A DNA stretch of 64,000 nt from Termitomyces sp. T153 (taxonomy: Eukaryota > Basidiomycota > Agaricomycetes > Agaricales > Lyophyllaceae). The position numbers were made by a program, and so were the translations under genes. Each line of letters begins with the position of its first letter. Within the stretch, counting starts at the first letter, position 1. Of the stretch, positions 1-64,000 are shown piece after piece. The notes under the pieces are model-generated. The model ran no database searches, was not told the origin of the DNA, and saw nothing but the letters and a program-made list of their open reading frames with translations. The DNA is taken from contig JACKQL020000030.1 in the NCBI GenBank assembly GCA_018296165.2, positions 619,003-683,002 of the forward strand. The letters are read 5' to 3'.

Positions 1-440
1 GGGGTACATCGGCTGTGGCGGCGGGGCTTGGCAGAGCTCGAGGAGTGGGCGGGTGTCAGTTGCAATCGAGGGTCGGGCTGCACTGATACGTTGATGGGAT
101 CATTTGGGAATGTGGGTCGCCCCGAGGTTGTCGTGATACTCTGGAATGGGTCGGAGGAACCAGGGTGTTGAGTTAATGATGGGTGGTGAAGATCGGGAAC
201 AGCGGGGGTGGTTCTTGGGGTTTGGGAGATCTAGGGTAAGTGTCAGTGGCTGCGGGGAAGGCATCAAAGTTGGCCAGGGGCCGTCGGAGTTAGCCAGGGA
301 GGCGTCGGAGTTAGCCAAGGTTGCATTGGGGATAACCAAAATAGGCGCGGGGCATGGGCGGAAGTTCGGCAGAGCGTTGGGGGTTTTGGGGAATTGGGAG
401 GTTGCTGGACGATGTGCGGGGGTCAAGGGGATGGGTTGTG
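1..440. repeat. Decayed dispersed repeat, related to 11,660-11,990
   Basis: This GC-rich stretch aligns by eye with about 11,660-11,990. Shared blocks come in the same order: gatgggatca followed by a gccccgag/gccccaag block, then gtgatgctctgga or a close variant, then gggggtggtt/gggggagggtt. The two copies differ at many CpG and TpG positions. The second copy lies immediately left of the Gypsy LTR. This looks like the non-coding end of one transposon family present twice in the window. No coding sequence is convincing in this part. Confidence 0.55.
268..324. repeat. Short minisatellite, about three units
   Basis: About three imperfect head-to-tail units of 17-20 bp built on gtcggagttagccaggga. 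It lies within the dispersed repeat at the left window edge. Confidence 0.6.
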
Positions 441-960
441 ACAGGGAGGATCCAGGAGGTCAAGGTCAGCATAAAGAACATGCCCAGCATGATAGGTGTG
501 CATGGCAGAACACTTGCAAACCTTTTCTCTATGCTCCTTGTAGGCTTCTTCAGCACAAGTCATGCAATGACAAGGGCAGTTACTCATTTTCACCTTGCCC
601 TTAGTCCAGTCAATCTTGGGCTTATGTCTATATAACCAGGTGAACTCCAAGATCATGTCTTGCTTTCCCAAACTAGTGACAGAAAAAGTGGCTCACTCCA
701 AGCAGTCCTAGTAACAAAGAACCGGGTCCATCACCAAACAAATAGAGCTAGCTTCATTGAGCATACCATCAACATTGTACATGGGGATAGGATAAGAAAG
801 GGGGTGAGTAGTGAGATGATGTCATTGCACATAGTCTGTGTCAAGGAAGAGGCCCATTGCCCCACTGTACAGCAAAGCAACCACAACTTTGGATCTGTTG
901 GGTGTCTGTCATCTCAATTACTACATTTCTACCTGTAGTTTCAAGGAGTTAGCAGAAGGG
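423..960 (-). pseudogene. Ty3/Gypsy aspartic-protease and linker relic
   Basis: The clear part is 423-671 on the minus strand. It reads GKQDMILEFTWLYRHKPKID and then WTKGKVKMS followed by a run of cysteines. This resembles the end of the retropepsin domain and the linker before reverse transcriptase in mushroom Gypsy elements. Further upstream (to about 960) pieces in shifted frames resemble the protease core, including SGAMGLF where a DSGA-type active site would be expected. Here the catalytic Asp position reads Tyr. Frameshifts and stops interrupt it, so it is a dead fragment. It is separate from the large element at 12.0-22.7 kb. Family assignment is by motif recognition only. Confidence 0.6.
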
Positions 961-1059
961 ATAGAAGTAAGGATGTAGTGATGGAGAAGATGGTGTTCCC
1001 ATGCAGAAATCTAGAGGCATGGATTAAAAAGCATATTTCTAGCAGAAACTTTAGCTAGT

Positions 1060-1316
1060 ATATAAGTGAACCTGCAGATAGAATATTCCCAGTCTAGACA
1101 ATAGCATTGCTTCTGGGTTTATTCACTAGCATAACTGTAAGCTCAGCCAGTGTAGCCTCTTACACTCTGCCTTGCCCTCCACCTTTGCTTCTTGTTGGAT
1201 GGTTGACCTTTGCCTGCTGTGCCTCTGGCCACCCCACTCATTGCTTGCTTCTTAACTGGAGTATTAGGATATGAATGTTGGGCTTGGCTTGGACTATGCA
1301 CAGCTGACATTCCCTT
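1060..1316. repeat. Direct repeat, copy 1 (LTR-like candidate)
   Basis: This segment is repeated in the same orientation at about 2,695-2,956. Shared landmarks are attcccagtct, caatagcattgcttc, tttattcactagcataac, tgccttgccctcca and a common right end at cccttaca. The copies are roughly 80% similar by eye. Two same-orientation copies about 1.6 kb apart could be old LTRs, but no TG start, target duplication or primer site could be fixed. Confidence 0.6.
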
Positions 1317-2129
1317 ACAGGTTGTACAGTTGTCTGGATTCCTATGCAGTGCCCCTTCCTAGCCTGCTGTACTAACTCTACCTTCTACTTGCCCTTGCCA
1401 GGCATAGCTCTACCCTATTACCTTGATACACCACTCTATACACTCCATCCTCCATATCTTAGGCTAGTAGTGTTTCCTCTTGCTCACTGCTCACTTGCTG
1501 CTGCTTTAATGTTGGCCTGTTTGTCATTTGCTTATCAGCTGCTGCCACCTATGGGTCCTTGAGCCATGTTGGCCTTGTCTCTAGCACTAGTTATCCACTT
1601 GCACACCTAGCCTCTGACTTTCAGACACATCCACCTTTTGTCCACTCTGCCACTTGTTCTATGGCTTGCCCCTTGTCTACCACCAGCCTGCTAGTTGCTC
1701 ACTTGTTGCTTGCTGTGGCCTGCCAGTCACCTCTTTATTGGTCAGCTGTTAATTGAATATTCTACTACTGCTACCTCTGTACTATGTGTACAGTGCTTTA
1801 CAACTATAATCAGGCTTAAACCACCACACTCTTTACCCTCAAGCCCTGGCCACTCTCTTGGCCCACCCTACTCTGCTTGGGCTGCTATGCTTGTGCTATT
1901 GAGCAATGTTCTCTACCTGCCAAAAGCTGTGTCTGTTGGGTCAACAGATCTTGAAGGGAGAGTTACATAAGGGGACTAGTCTTTGGGCCATCCCACTCTT
2001 TCCTAGCTTAGTCCATGGGGATTTACACCTCTATCTAGCCAACCTCAGGACTTCCTGGCCCCTTTTTCTTACTCCCTCACCGTCTTGGCTCCCATACCCA
2101 ATGTGTTAGGGGACTGCTCTTAGCAGACC

Positions 2130-2530
2130 CTCTGATTGTTTCCTTGATTCTGAGCCTGCCATTCTTTGTTGGCCTCCCAAACTCTGGTCACAAGTACTTT
2201 CAACCAAGGGCTATTTTTTTTGTCATATTTGTACATAGTCATGTGCCATGAGTCTGAAGATCAAGGCCATTTACAATGAATTTCCACTTTTTGGATTGGA
2301 CTTTGGATTTGGTTGTTGTTGGGTGTGTTTTCCAGAAGCTCTAGAATAGATTTTCCAAACACTGGCATTGGAATCCTTAGACTTGTTCTCTTTGGATCTC
2401 CCTCTGCCAGGTGAGTAGCTAGACCTCTAAAACTTCTTGTAGATGCTGAATAGACTTTTAATCTCCCTCTGCCAGTTGTGTGATTAAGCCACAGCCCCCA
2501 GAAGTTGCCCATACACAATGGGTATATGTA
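2130..2530. repeat. Dispersed repeat, copy 1 (pair at 27.0 kb)
   Basis: About 390 bp that recurs at about 27,000-27,392 in the same orientation. Landmarks in order are ggcctccca, catatttgtaca, cagaagct, cttcttgtagatgctgaat and ctccctctgccagttgtg, ending near gttgccc-taca. The copies share order and spacing but differ at many sites. The copy here is less AT-rich than its partner. Confidence 0.7.
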
Positions 2531-2694
2531 TTGTACCTAGCACATGGTATATTATTGTTGATTATTGATCCTGGTTCTACTGACCCTGATTAGTCAATAG
2601 TTTATAGTCATCAGCCTCTGCTTTGTCATATAGGCTGTAGTCAGTGGCCTCTAGCTTAGTTATAAGTACTTAGTCATTTAGTAGCCTTGTAGTA

Positions 2695-2956
2695 TTTAGG
2701 TGGACCTGGGGATAGCATATTCCCAGTCTGCACAATAGCATTGCTTCCATGTTTATTCACTAGCATAACCATAAGCTTGGCCAGTGCAGCCCCTTGCCTT
2801 CTGCCTTGCCCTCCATCCTTGCCTCTTGTTGGACACTTGCCCCTTGCCTGCCATGCCTCTGGCCAGCCCATTCATTGCTCACCTCTTGACCAGGGCATCA
2901 GGACATGAGTAGTGGGCTTTGCTTGGACTATCCACAGCCCATGTTCCCTTACATTT
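2695..2956. repeat. Direct repeat, copy 2 (LTR-like candidate)
   Basis: Second copy of the repeat at 1,060-1,316, with the same right end (cccttaca). It is followed directly by a C-rich tract. Confidence 0.6.
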
Positions 2957-2959
2957 CCC

Positions 2960-4020
2960 CCCCCCCACATCCATCCATCTTCCCTAGGGTACCATTATTC
3001 TGCTCAACCTTCATGCTGGCCCATCAACAATGCCACAGTACTCAGACCACTACATTGCATCCTCACAGCGCTTAGCCCAATATTCTGATCCACATCACAG
3101 TAATCTTCCTCAGTGGTAAGATACTGTCATTGTGTTGGGAAATGAAATTTTTTAGCCATTTTTTTTCTAGCTCTGTCCCCTGGGCTCATAGCCTTCAAAC
3201 CTTTAGGAAATCTAAATTTACTTATGATCTAGTAAGTAGTGATTTTATAGGGAGATTTATACCATGTGAGAGATGTCAGCCCATGACCAAGTCAGAGGCA
3301 CCAAAAATCCAGGAAGTGAAATTGTTGTCACACCCGGGTCACAGGTCAAGTTCTGGCTTCGCTTGGAAAAACAATGCTCATCGTCGATGTAATCGCTGCC
3401 CGCATGGGGGTATATGTTACAAAAAGCTGAAAAATGTATTACTTGCAGAGACTTTGTCACATGATGTGCGGTGAGATCATTGTGATCTCGATCTTATCTT
3501 ATACATGATTCTAATCACTCGCCGTACTCTATCTAAGCATGTCTACACTGAAAAAGGTGTATTTTCTAACACTACAAAATGTCAAAGATTCAGCAACATC
3601 AAATGATCAGCTAGAATAAATCACTGATCAACATACCCAACATTGCGTAAATGCAAGATTATAGAGACATTCAAAGAATATGGTCTGATGTGATCCAGTG
3701 TAAACGGAGTGGTTGTGAAACTATCTGGGTGACTTTTGATATTATTTAGGTTGAAATTGGCTAAGACTCGCTGGAATCATACCAAATAGTATCATTTGAC
3801 TTGTGTTGGTCTTGAGCTGGTGCCATGGAACTAGATTTGCGAGCCATGCAAGTCATCCAGCAGGAAAGACCGATTGAGGATGATCGATGATTAATGACGT
3901 ATCGCTCATGAATTATTACCCTATTTGATAATGTGCCTGATTACGTAGTTAGTTAGTCCTGATTTTTACCACCAAAAAATAATTTCGACGTCTGATCTTT
4001 TTTTTATTAAGTATCTTCTC
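2960..4020. other. No gene recognised
   Basis: Only short open frames are present and none resembles a known protein. Composition shifts from the CpG-poor repeat DNA on the left to mixed intergenic DNA. Confidence 0.5.
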
Positions 4021-4023
4021 ACC

Positions 4024-4091
4024 ATGAGGCGAGCACAAAGCGTACTAGTACGCCACTACCCCCGCCTATCCCTGGCACTTGGTGCCGATGA
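4024..4091. repeat. Local direct repeat, copy 1
   Basis: Contains atgaggcgagc, then cactacccccgcc, then atccctggcacttggt and ccgatga. The same blocks recur about 110 bp downstream at 4,137-4,191. The copy here has an extra gtactagtac-type insertion. Confidence 0.75.
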
Positions 4092-4136
4092 CTCACGTGA
4101 AGGCGACATTGTTTGGTGACTTGCAATATCTTCTGC

Positions 4137-4191
4137 ATGAGGCGAGCGCACGTCACTACCCCCGCCCATCCCTGGCACTTGGTACCGATGA
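4137..4191. repeat. Local direct repeat, copy 2
   Basis: Second copy of the 4,024-4,091 block, shorter and almost identical over ctacccccgcc and atccctggcacttggt. The region from here to the MATE relic (5,586) holds no recognisable gene. Confidence 0.75.
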
Positions 4192-5585
4192 GAACGACGA
4201 AGCGTGTACCGTTTCTCTTATTGCCATATTATAAATTTCTGAAAGTAACCAACGTCTAAGAACAGCTGCAAACACGGATACAGGTTCTGCAGGCACAAGT
4301 CGCGCAGCGACTATTTTTGCAAACTGTTCAACAGTCAGAAAAGGAATACAGGAATCTTGATCTCTTGTTGCAAGGGACACAAGCGGAGAACGAAAGATGC
4401 ATGGCTGAGCTTGATCGGTGTGTTCCCTGTTCTTCGAATCATTGTAATAACCTTCGTGTTTTCAAGGGTCCGAAAACGCGAGAAGATGATTGAACAGGCG
4501 CTCGCGCGGCTTGCAGGAGAGAATTGGCAGGTTCGGTATTCGATAATTCTTCCAATGTCTCCTTGATAATGAAGAAAATTCCGCTAGTCGTCTCTTTACA
4601 TTGTTCCTGCTATACACAGCACTCCAGCTTTAGCAAGTCCTGCTACGACACGGCGCCCGGCATAGACGGCTTCAAACAACGCAGAAAACGGAGATATGTC
4701 TACGCGTTTGGAGCAGGTCCGCATGTTGATTCTTGGAATGGAGCAGCATCTTCAGATAAGGAAGCAGGAATTAGTGAAGACTACAGAGACGGCCGAAAGC
4801 AAAGCCAGCAGGTTTGGGAAACACCATAAAACGTTAAGTGCTTGAAATCCGGATGTGGTGTTCATTGTATATATTATACCCGGGCTGTACGGTACATGTT
4901 CTTTGTGAGGGTTACTTTCTAATCATGAAAGTCAGGACCTCGGCTCGAATGTGGGCCATGCCTAACATCACATTATTACCATTGTTACATTTCGGTCCGT
5001 TTATTCAACTGTGTTTTGTCGAACCATGGACGTAATTACCGGATAAGTCGAGTCGTGTGGCAGTTGCACCCCTTTACTGAAGTACATGCGAAGCTTAACA
5101 TAGAAAATCCACTCCTTGAATCTGCACTTCAACGTGTCACATTTTCTTGCAAGCAACTGTCTTCCGTTCAAAACCGATCCTATCATGACTAAACAAGAGG
5201 TGTAGCGCTTGACTTCCATTATCTCGGCCCGATAATAGGGGCAAGATCGTTAGTCTTGATAAGTTGATCCATCAGACTCGACTGTGGGTCTCGCAGGACA
5301 TAAAGGGCAGATCTTACGACAAAACTAAGTGAAAATGGTTACTTCCATACAAAATACAATATCCGCGTCGCTGAATGCATGAAATCAACTCCTGGTTACT
5401 TAGCTTCCGAATTTTTTGTTATCCACACAGCATAACACTTACTACATGTATCTGGTCGCTTCGGCACTGGTAGCATTAGCGATTCGATATAAACATTATC
5501 CTGGTCCTGGAGATACGTTGTGGGGCTGCCATTCCCGTCCTCTTGTGATACATCGGCCTCTCCTTGCGCTTCTACTATCTGTATC

Positions 5586-7861
5586 ATGTCCTTATCACAG
5601 GGAGAGCAGAATGAAGGCGAAACAACCCCTCTTCTCCGAGGAGACGAAAACGATTTGTTCACCTCCATGGCAGAGTCGACGTCGACTACGAAGATATTCT
5701 GGGAAGAGCTACGAACGCTTCCTCGATATGTGTGTCCTATACTCGGGTCGGTACCTCTTCTTCTTTTCTTTTGTCCTCAACAACACTTATCTGTTACTCA
5801 ATAGGGCACAGTGGCTGGAGCATAGCATGATTGGAGTAAACCTGATCTCGATCGGTCATTTGTCAACGACTGCCCTCGCTGCGGTCAGTCTTAGCACAAT
5901 GACTGCAAATGTTACTGGTGTCAGTGTGCTCCAGGGGCTTGCTACTGGACTAGACACTATCCTCCCAGCGGCTTTCACATCGCCACAGCCTCAACTTGTC
6001 GGTCTGTGGATACAGCGCATGGGTATTCTTGTCGCTCTTATTATTTTTGGGTCGTTTGATAATCTTCATTAGCTGTCGTAATGATTTGTGCGCTGGTGGT
6101 GTGTTCCCAACCTTCAATCAACTTTTTCGCCGCTAACGAGGCCTCGCATAGCCGGTATTGATTGTCTGGCACAAGATCGAGACAATATTTGTAGCACTGC
6201 AACAAGATCGAGAGGTGTCTCGCTTAGCGGCGTTATACCTACGTTGGTTGTCGTTAGGTCTGCCAGGTTCGTACCCAAGCCTCTCGTCTACTGGTACTTG
6301 GAGTCAATGATCTTTCGTAGCATTGATATTTAACATCATAAGTCGGTGAGTCCCGTATTACTTCTTGATTTTCAAGTTGCTGTCAACCGCGTGTAGTCGC
6401 TACTTCCAATCCCAGCGTGCGCGTCCAATTCTCCTTTGAGGCATTTCTACAAGTAACGCTTTGCTTCAGGACTGTTATCTGTTCAGCCAAAGATAATCTT
6501 GTACGTAGCCCCGATAAATTGTTTGATGAATTATCTTCTAGGTTAGTGATTTGTAACAATTGGTACTTCCTTGCTCAGATACTCTCAGTTTGGGGCCCCC
6601 AACGAATCCGCTTGGGTTTCATTGGCGCTCCTATAGCCACTGTGGCATCATATTACCTTATTTCCATAGTTTCACTCATGTACGGCCGATATCTGGTCCC
6701 AAAAACTGCTTGGCATCCCCTCTCCATGAAGATGTTCTACGATCTAGGGATCATTACGCGTCTTGGTTTGTCGGGTGTTGGTACGTCAAGTGGCTGTTTC
6801 TCTCACACCTATCTGAAAGCCTACAGCTCAGGTGACGTCTACGTGGTGGGCCTGGGAATGTATTGCACTGGCTACATCCTAGTAATTCCAGATACTTCTG
6901 TATCTTTACCCTCTTCCAATGATTCTTCTTAGCTTAGGTCCAACTGCTCTTGCCTGTCAGTCGATCTTGATTTCGTCATCGGGTGTTACTTTCCAAATTT
7001 TGTCCTCGATCGCCGCCGCTACTACGATCCGGTTAGTTCAGCTCCCTCCTGTGGCCTTCACTACTCACACCCTAATAGTGTAGGAAATCTGCTCGGTGAG
7101 AAGAACGTGATTCGTGCAAGTGCTGCAAGTAGAGCAGGGATGGTAGTAGCACTGGTGTCGTCAGGCACCACAAGGTATAGAACCTTGGTGATTCAGTGAC
7201 TTTAGCGACTGAGTGAAGTACGACTGTTATAGCCTAGTGCTTCTTCTAACACGACATACATGGCCAAAGTTGTATAGTGATGACCCAGGTATGTTTCGAA
7301 TGACGATCAAAAGAAACCGATTCCACGCATCATTCCAGCTGTCGTGACCCTCGTTTCCTCTGTGGTTCCAGTGATTGCATTACAGCAATTTCCCACTGGT
7401 CTTGCACAAATGGGCATCGGGCATATGCGAGTGCAAGGCAAACAGGTATATGCACATCTCTCCATTACAAGCATCTATTCTGACTGAATCTGCTCAGTTT
7501 GTTGGTGCGTTGATGAACTTCAGGTAAGATATTCGGAAAAACTTGAAAAGTAGCTGAGGTGAAATAATGCGTTCTCAGTGGGTACTTTTTCTTCGGTAAG
7601 TGTTCGTTTGACGTGCAGGCGATACCTCAACTAAATATCTTTCTAGGTGTACCTATAGGAATATGGCTCGCGTTTCAATGCGATGTCGGCCTTTCCGGGT
7701 TGTGGATTGGGTTGACGATAGGACTGACATTCACTGGTGTGGGTCTGATCATTCCTTGGATGAGGACCGATTGGAGAAAGGAGGTTCTCGAAGTGGCGAA
7801 ACGCAATTCTCGGGAAGAGCAGCGTCGAAAAATGGTCGAATCGACGGAAGATCGGCTATAA
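5586..7861 (+). pseudogene. MATE-family multidrug/toxin efflux transporter pseudogene
   Basis: Pieces of a fungal MATE transporter occur in the right order. An N-terminal exon (5,586-5,750) starts MSLSQGEQNEGETTPLLRG. Then come ISIGHLSTTALAAVS and PQPQLVGLWIQRM, a segment near 6,140-6,240 (EVSRLAALYLRWLSLGLPG), and RIRLGFIGAPIATVASYYL. The last parts are VGNLLGEKNVIRASAASRAG (about 7,080-7,140) and the C-terminal TM pair FQCDVGLSGLWIGLTIG. MATE proteins are 12-TM cation antiporters that export drugs and toxins. The reading frame is lost at least at about 5,810, 6,060-6,420 and 6,780-7,080. The last small introns (about 7,446-7,497, 7,527-7,577, 7,595-7,646) still look perfect and join FVGALMNFS to GYFFFGVPIG. 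The gene probably died recently. Sequencing error at so many sites is unlikely. Confidence 0.8.
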
Positions 7862-8263
7862 ACCTCAGGCTGAATTTTCGTCTGGTCCCACCGGCATTGT
7901 TAGCGGTGCACACCGTGCCATAAACTGTTGAGAGAGACGGTTTAACTTAAAGCATCTGCTATAGTGGTAAGTAGCTACATTGAACCACTCTACCAATGAG
8001 TTAGAGTAATAATTAATATATGAGTAGGTATTAAATATAGGACTATACACACCTCAGAGCATCCACTCGCTCTACATAATAAGAGAGAAAATTCCATAAT
8101 TGACAGTCCACAGAATGGAGGCACGGGATGAATGCGGAACGCGTTTCCGACCAGCAGCGTCACGATCACATGGCCTTGACTTCTCTTTCTTGTACTACCA
8201 CGTATATAGTATATTACTCATCGCGTTTCCTTAGTTCTACTACGCGTACTTCGTGTTTCCTGA
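7862..8263. other. No gene recognised
   Basis: Stretch between the MATE pseudogene stop and the next decayed element. It has AT-rich patches and no supported feature. Confidence 0.5.
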
Positions 8264-9851
8264 TATGACTACTAGTTCCTCTGTAGATACCCCAAACTCC
8301 TCCGTCGCTGCTGCTGGATATCTGCGGCGGGGTGGTTCTCCCTCGGCTTCGGCGCAGCCGTCGGACACGGAGACCTCTACTATAGCCGGCGACTTACGTC
8401 CCCGAGGACGATGAATTCTCAGAGGAACCTGGCTTGGACTTCGGCGGTTCGCCTCGACCTGAGCACCACGTCACCAACCCGACTACGAGAGCTTTTCCGG
8501 TTCCGGCGGACCGAGATCCGAACCTGCCCTCTCCTCAACCCTCTCCCGCTGATGCACGCAAGAAGACGCAACTATTCTGTTCACTCCGATGCGGATCGCC
8601 CCCAATGCACCACTCCCCGAGCCCTCGTCTGGTGGACAACTGTCCCCGGATTCTCGCCCACTCTCTCCTGGTAAGGCCTCTCGCAGACGCGCTGCCAAGA
8701 AGCCAGCTTGAGTGACGGCACCCTGTTCCCCTCCTTCTCCTGCAGCCCAACTCTCTCCGGGAGCTGCAGACCTACATATATGCTCTTGCAATTTCTTGGG
8801 TCCGACAACTCCCATGTCATCCTCTGGTGCCTGCGTCACTTCGTTCTTACATCATCAGTCAGTCTCGCGGGATCTCCTTCAACCCTTGTCTGGGACACAG
8901 TTTTCTATGGCATTCGCCCCCTTCTCAGCGCCCCCGGGTGATGTCATTCCTTCTGGAGTGGCTCCGTCGGGCAATGCGACTGCTTCGGATGTCTTCACAA
9001 TCTCCCGTTCTGTTCTCATGGACCTTCTACAAAGGTTTGGTTCTGGCATGGTCCAGATGCCTCCCCATGACAGCAGCCTTACACAGGGCTCCTCTACGTC
9101 CGCTCCTCCTATCCTTCCCGGTATGTGATACACATTATTCGCTTCTCCTCGATCATTTACAAGGAATACTTACAGCAATAAATATTACACCTACCTCTCC
9201 TCTACCAGATGTACATGCTTCACACCTTTCCAGTACATTAGCACCCTCTCATGCTCTCTATACCATGAACACTTCTGTAGTGCATTCAAACTCCTTTCCA
9301 CTGGCATTTTGGCACCATCCTCCTCCATTGCAGTGCCTTTCTTACTGACAGCATTGGTGGCCTTGTGCATGATATCTGTAGTTCCTTTTCTGGGTCTCTC
9401 TAGTCCTTCCCATTGCCCTCTCTTGGTGGCACCACCTACATCAATGACTGAGCTTGATCCTAACATCATGCCTATTCCTTTGCATTTTCAGTGCATCCTC
9501 AATGTTGGATGGATGGTGTATGTCCCTTTGGACACTCTCACTACAACTGCCTGTCATCAGGCATTTACTGCCACAAGCTTTCAAGGGGATTCCTCACTAT
9601 TCCTCACATCTTTGGGTGAACTGCAGGTCTTGAATTTGAAGTTTGACCAGAGCAAAGATTGTAACTTCACTGCCCTTGAATTCATGCAGGCCTCTTCAAC
9701 CTTAGTCTGGGTCATATGTCATTGCCTTAAGGCTGGTTCTAAAGCTCTTATAGGTAGGCTGACTGCCAATGCTATAGCTGACAGTTTTCAAGTGCATCAT
9801 GAGTGCAAGATTATTGATTCAACATGCATGGATGTCTTCCACTTAGAATAA
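8264..9851 (+). pseudogene. Gag-like first gene of a decayed mobile element
   Basis: From the ATG at 8,264 a Ser/Pro-rich frame (VDTPNSSVAAAGYLRRGG...) runs to about 8,400 and continues after a frameshift in acidic Pro-rich sequence. A later piece (8,870-9,130) contains VFTISRSVLMDLLQRFGSG. At 9,460-9,851 the frame reads GWMVYVPLDTLTTTACHQAF and later ALEFMQAS. In my recollection this order (Ser/Pro-rich head, then VPL-L-T and a W/F-A-S segment) is typical of the protein preceding tyrosine recombinases in mushroom elements. Frameshifts and stops break it in several places. It sits directly upstream of the recombinase relic. The gag-like label is an inference; no nucleic-acid-binding zinc knuckle is visible. 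Confidence 0.45.
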
Positions 9852-9859
9852 GTATGCAG

Positions 9860-10624
9860 GGGGCATACAGCAATATTCCTGGATTACTGCTACATTAATG
9901 CCATTTCATTCAACAAAGTGTTACCTGCCTCTGAGGCCTTGCCAGACACATAGCAGAGATAGCTATGGATATTATAGTGGTATTCAGTTGGAATCTATGA
10001 TTAAAGGTATTGAAAATTGTCAGCCACACTCTTCCTTCCATCTGAAACATTCTCATGTATTTGGAGAGATGCTCCTATGCTTGGAAGGAACTCTGAATTT
10101 GTCTTCAAACTCTGACATATGCATATACTGGCATGCTTCTGGGTGCAGATCAGGCTGGGCAAGATGCTGCCTCTATCAGAATGGAAATTTGACTCCTTGC
10201 TGTTTCCAACATGAAATAATCTTCTACATTGCATCTTCCAAATACAAAATTGGGTGGACAATGGGGTGAGGACATAATCCTCTCCAGACAGTCTTATATC
10301 AATCCTATTAATGCACTTGGACTACATTATTCTAAAAATTTCAGGAGCTCTGATCAGAACATTGCTACCTATGTCAAAAGTGACACCTTCACAATCCTTA
10401 CACAACAAAAATTTCTGGCATGCCTGAATGCCACCTTTTGTGATCATAGCTTTCCTACAGTCTTGGGTCACTGCTTTAGAATAGGAGGTACTATGTGTCA
10501 GGATTCCTTGACCCTGGGGAGGCTCCTACAGAGCAAAAGAACCACCTGGGCAGACTTGATAGCTAACAAGTATGTGGTTGAGTTGAGAAATAAGAGAACT
10601 GAGGATAGTAAACCTGGAAACTGA
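9860..10624 (+). pseudogene. Tyrosine recombinase (Crypton/DIRS-type) pseudogene
   Basis: The order of conserved pieces matches basidiomycete tyrosine recombinases, also annotated as DNA breaking-rejoining enzymes. These are LPASEALPDT (about 9,912), then NLSSNSDICIYWHASGCRSG, where the family has a DLSN.FDAA...GCCRLGE-type box. Then come LHLPNTKLGGQWGEDIILSR (about 10,230) and LGHCFRIGGT (about 10,460-10,490), which is the HxxR catalytic box. The box that should carry the catalytic Tyr (GRW...YWR) is not intact; the frame reads LTLGRLLQSKRTTWADL. At least three frame changes occur. No reverse transcriptase lies between the gag-like part and the recombinase, so a Crypton-like or internally deleted DIRS element is possible. 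Confidence 0.6.
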
Positions 10625-10754
10625 TAGATTGAAGAGAAAGAGACAGGAGGATGAATACAAGTAAAAAAGCAGACACAATAGGTAATCTCAAGACAGACTG
10701 GAGTGTAGCTACAGACTAGGAGACCTTATATAGCTGTAGGAAACTACCAAAAGG

Positions 10755-10985
10755 CAAAGCTGGAAGTGATCTAAGTCAGGAAGGAGTGATCTGAGTCAGG
10801 TAGAAGTGATCTAAGTCATAGCAGAAAGTGAGCTAAGTCATGAGGAAGTGATCTGAAACAAAGAAAGCAATTTTAGAAGTGATCTGAAACCTGTGGAAGT
10901 GATCTAGGACAGGTGGAAGTGATCTGGGACACATAAAAGTGATCTGGAACCTGTGGAAGTAATCTGGGCCTTGTCATGTTCCACT
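10755..10985. repeat. GATCT minisatellite, about ten units
   Basis: About ten imperfect units of 19-25 bp built on ggaagtgatctgggacctgt. Variants include agtgatctaagtca, agtgatctgaaacc, agtgatctgggaca and agtaatctgggcc. The core agtgatct recurs in nearly every unit. The array follows the recombinase relic closely and may belong to its 3' end. Confidence 0.8.
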
Positions 10986-11998
10986 GACCATGGAGGCTCA
11001 GCTTGACTGGGCAAGCTCTTACTAGGCAGATGCAACATCCTGCACTGATAAGCTAGTGCTTTAGAGAGGTCTGGACTTGAGATCCTTGTGAGAGTAAGCC
11101 AGGAAAAGCGGTCTGAGCAAGTCCAAAATGGTCTGGAGAAGTTTAAGACAAGGTATGAGGAAGGGTTGGGCTTGGGGAAGTTCCAGGTATGAGTCTGGAA
11201 GTGAGTATGGAAGGGTGCAGACAAATGGAGGCTATGCGAGTGATGGGAGCAGGGCTGGTGTTTGATGGGGGATCAATTGATGTTGATGGGTTTTGAGGCT
11301 GAGCAAATAGCAAGGTCTGGAGTTGGTTATGAATGTTTGGGGAGTCATGATTGTAAGTGTGGAGTTTATAATGGCATCAGGATTGAAAGGGATTTGGGCA
11401 CAACAAGGGAAATAGAGACAAGCAAAACAAGAATAAAAATAGATTGAAGCAGAGATACAAAATGATAACAAGACAATACAAGAAATAGAGATGAGACAAG
11501 ACTGGAAGACTGAAGTAAGACTGGGAGACTGAGAGAAGAGGAAATGTAACAAGAGACATGAAACACAAAGAAACAATCAATCAGAACGTAGGTAATAAGG
11601 CAATATCAAGACTAGGGTATGGGATGCTACTTTACAACTTATATACTGACTACTGGAACTGCTCTAGGGATAACAGGTCTGGTGGCAGGGCTCATTGGAG
11701 CTGCATGGAGTCGACAGGTGTTAGCAGGTGTTGGTTATGATTAGTGGGCAGGCCATGGTAATATAGTGATGGGATCAAATGGGAAGCAGGCTGCCCCAAG
11801 GTCATTGTGATGCTCTGGAGGTGGTCAGATAAGTCAAAGTAACAAATCAGTGATATATGCTGCTGTTAGAAACAGTGGGGGAGGGTTTTAGGGGCTCAGG
11901 AGGGGAAGAGGAAGCATTGGAGCCTGTAAGGAACACATTGAGGTTTGCTAGTGGGGGTTGTCAGGGTGTTGGGGGGGGGGGGGCAAAAAACCCCAGAA
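10986..11998. repeat. Decayed element tail; second copy of the left-edge repeat
   Basis: A purine-rich low-complexity stretch (11,390-11,560) is followed at about 11,660-11,990 by sequence homologous to positions 1-440. A run of about 14 G residues (11,970-11,983) lies just before the Gypsy insertion site. No coding sequence is supported; open frames here are compositional. Confidence 0.5.
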
Positions 11999-12002
11999 CT
12001 AG
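11999..12002. repeat. Target-site duplication CTAG (left)
   Basis: CTAG directly precedes the TG of the left LTR and recurs directly after the CA of the right LTR at 22,725-22,728. A 4-bp duplication is short but within the range reported for Ty3/Gypsy elements. Confidence 0.75.
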
Positions 12003-12895
12003 TGATGCAAAAGCTAAAGTTGACTATGGCTCTAAGTTACAAACTTTGGCCAAACATGTCTGACTTAGACTTTGTGAGGTTTTTGAGGTTCTTAATTACA
12101 AGTTCCCACTGTACTAGTAGTCCAAATAATAAATTTATTGATTTTATTTACTTAATTCGAGACGGTTCTCAAAACAAGCCAAGGGGCACAAATAGTGTAT
12201 TATACTAATGATCCTGAAGTAAGTAATGCTCGTAAGCCTAAGAAATCCACTCCCTGGGGACTTCTGAGCCATAGCAATCACTTTCTTGTCCTCACTGCTT
12301 GACCTTTCTTCCCTCTTATACCCCTCCTATCATGCATGGACCTTGCAATGGCATGCTTTATTTGTCATTGTCTAGTTATGTAGTTGGCTGATGGTTGGTC
12401 TGGGCATTGGGGTTCCACATGGGCTGGGCTTGGCAACTTATAGTTACATCCCTCTTTCTTCCCTTCCTCTCCTGCTTGTTTTCTCTCTTCAGCACATGAT
12501 CTTTATCCCTCAAGGGCAGCAAGGCTTATATTATGACTTTGCCAGTGGGATGGCTGCTTTGCACACTCCTCACTGGACCAGGTGTCAGCCTATGGCAAGC
12601 TCAGGCTGCTGCCCAAACTTGGCATTGGCTATGCATTTCTGATCACGCCAAGGTTCCTGGCCTCATTTGTTCCTGGTTGTAACTGGCTTTCTGGTCAAGT
12701 CTTTTGTGGTTTTAATGGGAGGGATACTTTCTGAGGTGCATCCTATGTCTACCATTTTCGATGTTTTGCTATTGGCTTACAGTTTTCAGCCTAGCATAGC
12801 TATATTATGCTATATTATATTATCTATTACAATATATTGCTTTTTCGGACTTTTTGTGTTTCCTCTGGTCTCGTAACCTCAAGCCCATTGTATCA
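12003..12895 (-). repeat. 3' LTR of the Gypsy element (left copy)
   Basis: Starts tgatgcaaaagc and ends cattgtatca. It matches the right copy nearly base for base for about 720 bp. After about 12,735 the two LTRs differ by a cluster of transitions plus a small indel around 12,800-12,830. It retains CpGs (ttcgatg, ttcggac, ctcgtaac) that are lost in the right copy. Confidence 0.95.
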
Positions 12896-12904
12896 CCTCC
12901 CCTA
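12896..12904 (-). promoter_or_regulatory. Polypurine tract for plus-strand DNA priming
   Basis: On the element strand the sequence immediately before the 3' LTR start (TGATAC) is TAGGGGAGG. A purine run abutting the LTR is the usual plus-strand primer of LTR elements. Its position independently supports the LTR boundary. Confidence 0.75.
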
Positions 12905-13142
12905 CACCAACTACTGCCTGCCCTCAGTCAGCTCAGTTACTCCAGTAGGCTTCGCCAAGCCTTGCCCTTGTACTAAAAAAAATCTTTCTCTTTTTCCACA
13001 GAAAAAAAACTTTTTCTAGCCAGGTACAAAAGCCTTTTGTCTTTGCGGTTCTCCCCCCATGGCTCCTTCTGTTAGCATTGTTATCCCTACTGCTCCTTGC
13101 TGAGCCTCTAGACCCCTTGCACCCATTTCTGCTGCTTCTCCC

Positions 13143-14164
13143 ATGTCCACTGACCATTTCACCAACTTCAAATGTGCTATAAAGTGTGATGGTAAACAGG
13201 CTATTGTAGCTATCCTCTAGCTGCCCCTGTTTGCCTCTGCCCTCATTGGCATTTGCAACACTGCCAAAGCTTTTCCAGGATTGGACAGTGACCATACCTG
13301 GTACATTGGTATGACCCGTTTGGTAAGTCTGCCTTCCCCTCATCATCTTCTTTCCTCATGCTTGCTTTAGCACTTTGCCAACAAGTCTGATTATCCCAGA
13401 CTGTTGGAGCAGAAAGGGCTTGTAGACACATTGTCCCAGATCCTACCTATGCTCAACTGCCTCTCCACTGATGATGCCCCTGACATCCAGCATTTCTTCA
13501 CATTTGCTGACACACTCATTCTTATAGACAAGAAGCAGTGTGAGGAACAGCACAAACATGAGATACAGGAGGTCTGTCCTGCTTCTTCCTCTATCCTTTT
13601 CCCTTATCTCTGACTTATTTTAGCAACAGCGCTGTCAGCATGAGGCTCGCAACACTGAGATGCTTGGTTTGACTCCTGTCTGCTCCTCCAAATGGAAGGC
13701 TAACATAAGTTTGCCAGCTTCTCAAGTGGCATTCCTCATGTGGCGCCTCAATCACTTAATACTTCTCTTGCCCCATTTACAGGTGGAACCCGAGGGCAAA
13801 CTCAAACCGAAGAAGGTCAAGGTTACCCCCTCCCTGAGTCAGTCCCTTTGACTGCTTCTTGCCTCGCTTTCCTTAACTCCTGCTTCTAGCTAGCTTCAAG
13901 CTTGGCAGCAATGCTGTGCTTGCTTTGCTGGGTCAGATTTCTGCGGCCCTTGAGAATTGCCTTCTTGATGAGGACAATGCCACCCCACTTGCTGAACTTC
14001 AAAAGCATTGTAAAGCAATTGACTTTGCTGCACAGCAACAACTATATTCTCTCAACCTTGGCCTCCAGACTTTCTGCCATATCTCTGCATGGCTCGAGCA
14101 CTTGGACAAAGTCCTTGGGTCCTCTGAGATTGAGAAGACCAGTTCTCTTCTCAGTGACCTCTGA
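13143..14164 (+). CDS. Spliced opposite-strand gene carried in the Gypsy element, unknown function
   Basis: Between integrase and the 3' LTR lies a gene on the strand opposite to gag-pol. From the ATG at 13,143 a first exon runs to 13,322 with one in-frame TAG (13,218-13,220). A canonical intron (13,323-13,370, gtaagt...ttgctttag) follows, then an exon to 13,571 (starts HFANKSDYPRLLEQ, contains LSTDDAPDIQHFFTFADTL). A second intron is at 13,572-13,623, then a Gln/Glu-rich piece. Later splicing is ambiguous. The last exon (from about 13,890) reads NAVLALLGQISAALE and ends in the TGA at 14,162. The protein is charged and helix-prone. I do not recognise it. The single TAG could be CAG mutated to TAG, so it may be newly dead. 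Confidence 0.55.
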
Positions 14165-14482
14165 GTTTCTCCTGAGATATGTTTTTACTGCTTCTTTATT
14201 TCCTCTTCTGTTTTATTTACCCAGCTTTCCAGGCCCCTGTCCATGATTCTGACATCAAGCTCACTGATTCCCCAGCAGATAGCCCCAAAAATGCCATGGA
14301 TCTATTGTTGGCTACTCCAGTGTAAGCACCAGCTCTGCCTCTGCCTTGCATAGTATAGCCGTACTCTTAGCTATCTCTAAAATCCTTGTATCTCACCACA
14401 AGTGATGTTATTAACCCTGAAACAAAGCATGACTTGAACAAGTTTTCTTTTACTTTTGCTAAGTAAAATTTTTAATTTTTCA

Positions 14483-16180
14483 TCAACCTTTGGAGCTATT
14501 GTCCGACCCATTCCTATCATGATCTAAAGGCTTGTGGAGCCTTATAGAACCAAATGATGGATCTGGCATAGCATTCCCTGTAGGCTTTTGTAGTTCTTCC
14601 CTTAACCCTTTCAACTTTTCTGGAGTGATATCTATCCATTGCTCTAGGCTTTGGGATAGCTCCAAGCATTTCTGAGCTTTGTAAGGAATTACTCTAAAAG
14701 CTGCAACTCTGGTCTGCCAAACTGACCTGTCCAATTCTGCCACAATATAATTACCACCCTTGGTCCTGGCAATTACTACTATGGGACCATGAAAACAGGG
14801 CAGCATTTTAGCACTGTGTGAACTTTCTGTAATCATATTCTTCACCAAGACTAAGTCCAATGGCTTGAATTTGAAGTCTTTGATAGAGTTTTGATGCTCT
14901 TCTGCAAACTTCAAGGCCCATTGGAGTTTGTCCTTCCCAACTCTTTCTCTCATTTCCTCCACATGTTGGTGGTGCTTGGCTAAAGCTCTAGCATGATAAC
15001 CAATTAACTCTTCTGTAGACAATGGCCCTTCTGGTAATTCTATTAACCAGGTAGCCTCTACCAAGTCTAAAGGTAGAGTTGGATGAGCCCCAGTGACCAT
15101 GAAGTATGGTGAACATCCAAATCTCTGCTGGATAGTAATGTGATCACTCCACATTACATGGAAGAAGAACCAAAACCATTTAGTGTGATCCTCACAAGCC
15201 TTGAATAAAGCTTGCCTAACATCCCAATGTGGTCTTTCAATTTTGCCATTAGCTTGAGAGTTGTATGGAGAGATGGCAATGCCCCTGATTCCATATTTAT
15301 TCTCTATCCAAGCTGTGACCTTTTTGAATTGTCCAGCATTATCAGTGATGATCTCTGCAATGCAGCCCCAGCAACAAATCACATCCTCAAACAACCATTG
15401 ACCAATTGTTTTATGGTTTTCCTTGTGCAGAGGCCTCCCTTCTATCCATGAAGACAATGCACACCTACTATGGACAATATACTTGCAGCCATTTGAAGCT
15501 GGAGTCATGTGCATAGTATCAATGTGAATTGTTTGGAAGATAGAGGGTGTATAGGTCACTGTGGGAGCTCTGTTTACAACTGTCTTCTGACATATCTGGC
15601 AGTTGTGGCAAGTCCCAACATACCACTGTACATCTCCATCAATTCCTGGCCACCAAAATTGTTCTTGTACTAACATTTTGGTTGCATAAGTCCCTCTATA
15701 CCCTAAGGCATCATGGGCTGATTTAAGCATGAACATTCACTTATCGATATTGACTACTAGCTTATGCCTAGCCTCATGATTGCATTTATACAGTCTCCCC
15801 TTTTGATCAAAGAAGAACTGCCTTGCAAACCTCTTGAACTTGTCTGGGTCCCAGCCTTTTAAACCTTCAGGTTCTTTGCTTGGGTCTTGTAGCCAGCTTT
15901 GTACAATTGGTAGCAAGTCATCCCACTGTTCACTCTCTCTACCCTTCCTATGTTCTAAGTAGGCTTGTATGTCTGCTTCCTTTTCTTCCTCAGTACCTTC
16001 TGTGGGTAACAGAGGCTGAGAGAGAGATAGTACTGCAACAGGATCTATTCTAGATGTCTGCTGCTGACTTAGAACTGCCTTCCTGAGTTCCATCTCTTGA
16101 GACCTTGCTCTATCAAGTTCTTGTTCAAAGTCTGATACTCCAGTGGCTACTGCATGTAGATAGCCACCTCTAGTGTCAAT
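14483..16180 (-). pseudogene. Pol: integrase region with one in-frame stop
   Basis: Two open segments (15,740-16,180 and 14,483-15,736) are separated only by TGA at 15,737-15,739. Integrase domains in order: a zinc-binding region reading AHDALGYRGTYATK...CHNCQICQ, where the usual second His of HHCC is Tyr. Next is the DDE core, with D in TIHIDTMHM, D in EIITDNAGQF and E in ANGKIERPHWDVRQ. Last is a C-terminal GPY/F-like segment (LPCFHGPIVVIA...VAAFRVIPYK). Integrase inserts the cDNA copy into the genome. No chromodomain follows. The HHCC change and the stop predict a dead protein. Confidence 0.85.
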
Positions 16181-18085
16181 TCAATCTGCAAACTCTTCAA
16201 GTGCTAAGGGTTCCCAATCCTTCCAGCCTGGTTCATTGTTGGTTTTAGCCGGATATTCAAAGTGCATAGTCTTGGGGTTGTCGACCAACTCTGGATTAAC
16301 AGGTGGGTACTCCTCATCTCCTGGCTGCTTGAGCCTCCTAGACAGACCATCCACACTAAAGGTTTTTCCTGGCACATGCCTCAAAGGTGAATGATAGAGT
16401 AGTACATCCTCAATCCATCTCATAATGGTGGCATTGGGTCCTACTCCAGGATTGCTTAGCATTCCCTTCAGATACTTGGCATCTGTCTCCACTACAAGCT
16501 TCCTACAACCAACTAGCCAATACTTATTAGCTTGCAAGGCTCTCATCAAACCATAGAGTTCTCTCTTAGGTTGTGAGAATCTTGCCTCCCTCTCATTCAA
16601 GGTGATGGATCCTAGCTTAGCACAAGTGCATTGCTTAGGATTGTCTGGAGCTTCCTGGAATATTCCAAAGCCCACTGCCATCCAAGAAGTGTCAACTAAT
16701 AAGACCACTGCCCCTCCTGACTCATAGTCAAGTGGTTTCAAAGGTGCACTTTCAGCTAGCAACTTCTTCAACTGAGCCATTGCTGACTGCTGTTCCTCAC
16801 CCCAAACAAATGGTGTGTGGTTTTGAGTCAATTTGTTGATGGGTGCAGCCACTTTAGCATAGTCTTTAATGAACATCCTAAAGGTACCACAAGTACCTAG
16901 AAAAGCTCTGAAATCTGACTTGTCCTGACAATCACCCCACCCCATAACAATAGCCAATCTCTTGGTCTCAGGTTTCTGTCCCTCATAGGAACATCTATGC
17001 CCAACCACTACAATCTCATCTGCACAGACTACTGACTTTTTCCCAGAGAAAGTTCCTCTGGCATATTTGATTCTTTGTAACACTCTGTCTACATTCTGCA
17101 GATGTTCCCATACAAATCTTCTAATGCCTGGGTTTTCTAGGATAACTTCATAGCCCCCATCTGGCAATTCATACCTGTGAGGTGGACCTCTGATTGGCAC
17201 ATCATCAATATATGGCCAAGTTACATGAGGTATCTCATCTTTCAAGATGAAGGTAATGTCATCATGAAAGATTGGTACTGAGTTTGTCCAGCCCATTGGC
17301 AGGGTTACTAGCCTTAGAGCACCAAAGAGTGTCTGAAAGGTGGTATAGTCCCTAGACTTCACATCCAACACTCTCTCATAATATCCCACATACAAGTCAA
17401 AGATCCCTCCACAAGCTCTGCCAGCAAAGTGATTAGCTAATTCTTCAGTTGCTGGTGGCAACCCAGAATGTGCTATGGTCACTTTGTTTAAAGGTTCCAA
17501 GCTGTGAACTATCCTCAAACTCTCACCATCCTTCTTCAATACTGTGAACCACTGGGATCTGTATGAAGAGTTAGATGGCTCATACACTCCTGCCTCAATT
17601 TTCTGCTTTATCATCTGGCAGATTTTATCTCTGAGTCCTGGAGCAATGGGAATGTTCTTCAATACCCAGGGAGTGTGAGGAATTACTGGCATCACTACAG
17701 GAGGGAAGAATTTTTCCTTGAGCCTACCTCTTTGAGAATCATCCCATGCAAAAGCCTCATTCTGCCATCATTAAATGATGTACTGCATTCATCTCCTCTG
17801 GCCATAAGAAACCATCACCATGTGCTTGGTCAATGATCTCCTTGCACTCAGCAGTATACCTCTCTGTGGGTTTGAAATCAGGTGGGTTTGAGTCCAACTG
17901 GGGCATGTCTGCTAGTGGATCCCTAGTGATACACCTTTCAATTCTAAACTCCTCAGGAGAGGTTCTTAGTACAGGTTTCACCTTTCTAGCAACAGGTTTG
18001 TATTTCTTAGAGAAGACTTGTGCAGTTTCCCCCACACCTGCTTCTAACTCTAGGCTTCCCTGCTGTACTAAGATCTCTTCCAACT
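16181..18085 (-). pseudogene. Pol: reverse transcriptase and RNase H
   Basis: The 504-residue open part (16,181-17,695) carries the RT fingers and palm, with FAGRACGGIFDLYVGYYERV at the usual motif A site and WPYIDDVPIRG as the YxDD active site. After that come VVLLVDTSWMAVGFGIFQ and VVETDAKYLKGM of RNase H, and an ending VPGKTFSVDGLSRRL. This copies element RNA into DNA. The frame upstream (17,760-18,085) contains TSPEEFRIERCI and GFLWPEEMNAVHHLM. It is one base out of register with the RT part at about 17,757-17,762. A TGA at 16,181-16,183 separates RNase H from the integrase leader. Confidence 0.9.
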
Positions 18086-18099
18086 TCTCTGGTATCTGA
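18086..18099. repeat. SINE target-site duplication (left)
   Basis: tctctggtatctga, 14 bp, identical to 18,974-18,987. In the pol frame it encodes QIPE on both sides of the insertion. Confidence 0.9.
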
Positions 18100-18973
18100 T
18101 GATGATGATGATGATGATGATTCTTTTTATTTCCTTCAAGTCCTATTTTACACATGACCGGTTTTTGTGTTCTAGGACCCTCAGTACGTAATGGGGGAGG
18201 TTATAATCCCACGCTAAATCCCACTACCATCTGCCGCTAACATGCTGTCCCAATTTCTAAACCCAGCTGTACTCCGCACGGCTTAGTTGGAGTTGATTGG
18301 TGTAGGACTCAGTAGCCCAATCGGCAAGCTCATGCCTTCCTCTAGTCAACCCGCAACCAAGAGTAGTCACGACTCCACCCTTCCCCATGCCCAGATGCTA
18401 CTTTCGGAAGATCGATCCCAAGATTCGGAACCCGCAACGGAATGAGCCAGTGGGCCGCCTATTGGCCCCAGAGGACTGTAGTGACAGACATGCCGCACCT
18501 TTCGGCTAGACACCCGATCAAACCATCAGCCGTGGTCGGGTATTTCCCGGACCACACCGAACCCATCCAATGGACCACACGATATGTTGGCAGCCTGATC
18601 AAACTGTTGACTCCTATCCTCACGCCTACCCGTGCCATGACCCACTTGGTCAGCGAAGGCCTGGACCCTCTCCCAAATCCGTCGCACCGGAGAAACTTTT
18701 ACTTTTTCTGCATCAAGTCACGAGCGTAGTGGTCACCATGCATCATCAAACCACGTGTCTGATTGGTAAGTCCCCTTCGGCCTGCACAACAAAGCCTCCC
18801 TAGTCAGACATGTGCGGGCAGTGGCTTCCTGGCGGCGTTGAAATAACCCACGTGGTGTCTAAGGTGTTTTCCACACAGGTGCACTCAGCCAGAGTCGAAA
18901 CCCCGACCTTGCACTCGCAAGTCACATGACCTGCTTTGGGACACGCTGGTGCCAGCTGAGCCAACGTGCCCCC
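18100..18973 (-). mobile_element. tRNA-derived SINE inserted in Gypsy pol
   Basis: An 874-bp insertion flanked by a perfect 14-bp duplication. On the minus strand its head (from 18,973) has a tRNA-like RNA polymerase III promoter. The A box region is GTTGGCTCAGCTGG (about 18,952-18,965) and the B box region is GGTCGGGGTTTCGACTC (about 18,891-18,907), 40-odd bp apart as in a tRNA gene. The tail at the left is a pure TGA/TCA triplet run of seven units (18,100-18,120). SINEs do not code for protein and move with LINE enzymes. The length is large for a SINE, so a composite is possible. Unlike its host the insert is rich in CpG. Confidence 0.82.
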
Positions 18974-18987
18974 TCTCTGGTATCTGA
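18974..18987. repeat. SINE target-site duplication (right)
   Basis: Second copy of tctctggtatctga, next to the tRNA-like head of the SINE. Confidence 0.9.
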
Positions 18988-20236
18988 CACAGCTGCCCAT
19001 TTAGATAGGCTACTAATGTCTTCTCATCTCTTCCTCCCACATCTCCCTCTGCAGCAAAGGCCTGCAGATACACATCTCTCAACTCCAGGTTCTTGAATCC
19101 ACTATGATTTATAGTGTATCCATTCACCATTACTTCACCATTCTCCTTCTCCCCAATCATCACTGCCACCTCTCCCTGGTCACTGACCAGATCATTGAGA
19201 TTTAAAATTTTGGATCACTATCTCTTCCAACACCTGCCTTTGACACCTTCCCTCTTTGAAAAGTGGGCAGGGCTGTCCGGTGACCAGTATTAGGATCTCT
19301 GATAGTCATGATAGCACTGCCATCTTGAAGGTTTTGTATGTTGCTCTCTGTCAGTGTGTCAAATGGATGACTCAACAAGACAGTATAAGCTGGCTTGATA
19401 AAGATATGCACTTGTAGATAAATGGTGAAGCCTTCAGCAAAAGTAAATGGCACATTTTTGGCTAAACCAACTGATGTATTCACTTGACTGTTGGCACTCT
19501 CCATCCTTAAGCATATGTCTGGATTCCAAGTCAATCCTAAATGAAGTGCCTCATCTAGTGCCATATAGACTATTTGAGAACCACTATCTAGAATTGTCTC
19601 TACTTGTCCCCTCTGGTTGACAATGGGGTTCAAGGATCTCAGCACTTGCAAATCTCTAGCCACATATACCACTACTGGCTTTTCTCCTGGAGGGATATAT
19701 TCCAAGTAAGTGGCTACACAATCCTGATGCACTACTGCACCAGTAGGCAAATCATCCTGTGTTCCATCTGCAATGAAATAAGTTGCCATTGGTAGATCAT
19801 TAACATCTACTTTGTCAGGTGGTTTCTTCTCCCTTACAGTCTGCTGTTGAACTGCTACCCTTGGGATATTGGGATCCCTAGACTGAGTTCCTGATTTGAG
19901 AGTCAATTTTTGTATCATTGCCTCTCTTAATCCAGGAGCCACATCTAACAGTTCTCCAGTACTGAAAGGTACAGTAGCCTCCCAGAGCTTATCAATGGTC
20001 CTATCCTACTCCTTCCTCCTTGTTCCTGTTAAGGAACTTTTAACAGTGTCCTGCACTGGCAAGTCTGGTCCCTCATTGAGGGCTGGAACCTTCTCAAAGG
20101 TAGATCCAGTTTTGTACTGCTCTAGGTGGAATCACCAGAGTTAGCTTTTCTTTCCAGGGTTTTTCAGGGGTTCTTTCTGGCAATGAGGATACTCCTGGTT
20201 GAGATGCCTCTTTCCTAATTGCCTTCATTGAGTTAT
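18988..20236 (-). pseudogene. Pol: aspartic protease region
   Basis: The 19,202-19,942 part contains the retropepsin active-site segment VETILDSGSQIVYMALDEAL (DSG triad) and a downstream VLLSHPFDTLTES segment. The protease would cleave the Gag-Pol polyprotein. Upstream the same frame continues to about 20,110 (PALNEGPDLPVQDTVKSSLT) but is cut by TAG at 20,006-20,008, in a context where CAG would fit. Downstream the frame moves by one base within the aaaatttt run near 19,205 and continues as LNLNDLVSDQGEVAVMIGEK until the SINE. Confidence 0.85.
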
Positions 20237-21709
20237 TTAAAAATCCTTAGAGGAAGATTTCTGTTCCTGAGGACTAGCTGTGTTCCTTGTGTTGATCAAC
20301 ACACTGAGCATCTCAGCCATTTTATTGAAACCTTTCTCCAAGTCTCCTAAGCAGTCTGACTCCTTATATTGAATGTGCCCTAGCATGTCATCTCTTGTGT
20401 CTCTAGCAGAGTTTACATAGGTAGAGTAAGTGACTGTCTCTGGAGGGTCATCTTCTGGCCATCCAAAGTACATATTCACCTGCTTATTATGTACTTGTGC
20501 TAGTCTAGCATGAGGAGATATACCAGCAGGATCTCTGGGTAGAGGAGCACCACTAGGTAGTCTGGCTCTCCCCTCCAACAGGATGATCCATCCTTTTTGT
20601 ACATCTCCCTTGATGACTTCACACTCTGAGATTCTATGTCCAGTTTGCCAACAATAGAAGCAAGTAACACCACTCCTCCCAGAAGTTGGAAATGTAGGAG
20701 GCCCTTCTGCCCTTATACCCTGGCTCCCTTTGGTATTTAAGAAGGTATTGCACATGTCCAACTGACCAGCTTGCAAAGCCTGCATGGTACTCTGGATGCT
20801 CCCCATTTGTTTCCCAATGGTAACCACAGCATCTTGCAGGTGAGCCATTTTCTCCTCCACTTCCTCCTCCTTAATGTTCCCCTTTCTAGTTTCTGTTTTC
20901 TCTATTTTCTCCTCTCTAGGGCTCCTTATAGTAGCACCATCTATCAAGGTCCCCACTACTGTCAGCACTTCTGATAGGTCATACTTGTTGTCCTTGTGCC
21001 TATTTCTAGCAGGGTCTTTGTAGTGGCCATATCTACTGATCAACCTTTCCTCAATCACATCTCCAAAAGCTGGTGTAAAGCACCCCAGGAATTTGTCTAC
21101 CAGAGACCCATTCCTAGTGACATTAGCCAACTTCTTAGCCTCAGCTCTAAATTTCCTTATCAGAGAATGGATTTCTGTAGTGTCATTCCTACTAAGTCTG
21201 GCATGTTCTCTGCAGATTCTGTCCAGGTTTGCAACACTCCCTGTGTCATCCACTGCTTCTGGATAAGACTCCTTGATCTCTTTCTCAAAAGCAGACCAAG
21301 TATAGTTCTCTCCAAAGAAATCAAAGCCTAGCCATTCCTGTTTAGTCTGAGCATCCACATACTCCAAGATTCTCTTTTTCCTTTTTTTATCTCCTTGGAT
21401 CCTAGCATGCTCAAACAGAGAGATCATCCTTTGCAAAAAGCAATGAACCTCAGAGGGCTCAGTATGCTTAAACTTAGGTGCATCCCTGCTGTCAGGCAGT
21501 GGCAGTTTGTATCTGATATTTTGCTCCATTATTGAGGCAGTAGAAACTGATTGAGTAGTAGGGCACAGTTCTTTTAGTGAGCTTGAAATTACTTTCTCAG
21601 TCCAAAGTTTTCTCTTTCTGAGTAAGGTTTCAGGATCAGGCAAAAAGGACTTTGACCCACTGCTATTGGTCCTAGTTTCTCTTTTCCTTAATGTAACAGA
21701 GTTTTTCAC
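20237..21709 (-). CDS. Gag of the Gypsy element (490 aa), intact frame
   Basis: The longest undamaged frame of the element. The N-terminal part is basic. The central part (PSEVHCFLQRMISLFEHAR ... GFDFFGENYTWSAFEKEIK) is of the capsid type. A coiled, charged stretch follows (EEEVEEKMAHLQDAVVTIGK), then one CCHC zinc knuckle, CFYCWQTGHRISEC (CX2CX4HX4C), which binds element RNA. Gag forms the virus-like particle. The frame ends just before the protease region, with pol in another frame. It contains no CpG that I could find over about 1.5 kb. The start is taken at 21,709 (MKNSVTLRKRE) about 130 bp inside the LTR, but a shorter start is possible. Confidence 0.88.
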   Translation of the reverse strand: MKNSVTLRKRETRTNSSGSKSFLPDPETLLRKRKLWTEKVISSSLKELCPTTQSVSTASIMEQNIRYKLPLPDSRDAPKFKHTEPSEVHCFLQRMISLFEHARIQGDKKRKKRILEYVDAQTKQEWLGFDFFGENYTWSAFEKEIKESYPEAVDDTGSVANLDRICREHARLSRNDTTEIHSLIRKFRAEAKKLANVTRNGSLVDKFLGCFTPAFGDVIEERLISRYGHYKDPARNRHKDNKYDLSEVLTVVGTLIDGATIRSPREEKIEKTETRKGNIKEEEVEEKMAHLQDAVVTIGKQMGSIQSTMQALQAGQLDMCNTFLNTKGSQGIRAEGPPTFPTSGRSGVTCFYCWQTGHRISECEVIKGDVQKGWIILLEGRARLPSGAPLPRDPAGISPHARLAQVHNKQVNMYFGWPEDDPPETVTYSTYVNSARDTRDDMLGHIQYKESDCLGDLEKGFNKMAEMLSVLINTRNTASPQEQKSSSKDF

Positions 21710-21821
21710 CTTGGTTGCAATAACTTCAGGTGTTTTGGGCCAAGACCCAGGTAGTGTGAAACTAATGTTTCTGGATTGGACTCCTCATGGAGATCCAAAA
21801 GTGAGTTTTGTATTAAAGAAC

Positions 21822-21839
21822 CCCTCATGGTGGGCTCCA
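21822..21839 (-). promoter_or_regulatory. Candidate tRNA primer-binding site
   Basis: On the element strand the 5' LTR ends in GCATCA, then TC, then TGGAGCCCACCATGAGGG. A TGG two bases inside the LTR, complementary to a tRNA ending in CCA, is the normal layout. The sequence is not the common initiator-Met site. The tRNA was not identified. Confidence 0.5.
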
Positions 21840-21841
21840 GA

Positions 21842-22724
21842 TGATGCAAAAGCTAAAGTTGACTGTGGCTCTAAGTTACAAACTTTGGCCAAACATGTCT
21901 GACTTAGACTTTGTGAGGTTTTTGAGGTTCTTAATTACAAGTTCCCACTGTACTAGTAGTCCAAATAATAAATTTATTGATTTTATTTACTTAATTCGAG
22001 ACGGTTCTCAAAACAAGCCAAGGGGCACAAATAGTGTATTATACTAATGATCCTGAAGTAAGTAATGCTCGTAAGCCTAAGAAATCCACTCCCTGGGGAC
22101 TTCTGAGCCATAGCAATCACTTTCTTGTCCTCACTGCTTGACCTTTCTTCCCTCTTATACCCCTCCTATCATGCATGGACCTTGCAATGGCATGCTTTAT
22201 TTGTCATTGTCTAGTTATGTAGTTGGCTGATGGTTGGTCTGGGCATTGGGGTTCCACATGGGCTGGGCTTGGCAACTTATAGTTACATCCCTCTTTCTTC
22301 CCTTCCTCTCCTGCTTGTTTTCTCTCTTCAGCACATGATCTTTATCCCTCAAGGGCAGCAAGGCTTATATTATGACTTTGCCAGTGGGATGGCTGCTTTG
22401 CACACTCCTCACTGGACCAGGTGTCAGCCTATGGCAAGCTCAGGCTGCTGCCCAAACTTGGCATTGGCTATGCATTTCTGATCACGCCAAGGTTCCTGGC
22501 CTCATTTGTTCCTGGTTGTAACTGGCTTTCTGGTCAAGTCTTTTGTGGTTTTAATGGGAGGGATACTTTCTGAGGTGCGTCCTATGTCTACTATTTTCAA
22601 CATTTTGCTATCAGCTTACAGTTTTCAGCCTAGCATAGCTATATTGTATTATTTATTACAATATATTGCTTTTTTGGACTTTTTGTGTTTCCTCTGGTCT
22701 CATAGCCTTGAGCCCATTGTATCA
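21842..22724 (-). repeat. 5' LTR of the Gypsy element (right copy)
   Basis: 883 bp, tgatgcaaaagc...cattgtatca, near-identical to 12,003-12,895. It carries the element promoter. Differences from the other LTR are almost all transitions and crowd into the last 150 bp; three are CpG in the left LTR and TpG or CpA here. Confidence 0.95.
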
Positions 22725-22728
22725 CTAG
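22725..22728. repeat. Target-site duplication CTAG (right)
   Basis: Matches CTAG at 11,999-12,002. Confidence 0.75.
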
Positions 22729-25400
22729 TAACTGTTGCCATGAGGAACATGAGGTAGCCTAAAAAACAAAGTCCAAAAGTCTATACAAAGCATGAATAGT
22801 TTGAACAACACATATGTTTGAATTGTTGAAAAAAATAAAGGTTAGACAAAAAACATGGAAGAGGTAGAGGTAGGAGTAGAGGAGTGGCAGAGTAAAGGAT
22901 TGAAAGAGCAACTAGTACTTGACATGTGCCAAGAGGTCTGGACAATTTGATCAGCAATTTGTATATGGCAGGCAGAAAGTAACTCTTGCTAACTGCACAG
23001 AGTCTTCTTGTATGGTGGGCAGAATTACATAAATTTGCTGCAGCCTTGAACACCAGAAAAAAGAAGAATTCAAATAGATAAATGGTGAGAAGGTCAAATA
23101 TTGACCAAAAGTCAAACTCCTCAGACCAAATGCAAATGAATGCCAGACTGAGAGAATGCTGTGCCAAAGAATCTTGTTCTGGACCAGTGCCCATCTGACT
23201 GCAGACTTGACAGGTCACATCAAATGTATTCAATTCTATGTCTTGTATTTATCCAATTCAACAAAGCATGTTTGAATTTGAACCCAAATGCAGTACATCT
23301 TTACATCTGGTTAATCTATCATAATTCTATTGTCTGTTGTATAACTTACCACCTTCAACCAATCACTACTCCCCACAACATAACCACTATTAACTATATT
23401 AAAGATATGTGCAACTGCAAACAGGCATTATACCACAGGAATTTATCATTTCACCTCTACTACAGTAGTGCTCAAAGTATTTGTTTGTGAAAAGCAAGCA
23501 ACTCAGGCTAAAAAGGGATGTGAAGATATGAACTTTTCTCCAAAACTTTTCATTATTGAGTTTTTGTAGTGTAGATATTCTGTCTGTCTCTCTCTCTCTC
23601 TTTCTCTCTTTGCATACTCATTGAGCTACAATTCTAGCCTGGTAGAAAGACCTCAATGCAGACTGCCAATACAAGTTTGATTCAGATGACACAGGTCTTA
23701 ATTTCTCCAACCATTCCTTCTCATTCTGTTCAGTTTCTTATATCTATCACTATCTTGAGAAGTGTTGCTTTGATTGAAATACACCATGCAACTGCTTTCA
23801 TTTTGCACAATATTATGTGTAAGGAATGAAGCCATATACATGTGAACATGTGGATAGGCAGTACTTATAAAACAATTTGATCTTTTACTTGACAACTATA
23901 TTACAGTCATTTTTAGTTGTATTCTTATATTTTTGCATTCATTATTGTAGTTTACTATGGAATTGTTGCATTATATTAGCATTAGTATTAATATTCATTA
24001 TTAGTATCCAAATGTTTCAATCATGACAAGATAGCTTAAATAAATTTAAATACTAATTGTTACTGATAATGCAAACTATTAGCAGTAGTAAAGTGCATCT
24101 TCCAACTCTTTGAGTTTACAAAAATAAAGACAATAAGGGAAGTTCTTAAAAAAGTTCTTTACAAGAGCTTGTTTTTCTGTAGAAACACAAACAAAACTGA
24201 TGGAAAGTAAGGCAACAATCAAGCCTAACAACTATAAAGTACTGAGTTCTCTAGATACACGGTCAATATATAATATTCAAGTTAATTAGGAGACAAAGGC
24301 AAAAACATACCCAAGAATGTTTGTCAGATTATGCCTGTCAGATTTAAGAGACATGAATGCCTGCCATTTTTTGATGTCCTTGTTTTGCAAAGCTGGCTTT
24401 TCATACCAGAACCACATCCAGATTGTCTTAAAGAGAAGTTCAACATAGTATTTCAGAAATTAGAAGTAAAAATACTGATTTTTTGAATGGAGCAATTACT
24501 TGCACTCTGCAGTTGACATAGACTTGCTGTTGAGTAGGAATCTGTTGATAAAGTATGTGCTAGGCTTCTAGGAATGTTGACATGTGTTTCAGCTTCAATG
24601 CAACATATTAGAATAGTGTAATTGATTGCTAGAGATTTTTTCCTTCCTTTTCTGTGGGCTTAAGTCAGGTTTCAAGCTCTTCTAAATGGGCAGATTGTTG
24701 TATATCATTATATTTCTGCAAAACAATAAGCCAACAAAGATTGATTGAGGTTGCTCAGCTGATCTTAAATTGCTTCAAATGTTTTATGCTTTTTGGAAGT
24801 AAGTTTAAAAATATTAAGTGGAAGAAAAAACACTAATAAGCACTCAATACACACAGTCACATGCTGCTGGTCCAGCTGGCACCCAGCATGTTAACATTGT
24901 CTTGGACATTTCACATTAAGCCAATGTCTCTGAAATTCACTGAGATGCTTTTAAACTATACTAGACCCATTAGTAAAGTCAGACTCAATTTGTAAAGTCA
25001 GACTCAAATAATGAAGTCAGACCCAGGATGCAGCACCACAACAAAAAGGAAAGACAAAAAGTAAAAAAAATCTAACAAATGCTTTCAACTTGTGCTTAAG
25101 CTTGATCTACCAACTACCATCATCCTTGCTCAAGTATGAGATGCTACTGCTTCTACCATATGCTTCATTGGTATTTCAATGCAAACACAGAAACAAGTCA
25201 GCTATTAGTATATGCCATCAGGAAAATTATCAAAAACATAAAACAAAATAGTGAGTAAGTGTTCAATTATATTTTAGCTCTGCTCTTACATGTGGCAAAA
25301 TAGTGGTGTTACTCACATTATTAACTTACAAAAAGGAGTAATGAGAAATTATGCAGATATAAAAATTACAAGCCTGTAAAAAGGAATGTTTGAACATATG

Positions 25401-25520
25401 AAGATTTTGTCATTATGTGATTGCAAAACTTTGTTGGGGTGCTCAATGTCAAGTGTTTGTCTACCCATATGCTTATGTAAAAAGTGGGCTGGAAGTAACT
25501 GTGAGGATATTGTCTTCAAA
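25401..25520 (-). repeat. Single inverted copy of the 31.8-kb satellite unit
   Basis: Read on the minus strand this matches the unit repeated at 31,801-32,130. Shared pieces are cagttactTccagccca, cttacataagcatatggg-type, caaacacttgacattgagca, and ttttgcaatcacat. It lies about 6.3 kb from the array and in opposite orientation. Confidence 0.75.
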
Positions 25521-25784
25521 TTCACTGTTAATTATCAAACTTCAATAATTTGCTCATCATGGGAAAATCATCTTTAACTCTAAAGATCAATGACATGTCA
25601 TAATAGCATTGTATAGATGTCAGCTGTGATATTTTCATCAGCTCATGTAGCTAATTCTTTAGCCATTAGTGTTCATGTTATTTTCTGATTGCTGCTGCTC
25701 AAAAGTTCTAAATCTCAATATTTTTTAAGGCTTCTTTCCAGTTTCTCCTTCATAAATTTTTTTGATTCTTCTTACTTAGCTTAT

Positions 25785-25965
25785 TGACTTTGACCCAATC
25801 TCACTTTGTTTGGTTTGATTCTTGATAAGAAACCAAATACTGGGATACAAACCCAATCTCACTGCATTTGGTCAGGTCTTTGCATTTTGTTAATTCAATC
25901 AATCAATCCAAACCCAACTTCACTCCATTTAATTAGATCTTTGTATTTTGTTAACTTTTTATCCT
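25785..25965. repeat. Diverged tandem repeat, about three units
   Basis: Three units of about 55-70 bp share acccaatctcactNNatttggt followed by tctttgNattttgttaa. The third unit has acccaacttcactccattta. Confidence 0.6.
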
Positions 25966-26310
25966 AAAACATATGTGAAATTAATACAAGAAAGCTTGCA
26001 TCTAAAAATTAAGTCTCATAACACTTTCACAGTACATAAAAACTAGTTGTAGGTGCATAAATGTATTATAAAACTAAATAATCAACATGAGTGAGATGAA
26101 ACATACTTATGGATATTAGACATGAGTACATGTTCCAACTTACAAACCACTTTTTAAATGAAGCATTGAACTAAAAAGTTCAGGTTGTACAATAAGTCAG
26201 AGCAAATACAAACTTTAGTGAAAATAAAAAGCATAGATAGAAATTATCAAGAATAAATTTTAAGTCTCTAATTCTTTAACAAGAACTGTAAATCTTATTA
26301 CAGTGATTTT

Positions 26311-26552
26311 ATTCAAGGCCACATAAGTCAATATAGCAAATAAGCATCTATTAAGAAATACAATCTAGCAGCACTAAAACTCAAAGTCCAAGCCCAAAAG
26401 GAGTGGAAAAGAAGAAAAATCATTTATTAATGTTAAAAAATCTAGTGAAAATTTATTATTTTCATTCTAGTACTCTCATCCAGTCAAATTTTAAATGTGT
26501 TACAGGAGGCAGCCTCTGCATCATCTAACTTAGAATCATATAGCAGGAAATT
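26311..26552. repeat. Tandem duplication, copy 1 (about 250 bp)
   Basis: Begins caaggccacataagtcaata and ends near tagcaggaaatta. Copy 2 follows directly at 26,568-26,810. Shared blocks include tagcagcactaaaact, catttattaatgttaaaaa and aaatgtgttacag. Confidence 0.85.
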
Positions 26553-26567
26553 ACATAGTGGAATTCT

Positions 26568-26810
26568 AATCAAGGCCATATAAGTTAACACAGCAGATAA
26601 GCATGTATCAAGAGATACAATATAGCAGCACTAAAACTTAAAGTTCAAGCTCTAAAAAGAGTGAAAAAGAAGAGCAAACATTTATTAATGTTAAAAAGTC
26701 TATAGAAAATTTACAATTTTCATTCCAGTACTTTCATTCAGTTTACTTTTAAATGTGTTACAGAAGATAGCCTCTGCATTGTCCAACTTAAAATCATATG
26801 ACAGGAAATT
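26568..26810. repeat. Tandem duplication, copy 2 (about 250 bp)
   Basis: Second copy of 26,311-26,552, in the same orientation, roughly 85% similar by eye. Its right end (cttaaaatcatatgacagg) also forms one arm type of the inverted repeat at 27,386-27,455. Confidence 0.85.
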
Positions 26811-26999
26811 TTAAAAGCCTCTGCTATCAGAGAATGTCTCATCCCTTCTTTGTCCTGTTCTTTTTCCTTCTGATTTTCCTTTATTTTTCTTTGTTTTCCC
26901 TATCTGTTGGTCTCAGTTCTAGCTCTCAAGCTATACCAGTTCTCTGTTTGTAATTCTGACAAGTGTTGCTCCTTTCACATCACCTCTCACCAGACTCTT

Positions 27000-27392
27000 A
27001 AATTGTTTTTTGTATTTTAAGCCTACCATTCATTGTAGGCCTCCCATTTTTGGACCACAAATATTTTTGACTAAAGGCTATCTCTTAATCATATTTGTAC
27101 ACAGTCACATACCAGGAGTCCAAATATCAAGGCTATTTAGAATAGATTTCTGCTTTTTGATCAGACTCTGAATTTGGTTGTTGCTGAGTGTTTCGCCAGA
27201 AGCTTTAAAGTAAATTTTCTGAACACTAGCATTGGAAATCTTTAGACCTGTTCTTTTTGAAACTCCTTCTGCCAGATAAATAGCTAGGACTCTAGAACTT
27301 CTTGTAGATGCTGAATAGACTTTAAATCTCCCTCTGCCAGTTGTGTTATTAATCTATAGCCTCTATAGGTTGCCCTTACATTTGCATTGTTC
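27000..27392. repeat. Dispersed repeat, copy 2 (pair at 2.1 kb)
   Basis: AT-enriched version of the repeat at 2,130-2,530 in the same orientation. It carries ggcctccca, catatttgtaca, cttcttgtagatgctgaat and ctccctctgccagttgtg, and ends gttgcccttaca. Confidence 0.7.
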
Positions 27393-27455
27393 AATTTAAA
27401 ATTATATGACAGAAAATTATATAATTTCCTGTTATATGATTTTAAGTTAGACAAT
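27386..27455. repeat. Inverted repeat, 35-bp arms with no loop
   Basis: Left arm 27,386-27,420 and right arm 27,421-27,455 are reverse complements with only a few mismatches and no spacer. The centre is ttatataa. The outer arm sequence is related to the ends of the 26.3-kb duplication. Confidence 0.85.
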
Positions 27456-27589
27456 ACATAAGTGACTTTTTATAGCACATTTAAAATTGGACTGAATAAG
27501 AGTATTAGAATAAAAATAATAATGTTGCAAGCATCAAGAGCATAGTGATGTGGTGAAGCAAAACAGAAAGGGCTTTTGAACAAATAATT

Positions 27590-27815
27590 TAGTTATATTA
27601 GCTCAGGACTTAAATAGATAAGCTAAATTACACTCATAACATTTAAGATAAAGTGATAGATTCAATGAAAATAAGCTAAATAAGCTCAATAGATTTAATA
27701 GAATAATTTTTTATTTAATGAATAAAACAAATAAGCTAGCTTAGCATACTCACATTGGATAAATAAGCTAAATGCTAAATAAGCTAAATGCTGAATAAAT
27801 CAGATGAATTCAATG
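27590..27815. repeat. Low-complexity aaataagcta repeat region
   Basis: Many scattered copies of ataagctaaat or a close variant, including a head-to-tail run near 27,765-27,805 (ataagctaaatgct). Confidence 0.6.
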
Positions 27816-30327
27816 AAAATCTACTCTACACATAGAGTTTGATAAAATGTAGAGCAGAGTTTTAAAACATTGAAAGTCAAACAGACAAAGTTTGACATTT
27901 TTTTTGTTTAATCCCTCATTATTTCTATTTGATTAAGTTACTGCATAGTTTAATTCAGATGCATGGTTATGATTGTGAAAAAACTAATGCAAGATGTAGT
28001 AGAGGCCTCAAAATTTGTAAATCTCACTTGTAAAGTTTTATTAATCATTCTGATAATTGTTTTGATCTGTAGAAAGTTGCATCAGGTGCATTTATGGGAC
28101 TGCGACTCAACATTACTAATATTATTAATGTAGCTACTGATTTAAAAAATGCTACTTCTCATAATATTGATGCTAATTTTTAGCTAAAACTTAGATCTGA
28201 GAAAAAAACAATTATTTGAGCTTTCCTACTCATTCTAAGCACTCTAAATTCTTTGCTCCTGCTTCAGAGGCTAGAGAAAGTGGTCAGATGAAATATGAAC
28301 TTAAAGATGCTTTAGAAAAGATTATTGGTATGCAAAATCAAATCTTATCAAAGTCTGCAAAGCAAAGAAACAGGCACAAAATTGAAAAGCATATAATTTT
28401 CAAGTTATTTGTTACTTTAACTATTTTATAAGTTGTGGCATATTCATATAATTTAAGTTAATCCTAATGCTGTAACTACATTTACTGGAATCCAGCATGC
28501 ACTTTCAAAAATGAATTTGAGCCATGTGTGTCATATTTATTTATTATAAACTATTTAAAATTAATTTTTATTCTTCAGATAAATTAAAATGAATTATGTC
28601 AACATTGAAAAATCATTAAATTAAGTAGTTTTGGATATTCAATGAATTATGAACTTGAAAGTCTGTAAATATACTAATTCAACCACTTATATTGATAAAG
28701 CATTTGCTTCTATTAGCATCTAACATAAAGATACAAGTGAGCAGAAGCTTTTTTCAAAGGAAAAAGTCATTGATGAGATTCAGAATGAATTTTTCACTCA
28801 TTGTGAGGCTTATAATCATAGTAGTATGACTTATCTTGTTTATGTGACATTTAAGGTGGCAAATAATCTTAAGTTAATTCAGAATAATAAAGGTGTCATG
28901 TGCTATAGTTGTGCTCTTGCTAATACATTTTAATCATTCTTTAAAATATAAATTTATAACTCTTTTTATAGCTGATATTATTGATGGCCATACAAATGTT
29001 CTAAAGTGCACAGTGTCAGCTTTAAAAAGCCTGTTTTTCTTGAAAAACTCCAAATGCCAATTAGTATATAATAATTAATTATAAGCATTATCTTCTTTTT
29101 TAATACAGTATTATTTAAGTTTTCGTTGAGCCAAGAATGTTTCATGAACATGTTTCTTATGATTATATCATAAATGTAAGCTTTATATTGTCAGATTTCA
29201 TGATATATTGACAGATCAAATTAGATTAAAGAAAAACCAATATTCAATTGGCCTACTTATGCATATGAAACAGATTTAGGATGCACTACCACTAAGTTTT
29301 GGGCTGACATGGTTTTCAAGCATAACACTATTGTTTAGAAGTTCATTCTAGACTCTAATATAGACCAACTGTCTTTTACAGATTTTCTCCCTCTTCATTC
29401 TGATACTATTTTGAGCATTATCTTAAAGTTAAACTACTTTTTAATTCTTCCTTTAGCTTCACTCACTATATTGAAACTATATATTAAAAAAACTTTCTTT
29501 AGTTTTAAAATCCTGACAAATTTTATATTTTAAAAATTAATGAATAATCTCAATTATTCTGATGTAAAATTCATTTATAGTGCATTTCAATTCTTTTTTA
29601 CATACATTTCTTTAAAGGAGAAAGCTCAGAATGTTAAAGCCAAGTAATTGGCAGAAAGCCTATGAGCTCTATATGAAAATAGTTAATGACTCTACTTTAC
29701 TTCAATATAAAAAAAAAAAAGTTTTAGCAGCATTTAAAGAGTAGTTTAGAAATGAGTAAGCTTTGTTTAATTTTATAATCTTGTAACTTGTTACTTTTAA
29801 CAGATATAAAGAAAAAAGCAAGCTAAGCAAACTGCTTTCAAAGATAATAAAGATGGGTTGGAGAAAAGTGAAGAAATGAAAGATGAAATAAAAAATATGC
29901 TTTCTTTTCATATTTGAAAATTTTTTCTTAATCAACTTAAATAAAAAATAATAATGATGAAGATGCAGAAATTTTAAGTAGAGAAGAAGACAAGATTGAA
30001 GAAAGAGTTCATGCCAATTTTCATAATGAAAGATTACACTGTAGACAATATTAAATACAATGTGAGAAGCAGCAAATTCCATCATATTTAAGTTCCATCT
30101 CTTCCATCTCATAACATTGAAAGAACAGAAACTGTATAGAATACTATACATACCTATTGATAATTGTATCATTCAATTGAGCATTGGCATCAGTGTTAGT
30201 AGCTTAGAATGCTTAAAAGTATCAGTGAAATAAGCATCTATTTTCTATTTCTAAGAAAAATGAAGTAATTGTAATTGCTTGAAGAGATGTGTTTGAAGGT
30301 GGAGGATCATTATGGTGGCAGAATATA

Positions 30328-30680
30328 CAGTGGCTCAAAAAACTCTTCCAATATTTTATACTTGAAAAATGACATTAGCATGAAGGATTAAAAGTACCTA
30401 AAATTCTAATTAAATTGTATGCATTTTGGCTTCTGTAATTTGAATCAAACTAACAAAGTAATAGCCATTTTGATATATTTACTTATTGGAGCAGTTTTTT
30501 TGACATTTCTGATTTTAGTATTTATAAGGAGGTGTTTCATACTGCCTAAGCTGCTCTTTGAGATACTCTCAGAAGTGTTCAATAGAGCTAAGATCAGAGG
30601 ATTCAGCTGGCTACTATTTGATGCCAACATACACTCCACTTTTCAAGAAGCTCTAGTCAACCCAGAATCAAACTAGGCTT
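30328..30680 (-). pseudogene. Tc1/mariner transposase 3' end with terminal repeat
   Basis: On the minus strand (about 30,615 down to 30,515) the frame reads PAESSDLSSIEHF, a TGA where Trp is expected, then EYLKEQLRQYETPPYKY. This is the last catalytic block of Tc1-like DDE transposases (family form WPA-SPDL-PIEH-W), so the third catalytic Glu is still visible. Two stops precede PAE where EW would be expected. Past the C-terminus, at 30,328-30,352, lies cagtggctcaaaaaactctt and ccaat preceded by tata, which has the position and form of a terminal inverted repeat beside a TA target. The other end was not found. Stops replacing Trp point to G-to-A decay. Confidence 0.7.
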
Positions 30681-31084
30681 CATCAATTTCATCTCCTCAT
30701 AGATATGCAAGCTATTCAAAGTTTTGATTCAAGACACAGTCTTACCTCAGATAGGTCAACTAGTCCACCAAGGGTTTGCAACTGCTCTCAGTGAATTTCA
30801 GTTGCAATTTGAATTCAATGATTCATTTGATTTGTCTGCAGCCCCAGCTCATCCCATGGCACTTCAACTGCCTCATCAATTTCCACCCTCCTCCACTTCA
30901 TAACTAATTCTAACTAGAGCAAAGAATGGGCAAAGTCAAGAGAAAGAATGCAATGACATACCAAACTGCCTTCATTGTAACACTTGTAACCCAAGTTATC
31001 TTCTGGCTTTGACATTAAAACAGCTTCTTAAATGACTTTTGTAATGGGCACTTTACACCAATGCAGTCTAGTCAAGTAATTTTC

Positions 31085-31170
31085 TAATATCCATCAGATT
31101 GGTCCATTGGCTCACTTTTTCACCAATCAAATTGGTCCATTGGTTTGCTCTTCCACCAATCAAACTGGTC
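31085..31170. repeat. Tandem attggtccattgg repeat, 2.5 units
   Basis: Units of about 34 bp: atcagattggtccattggct..., atcaaattggtccattggtt..., atcaaactggtct. The ccaat and attgg words give local dyad symmetry. Confidence 0.65.
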
Positions 31171-31800
31171 TTTGCTTTAATCATGTATGCTATGTTGCTT
31201 TGACTAACAATAGGCTTGGCAAGGTCAAGGAGCTAACAAGCATGACCAATATACTATATGGCTCTGCTGATGTGGCTGTACAGTGCTATTGCTTTATTTG
31301 TTGAGCATAAAAGGACAGGCTGGTTCCCAAGACTCCAGATCACCATTTTTTTCCTTAATGTAAATCCATTGAGGAGAGGTGTGTTGCTCATGGATTTCAT
31401 TCAATAAATTGACTGAAAAAGAAGTTCAAATTTTCCAAGTTCCAATACTGCTTCATATGCAGATTACCTCAAGGCAAATATCAATTAAGCAGTCATGCTA
31501 ACTTTATTCAAAGAGTTAGAATGTGTTGCCCCTTTCAGAATCTAGTTGCTGCTCTGTATTAGTATATCATCCATAAAATAGCTATTTGGTACCAAATATG
31601 CAAGGCATTTCCAGCTATGAAGCCTTCAACATCCTTATCTGATATTGTCACATGGTTAAATAAAGAGGGAGGTCCTCATATGTTTTACAATGATTTGGAG
31701 TTGGTGGTGTGGTATTGACTTATATATAAGAAACAGCATATATAATTAATAAAATGGATGAGGATTGCTTTTTGTCTTCTCTTAGTTTAGTGAATTTGTC

Positions 31801-32130
31801 CCACAGTTAACTCCAGCCCACTGCTTACATAGGCATATGGATGAACAAACACGTGACATTGAGCATTTAAACAAATTTTGCAATCACATGACAAAAAAAT
31901 CTGCAGACAATATTCCCACAGTTACCTCCAGCCCACTGCTTGTTAGGCATATGACTTAACATTGAGCAACAAAATTTTTTAATCACATGACTAGAAAATC
32001 TGCAGACAATATTCCCACAGTTACTTTCAGCCCCTTGCTTACATAGGCATATATATGGACAAACAAACACTTGACATTGAGCATTAAAATCAAAGTTTTA
32101 TGATCACATGACAACAAAATCTGAAGACAA
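31801..32130. repeat. Satellite array, three units of about 98-117 bp
   Basis: Units begin near 31,801, 31,915 and 32,013. Each carries cacagtta(a/c)ctccagcccN, tgcttacataggcatat, acattgagca, aatcacatgac and ctgcagacaatattccc. The middle unit has a deletion. An inverted single copy is at 25,401-25,520. Confidence 0.85.
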
Positions 32131-33410
32131 CCATGAGCAATCAAGGTCAGTCAACCAGTCATCAACAAACAAAACAAAACATGTGATAGCAAAAAGTGAA
32201 GACATTTTTCCCACACGTAGTCTGCTGCACAAAAAACTTCGATCTATTCTAGAGCTTGGGACCCCAGTTGACAATGCTACCAGATAATTGGATGTCCATG
32301 TTTGGAATATTAGTCAGCAGTTAGTTACCTTAGTCCAACCCACTAGAGTATATTTGCGCAGGGTTTCGAATTTTGGCTCCACAGAGTTCAAATTTTGGTT
32401 GGCTTGTTTTGGATGATGTGATGTCCTGATATAGCCCTAAGAGTCAGGATCTGTCCAACAGCCATACTGGCTTGGCATCAGCACCTCATTCTCTTGCTTA
32501 CTCCACCTCTTAATCTCCGAACATCCGAGCAGATACCAGTTTTGATGGACATAGTACAGCATCTGATATGTTCACTTCCTTTCAATACCCATGTAGCTTA
32601 GATTATCTAAATCTCCACAGAGCATCTCTGTTTGTTGAAGAATCCAACATTTCTATATCAATCCATCTCCCTCCTTGCTCTGGCTGTGGAGGTTGCTTGT
32701 TGATCAGAGTGATGAGTACAGTAACTGGTCCATAGTATTGTTTTCATATAGAAAACGAGAGAGACCACCAATGGTGGCCACATCAAGCATAGGCGGTGGA
32801 GAAGGCACTCTTGAAATTAGAGGCATACCAGCAACAAGAAATTGCAAGGATTGGCTATGACTTGTCATCGTTGAGATGGTTATCGGACTTGACTGGGTTA
32901 TCTCTCATCACGGGGACTGCTGTGTCCATGCTTTCCATGTTAGGACGAACCAAATGTTTGTTGTGGAGCACTCAAATCTTTTGTTGATTTGGCTGGTGGG
33001 GCTGCTTGCAAATGTGCTCTACTACTGTGAAAAACCCTATATCTTAAATTTTAATGTTGGGCACCCCTTGATATCCGAGGTGGAGTAAGTTTTGCAAGTA
33101 ATTATGTAACTCCACTTCTATCTTGGACTGTTCGATTATCGCCCCACTGTTTTGACATATGAACGTTCACATTCAGTCCTCAGAGCTCAGACTAAATGGG
33201 TCATTGAATCGTCGTGGTCCATGGACTTCAATCTTGAGAAGTATTGTCGGCTGACAAGCCATCATTTCCGTTATCGCAGCTCACCTTCATTGTGCTATCA
33301 CAAGGTCCCGTCAAATTTGTTATAAACTGAAAACAACAACTCCTCTGGGTTTAAAAGGCACTCCGAGGTGTCGACATCCGAGTCTATCGCTTGCCCCTAA
33401 AGTTGATACG
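32131..33410. other. Boundary between transposon-rich and gene-rich DNA; no assigned gene
   Basis: CpG reappears and GC rises from about 32,240. Overlapping short plus-strand frames (32,675-33,088) include EKALLKLEAYQQQEIARIGY and a hydrophobic stretch LSLITGTAVSMLSML. They could be a gene fragment, but no family was recognised and splice sites are unclear. Confidence 0.4.
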
Positions 33411-34894
33411 ATGCGGTTACAGTTCTTAGAGGTCCTTGCGCTATTCGTTTCCTTCTTGATGACCTTAGTCTGTTCCCTCTTGCTGTTCTGAAAAGATAAT
33501 GTCGAATATAACTCTAGACATCTGCGAAGGGTGGCAATGGAAACGGAAATGGCAATCAAGTCGTCAAGGGCAAAGTCTTAGACCGCATTATTCACATTTG
33601 GCTCGAGAACACCGACTTTGACACAGCCCTCGCGGACCGTACGTTTGCATGGATTCTTGTATCGAATCAAATTTTCATTGCGTGATGGCACCATTAGCGA
33701 ATCTTCACGCGCTAGCCAGGCAAGGGCTGGTTCTTCGAAATTACTTTGCGGTGACCCATCCCTCCCAGCCAAATTATGTTGCCGTACGTACATTTTCCTC
33801 TTCAATATAACCAGCATCGTCTTGATGCTACGGTAGTCCGTGGGCGGCGATTACTTTGGTATTGACAGTGACAATCTCTTCAACCTTCCCTCCAATGTCT
33901 CAAGCATTGCGGATCTGCTGGATGACAAGGGTATCTCATGGGGGGAATATCAGGAAGCCATGCCATCTACAGGTTTCACCGGTCTCCAGTTCCTTAATTC
34001 CACCGGCGGCAACAATTATGTCCGGAAGCATAAGTGATACTTCAAGCCATCAAGTTGATATGATGACCCAGCTGATATGTCCATCTGCAGCCCGTTGGTG
34101 ACCTATGAGTCTATCAATCAGATGCCTAGCCGGGTCAATCATATCAAGAACTTTACCCTGTTCGAGCAGGATTTGGCCAAGGGTGCTCTGCCGCAATGGA
34201 TGTTCATTACTCCCAATATGAGTAGGTATTTCAAAGCTCATAGTTGTCTAGATTTGATGAGATTCGTAGCAAACGACGGACATGATTCAAGTGTTACATT
34301 TGCTGGTATATGGGCGCGGGGTTTCCTTGAACCATTGCTCGAGAATCCAAATTTTAATGGTAACAAAACCCTCATAATTCTCAGTAAGCTGCAGTTAGTA
34401 CTGTCAATCCTTCAAATCCAAACTAAATACTGTGTTTAGCCTTTGACGAAAACAGAACTGAAACTAAGCCCAACAATGTCCTTGCGATCCTTCTTGGAAG
34501 TGCCGTTCCAAAGAAGCTCATCGGCACATCTGACAAGAGTTTCTACACACACTACTCTTGGATTGCTACTGCTGAAGCCAACTGGAACCTACATACGTTA
34601 GGCCGGTGGGACGTCGGCGCGAACGTCTTGCAATTTGTTGGAGAGAAGACCGGGGACAAGATCCGTGAGGCGGACATTCAAGATGTTTTGCTTAATATGT
34701 CATACCCGGGCATTTTCAATTCGGAACATTTGGCGAAGCAGCCAATTCCTAACACTAACCTCGTAATAAATGGGCGCACGGTGCTACCTGCGATCCAATC
34801 TCAGTGGGAATCACAGGTTCACTGCACAGCGTATGACATGCAGCTTGTCCCGCCTTCTGCTCAGAGTCCTCCTGTGCTTCCACCTGGCTGCTGA
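33411..34894 (+). CDS. Secreted acid phosphatase (phosphoesterase family), 386 aa
   Basis: Seven exons: 33,411-33,467, 33,518-33,638, 33,698-33,783, 33,837-34,033, 34,091-34,221, 34,270-34,383, 34,440-34,894. They sum to 1,161 nt. The protein matches fungal phosphate-repressible acid phosphatases of the PF04185 type, which hydrolyse phosphate monoesters outside the cell. A signal peptide (MRLQFLEVLALFVSFLMTL) comes first. Then WLENTDF (E49-N50, metal-site segment), FAVTHPSQPNYVASVGGDYF (about 76-95), PQWMFITPNM, NDGHDSSVTFAGIW and the TFDEN segment just after the last intron. Late motifs are YTHYSWIATAEANW and LGRWDVGANV. The first intron (gtctgt...ctag) is the least certain. Length is in the usual range. 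The gene looks intact and is the first complete gene right of the transposon block. Confidence 0.88.
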
Positions 34895-34959
34895 AGGTAA
34901 TAGTTACATTCAGGAAGAACAACGAGTACAATCAAATCTTCATTTCTTTTCTGAATATG

Positions 34960-35530
34960 CATGATAGATACAAATGACAATCGAAAACTCTTCGGAAAGC
35001 GCCTTTCCCTAACTTGTCGGCAAGAATATTGAATTCCTCGGAATCTGTCAGAAGATAGCGAGAATTCCAATGGCGTCAGCAGACATAACAACTTCATCCA
35101 GTTGCAAACAGAGATCAAGATTTGCGGGCTTTTGATCTTGTGCATCACGCCACCCGTTTACCTGTAGATATCAAGTTAGCATCATTAAAGAACTTACAAG
35201 CCATGCAGAAAACCATTCAGTCATCCCTTTGACGACAGCGCACTTCTCTTGGGTGGATCTTCTCTTAGGTGGATCTGAGATATGCTGTGCTTTTGCCAGC
35301 TGAGCCTTCAAAAATCTTGACGCGCCGGTGTTTCCCGCAATTTCTTCAAGCGCTCAATTTCCGCCAAAAGTTCCGCGCGTTGGCGCTCAAGGGGCGTTTC
35401 CATCGACCTTCATTGTCCACGGGAATGCTCCATCGCCATTCTTCACTGATGCCCATGACAATTCCTAGTCCCAACCCAGCTCTGGCGTTCTTCTCGCCAT
35501 TGTTTGAGCATGCTCCGCCTGTCATCACAA
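34960..35530 (-). pseudogene. RNase H-like pseudogene, copy A
   Basis: On the minus strand MTGGACSNNGEKNARAGLGL (35,520 downward), then SEEWRWSIPVDN, then in another frame ETPLERQRAELLAEIERLKK. Next VVKGMTEWFSAWL and, after a probable 36-nt intron, VNGWRDAQDQKPANLDLCLQ. Finally EEFNILADKLGKGAF, again frame-shifted. This is the order of a fungal type-1 RNase H domain: the TDGACSNNG strand, QRAEL with catalytic Glu, and a D...N.LAD end. The first catalytic Asp reads Gly (TGG instead of TDG). At least two frameshifts exist. A stand-alone gene is likely because no RT lies nearby. Confidence 0.7.
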
Positions 35531-36019
35531 TTCTGCATTTATGTCAAGCCTCCGAACGATGAAAGTAGCAAGTAGTAAATATCAAGGAGTAGTAGCGAGA
35601 AGTAGTTTTCACGCGTCGCATGCACAAATAAGAACCGTCGACTCCGGTCTGAGCAAGATCTTAGGAAAAACTTGAGTTTGCATTGATAAGTCGATCTTTA
35701 TATGCAGTGAGTTCGAACCTTTTCACTGGATTGATCAAAATCATCTCAAGTGTATGAGACTCTTGCATATAGAATGAAATCTAAACTGACCAAAGGCCAG
35801 AGTGTCAGGTCTATGTTCGAGATATCGATGGTATTTGGATGTATACTGCAGAACTTGAAAAAATAGTGATAAATCCATGGACGATTAACTCTGCCTAGAA
35901 AGCACAAGACAGTGAACACCCATTCGAACATTTACATACGTTAACACAATAGGTACAGTACCATTAGCGAGACTTCAATTCATTATATGCGTACTTTTTT
36001 ATGTGAGAGGGTTGCGAAA

Positions 36020-36710
36020 GAATGTTAGCAGAGAGAGAACGAAGTACTCCCGTCTTTTCAAATGCCACAGATAAAGATTTTGTGCTAATACTGGACACCT
36101 TCTTTTGTCAACTGATCTGCCCTGGGATTGTATTCTCTCGGGATGCGTCAGAAACCGACGTCAAAGCGAGATTGTTCCAATTCTACGACAAGGTCGTCCA
36201 GCTCGAGGAAGGGGTCGAGATTTGCAGGCCTTCTGCCTTGACTATTGTTCTGTGGTAAATGTCAATCACAGTCAAGGCTAATGATGCTATGCCAAAAGGC
36301 TGACACGCCGATTGGGGAGCCATTCCGTCATCCTTTGGAATCTGTGACAACGATCAGTGTAGGAGAGTATTGCGCATCTTCGTGGTCCTTGATTCGAGGT
36401 CTCGCATGCGTTGAGCAAGACCCTTGGGTAATCCCTTCGACGTTCATCATCAAGTTTCTTCAGGCCTCAGATGGCTGCTAAGAGCTCTGCGCATTGTCTG
36501 GTACGAGGTGCATCGCCATCAATGTTATCATCCACGGGAATGGTCCAACAGAATTCTGGGGAGCCACCCATAATGATTCTGAGGCCTGCTATTTCTCCAA
36601 AACGACTGTTTTCTTCGAGCACGAGCCGTCATTCACAACGAGCTACAGTCGTCACAGGTGTATTCTGGATGTTATTGGAAAGAATTATGATTGTAACAAG
36701 ATCATCTAGA
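36020..36710 (-). pseudogene. RNase H-like pseudogene, copy B
   Basis: Same minus-strand family as the copy at 34,960-35,530. It reads NDGSCSKK, then AGLRIIMGGSPEFCWTIPVD, GDAPRTRQCAELLAAI, a stop, then GLKKLDDE. After a poorly conserved stretch come a VVTDS-type strand and KGWRNGSPIG, then RRPANLDPFLELDDLVVELE and VGFWRIPRENTIPGQIS. The catalytic Glu box (R.CAELLAAI) and the C-terminal WRIPREN box survive, but frames change and stops occur. Two copies in the same orientation about 1 kb apart suggest a tandem duplication followed by decay of both. Confidence 0.7.
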
Positions 36711-37676
36711 GAAATTGTTGCAATACACATGCAAAGCCGAAATCTGCGATTTGGTGTGAGGTACGGATATTTGTCGTTGTCGTGTGTACAAATTCATCTG
36801 AGTATTTGAGCTGACAATGTCGAGTATGTACTAGTTACTTATCACGAGAGTCGCGTGATCGCCGTGGGGGGGTCGATCACAAGCTACCCCGAGCAAATAT
36901 TTTGTAAATACTAGTATCATCTACTGATAGAACAAAAACAGAATGAATAAATGAATGAAGTTTGCTTATACCGCCGGCAAGCCACAATGCTGGGCTAAGA
37001 GGCGGGGGTAAAAGTAATGTTCGTACTCTACTCCTTTTAATGTAATAGGCGTCCATTGTGAACAAAAAACAGAAACACGCTTAGAGAGGAAAATAATGGG
37101 CTCGATCTCAATCAACGTTTATTGCGCTCACTGTTGGAACTGGAGCGCAAAGGTACCAGATAGAATGCGGATGAGCGTTCGTTTGGTAACGTGTGGGAAC
37201 GTTCCGAGATCTAGTATTAGACAAGGTTGTTCTATTTCATTTCCCCCGGTCACATAAAAATCGAGCCATGTGATTGAAAAGCCTTGCTCAAAAATGCACC
37301 GGTCTTTCTAAGCGATGGCGAGGATGATGTCACCAAAAAACGTCGGCTTTCTGGTAAATATCATCAAGGTGCGGATCACGAACGGCAGGAACTGATGGAA
37401 GATAGATCCCTGCGTGGGTCAAGCAGAGTTATGCTTAGAAATAAATCGCTCTTGACCTACCCCTATTGGAGCATTCAGCTCAAATTATAAAGCCATCGGC
37501 GACCATCATGTCACTTCTCACCGTATTACCCACCACGCACGTATTCCGTCATCTTTGACTGCAGTGATATCACACATAAAACAGAACATTGCGATCATTC
37601 GTTATACGAGGAATACAAAGTTTGAATCTCTATCTTCACGCTAAGGAAAAAGTAAGAAAACATAATCGCAAGGAAA
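36711..37676. other. No gene recognised
   Basis: Intergenic stretch between the RNase H relic and the 3' end of TAL1. No coding or structural feature is supported. Confidence 0.5.
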
Positions 37677-39040
37677 TCAGGCAGAAAGCTTCTTCCTAAG
37701 TAGCTCCTTGAGGGTCTCGCCATCCTCAGCAAACTTCTTGATACCCTCATGGAGTTTGTCAAAAGCCATCTGGTCCTGAAGGAGGGCCCAGCGGAACTCG
37801 GCCTCATTATCTATATAAGTAACTTTGGGGATGGGGTTGGCTTTCGCGGCTAAACGGAAGACCGAGATCTTCAGTATCTTATCTGATTGGCGATTAGATA
37901 TATGTGACGTCACCTTGAAGAGAGTCGAGTCTCTTGGGAACAGGAGCGGTTGAAGTCTTGAGCTCCTCGAGAAGAGCCGGGGAGATGGTCAAGAAATCGA
38001 CACCAGCAAGAGACTTGATTTCTCCAGTCTGATGAACCAATGATCAGCTCACATTTGATGTTTAGAAGCAAGTGACAAACGTTGCGGAAAGAGGCACCCA
38101 TGACGATGGTCTTGTACCCATGCTGTTTATAGTAGTTGAAGATCTTGGTGACGGACTGAACACCAGGATCCTCGTCACCCTCGTAATTCTTTCCTGTCGT
38201 TTTCTTGTACCAATCAAGAATCTAGTAGCGTAACGTGATCAGCAAACGTGCATCCGGACCGGAGTTATTCAGGGCTTACACGACCAACGAACGGCGAAAT
38301 AAGGGTAACACCGGCTTCAGCGCAAGCAACAGCTTGACCGAAGCCGAAGAGAAGGGTAAGATTACAGTGGATGCCCTCATCACGTTCGAGTTCGCGTGCA
38401 GCCTGAATACCCTCCCATGTTGATGCGATTTTGATCAGTATGCGGTCCTTTTTGACACCAATCGATTCGTAGAGAGCGATGAGCTCCTTAGCCTGAAGTT
38501 TTGAATCCTTCATTATGCATTTCATTGAGGTACAACGAGTCACATACCTTGGCCTTTGTTCCCTCCTTGGAGAAGGACAACCGTGCGTCAACCTCAGTTG
38601 AGACACGACCAGGGATTATGGCCAAGATCTCCTTGCCAAACTCAACTAGCTACAGGACCCATTAGTTATACAGATGGAAAAGCCACGAATCACTTACCAG
38701 TCTATCCAAGGCAGCGTTTGCTTGCGCATCGAGATCTCCGCCCTTTTGTTTGGCGTACTTGATAGCCACATCAATGAGCTTAGCATAACCAGGCTTGTTG
38801 GCTGCAGCCAAGATCAAAGACGGGTTGGTTGTCGCATCCTATATGGTGTGAAGCCTTTTCTACTCCATCGTCGATCGAACAATTTACCTGTGGTTTGTAA
38901 ACATCGATGGCTTAAGATTTGAAGTATTCGATGGTAAGGGACACATTTTCTGCTAGTGAATACAACTTACACTCGAAGTCACCAGAGTCAGAGACGACGA
39001 CGGTGCCAGTCTGCTTAAGTAGATCGAGGGAGGTGGACAT
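37677..39040 (-). CDS. TAL1: Transaldolase, 336 aa
   Basis: Transfers a three-carbon dihydroxyacetone unit between sugar phosphates in the non-oxidative pentose phosphate pathway (cytosol). Eight exons on the minus strand: 38,971-39,040, 38,888-38,910, 38,698-38,838, 38,548-38,649, 38,280-38,492, 38,081-38,221, 37,914-38,028, 37,677-37,882. They sum to 1,011 nt. It starts [20 protein letters not shown]. The signature [12 protein letters not shown], the [11 protein letters not shown] strand and the Schiff-base lysine segment [16 protein letters not shown] are intact. So are [36 protein letters not shown], and [11 protein letters not shown] with [16 protein letters not shown]. The second exon is only 23 nt. 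The stop follows [11 protein letters not shown]. All introns are GT-AG. This is an intact housekeeping gene. Confidence 0.97.
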
Positions 39041-40940
39041 GATGGTGGTAGTTGGTAGTTGGTGCAAGTCGAGAAAGGATACTCCGTAGACCTGGGAAAT
39101 GCGGACTTTCGCTAGATCTCGGAGATCGATAGACTGCAAGATCGGGGATTCGGCCGGCTTCAAATTTCAATAATTGAAACTCAGATGGACTTCGTCAGGT
39201 ACGTTTGTCTCATACCAGTTTATCTCAGACATGCTATACACATCATTTACATCTGTCGAAATCCAAGTATGGCGATTGGGTTTCTGGCCACATAACTTCA
39301 TCCGAAGAGATGAGCCTGACGACACCGTTGTTTGGACTTTTGCCTCATGAATCGCTCATGAATACCACTTATTTCTCGAAAAATACATGTGTTCAACGGA
39401 ATTCAGTCACAGATCCGGTCAATACCGAATGACAACCTTGGCAGTCATCTATGATATGGTCTTGAATAACATTGAAGGCTGTCGAGCACCGTCAAAGCCA
39501 AGAATCTTTGCCTCATATTACATGCAATCGCAACACGTAGATTGTCACAGGATCTGAACCCGTCGTCGGTTTCTAAATTCAGTGCGGTCTTTTGTTGCAG
39601 GTTAATGATTGAGACATCAGGATGTCATTGTTGCGACTCCTCACCATCCTGAAGAGACGAAGATATTTTAGGACCTTTGATCTTCGTTCTTCTCGGCTCC
39701 TCGGGCTTCTCGTAATTGCTCAGAAACTGGCCGTGGCGCATGCTTCGCCGTTGGCTTTGCTTGAAGACTGTAAAATAGCTTCGAGGTACTTCCGTTCACC
39801 GCAGAAGAGATCTACCCTAGGACTTGAGGCCTGACCCTTTGTTGATTTCCTCTCTATAAAAGCAAGGTAAATCATTCTGAGGAACCTTGTACCGATTGTC
39901 ACGTCGGCGATTATTCTGGACCTCCGTTGGGCTTGCGTTTCCATGGTCGGCCCCGCAGTGACGATCCCATTGCTCCATGTCAAATGCAATCACGATGAAG
40001 GTATATCAAGACATCGCAGAACTTATCGTTCCGGCAGATTCAACATTCATGCAGGAGACATTTTCAACCGCGACAATGTGTTTCATGCTGTCGGATCGAA
40101 CGAAGGTCTATCTTGCTGTGACGAAACGTGGGCCTGTCCGTGTAAAACGTTGTCGAGAATGGAGACCACAAACCAGACCTATCACGCCTACATGGTAACA
40201 ATGAACATTGCTGGCGTATCTACACTTTCCGGCATTGCGAGATGCTTTGAGGGTCATATACAGTCATACTGTGTATCACATACGAGGACTATGTGATTCA
40301 AAGTCCCTTGATAGATGTACAGAGACCCAGAACTAGTTCTGAGTCTTGCGCCAGGCTATTATTGTTATTAAGCCACGCGATGACATAGCCGATTCACTTG
40401 ATATCCTGACAGATCCCAAAAATTGAGGGAACTTGAAGATAGCCGATCCACAGCTTTGACATCATCAACTTTCTTATGATATGTGGGCTCGCATCGCCTC
40501 CTTTCGGTACTCCACGCGTCAGTCACTCGCAGTCATACAATCCAAGAGTCTATCACACGTTCTTGGGTGCTCTTTTTTTGCGATTTAAGGGGCTTACTAG
40601 TATTGTTACACGAAATATGGTCCCAACACACTGAAAAATGTCGATCAAAGAGTCAAAATGGGTCCGTCCACGGGACATAGACGTTACTGGTTGTGGCCTC
40701 AACATTGCCCCGAGGGACACTGGATTGCAAGGTATATGTCAAACTCTGGTACCTGTAACTGGTCTCTACGTCTGATGAGGACTCGTCACTTGTTAATAGT
40801 CACCCATTTACGATACCACTTCAAACTGCATATCCCTTTTTTGGCTTTGTGGTCGGTGATTTGAACTCGCGCTCTTATTTAACGCAGGACTTCTTGCCTG
40901 AACCACCCAACACACATTATTTGTCTTCAGCTTCGCCACA
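39041..40940. other. 1.9-kb stretch without a recognised gene
   Basis: Short frames occur on both strands. The longest is minus strand 39,720-39,989, with PRVDLFCGERKYLEAILQ and a Lys/Arg-rich continuation in another frame (EQLREARGAEKNED). This could be a pseudogene remnant, but no family was recognised. The last part is the GST promoter. Confidence 0.4.
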
Positions 40941-41771
40941 ATGTCACGGTACTATTCTACGCGAACATCTTCTCCTCCTCTTATCACTCTCTACGATGCT
41001 CCAGGAAATACTCCCCAGCCATGGGCGCCAAATATCTGGCGGATCAGGTACCTATTGCTTCACTCACTCCAATGATCTTAGCGTAGTATATTTACCAAGT
41101 AAATCTTTTCTAGATTCGTTTTGAACTACAAACGGTTACGTTATCAAACCGTATGGATTGAGTTCCCCGATGTTGAGGCGAGGATGCGCTCTATTGGCGC
41201 GCCCCCATCGTCAGCACGAACCGACGGGCGTCCAATTTACACGCTTCCCGTCATTGTCGACCCAACACGCAATCCAATGAAGCCTGAGATTATCTCGAAT
41301 ACAAATTACATCGCGGAATATCTCGAGGCCGCGTACCCAGCACGACCTGTATTCCCGGAGGGGTCTCGGGCCATGCAGACTCTCTTCGTGCACTACGTCC
41401 AGGACGTCTTTGCAAAACCACTGCTGCCGATTATGCTGCCTCTGTCACATCAACAGCTCCAGCTACGGCGCGGGCAACCAGACGCACATCCAGCAGCATA
41501 CTTATCGGATCCACAGCGCGAGCAGGCATGGCAGGCAGCCAAAGAACAATTTGACTTCTTGGCAATGATCCTAGATAAGAATGCAAGCGATGGTGACGGG
41601 GTAGTAGCTATGGGGAGAGAAGTTTCATATGCAGACTTCGCATTGTGCTCGGTGCTGATCTGGATCCAGAGGATGGCAGCTCACGATGGGTGGGCGCATG
41701 TACGGACATGGAACAATGGAAGATGGAACCAATTATATGAGCGATGCAGGGAATATATGGACGAGTTCTGA
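40941..41771 (+). CDS. Glutathione S-transferase, etherase-like, 254 aa
   Basis: Two exons, 40,941-41,047 and 41,114-41,771, join in WRIR/FVLNYK and sum to 765 nt. The N-terminal thioredoxin-fold part reads PPLITLYDAPGNTPQPWAPN, then RFVLNYKRLRYQTVWIEFPD, then YTLPVIVDPTR and NTNYIAEYLEAAYP. The TLPV cis-Pro turn and the acidic NxxxIAEYLE segment are glutathione-site elements. The C-terminal part is helical (VSYADFALCSVLIWIQRMA). The long insert around GAPPSSARTDGRP resembles the etherase-related GST group of wood and litter fungi, which cleave ether bonds or conjugate toxic aromatics. The substrate cannot be read from sequence. The gene looks intact. Confidence 0.85.
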
Positions 41772-42426
41772 GTTATGTGCTGACTTCGTAGATTTTTGTG
41801 TCTTTCTTCGGATATTTCGCACTCTGTAATACTGAATATATACTATATACTTGTATTTGAAGTAATTAATATGATCTCTATATAACAAATTATCTACATA
41901 CCATTGGCGTGTTCAAGGCAAGAAAGAGAGTCATGCGTCTCTCAGTTTGTACTTTGTGTGATATCTTCAGAGAACGCAAAGTCGTACAGCCGAGCGCTGG
42001 GGTAATGATGAATCCCATTTGTTCACAGATTTGGCCGCTCGGCACAGTGTTTCAAACCCGAGCGGTCGATTACAGCGGGAACTTGGGAACGGGCGCACTA
42101 TTTTCCCATTCCTGATTTGGATATCCATCGTCTAAACAAGCGCCCATACGCTGACGACTCGCTGTTTCCTGTGTTCCTGAAGATCTAGATCAATCATTGA
42201 AACGTATTCTCCGATATGTCAGGACGAGATCGCAGAATTGGTGGTTGTTTTTTTTTTGGTGGAGCGTTTATACAGTGATGACGTCTACGCCCTGGGCGTA
42301 TCCGTCTCACCGGCTCGACCACGAAAGAACGCAAAAGTAACAGCTGTTATATTGAACTAGTTTTGAAACGACGTGATAATATCTAGAACTCGGCGGAATC
42401 AACTATATAAACGGTACACAAAAACA
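41772..42426. other. Intergenic stretch between convergent genes
   Basis: Between the GST stop and the 3' end of the minus-strand secreted-protein gene. No gene seen. Confidence 0.6.
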
Positions 42427-43118
42427 CTACCATTCACGTTTAACAATGTGCAGCACTACGCCGTAACATTTGCTCATATCATAGCCTAACGTCGTCATCC
42501 CGGAAACATTAAATACCACGTTCACTTGTCCTCTCAATACGCCCGTAGCGCATAGTGACCATGACGATGCAATCCCATATACCGCCAGCAGCGGAAACCG
42601 GCTTCCAGGGACAGGCAAAGCACTGTAGTTCTGTGCTGCAAAGGACCGGTAGTATCGGCTTGCGCGCCATGCGAGGGGCCGACCACTCATCGGTGTGGTC
42701 GCATTTGTGAACCAATCGCCGGAGGCCGTCAAAGCATGCAAAGAATTGTTGACGAGTTCCAGTGCGGGGAAGTCATTGTAGGGATAGGATGCGTACGTCT
42801 AAAAAGTCGTATGGTTGACACCAATGAAATAGGAAGGCTGATGACCTACGGAAGTAACGTATAGTGCAGCCCCTGTGGTTGCGCCTGTTCGAGGGACGAA
42901 AAGTCAGTAGTATCGAAATGGAACGCGCTAGTCTTCTTACCATTTTGCCCCAGAACCAGTGGCACCCCCGTTGTGTTGTCATTTGAGGATGAGGTGTTCC
43001 AAGCTGCGAGAGTGAATTTATAGGGCAAGGTTTCTAAATGTGGATATTTTATAGCTGCTAGTACTGACGACAGTGCCGTGGTTGTACCCAGGGTCATTGA
43101 TATAGACGGGAGTCGCAT
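42427..43118 (-). CDS. Small secreted protein of unknown function, 194 aa
   Basis: Three exons on the minus strand: 42,941-43,118, 42,850-42,884 and 42,427-42,798, 585 nt in total, joined by clean GT-AG introns. The N-terminus MRLPSISMTLGTTTALSSVL looks like a signal peptide. The rest is rich in Ser, Thr, Ala and Tyr with several N-glycosylation sequons (NTSS, NNST-like, NATT, NYSA, NVSG). Recognisable phrases include GVPLVLGQNGATTG and FYNDFPALE-like YPYNDFPALELVNNS. It lacks obvious catalytic motifs. I recognise the style of mushroom small secreted proteins but not a named domain. The start could lie upstream if another exon exists. Confidence 0.65.
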
Positions 43119-43489
43119 TCCGGTGGATACAAGACGACTGGAGGAAAAGATCCCTACGAACTTCTGCAGTTACATGAACGAAATGAAATCTTCACATTCG
43201 AGTAGTCGGTGATGCATTGATTACCCATGCTCCGAACCGAACTAGGCAAGTTGATTGTAATATTAATATGCATCGGACCTAGCCTAGATGGCGGCAGAAA
43301 ACCTTTGCATCCGTAAGTATTTTGTTATAGTACTCTGGACTTGTGGTCATGCACAGGGACCTCTGCACTATGTCATAAAGCAGAGATAACGAACGAGAAC
43401 AAGGCGTATTAAATGTACAAAACGCACAGAAAGACGACATGATAGATGCAAGAACCTACAGATTATTATATTTTCGAATTGCGTGGCCC

Positions 43490-44422
43490 TCATCCGGCGT
43501 TCTCATCCGCGGTATTACCAGGTTTAACAGGTAATAGACCCTTGATAAACTCGAGAGCGAGCTTCGGGCTAGAGGACAGAAACACGTTAGCCCTGTTCAG
43601 TTGTTGAGTGCATATGGTATAGTTAACCTATCTACAGGCTTGACGGGGATCTTCTTTTCCAGCAGCTTGCCGCCTTTTTCGAAGATGAAATGGCTCCGCT
43701 TTGTTTTGCCGCCTTCACCAGCCCCTAACGCATTGATGAGGACACGTTTGGGGTCAGAAATTAATTGATAAGGAAGGTTTTTCTGCGGGAAGAATAATGT
43801 CACAGATCTGCGGAAGATGACTTCATAGAGAGTACCTTCGTCTGCCACTTGCTCTGAACGACGGGCGAATCAGCACTCAGGCAGTATACGGTGTAACTCA
43901 ATGAGGTGAAATCCGTATAAATGTCACGGAAGCCACATGCCTGGTTTGTACAACCGGCTGGTAAAAAAAAAATAGTTATACCTATGTGTTCAAGAACATA
44001 AATCCGCTTACGCGTATCAGCCTTGGGTACCAGAAAGAAAACAACGCCCTTCTCGACAGCCAAACCAGCAATATCTACGTCTTCTCCTTTCTCGTTCTTG
44101 AGTGTCACACTCGGCAAAATGTCTCCAATATTGATTGGTCCAGTTAACTCCTCAACGTCCTCTTCACCCTCGACCTTATTTTTTTTTGCCTCCACGAGTC
44201 GTTAGCCTATATTTTTCTTGTCCGCACCACGTTTAAGTAGAAACTCACCTTTTTTGGTATTGAAGAACCATCTTCCGGACCAGCATCCTCAGTTTCTGCA
44301 GCCTTCGCAGATCTCTTCTTCGATGCAACTTTCGGCTGCTCTTCCTTGGGCTGGGATACGATCCGTGATGAACGTCGCGTAGGTTCCGTGCTCGTCGCAC
44401 CTGAGGTTTTTCGAGGAGGCAT
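43490..44422 (-). CDS. DOT5: Nuclear-type peroxiredoxin (Dot5/BCP family), 235 aa
   Basis: Five exons on the minus strand: 44,249-44,422, 44,012-44,189, 43,836-43,957, 43,628-43,782, 43,490-43,568, summing to 708 nt. A Lys/Arg/Ser-rich N-terminal extension (MPPRKTSGATSTEPTRRSSR) precedes the thioredoxin-fold domain, as in fungal nuclear peroxiredoxins. GDILPSVTLKNEKGEDVDIA is followed by VVFFLVPKADTPGCTNQACG and FRD. The peroxidatic Cys of PGCT and a second Cys five residues later match the BCP/PrxQ arrangement. Later come YCLSADSPVVQSKWQ and LPYQLISDPKRVLINALGAG. It reduces hydroperoxides with thioredoxin. Nuclear location is inferred from the basic extension and the family. Confidence 0.9.
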
Positions 44423-45215
44423 CGTCAAGTTTGTCAAGTTTGTTGATGTGTGAGAAATATGCCCAAGCCACGCTAAATTCAAATTGCGCACGTCTGCTGA
44501 CGTTTTCGGCGCTATGCACTACAATCATCATCCGGGGTTCCAATTTATGTAAACTTGCCAAAAAAATCAACAGACACAGGGTTACTTGGCTGTGCGATGC
44601 TTACAATGCCAGGCGGACAACAGACAACTATGAAGCCGGACGCACATCAACGAACGTCACTCGTCTTATTCCCACTTGCGCTCGCGCCAGGTTCAGCCAT
44701 GTTAAAGTGACTAGAGTGTAAGTGAATTCCTTGCCCCACCTCTGCTTGAATTTGATAAAAACTTCAAGTTAGGGGTCAAAACGGTGAGATTGAGTTGGGG
44801 GGCAAGAGTGGACGCTTCAATCAGTGTCCTTGCCTAGTGCGAAACAAGCAGCCAGTATGCAATCAGCTGACGTGATATCAAGAAATCCAGGTTTTCTCTA
44901 TCATTACTTGCCGCGAAAGTTGATGTTGACCTGAGTAATCAGCGCTCGAACAACCATTTCTATTACAATCACACATTTGACGAAGCTCATCATTGTTTAT
45001 CACAGATGATTCGTGCATCACTACTATGACGAGCGCCGTTGCCGTCTGTGGTGACATCCGGTCCCAGACAAATATATCCCCAAGTGGACCCTAGTCCACT
45101 CGTTATTTTCGCGTGCATCTCTGTTGTGATCTTAAAAGGTAAACTGCTGTGAAGGAACAGAGTAAGTGATACAAAGTGATACAGGATATGGCAAATCATC
45201 AATATTGCGAATTTC
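44423..45215. other. No gene recognised
   Basis: Upstream region of the peroxiredoxin gene and further intergenic sequence. No supported gene. Confidence 0.5.
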
Positions 45216-45428
45216 TTGCGATTTTCGACGTTGGCACACAATCGAGATGTCATCGTCTCTGGAACTTTGCTCGCTATCGCTGCTTCCCCCTCGCTCTATC
45301 TCGCTTATTCTATCACTCTTGTGAAATTTTTACTCGTCTCTTCGCAAAAGCAGCGAGCCTGTCGGAAATTCGAGGTTCTAGGCTTAATGAACCGCACCCT
45401 CACTGGTATTCCTGGACCCTCGTCCTGA
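45216..45428 (+). pseudogene. Possible cytochrome P450 N-terminal fragment
   Basis: A 70-residue frame has a hydrophobic segment (SGTLLAIAASPSLYLAYSIT) followed after about 40 residues by TGIPGPSS and a stop. A membrane anchor followed by a PGP hinge is how fungal P450s begin. Nothing P450-like follows. This is a weak call; it could be chance. Confidence 0.25.
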
Positions 45429-46473
45429 AGAACTTTCTTGGGGGGGAAGACGTAGTTTCTCCCGATCCTAGTATCCCAAAGTTGTTCTATCGCGCACCGA
45501 GGAATGCAATTGTTTAAATATAGAAGCATACAGGGATACTAGTAAAACACTTGTATTCCTGGTTCGTGCCCTTCACAGTCGATTTACGTTGCGAATTGAC
45601 CAGATTTATCCAATTGACAAGTAGACAAGTGTGGCTAGACAGGTGTGCTCTGAACGTGCTCGTCTCATACATATTGTTACACCTCCTTTGACCTTCTTGT
45701 AATTTCGTATGATAGCGGTATGTGAATTTCGTCCGCGTGCTTCATCAAATTCTCGAACCGCGCGTATGGTTCTCAGCAAACAAAGGATCACTGATCACTA
45801 AATTATCCACGACGCCCTTATTGACACATAAGCGCGCCGTCCCTGAAACGGACTTACATAGATTCACGATCATACGATCTTCTAGTTGCCTCCAATACGA
45901 AAGAAGTAATGTTTCAGCGGAGATGCACAGGATGCAAGTTATCATGTCTAGCAAGAACGATTCAACGAGATGGACAGCCGACGCCGCATCGATGGAAGGA
46001 GCAATACTAGGGGTTCGAGGAGGTAAGACAACCGGCTGCGCAACTTGCCCTCGTGTTTGAATGGTTCTATACTGTATGAAGGGCACACGCTGTCCGTCGC
46101 TTGAAGGATATGTCTCAAGGCCAGTCACGTCATATATGGCATTCACATCTATCAAGTTTCAACCATTGATCATACAAAAGATCAGTCAGTATTACAACAT
46201 CGTACGTTCATGGACGATTGCTTCAGCACGGAGTTCTGTTTGACGAACAGCCTCAGCGGTTACATAGTATCGATTGGTAAATTCAAGTCAATCGACGTAC
46301 AAGATTAGTGCGCTAGAGATACTTGACTGACGATGAAAATTGTGAAAGATATCGAGCCTCTGGTTGTTTGAGCGTTAAACGTTGAACTTTGATGAACTCT
46401 ATCAATTGGTGATCCGGAGGATCCAGCTGAGCCGGGAGGTCGGCTCGAGGGATAGTTCGAGAATAGGTAATGC
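45429..46473. other. No gene recognised
   Basis: A 136-codon minus-strand frame (45,745-46,155) shows no family resemblance or clear splice partners, so it is not called. Confidence 0.4.
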
Positions 46474-46501
46474 CCCGTTTTCTAAGTACTTAGAAAACGG
46501 G
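46474..46501. repeat. Perfect 28-bp palindrome
   Basis: CCCGTTTTCTAAGT followed directly by its exact reverse complement, with no spacer. It lies about 420 bp beyond the 3' end of the leucine-rich-repeat gene. It could form a cruciform or be a binding site for a dimeric protein. Confidence 0.95.
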
Positions 46502-46918
46502 ACGTCCGCAAACATTGATCAGGAGAAACTTCGGACTTGTACGCCGTTGCATTGTATCCTTAACTTCTGCCCATCTCTTTCTCATTCACAAATGTAAGAT
46601 CTTCTCGTCCAATCTTTTTTTTTGTGATTGTGAGTATAGCAAGGCCTGGGTCATCGCGCGCAGGCGACAGGTCCAACCACCAATAAGAATGCAGTAAAAT
46701 AAGTATCTGACGAGGTTGGGCAGATGGAATATCGATTGTATGTGTAGGTATCATACTCAATGTTGTGATATAGCGAGTGATAATTAATCCAGATATAAAT
46801 GAAGCGGAGGATGAAGAATATGATGAGTGATTGGACAATGTGCGGCCGAAGGGTGCCTGGACCTGGAGCATATTGAATCTCGAGCAAGTGTATCCAAAGC
46901 TCAACCCTGCAGTCCATA

Positions 46919-49900
46919 TCAATGGGACTCCTCGCCAGATATCGAGGGACTCCGTCCGACGATGCTTGAGAGCGAAGGCCCAATGCTCACTGCTGGAGAT
47001 GACGGGCCCGAACTCGGCACCTGGAGTGATTTTGGGCTCGAGAACGAACCCGGACTGTCGCGTAAGGAGAACTCAGTGGTCCCTGGTGGCGCTGACGCCG
47101 GCATCGTGGGCGAGATCATGCTGAGAATAGAGTTGGTTGACGAGCGTCGAGAGACGTAAACGCGCGGTGGAGGCTTGGTTTCCACCGGCGACGTCGGTGT
47201 AGCGGGTTCCTCGTTGCGGTCGCTTGGGACCGGCATGTCAGGATATTCGTCTTGATCGTGCAAAGGACGAGGTGGCGGTCGTTCCACCATGGCCTCAAGA
47301 AGCTGGACGTGCAGGGATAAGAATAGATCCCTAGCATATTATCCATTAGGACTCACCTCTTTGCGTAACTCCTCGCCTGCATATTCGCCCTCCATCTCCT
47401 CGGGCCCAAGCAACACCGTACCCTTGCGAAACACCTCGCCCTCCTCTGCAACCCAACTCCTTGATCTACGAAGAAACAAGAATAAGAAGACAGCCAAGAG
47501 CTTGTTCATCCAAAGGTCGCTCACCGATCATTGGGAGACGCGCTAACAGTGCCTGCTTCAGGCGTATACACTACCAACCCATCCTCATCCTCCTCATCCT
47601 CATCTTCCGAGTTCCGTTCCACAGCCGAAGCAGCAAGCACTGACGTCGGACTCAACACCTTCTCATGCTCCTCCGGCTCCGGCTCCGCCCTTCCCTTCCC
47701 CTTATCCGCTCTTGGCGTCGTCGGTGTTGTTTCCTCAGGCTCAGACTCCGGTCCATGTACATGCGCATCTCCATTCACCAACACATGACCGTTCTGCATA
47801 CCTCCTCCGTTCCCGTTCTTCGAATCTGGATCCAGGCTGTTGTACTGGATGCCAAGCCCATGGAGAGTAAGAACGGGCCGTGCAGGCGCAGGGAGGTCGC
47901 GGAGGAGTGCATTGAGTTGGTCGTTCACATTGAGGAGCTCTTGCATTAACGCTGCGTCCTGCGTGTTCTGTATCACCGTCGCGAGCTCTGCCACAATTGT
48001 GCGTGCGTCCTTGGAGAGTTCGGCGATGACGTTGGGCTGGCTTGTTAGAGCTGAGAAGGGTGGTTTGGCTTTGGTGGGCGTCGATGATGGCTGGAGAGCT
48101 TCAGTGAGTTTGTCGAGGCACTCGCGAGCGCGGACGGCGATATCAACCTCGAGCTGCTTGTTGGGAATTAGTTGGGACTAGATAGAATACGCATAGAAGA
48201 TACACACATCCTTCTCGCCAAGGCGGATAGAAATGGATTTCGCGAGCTCGCTCTCCTCAATCATGCCCCATACACCCTTCCCTAGACCACGACCACTCAC
48301 AGCCGCCTGCGAATTGCGCTCCGCCTCCTCCGTATTTCGTACACACGAATTGAGGATCTCCCTACACATCCTATCAAGAGAAAGCATTTCATCAGCACTA
48401 TTGTCAGGATATAAGGACATCAAACCAACTTGGCGAAAACCTCATCACCGGGCGGGATATTCAGATCCAAACAGCGCATAACGTGGTTCGCCTTTAGTCC
48501 AGAAGAGAGGGCCATGACTGCTGCGATGTCGAGGTTATTCAGGGTCAAGTCGAGGTGGAGGAGCGATGTTGATTCCGGAAGGAATTCGGCGAGAGCGATA
48601 GCGCCGGCTGATGTGAGGGAGGTCGAAGAGAGGAAGAGGCGCTTCAACGCGTTGTTCAGAGTGAACGCTGTGCGAAGAGACTGGATCTAGATTTAGACGT
48701 GGGAGAGGTTAGTGACATAAAATAGGGAAGTAAGAGACGTACCCCTTCGAGCCCGGGCCCGGAACATGGGTTCTTGCTTAGGTCAAGAGTTTCCAGACAT
48801 GAATTGTATTTCTACAGTGATGTATAGATTGACAAAGACGCCAGAAGTACGCCGAAATACTCACCAGCGCTTCCGCTATCGTCGCAAGACACATCACATC
48901 CAGCTTATTCTCACTCAAATTGAGCACCTTCAGCGTCCTGTTCCGTTTCAACACCTGCGCAAGATAGGTGATGCCCATCTACCACATACAAAAAAGAAAT
49001 CAAAATCAAAACATCAGTTAAAACTTTTCCAGGGGACGATACAAACAGAAAAACTCACGCGAAGATCATTGCCCTTCAAATCCAACGTCCTTAATGCCCC
49101 AAGACGTGGCAACGCATCCAACGCCCTGACTTTGTCCAACAACGCCGCACTCGGTCCTGCATCACGTCTCGAAGGGCTCTCAAAACTCGCACCAGGCGCA
49201 GCACTGTGCGGCAGGTTCAGATGGCGCGTCGTAACGCCGCCCTGCGAAGACGAAGTGATAATAGGCACAGGTTGTCCGGTCTCTGACAGTGGCGGGTTAT
49301 TCGCCAATATCGGTGTCCGTGGTGGAGCCCCCCGACGTGCACGGGGGACATAAGGTGTGTATGTTGTTTGGACGGTCTGTGTCGGGTGCCTTGGGGGCGG
49401 GAGGATTGAGCCTGTGCGTGCAGGGGCCGTTTGAGGTGATGATGGAGATGTCGGGGACGTGGGGAGGCTGATTTGGGATGAGGAGGGGGAGGAAGGCGCG
49501 GAGGAGGTGGGTGTACCGAGGGATGCGGGGACGACATCGGGATAGTCGCGTATCATGAGTGCAAGTGCTACGGCACCCGCAGCGTTGATTCGGTTGTGGC
49601 GTAGGGAGATGTTGCGGAGGGAGGAGGTTCGCACGGCGCGTGCTGGTGGGCATTGTTAATGCATAGAGCATCGATGGCGGTTGAGACTCACAGAGGGCTT
49701 CTAGAGCTGCTGGACGAAGTTGGCAGTCATCTATACGTAGTGAGACCAGGCCTTGATTTGGTGCGGTTGCGAGAGCAGCCACGATGTACTCGACCGACTT
49801 TTTATCCAAGTTGTTTTGGGACAGATCTAGGAATTGAAGATTCTTGGCCTGTAGATAGATGTTACAAATGAAAAGGTATGATGTTGAGGAACCTCGTACC

Positions 49901-50708
49901 TGTGCGACGTATGCACCGACTAGCCGAAAGGCTGAGGTCTTAAGCTTTCGATTTGATGCCAAGGAAAGGAATGATAGTGATTCAGGTATTAACAGTGAAT
50001 GTAACATTGGTTTCAGTATCTGTGCATATTATTAGATGATAAGACGTCCAAAAATCAGGTATCATACATGTTCATCCAGGTTACATTCACGAAACACCAG
50101 CTTCCTCAGCCCCCACTCTATAGTAAACACATCGGAGAGGATTGAGGAGGATGCAAACGTCAGCTGTACACCTGAGAAGTCTACTGAGCGCGGATTGCTT
50201 GGAGACGCATTCTTGACAGAGCATGAGATTCACTACAGATTGGACAGTAGAGATAGCATACCTTGAAGGCAGTTGTGATACCTAGATCAGGTTGCTCGTC
50301 ACATTGGACACAGCATTCCCTATAGAATGATTCGACCTTGTCCAAAGACCACCAATCATCCGCGTCGTGAAACCCTGACCCTGACGCATTTCCCCTTACC
50401 ACTCGTCTTCGACGCTCAAACTCCCGATCCTCGATGGCCTTCTTCTCCTCCTTCAGGGCCGGGGTCGACGGTGGGTTAACCGAAGATATTGGATACACTA
50501 TTGCAATCTCAGGCAGTATGAAATGAGCCCTCTTCAGCGGTTTGGAGTCATCGGAAGGTGTAGTGGGGCTCTGCGTCGGTAGGAATCTAGTGATGCGCGA
50601 GAAAAGCGACGAGTGGACTTGCGTAGGACGTTTGAGGATACTTTTTCCGGCAATTGGGATGGTTACTGCAGACGACGACGGCGAGCAGGAAGAGTTAGAG
50701 CCAGCCAT
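46919..50708 (-). CDS. Large leucine-rich-repeat protein with PP1-docking-like motifs, 1059 aa
   Basis: Twelve exons on the minus strand: 50,262-50,708, 50,068-50,211, 49,900-50,019, 49,692-49,848, 49,059-49,642, 48,865-48,978, 48,743-48,811, 48,430-48,686, 48,208-48,370, 47,525-48,156, 47,357-47,465, 46,919-47,302 (3,180 nt). Residues 23-26 read SILK and 59-63 KRAHF, resembling the SILK and RVxF protein-phosphatase-1 docking pair. RNI-type leucine-rich repeats follow (LRKLVFRECNLDEH, LSFLSLASNRKL, LQFLDLSQNNLD, LRTLDLKGNDL, LKVLNLSENKLD, LLHLDLTLNNLD). A Ser/Pro/Thr-rich insert of about 110 residues interrupts them. The C-terminal part has a helical region ending ALMQELLNVNDQLNALLRDL, reminiscent of GAT domains, then an acidic, disordered tail. 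Similar in layout to PPP1R37. Function is inferred as a scaffold. Confidence 0.82.
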
Positions 50709-51336
50709 ATACCGTCAGCTACTTACAGAGCCATAAACTCCGTCGCCGAATGTTATGATGGTCGAGTGGTTGTCACACTCACGCTGATTTCGCAAGCGTG
50801 TCGGACTTTGTCACGCAGGCTGCCTTCCGACCACATCGATTTCTGCAGGCGTAGTATCTCTGGCATTCTCTATTATATCATTCCAATCAGCGATGTTTTT
50901 TGAGTCTGCTCTCACACGTTAAAATGATCCCTACCAGGAATAGAGAAATATTCCTCGCTTATGAAATGGGTGACAGACGAGACGGAAAGTGACCACAATG
51001 AAGAGTTGTAAGTACCTAGGGCCTCCCAGAGCCAACATTTCAAGCCTCTCTCAGGAAAATCACCATGGAGACAAGGGCATCCCTTGCACGACCTGTCCTC
51101 GCCTATGCCGAATATCGACCGAGCTTCATTTACAAATTTGGATAGCTTGCCAAGATATGAGCTTATCATCCGCTCATCTTCCTGTTTTAGTATAGTATAG
51201 TATTCGGCTTATCTATTCAGTATGCAAGTTGACACGTAAAAGTACAGATTTTTGTGGAATACAGTCACGTTGGGGTGCATATATCTACAGCGTATCACGA
51301 CGATAGGCAATTGAGGCTGTTCACGATAGACGGGCA
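50709..51336. other. Promoter region of the leucine-rich-repeat gene
   Basis: About 0.6 kb between two genes transcribed in the same direction. A short tagta-type repeat (tatagtatagtat) is at about 51,188-51,200. No other feature is supported. Confidence 0.4.
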
Positions 51337-53328
51337 TCAAAGATCGCCAAAGTCTCCTAGATAATAAGAAGACTATGATTCGGAATTACAGGACATAGAA
51401 GGCCTACTACTCACGCTTCATTTTCATCGCGATAAACTTCGTCAGATACTCTAGCATAGCACTCGTCTCCTCACCAACAGGACGAATCCAACGAGCCGGC
51501 AATGTAAACCCGTACTGTGAAGGGTTGGAACGACGTCAGTGTCAGCTCGTCAAGATCCGAAGCGTCAGGAACACACAGTGCCGGTATCTCTCAAATGAAG
51601 GGCATACGAGTACTTGATTCCAGCACGCTTGTACATCCAGTCAATCACATTCCCTGGTGCGCGGTATAGGTTCGAGCAAAGCGATCCGGTCTATAAAGGT
51701 AATATTGATTATAATGCGAAGCGAGACGAAGAACTGCGGGCGTACAGTGACCGTAGTCCCATAGACCTGCGACATTGTCCACGCCCCGCCTAGACCGGCT
51801 TCAAGCTGATCCTCCGCATCCTTTGGTATTGAGCTGCATGAATAGGAGAACGGCGATGACACTAGACAAATATGTATGAGCGTCAGATCAAGTCACTACT
51901 TCTGCATTCTTCACTCTGAATCTGAAACGGAAGCAAAACGTACGCATTTGTCCATAACTCCGAAGATCAAGAAACCCGACGAGGTTTGGAATCGTAGAGA
52001 CCATATTAGCGATGTTGTTCACTTCGGGAGCTTCGAAGGGGCGATGTCCGGGATACCAGTGCGAGCATGGAGCAGCAAGCCCAGACCCGCGGTGTCTGGG
52101 TTTCCTCGACTGTTCCTCCGCTAGTGCCTTCCATTTATAACCCTATTCGCAAAGTCAAACAGCGCGAGAAGCATAGATAAGTGAGGCATACCCAGTTCCT
52201 GGAAAGCAGCGCAATGGTGACTTGCGGAAATTGAGACACGGCAGGATGGGGACCTACCTGTTCATGTCGATTCCTACGCAGTCGCTCTTGGGGCTCACCT
52301 GCTGACGAGTTTTGTACCTAACGGGTATCGGGTCGGAAAATCTGCTGTATTAGATCACAGTAACCCACCAAAAGCGGTCCTTCTCCCATGTATACTCGTA
52401 TCCATCTGGGTTGGGAACAGGAATGATATAAAAGTCCTAATCCAAGTCAAAGAGTGTAGATATGAGGATAGGGAAGACATACGAAGACATTGAGAAGACG
52501 AGAAAGCGAATAAGGCTCGGAAAGATCAGAGACGAGTGCATGGGCTAGATAGAGTGAAGCAGAAGTTGCAATCCACTAAAGGAGAAAGTTAGTTATAGAT
52601 GGGGTCTTTAGGCGGGATACAGCACACTTCGCGAGCATGTTGCGCTCCGATGATCACAAACGACAATTTCTGTTCAGACGGAACTTCCTTGGAATCGGAG
52701 TGTACTGGCTCACTTTGCTCCCTCGCAGCCGTAGCCTCACCATTCGAGATAACGAGACTGAGCATTTCCCTCCCCATCCCACTAAGTCCGACATTCTTCA
52801 GCTTCACAAGATTCGGTCTCAGCCTTGCTATTTCCTGAATAAACTCGTTGATCTCGGACAAAGGATGGTAGTCTGCGTGAAAAGTCGTGTTTTGTAGCGA
52901 TGAGAGATCCCATTTTGTGTGTGATCGTGGTGGCTTGATTGCTGGTAAAGATATATTCGCCAATAGAGAAGGTTGGAGGCGGAGAAGTCCTTCTGGGAGC
53001 GCTAAAGCGGAATTTGGGGTGTATATGTCAAGATGGGTGTGTCCAATGTGCCACAAGTCCAAGTCATGTGTCTATTGATAGACAAACCAGTCAGGATGTG
53101 TCGATACACTTGTGTAACTGGAGCTATACATACGTTCACGAGATCTATCACATCCTTAAATACTTCGCTACTGTCGACATCGAAGCGCCATAATCTACCA
53201 ACCGAAAGGGGCTCAAAGTCGGGTGTGGTAGGGACATCTAAGAAGTGTTGATTGGTCACTACCGGTTTAGCAGAAACCACCAATAGCAATATGCTCGCGA
53301 GCGCGATAAGATCGCGCGTTCTTGACAT
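51337..53328 (-). CDS. ECM14: Ecm14-type inactive M14 metallocarboxypeptidase
   Basis: Secreted protein (signal peptide SRTRDLIALASILLLVVSA) with the M14 carboxypeptidase fold. Exons: 53,134-53,328, 52,628-53,071, 52,483-52,575, 52,369-52,438, 52,258-52,317, 52,192-52,198 (7 nt), 51,944-52,142, 51,745-51,861, 51,577-51,690, then from 51,514. The prodomain contains DLWHIGHTHLDIYTP. Zinc site 1 is intact (IIGAQHARE), and IDMNRNWGYKW carries the substrate Arg. The third zinc ligand position reads DLRSYGQ (Arg for His), and the catalytic Glu position in YSYALHLRDTG reads His. These losses are typical of Ecm14, a cell-wall-linked pseudoenzyme. The 3' end is uncertain. The exon may read through to TAG at 51,407 (468 aa) or splice gtgagt...ctag and stop at 51,337. 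Confidence 0.87.
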
Positions 53329-54050
53329 CTCGGGCTGTCGACCTGGTCTGGCGTCGAAGTAGGAAATGAAACGCAGGGATATCGTGGGAGGCCCGGGAGC
53401 GAATTAATGGTCGTGTGCCATAATTGAAATTTCAGAATCTTATCTATGCTTCCCACCACTATCATCAACATTCCGATATTCACTCAGGCAGGATCCTTCC
53501 GTCTTTCTCGTTTCTTTCTCCTGAGAATATGTACCTTGAATTGGCTAGCTTCGCAATGGAGTCCTTAGACTGGAGCATCATTTCATGGCTATCGGCACTA
53601 CTTACTATGTAATGGCAGCGGTTTGGTCGGACTGCCAGACTCTTAAGCTTTTCGTGTATTCTAATAAAGAAAATCAGCTTCTATCTGCTCAAAAAGTCTC
53701 AATAGATAACATTGCATATTCACTCTTGCTAGTCCTTTGTATGCTAAGCGCCTCATTCTGCTTCAAACTCTACGAGCATCGATCGTATCAACGGGAGGTG
53801 CTCATGAATGTATAACATATAAGCTCGGAATATAGTCAAGCTCCGTTTGGTCTCAGTTGGAAATGCCTGACGTTGAACCGATACTTCGATATCATTGTCT
53901 CGTGAAACAGGGTGGTCGATGTCGAATAGTATTCTCGAGTTACCCTCCTGCCGCTTCCGAAACCTTAAGCGAATGTGTCGTCGTATTATGCTCAGGAGTT
54001 GCCTCTTAGAGATCCCAGGTCCGTGATCAAATCATTCATCTGCTTACCTC
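53329..54050. other. No gene recognised
   Basis: Upstream region of the Ecm14-like gene and intergenic DNA. No supported gene. Confidence 0.5.
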
Positions 54051-54054
54051 GTTC

Positions 54055-54325
54055 TGTGGTCTTACGGTTATAGTCAAGCAAATTTTCTCTGGGAGTCAAG
54101 GTTGACCATGTGCAGGCATGCTTCATCTTCATCTGTTGCACATCTGTGAATTCTCCTACTAACCAAATGACTACCATAAACGCTGCCAACACCTCCGCCA
54201 GCTCTTTTCTTGATGTTTCTTCTATGATTATGGTTCGGATGATGTAATAGGTCTGTTGTGACTGTTTCCTTATCTATTTTTTCTCTCAACGTGATATCCG
54301 ATTACACTCCTCATTTCCTACTACG
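54055..54325. repeat. Diverged tandem duplication, copy 1 (about 285-bp period)
   Basis: Aligns with 54,339-54,609. Shared blocks: gtcaagcaa, gtcaagttga-type, ttctcc(t/c)actac, gtagacgctg or its variant, gctctttNctNgatgtttc and ctcctcatttc. On the minus strand both copies encode related peptides (VGSVYGSHLVSRRIHRCATD against VDSVYDNHLGSGRIYWRVTD), hinting at a former coding repeat. Confidence 0.75.
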
Positions 54326-54338
54326 CTCCACCTTTTTG

Positions 54339-54609
54339 GTCCTATTCCGAGTCGTCAAGCAAGCTTCCGAGTCGGACTGGAAGTCAAGTTGACGGTGTTC
54401 AGGTATGCTTTGGTAATTTCGATCTGTTACACGCCAGTAGATTCTCCCACTACCCAAGTGATTGTCGTAGACGCTGTCTACATTTCTTTCGGCTCTTTCC
54501 TGGATGTTTCCACTGTCACCATTTATGGATGATAATCTCATAACTCTGTCTATTCTCTTCTCTTGACGCCATATCAGATCATGAATAGCTCCTCATTTCG
54601 GTATACCTC
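54339..54609. repeat. Diverged tandem duplication, copy 2
   Basis: Second copy of 54,055-54,325, about 65-70% similar by eye. The period between copies is about 285 bp. Confidence 0.75.
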
Positions 54610-57483
54610 GCCTATTTCAGCTTACATCCACAAAGGCGGCACCTAAGCACAATCATCAAGAGGAAGACGAGACGTCCGTGCGTGAACTTGTACTCAATCT
54701 GGACTGATACATGTACGCACAAATATGTACATGGTCCTTGACTGCTATGACGAAGAGGGCCTCCAATATATCAGGTTGCGTTGAAGGAGGTCAATGCCGA
54801 GCCCGCTTTAACCCCTGAAACTGCACTAGCTTCCTCCTAAGCCTTTACAATCACTATGAAAGCCGAATGTTGCCGGCCAACCTTGCCGAGGGGTTGATGT
54901 ACAGTCATTGTACATAGGGTTGATTATAAAATCAACCAAGATTCTGGTTCGTCCATTAACTCGTATTTCTCGATGACCATCCTCAACCTACTCCTTCAAT
55001 TTGGATGCTCGATTCATTCTAGTTGCCCATTGACTCACTATTTTCAGCCTTGCAACTTTAACCTGCTTCTTCAATTCAAATTCTCGGTTGATGATCAAAC
55101 TCAGCAATTAGCCAGTCCACTGGCTGTTCGATCGATGTGCATAGTTTCCAGAGCTTTTCTCGGAGTGCTGGAGCTCAGCAATTTTGAACGGTACTTTATG
55201 TACAATTGCGCGCGGCCTCTCCCTCACTCCCGTCATGCGCCATGCTCTCCAGGTACTTAAGCTTATGTCCGAAGCTCCACCTCCCTCGCAACCGATGCAG
55301 GTCTAGTTCGCCATTGATATTGTACAGGCGAGGCCGTCACGCAAGAACCGAAAATTCGGCGAGATGTCGAAGCAGTTGATGCCTGTTCCGAGCAAGCAGA
55401 AACCTTCGCATACATTACCTTCAACACGTCTTTAATTGGCCATTGTAGGATAAGTAGATAAGGAAGGAACTTGTCATATACAAAATTCCCCTCTTTTGAA
55501 GTAGCCTTATCGAGCAGACGGATATAATACTTGAAATTCACAGCTTGGCGATTCTGATGGAACTGAAACTGAGATGGTTGAGATGTCAATGTTGCAGCGA
55601 CGCACAGAGATGACTGTCTGGGCAGAAAGTAGTACTCCTGAAAATATATTTCCTACGGTGCCCAACTCGCACACCAAAAGCATTCGAGAATGTAGCCATC
55701 AACTATCGCTATTGAATTGCAAAATTCAAGAAACAACCATCAATATTTTTCGAACACAATACGAGGGCTTCTTGCGGCAAGTCATGGAGAATAAGTGGAG
55801 ACTATTTGTATCAGAAGATCCAGACAACGGATGGAGTGGTAATGGTATTAGATGCGAATGATAATACCATGCCAAGGCTAAACAAAGTGTTAGAGACACG
55901 GTTCTGTACTGTACTAAGACCCTTAGCAAAAGCACTCGAGCACATTCTCAGTTGGCAAAATGTCAGGACTTCAAGACGGAAGATGAGTGAGTTGTTTTGA
56001 AATTAACAAAGGAAGAGGTTACTGACATAGAGTGATTATCCATGGAGAAAATATAACCTAATTCACTCATCGTGTTCTAGCAAAAGCTTTCCGAACACGC
56101 CATAGGGTTAGTGTGTCAATGAGCAGAGGCTGCGCTCTCTCGTCGCAAATGAAAAGAGGTGTTGTTCAGAGGCAGAGGCGTACGGGGACACGGGAACTCC
56201 ATAAGCGATCGTGAGAGCAGCGGAATTGAATTTCTCCATGAGCAACGCCATGGATATGGGGTAAATATCGATTTCCATCAGAAAGATCAATGCAATTACA
56301 ATGAATGGTCGTCACAACGAGTCCAAGAAGATCAACAATCATCATGATTCTGCTTGAATACGAGCGCGGCCCAAACCAATCCCAAATGTGAGTCCCTAGA
56401 AGACTTGCAGAGCTCGAGTCACATAACTAGGGAGTGCATCATCAGAATACAAAGAAAGGGCCCTGCACAGAGATGAATTAACCGAAAAAAGTCACAACAC
56501 TTTCGCAACACCGAGAAGCAACATTGCAATGAAAAAGGTCAAGGGTTATTCAATATATGATTTCCTGTGGCGCGAAGTTTATTTCTTCAATAGGGGTCGT
56601 CTAGAAAGAAACATGCAAATGATGTCAATGAGACCTAAGTAAGAGATACTTATACACAATTGCACCGTGTTAAAGCTGATTTCTGAGCTCGGCCCTCCGA
56701 TACGCAATAGAATTGCCGCCGGTATATCTATCACGTTTCAACGACGCCGAATCAGTTGAAACATGAAATTTGATGATAATTATCGTCACTTCTCAATCGA
56801 TCCTACCTGCCAGAAGAAATTAAGGTAGATTTAAGGGCAAATTTAACTGCATCATGACCAAGAGAGCTTGTTAATCTTGTTTGTATCCAAAGGCCGAAGC
56901 AGAAAGCAAGGGAGTGACAGGAAACAAAACCCTGAAAGATTGAGATCGAAACAGAAGATCTGGATACTGTAAACTGCCAATACTAACGAAGAGAGACTCA
57001 TGACATGGATCAATACAGGAGTCTTCAGGAATTATGAAATTTGCATATGAAACTGCTACCTGGACGCTGGAGATTAGTACGGTGATTCAGTTTGGATTAT
57101 TCAGTTTTTGAGTACCGTTTTATGAATACTTAAAGATAGATGATCATAAGCTTCAAGATATTTTGATACTAATATGTACAACCTATTATTTGAGCTCTAC
57201 AAGCTACAATCGGTCCAGTCGCTAATGATAAGATAACATAAACAGATCGTCATCCGCAATCAAGATGCAACAGATACAGCATTTGAGAGAATGGTAGTGA
57301 TAAAGGAATGTCGAGGTCTGGAAGTATGTATCGCATTAGCCAGGTTAGCAGAGTCCGGAAGAATAACGATTGGGATGCGAACGGAATGGAGTATCAAAGT
57401 GGACAAATTTCCGTGGGAAAAGGGGTATAAGACCACTCTCGAGAGGCCACGTTACAACACAGGCGCCATGGTATCGTGCACGA
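54610..57483. other. 2.9-kb stretch without a recognised gene
   Basis: Frames at 55,263-55,589 (-) and 55,574-55,861 (+) are open by length only and resemble nothing known. Two small adjacent hairpins occur at about 54,896-54,945: atgtaca...tgtacat and ggttgatt...aatcaacc. Nothing else is supported. Confidence 0.45.
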
Positions 57484-59217
57484 TTAAAGATAACTCCTTG
57501 CAAAGTCAAGTGTTTGTAAGGTTGTCTCATCACAGGAACGCGATGACGACCCGACTCTCTGATAGTATCGCACGAAGTCTATAGCCATCGTTTCTTCAGG
57601 TCCTGGGCAGGAAAGTCAATAATCGTTTATTCTAGGATCAGCATACCAACATTACCTGAATCAAGTCTCAATTGTAACAAAACTGATTCAGAGAGGCTAG
57701 CGCCCTGTGTCGGCACATCGTCACCGGCGGTCCAAGAACCTGCCCACTATACAGCCACGTGAGAACTTTAAGTGTCCATTCATTCCTTGCACACAAATTG
57801 ACTTACCACGATAGGTGTATCCTCTGTAGATGATGAAGACACGACGGACACCTCAAGAAAACCTTCGTCCAAACAATAAGAAGTCCGCTGCTTCAAGGAA
57901 CCATTTGTCCGTACTCCGGCCTGAGAACCCCTTACGGATACGGTGCGAGACTTGATGATCAGATATCCGTTTTGGGTTGTGATAAGCTTATGATCATGTA
58001 GATTGTCATCCACAGCTTCCCAGAAAAGGTCATCGTCTGCATCGAGTATAATCAATGCTTCAAGCACACGACATATATAATAACCAAATTACCTCCGTAG
58101 AATGACCGGCCGTCGGTATTAAACTCGTCTGAAAATATTAAACGGTATGACACGCCATCCTTGCTACTCCGGGTCAATGCTTCTTGAGGGGTTGCAGGAT
58201 CTATTACTACCGATAACGGACTGACCACGACCATTAGTAGATGTTTGTATGTAAGAGGCGAACGACTACCCACGGTATCGGCATTTGACTTCGTGGATCG
58301 AACTCGACAAACGTTGCCTGTCCCGTCGAGTTGATCCTCGTGTTTCCAACAATCAACTCATTCCGCCCGTTGTCAGTAAAATGTCGGTAAATGGGGTACA
58401 TCACAAACAGACAAAGAAGCGCGGACAACAGGAGGATCAACGATGCAATATTGATGAGGCCTCGTAGTGACATCGAGCTCTCAGAGTCATACGTCAGCTT
58501 CTCATCAAGAGTATCCTCGTCGTCAAGGTCATCCACTAGCGGATCCCATGCATATGCCACGAGCCCGTGCTCCAATATCATCGTCCCAACGGGGTATTTG
58601 GAATCTGAGGAAAGGGGAACAGGATCGACAGGAAGCATGGTGTTATGTTTCGCGTAAGGGAGTGGAGGCAGGGAAACGTCGTCCTGGATTTCCGCCTTGC
58701 GGTAGAGAATCATGGACCCGCGAGTATGCGACGGGTTGGTGGGTGTTAGCGGTCCCGAAGAAAGCGCTCGACTTTCCTCCGAGGGCATTCTCATGAATCT
58801 GGTGCTTTCTCGAGAACCAGGGCGATGAAAGGGTGAAAACACGTGAGGGCCAGAAGGGATCGCAGGATTGAGCGGTGACGGCGGAACTCCTTTGTACGAT
58901 ACAGATGGCGAGATCTTGCTATAACGCGCCGTGTCTTGAGGTCCTTTCATTGGAGAAAACTCGACTGAGGGAGTGAGAGTGGAGGATGGTGGCATGTTGT
59001 CGTAGGGCCGTGAATAGGCGATGGGAGGATCGTAGGATGACAGCGCTTCGACGTTGTCAAGGACGGCAGCATGCCGCGTGGACGGAGTAGCCTCAGCAGC
59101 AAGCATATTTTGTCTCTCGTAAGGGGACGATCGCCCAGATGAGAGAGTCGAGAAGGAATCAAATGGGTGGGAGTGAAAGTCGTCTTCTTGAACACATGAG
59201 CGAGGCCCCAGAACCAT
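57484..59217 (-). CDS. Kre6/Skn1-like beta-1,6-glucan synthesis protein lacking the catalytic core, 503 aa
   Basis: Exons: 58,274-59,217, 58,093-58,220, 57,807-58,036, 57,656-57,746, 57,484-57,602 (1,512 nt, one open frame). It is a type II membrane protein. A Ser/Pro-rich cytosolic head of about 250 residues ends in LPPLPYAKHNTMLPVD. One TM follows (about 254-277, LINIASLILLLSALLCLFVM), then the SKN1 domain start YRLIFSDEFNTDGRSFYGDD and DLFWEAVDDN, ITTQNGYLIIKS and LDEGFLEVSVVS. Kre6/Skn1 proteins then continue through a GH16 core with an EIDxxE active site. Here that part is absent. The frame passes from AGSWTAGDDVPTQGASLSES to ETMAIDFVRYYQR and a short Cys-containing end, which match the C-terminal strand. 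About 200 residues seem to be missing, so glucanase activity is not expected. A divergent short subfamily is the alternative. Confidence 0.78.
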
Positions 59218-61353
59218 TGATGGGGAAGTCAAACGAGGGATAACGCGCGATAATAAAACGCGGCATACTGTCGCCGACTTCTACGCAAGACGCAAGTACA
59301 AGCAAAGTGATTCGTGACGGAATGTGGTGATGTGACGGAGACTTGGCATTCCCAAAACATATATATGGCAACATCCAAGCCACAGTGCGGAATGAGGTTC
59401 TTCTAGTGTTCTTTGTTTTTCTTGCGTACAAAAGAAGGTGAAATATTCATGCCTGCGTGAAATCAGTCAAGTTGAAGTAAGTATAGGGCCTGAGAGACCG
59501 ATCACCTCAGGGCTGTACATAACCCGGTTACTCTTCCGATGCATGCGGTAGGCGTGACCGGCTGTTGTGCCTGACAATGTGTAATGGGGGAGGCGCCCGG
59601 CGCCTTTGTTTCAAGTGAGATTTATCAAAAGAAGACAAGCTTTCTGTTGACAGCTCACAAAAAACGATGAGCGAACTCGGACTCGAGACATTGAAAGGAT
59701 ATACAAGCGCTACATCGTGTATAGCCTTCGCTTGGACGGCTTGTTCTGACTGTTGAATGAGGGACAAGGCAGTGGTTGAGGAACAAAGTAGTTCTGGCAG
59801 AATGGGCCACAACGGTGAAACATTGAATTGCAGCCGACTGCCGCTTGCCTTTTTTGCGTCATCTGACTTCAAAATCAATGTTTGGTGTGGAACATCGGAC
59901 CGTCGGCAGGGCCGATCCGAGGTAAAGATAACCTCCTTGTCCGCGAATATCATTCCATTTCACCGTACAACATACAATCAATGACTCTCATGAAAATGCA
60001 CGTCTTATAGGTATAGCACATCATTGCCGTGATGTCCAACGTAGGTGCAAACTAATATCGTAGATTTTCTGGATATCCATTGTAAGGTGTCGGAGCCTCG
60101 AAGTAACATATATGTAGAACGAAATACTTGCCGAAGGGCGGATATAAGCGGCGCAGATAATCTCTCGGATGGCTGGTTTCGAGCAAACAAAGGTTTACAA
60201 TTAGGCAACAAAGGGAAACGAGCCTTTCATGTATTGTGATACAAGCATCAGAACTACACCCTCAGGATGGACATTGGAAGCTCTAGGATTAGAAGTCGAA
60301 GGAATGAGGTGGAGCTTTGGAAGATATGTCGGAGTCCGCCACTAAGTAGCCCTCAATAGCAGATGCCTTAAACCAAAGGGATGATCAGCGATCGAAGAAC
60401 TTTCTTGATTTATCTTATCACATTGACAAAGCTTCCAACATATAATCACATAGAAGGACCAGAATGAATCTATAGTAATATATGAAGATCAATCCCCTTG
60501 TCTGGGCGACAAGAGATCAATGAGATTGCGAGACTTCAGAGATTTTATTCTTTTGCATTTGGATGCAACCTTGGATTCTACGAAGACAGCGTATGCCATG
60601 TCAACACGTCGTCAAGTCGCAATATCCGATCTTTTGTAGCTGCGAAGCTCCTCCGGTCGTTGGGAAAATCTTCGCGGTAAAAGAAAAATAACATATAGAA
60701 GCCTGCTAGAGAGTGCATGTGGTACCAGAACGTGATCTGTAATAGTTCCACTCCCGTCAGTCAGTATACAGTGCCGGACAGATAGATGACAGATCACTGA
60801 TTACTGCAAATTTGACTCCGCCCGCAGAGCAACCGAGAATCTGGAAGGAAACCCGTCTCGAAAGCTATAAGAAAAGTTTTTTTTATGTTTTCTAGATTTT
60901 GGGAGAAAAAAGTCAAAAGTTTTGAGAGCCTGTTTCAAGCAAAATGCCCAAAAAGAGTCAGCGATCTCCAACAAGCAAACCCTAGAGCATGGATATGCTC
61001 GTAAACCAGGTGGAACTATTTTCCTCGAGAGTTTTGATCACAGATATGATAATAAAATAAGGGAAAAGGATCTTAGTTCTAGACGTAATGTTCCGGAACA
61101 TATGAAAATTTGGTTACGTTCAGTCAATAGCTATGATTGAACAGAGTTTTTACAGGGTTCATCTCGAGAATTTGGTAGAAAAATCACGATTTTGAGGGGA
61201 AATGGCATCTCCAAGATTCAGGTTCCGAACTGTTTATTTTGAGAGCGGACGCTATGTCGAAGTTCACCCAGGTCGCTCCAATGGATCTGTTTTATCGATG
61301 CTTCATCGGATCAACAGCTGCATCTATGTCATATAGGATTCCTCCGTTACTGC
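59218..61353. other. 2.1-kb divergent intergenic region
   Basis: Lies between the start of the Kre6-like gene (-) and the esterase gene (+), so it should hold both promoters. A 141-codon minus-strand frame at 59,528-59,953 is not supported by family resemblance or splice structure. The part from 60,840 to 61,200 is AT-rich without a gene. Confidence 0.45.
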
Positions 61354-61360
61354 TATAAAA
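61354..61360 (+). promoter_or_regulatory. TATA box of esterase 1
   Basis: TATAAAA, 39 bp before the chosen ATG at 61,399. The same box with shared flank (tataaaatgNtNaaag) precedes the downstream paralogue. Confidence 0.6.
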
Positions 61361-61398
61361 TGCTCAAAGTTGTAGCTTCTCAAAAGCTACAAACGAAA

Positions 61399-62380
61399 AT
61401 GTTCGCTCGCTCTCTTCTCGGGTTCGTGACGGTTGCTGCACTCGCTATAGTGAGCAATGCTGCTGCTAATCAACTACAACAACTCTTCAACTTCGGCTCA
61501 AACCCCACAAACGTTGGGATATATCTTTACCGTCCTACGAATGTAGCAGCTTCTCCTGCTCTCATTGTTGCAATGCACTATTGCGGCGGGACGGCTCAGG
61601 CGTACTTTACGGGTACCCAATACGCCAACCTCGCTGATCAGCGCGGCTTCCTCGTCATCTACCCCGATGCTCCAGATAGCGGTAATTGTTGGGACGTCCA
61701 TAGCAACGCTACGCTCACCCATAATGCTGGAGGGGACTCTTTGGGAATAGTGTCGGCAGTTCGTTACGCCATCTCGACTTACAACGTAGACCCCAATCGT
61801 GTTTTCGCAACTGGCCTTTCCTCTGGAGCAATGATGACTAACGTCCTTGCTGGCGCATATCCTGACGTCTTCAAGGCTTGTTCGGCTTTCGCGGGCGTTC
61901 CTTATGGCTGCTTCGCTGGCCCTGACATGTGGAACTCTGCTTGCGCCTCTGGAACACTTTCGAAAACAGCGCAGCAATGGGTGAGACTACGCGTAGAATA
62001 TCGTCTTTCTTGGCTTACTGTCCATCAGGGTGACCTTGTCCGAAGTGGATATCCTGGTTACAGTGGTGCCCGCCCGAAGATGCAAATCTGGCAAGGAACA
62101 CTGTAAGTAATTCCAGCGTCATAGTACGACAATCGCCTAGTCTTATTGAATCCCATATAGTGATACCACTCTCAACTATAATAACTTTGCGGAAGGCATC
62201 AAACAATGGACCAATGTCTTTGGTTATTCCACCAATCCAACGTCCGTAACTTCAAATTCTCCCCTCCCCAACTGGACTCGTTCTGTCTACGGGCCAAACT
62301 TCCAAGCCATCAGTGCGGCTGGTGTTGACCATAACATCCCTACCCAGGAGAACGATGTCCTTGCATGGTTCGGTCTTTAA
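61399..62380 (+). CDS. Secreted esterase, CE1/PHB-depolymerase-like, 291 aa
   Basis: Three exons: 61,399-61,980, 62,029-62,102, 62,161-62,380 (876 nt). The start at 61,399 gives a clean signal peptide (MFARSLLGFVTVAALAIVSN, followed by AAA). The ATG at 61,360 overlaps the TATA box and is less likely. It has an alpha/beta-hydrolase fold: ALIVAMHYCGGTAQAYF (oxyanion region), RGFLVIYPDAPDSGNCWDVH, then the nucleophile elbow VFATGLSSGAMMTNVLAGAY with GLSSG. A C-terminal GVDHNIPTQENDVLAWFGL carries the probable catalytic His. Secreted members of this family include acetyl-xylan and feruloyl esterases that trim plant cell-wall polymers. No CBM1 module is attached. The exact substrate is not readable. 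A tandem paralogue follows about 1.4 kb downstream. Confidence 0.88.
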
Positions 62381-63701
62381 ACCAGTGCAGTGGCAGGGAA
62401 CTTCTGAATATCAAGAGCCCCGTCGTTCTCGACCATTACATTTTTGTATCACTACTAAACCGTCTCCTTGGTATGCTCGCCATTTTCCTTGCCCATTTCG
62501 TTACTCTTCCATAGATGAATGATTCTGATGTACTTTTATAGTCTAGCTAAGAACATTAGCATGTTAACTGTCGTTGTGTGAACGTGCAGACCCGTATCCA
62601 ATCAAAGAAAAACTTGAATTTGAATTAGAATCATGTCAAGACTGAAAAATGAGTGTATATACATCCGCATCATACATATTCAGTACACGAAAATATATCG
62701 GCGCTTTCTGTATTTCTAGGATTTTCCCAGACCTGTTGTATATGCCATTTGAGAATGATATTCATGCCACTCATTGGAGATCGTCGTTGCATACACAGAC
62801 AGTTCCATTCAATATTCTCATCATCTGATCATACATAATGATGATGACTTACCTGCTTGAAAGGTGGTAGTAAAGCAGATCATGGAATCACGCGACGGAC
62901 CGCGCTTGGAATTGAACGCGCTTGGGAATGGTACTTTTGGTTTTGGTTCGACGTGAATTTCAAGTACCGACTTGGGTATCTCCGACTCCGGCTTCAGGCA
63001 AATTTCAGTGTCTACTTTTATTTAGTCTCTCAGCTTTTCAGCTTGCTCCGGCCATCTGCTGTATGATCTTGACTTGAATCTCTCAATGTTCCAACATTTA
63101 CCATGCATCGACATCGTTCTGACGATAAGAGTCGATGCTACTGCTACTTTGTACCTCGTGGAGGGGGTATGTATCGACTGGCGTCGATGCCGCTGACAAT
63201 TCAGTCGCGAATGTTATGTATTACAATAGCTGGCAAAGTCATTCCATTGGACATCCACTTCCGCGATATTGTCTATCTAAAATGGTATGAGCACTTGACC
63301 TGTCTCTCGCTTTACCCACAAGTGTTCGGTTTCTGTTCCCTTCATTCTTCCCCGTGGTGGAAGGATTCTGACATGTTAATCGATCCTACAAACCAGCTTA
63401 ATTCATGTACCAGTAGCAACTCCGGTCGTCTTCGAAAGGGCTTGCTCGTTATATCATAGCTAAGCGGAGCTTATTCCCATACAACGTGACATTTTTCGCA
63501 CAAAGACAAAATAAAAGACAGAAGCTTCGCAGCTACTACGGGAAAGGTACAGGATAGAAGTTAGCGCAAAGTAGTTCCAGGGTATTGTGATGGTTCATTC
63601 CTGCTACTGCTCCTATTTTCTCACTTCTGTCGAGGTCTATCCCAAGGGCCCAGTCGAATGCTTAGCCGTCGATGCGGGCTGCGAAATTTCTTCGTTACTA
63701 G
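62381..63701. other. Intergenic region between tandem esterases
   Basis: No recognisable gene between the two paralogues. The right end is the promoter of the second copy. Confidence 0.6.
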
Positions 63702-63708
63702 TATAAAA
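63702..63708 (+). promoter_or_regulatory. TATA box of esterase 2
   Basis: TATAAAA, 44 bp before the ATG at 63,752, in the same context as the box of the first esterase. Confidence 0.6.
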
Positions 63709-63751
63709 TGTTAAAGTCTTGGACAGGAGTCGTGACCCACCACCACAGAAA

Positions 63752-64000
63752 ATGTTCATTCGCTCTCTTCTCACGTTCTTGACGGTTGCTGCGCTCAGTG
63801 TACTGAGCAATGCCGCTGCTGGCCAACTACAGCAGATTTCCAACTTCGGCTCAAACCCGACCAATGTCGGAATATATCTCTACCGCCCTTCGAATGTTGC
63901 AGCTTCTCCTCCTCTCATCGTCGCGATGCACTATTGCGGTGGAACGGCTCAGGCTTACTTCACGGGCACCCAATACGCCAACCTTGCTGATCAGCATGGC
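63752..64000 (+). CDS. Second secreted esterase, cut by the window end
   Basis: The first 83 codons are present (signal peptide MFIRSLLTFLTVAALSVLSN). They are nearly identical in protein to the start of the gene at 61,399, including NFGSNPTNVGIYLYRPSNVA and LIVAMHYCGGTAQAYFTGTQ. The nucleotide sequences differ mostly at third positions, so this is an older tandem duplicate and not an assembly repeat. The nucleophile Ser and the His lie beyond the window. Confidence 0.88.
   Translation, partial: MFIRSLLTFLTVAALSVLSNAAAGQLQQISNFGSNPTNVGIYLYRPSNVAASPPLIVAMHYCGGTAQAYFTGTQYANLADQHG

What the first reader, a model, noticed from the sequence alone, without database searches (positions are those of the whole stretch)
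13143..14164. Gypsy element carries a spliced gene on the opposite strand
Directly seen: between integrase and the 3' LTR, opposite to gag-pol, lies a coding segment with two textbook fungal introns (13,323-13,370 and 13,572-13,623) that keep frame. Extra genes in this slot are known in some LTR elements, but they are usually envelope-like or sense-oriented. Introns on the opposite strand would survive retrotransposition, because they are not spliced from the genomic RNA. That gives an element a way to carry an intron-containing host gene. The protein is unrecognised and is a good candidate for a captured host gene or an element control factor.
Basis: partly seen in the sequence, partly recalled or inferred. 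Interest (0 to 1): 0.75.

Follow-up and report, generated by a model that had tools for sequence, protein, structure and literature searches.

The report
Spliced antisense gene inside fungal retrotransposon
A family of jumping genes in termite-farmed fungi carries, on its opposite strand, an extra six-exon gene whose introns survive copying through RNA, and this gene and the element's end repeats seem to be traded between elements as one unit, which suggests a control module.

Summary
The window lies in a Termitomyces-like fungus. The Gypsy element is real (12,003-22,724, with LTRs and a CTAG duplication). Between integrase and 3' LTR, antisense to gag-pol, lies a real gene, larger than reported: six exons, five introns (13,059-14,325). 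The window copy is dead (three stops, two lost donors). In 33 copies the five introns recur at the same residues and phases (25-33 of 33 each); exons evolve under purifying selection; a hand-spliced relative matches an annotated Termitomyces protein at 99% over 322 residues. Of 100 integrase loci 63 have the gene behind them, 63 of 63 antisense. Homologs found: Termitomyces and Tephrocybe only. Beyond the finding: integrase and RT are mostly 90-99% identical between elements whose antisense genes are synonymously saturated; the break is sharp at the end of integrase, and the LTR goes broadly with the gene, so both form an exchangeable module. Gene-deleted copies have multiplied (11 and 3 loci), so the gene is not needed in cis. 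Best reading: a trans-acting, probably nuclear regulator of its LTR. Transcription, splicing and function are unproven. Antisense extra genes are known (Grande, Retand, Boty); this is a new variant.

The parts
12003..12895 (-). 3' LTR of the Gypsy element (TGATGC...TATCA, 893 bp); 868 of 883 aligned bases equal the other LTR, 15 of 15 substitutions are transitions
11999..12002 (.). target-site duplication, left (CTAG)
   Evidence: flank letters
22725..22728 (.). target-site duplication, right (CTAG)
   Evidence: flank letters
21842..22724 (-). 5' LTR (883 bp); a PBS-like TGG lies two bases inside
20237..21784 (-). gag-like ORF (515 aa) with a CCHC-type zinc knuckle seen by eye (motif recalled; no Pfam hit)
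19202..20005 (-). protease-region ORF (Asp_protease_2, E 0.0034, below cut-off)
16181..17767 (-). RT-RNase H ORF (RNase H domains by Pfam; RT assigned by position only)
14483..15736 (-). integrase ORF (Integrase_H2C2)
13059..14325 (+). antisense gene, six exons, pseudogene in this copy
13059..13322 (+). exon 1 (in-frame TGA 13101, TAG 13218 in this copy)
13323..13370 (+). intron 1, phase 0, GTAAGT..TTTAG
13371..13571 (+). exon 2
13572..13623 (+). intron 2, phase 0, GTCTGT..TTTAG
13624..13704 (+). exon 3
13705..13782 (+). intron 3, phase 0; donor lost in this copy, present in L004 and L006-L008
13783..13837 (+). exon 4 (basic KLKPKKVKV block)
13838..13889 (+). intron 4, phase 1, slot found in 33 of 33 copies
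13890..14176 (+). exon 5 (well conserved helical region; in-frame TGA 14162 in this copy)
14177..14232 (+). intron 5, phase 0; donor lost in this copy
14233..14325 (+). exon 6, acidic tail, stop TAA 14323-14325
12896..13058 (+). 163 bp between LTR and ATG: PPT-like purine run and the likely site or neighbour of an antisense promoter (inferred)

Best explanation
SHOWN BY SEQUENCE: a Ty3/Gypsy clade of Termitomyces (with protein homologs in Tephrocybe) carries a six-exon protein gene antisense to gag-pol between integrase and 3' LTR. It is inherited as part of the element, is under purifying selection across lineages, and together with the LTR forms a module that has been exchanged relative to closely similar pol backbones. 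[quoted passage not shown] because its introns are on the strand opposite to the genomic RNA they are not removed from it and survive each round. The roughly 325-residue protein (helical N-terminal domain, long helix, basic block, acidic tail) enters the nucleus and acts in trans on LTRs of its own kind, most likely as a transcription or silencing-control factor. Exchange would occur by template switching near the end of integrase between co-packaged RNAs, which moves the gene and adjacent LTR together. Confidence by step: real antisense gene with introns that belongs to the element 0.93; modular exchange 0.85; trans-acting LTR regulator 0.4.
For: Seven further near-full DNA copies of the reported segment, all in the same slot. 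Five introns at the same residue and phase in 29, 25, 26, 33 and 27 of 33 copies; 9 of 33 with no stop or frameshift over the aligned part; intron lengths in all mod-3 classes. dN/dS 0.12 and 0.09 for L016 v L012 and L014 (dS above 2, so rough), differences 28/18/55% at codon positions 1/2/3 (L016 v L012); 0.91 between near-identical L016 and L018. 63 of 100 integrase loci have the gene 3' of integrase, 63 of 63 antisense. Hand-spliced L053 protein v annotated P0062: 99% over 322 of 322. Module: between types the antisense gene has pS 0.67-0.84 while integrase of the same pairs has mostly 0.12-0.28 (higher with L009 and L013, saturated with L053); L054 v L055 93-99% identical in integrase but 48-67% in the gene, with no BLAST match over most of the U3 side; integrase data reject the gene's tree (dlnL 254) and the reverse (1,537) in 27 loci. 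Basic block KPKKVKV or KKPRL in most Termitomyces rows. Deleted copies keep an LTR like that of gene-bearing relatives.
Against: No RNA or protein data. Gene-deleted elements have multiplied (3 and 11 loci), so the gene is not needed in cis. LTR linkage may reflect adjacency alone; and it is loose between types A and B: the LTR of L056 (type B) is nearer to type-A LTRs (84-86%) than to type-B L014 (80%). No repeated motif in 7 of 8 LTR regions. No convincing fold or family. Basic block weak in Tephrocybe. 26 of 51 proteins of 280 aa or more have a 19-residue window with hydropathy of at least 1.6, so a membrane helix is not excluded. The 33-copy tally uses a query whose introns a gene finder placed, counts residue and phase and not the ancestral donor, and in L060 the CT-AC control scored higher.
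Confidence: 0.6

Rival explanations
1. Captured host gene carried as cargo: the element took up an intron-containing host gene in antisense orientation, and it is not part of the element's own biology.
For: Intron-rich structure is like a host gene; antisense capture would preserve introns; the protein hits are limited to Termitomyces and Tephrocybe.
Against: 63 of 63 copies placed beside integrase have the same slot and strand; constraint together with saturated divergence means long residence; no host relative identified. 45 of 99 gene clusters had no integrase in the truncated list, so a host copy is not excluded.
Confidence: 0.12
2. The protein works in the replication cycle itself (particle, nuclear import of the integration complex, or an envelope-like role) and the LTR linkage is only adjacency.
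For: Same slot as env in retroviruses; hydrophobic windows in 26 of 51 proteins; the basic block could serve import.
Against: Gene-deleted copies have multiplied, unless complemented in trans; divergent gene types sit behind closely similar integrases, which a particle or integrase partner should not allow easily; no envelope family by Pfam.
Confidence: 0.2
3. Only the antisense RNA matters (double-stranded RNA control of gag-pol); the reading frame is a by-product.
For: Convergent with pol, 3' ends about 157 bp apart; antisense RNA control is proposed for plant elements (PMC7264820, part 2).
Against: Codon-position pattern, dN/dS near 0.1 between types, frame kept at about 30-40% protein identity.
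Confidence: 0.06
4. No exchange: the antisense gene and LTR simply mutate or evolve far faster than gag-pol.
For: Within a type the gene is mostly somewhat more diverged than integrase (L055 v L057: 0.82-0.94 v 0.96-1.00; L014 v L017 pS 0.184 v 0.075).
Against: Distances are not monotonic: with integrase about equally close, the gene is about 90% identical in L055 v L057 and about 60% in L054 v L055; the window group v L009 has nearly equal pS in gene and integrase (0.52-0.56 v 0.46-0.52); L015 has a type-B gene but integrase nearer to type-A L018 (pS 0.128) than to type-B L014 (0.174); both topologies rejected.
Confidence: 0.1

Closest known systems
Antisense additional ORFs (aORF-3R) of plant Gypsy elements: Grande gene23, RIRE2, Retand (TRP28)
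   Same: Same slot (between pol and 3' LTR), same strand, present in many copies of a family, function unknown; gene23 is reported nuclear with its own promoter (PMC7264820 parts 1-2; PMC11963269 passages).
   Different: Here six exons with five conserved introns (a search of the Retand paper's main text found no word beginning with 'intron'); basidiomycete; no TRP28 hit; exchange of gene plus LTR relative to pol.
Boty / BcGypsy1 brtn in Botrytis and Sclerotinia
   Same: Fungal Gypsy element with an additional antisense gene, named in PMC7264820 and PMC8365987 (passages).
   Different: Ascomycete. The brtn paper (Zhao 2011) was not seen; homology to brtn and introns of brtn not tested.
HTLV-1 HBZ and APH-2 antisense genes
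   Same: Antisense gene transcribed from the 3' LTR, spliced, product a nuclear regulator of transcription (PMC1459196 abstract; PMC10186651 passages). Works-like analogy only.
   Different: No bZIP found by Pfam; different hosts; many more introns; no transcript shown here.
VANC anti-silencing proteins of VANDAL transposons
   Same: Accessory protein and the element's own noncoding DNA diverge together (PMC5735166 passages).
   Different: VANDALs are DNA transposons (recalled); VANC targets are tandemly repeated motifs, which were not found in 7 of 8 LTR regions here.

Membership tests
Ty3/Gypsy LTR retrotransposon | Two LTRs, TG..CA, with target-site duplication | tested here: met
   893 and 883 bp, 98.3% identical, CTAG on both sides
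Ty3/Gypsy LTR retrotransposon | RNase H before integrase in pol order | tested here: met
   Pfam RNase H domains in 16,181-17,767, Integrase_H2C2 in 14,483-15,736, minus strand
Ty3/Gypsy LTR retrotransposon | gag, protease and RT domains | tested here: inconclusive
   No Pfam hit for gag or RT, protease below cut-off; assigned by position and recalled motifs
Antisense additional ORF (aORF-3R) | Between pol and 3' LTR, antisense | tested here: met
   63 of 63 placed copies
Antisense additional ORF (aORF-3R) | Present in most copies of the family | tested here: met
   63 of 100 integrase loci; 12 with deletion junction, 6 at contig ends, 19 undecided. Between types it is conserved much less than integrase
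Antisense additional ORF (aORF-3R) | Own antisense transcript | not testable with these tools
Retand TRP28 protein (PF04195) | TRP28 domain | tested here: not met
   Not among Pfam hits of 12 members at E<=1 nor of 6 proteins at E<=0.5
Boty brtn | Sequence homology to brtn | not tested
   brtn sequence and paper not seen; no Botrytis protein among the listed hits
HBZ-like bZIP factor | bZIP domain | tested here: not met
   No bZIP among Pfam hits
VANC-type anti-silencing system | Repeated target motif in own noncoding DNA | tested here: not met
   7 of 8 LTR plus leader regions without 7-9-mers above shuffles; only the L053 type has an ATGAATGGAA array (simple block shuffle)
Captured host gene | Relative of the gene at a host locus outside the element | tested here: inconclusive
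   None identified; gene lists truncated and one fungal genome held
Envelope-like protein | Transmembrane segment | tested here: inconclusive
   Hydropathy windows only
Known fold | Structural match over a domain | tested here: inconclusive

The most novel reading that the evidence does not exclude
The LTR and the antisense gene are a matched specificity module: each gene type encodes a nuclear factor that recognises LTRs of its own kind, and elements swap this module between shared gag-pol engines much as phages swap immunity regions. Many types are kept in one genome because a new type escapes silencing or interference aimed at the common ones, while gene-deleted copies live off the factor made by their LTR relatives. 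(Probability lowered from 0.28 to 0.25 on re-check, because LTR and gene do not sort cleanly between types A and B.)
Probability: 0.25. Interest if true: 0.87.

Novelty: new variant of a known kind. Interest (0 to 1): 0.68.

Why it matters
Antisense extra genes of LTR retrotransposons have been described since the late 1990s without a determined function, and a review asks for a look at antisense and spliced transcripts (PMC7264820). This family gives what is needed to test them: a conserved, multi-intron antisense gene; several types behind closely similar pol genes; and natural gene-deleted copies with related LTRs as controls. It also shows that antisense orientation lets a retroelement keep five introns over long divergence, and that the control end and the engine of an element can evolve as separate modules.

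Full report
WHERE IT IS. The window is part of a 72.4-Mb assembly in 307 contigs. The fungus is Termitomyces or very close: 12 of 12, 57 of 57 and 19 of 22 protein hits of three searches are Termitomyces, the other 3 Tephrocybe rancida, also Lyophyllaceae. The element spans 12,003-22,724 with CTAG on both sides; LTRs of 893 and 883 bp differ at 15 of 883 aligned bases, all transitions. Differences among copies are largely of the CG to TG/CA kind (seen by eye). Gag-like, protease, RT-RNase H and integrase ORFs lie on the minus strand.

THE GENE. The reported segment has seven further near-full DNA copies, 82-91% identical, all in the same slot. Aligning them showed the true limits. A splice-aware protein-to-DNA alignment with an annotated Termitomyces protein (P0014) placed five introns at residues 89, 156, 183, 201 and 298 with phases 0, 0, 0, 1, 0. 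Over 33 loci these exact slots were found in 29, 25, 26, 33 and 27; a slot hit means residue and phase, and in some decayed copies another nearby GT was used. Replacing GT-AG by CT-AC, GA-AC or TG-GA lowered the score in 23 of 23 loci; GA-AC and TG-GA in 10 of 10 and CT-AC in 9 of 10 (L060: 566 v 579). Intron lengths fall in all three mod-3 classes at each slot; 9 of 33 loci have neither stop nor frameshift over the aligned part. The frame in those copies makes sense only if the introns are spliced. That is inference; no RNA was available.

AN INDEPENDENT CHECK. One group of 22 integrase loci is only 65-74% identical to the window's. The stretch behind one of these (L053) holds the gene at about 29-36% identity with matching introns. 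I spliced it by hand to 322 residues; the next search returned P0062 of Termitomyces Mn162, 322 residues, 99% identical over the whole query.

IT BELONGS TO THE ELEMENT. Of 100 integrase loci (2 fragment rows dropped), 54 had the gene within 2.5 kb downstream by the lists, 9 more: 63, all antisense, none in sense. Of the other 37, 12 carry a deletion junction (matched by eye), 6 run off a contig end, 19 are undecided because match lists are truncated. Conversely 45 of 99 gene clusters had no integrase in the list, for the same reason or because of decay or loss.

SELECTION. Between types differences pile up at third codon positions (L016 v L012: 28, 18, 55%) and dN/dS is about 0.1 with dS near saturation (for many other pairs dS could not be computed); within type B (L012-L015, L017) 0.27-0.52; between near-identical copies L016 and L018 0.91, as expected of copies that drift after insertion.

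THE SURPRISE: A MODULE. Between types the antisense gene has pS 0.67-0.84, while integrase of the same pairs has mostly 0.12-0.28 and RT 0.09-0.21; pairs with L009 or L013 have higher integrase pS (0.32-0.66), and L053 is saturated in both. Within types gene and integrase are closer to each other (for example L014 v L015 0.149 and 0.174; window group v L009 0.52-0.56 and 0.46-0.52). Identity profiles fall from mostly 0.9 or more in integrase and RT to about 0.5-0.7 in the gene within 150-400 bp at the end of integrase. Clearest pair: L054 and L055, integrase bins 0.93-0.99, gene bins 0.48-0.67. On the other side, the LTR goes broadly with the gene: L054-L019 986 bp at 92%, L055-L057 1,044 bp at 84%, but L054-L055 only 344 bp at 72% plus two 50-bp blocks, and window v others at most 145 bp per piece. 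This sorting is loose between the sister types A and B: L056 (B) is 84-86% to type-A LTRs and 80% to type-B L014. In the integrase tree one clade (support 98) joins genes of three types: L018, L019, L020, L054; L015; L055, L057, L058, L059. Each data set rejects the other's topology (dlnL 254 for integrase data, AU 0.0003 with a program warning of too few replicates; 1,537 for gene data; 27 loci). A faster clock does not explain non-monotonic distances. Gag was not compared; one 777-bp protease-region piece of window and L019 is 96% identical. Template switching in reverse transcription at one point next to integrase would move gene and U3 together (from general retrovirus knowledge, not tested).

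NOT NEEDED IN CIS. L068 and L069, behind open integrase ORFs, retain only about the first 23 and 16 codons. Their junctions recur in full at 3 loci (99-100%) and 11 loci (88-100%), own locus included. These elements have therefore multiplied without the gene, while keeping an LTR like that of gene-bearing relatives (L068 91.5% to L065; L069 93-96% to L053). The L069 junction again joins a well-matching LTR side to an integrase end only 80% like that of L053 (70 bp). Such copies could use a factor made elsewhere, or the factor may be a brake; both fit.

THE PROTEIN. No hit above a curated cut-off in Pfam or NCBIfam and none of weight in PDB sequences. AlphaFold gave a helical N-terminal domain with a long helix (model 2, residues 12-165, mostly above 90), a poor linker and a helical C-terminal part; no meaningful fold match. 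A basic block (KPKPKKVKV or KKPRL) is kept in most Termitomyces rows and weak in Tephrocybe; the tail of several types is acidic.

COMPARISON. Antisense extra ORFs in this slot are known in Grande, RIRE2, Retand, PvRetro13 and fungal Boty, function undetermined (PMC7264820, parts 1-2 of 3 read; PMC11963269 passages; PMC8365987 passages). Spliced antisense genes with transcription-regulating products exist in HTLV (PMC1459196 abstract; PMC10186651 passages). In bdelloid rotifers extra ORF3s are expressed from spliced messages (PMC5408684 passages). New here, as far as the searches listed under Tried and rejected reach, are the five conserved introns in an antisense gene of a basidiomycete Gypsy family and the exchange of gene plus LTR.

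WHAT IS UNKNOWN. Transcription, splicing, protein location, function, origin. A VANC-like prediction of repeated target motifs failed in 7 of 8 LTR regions.

Noticed in passing
window 5404-7861 (+): Probably an intron-containing gene; its first ORF piece matches the MatE transporter family (E 1.1e-6); two later pieces gave no hit.
   Followed up: partly
L010 (G000:C11:366000-375500), about 3188-5739 with the gene on +: LTR, antisense gene and a partial LTR repeat (271 bp, 82.7%) with no gag-pol between: an element reduced to LTR plus antisense gene.
   Followed up: partly
L068 and L069; G000 C133, C25, C8 and C120, C41, C1 (two), C48, C44, C2, C8, C137, C254, C225: Elements with the antisense gene deleted at a shared junction have multiplied.
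   Followed up: yes
L053, + coordinates about 2450-3001: LTR side of the sister group carries an ATGAATGGAA-like tandem array, not found in the other seven LTR regions compared.
   Followed up: partly
window 1056-2953, 26306-26810, 61395-64000: Further pairs of direct repeats (81-84% identical), nature unknown.
   Followed up: no
L054, antisense gene around residue 89: No intron 1 found at its slot in this copy, one frameshift in the alignment instead; possible intron loss or local damage.
   Followed up: no
L056 v L054, first 150 bp of the antisense gene and the LTR: A type-B gene whose 5' end (85%) and LTR (84%) are nearer to type A than the rest of the gene (61-73%): possible second breakpoint inside the module.
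   Followed up: no
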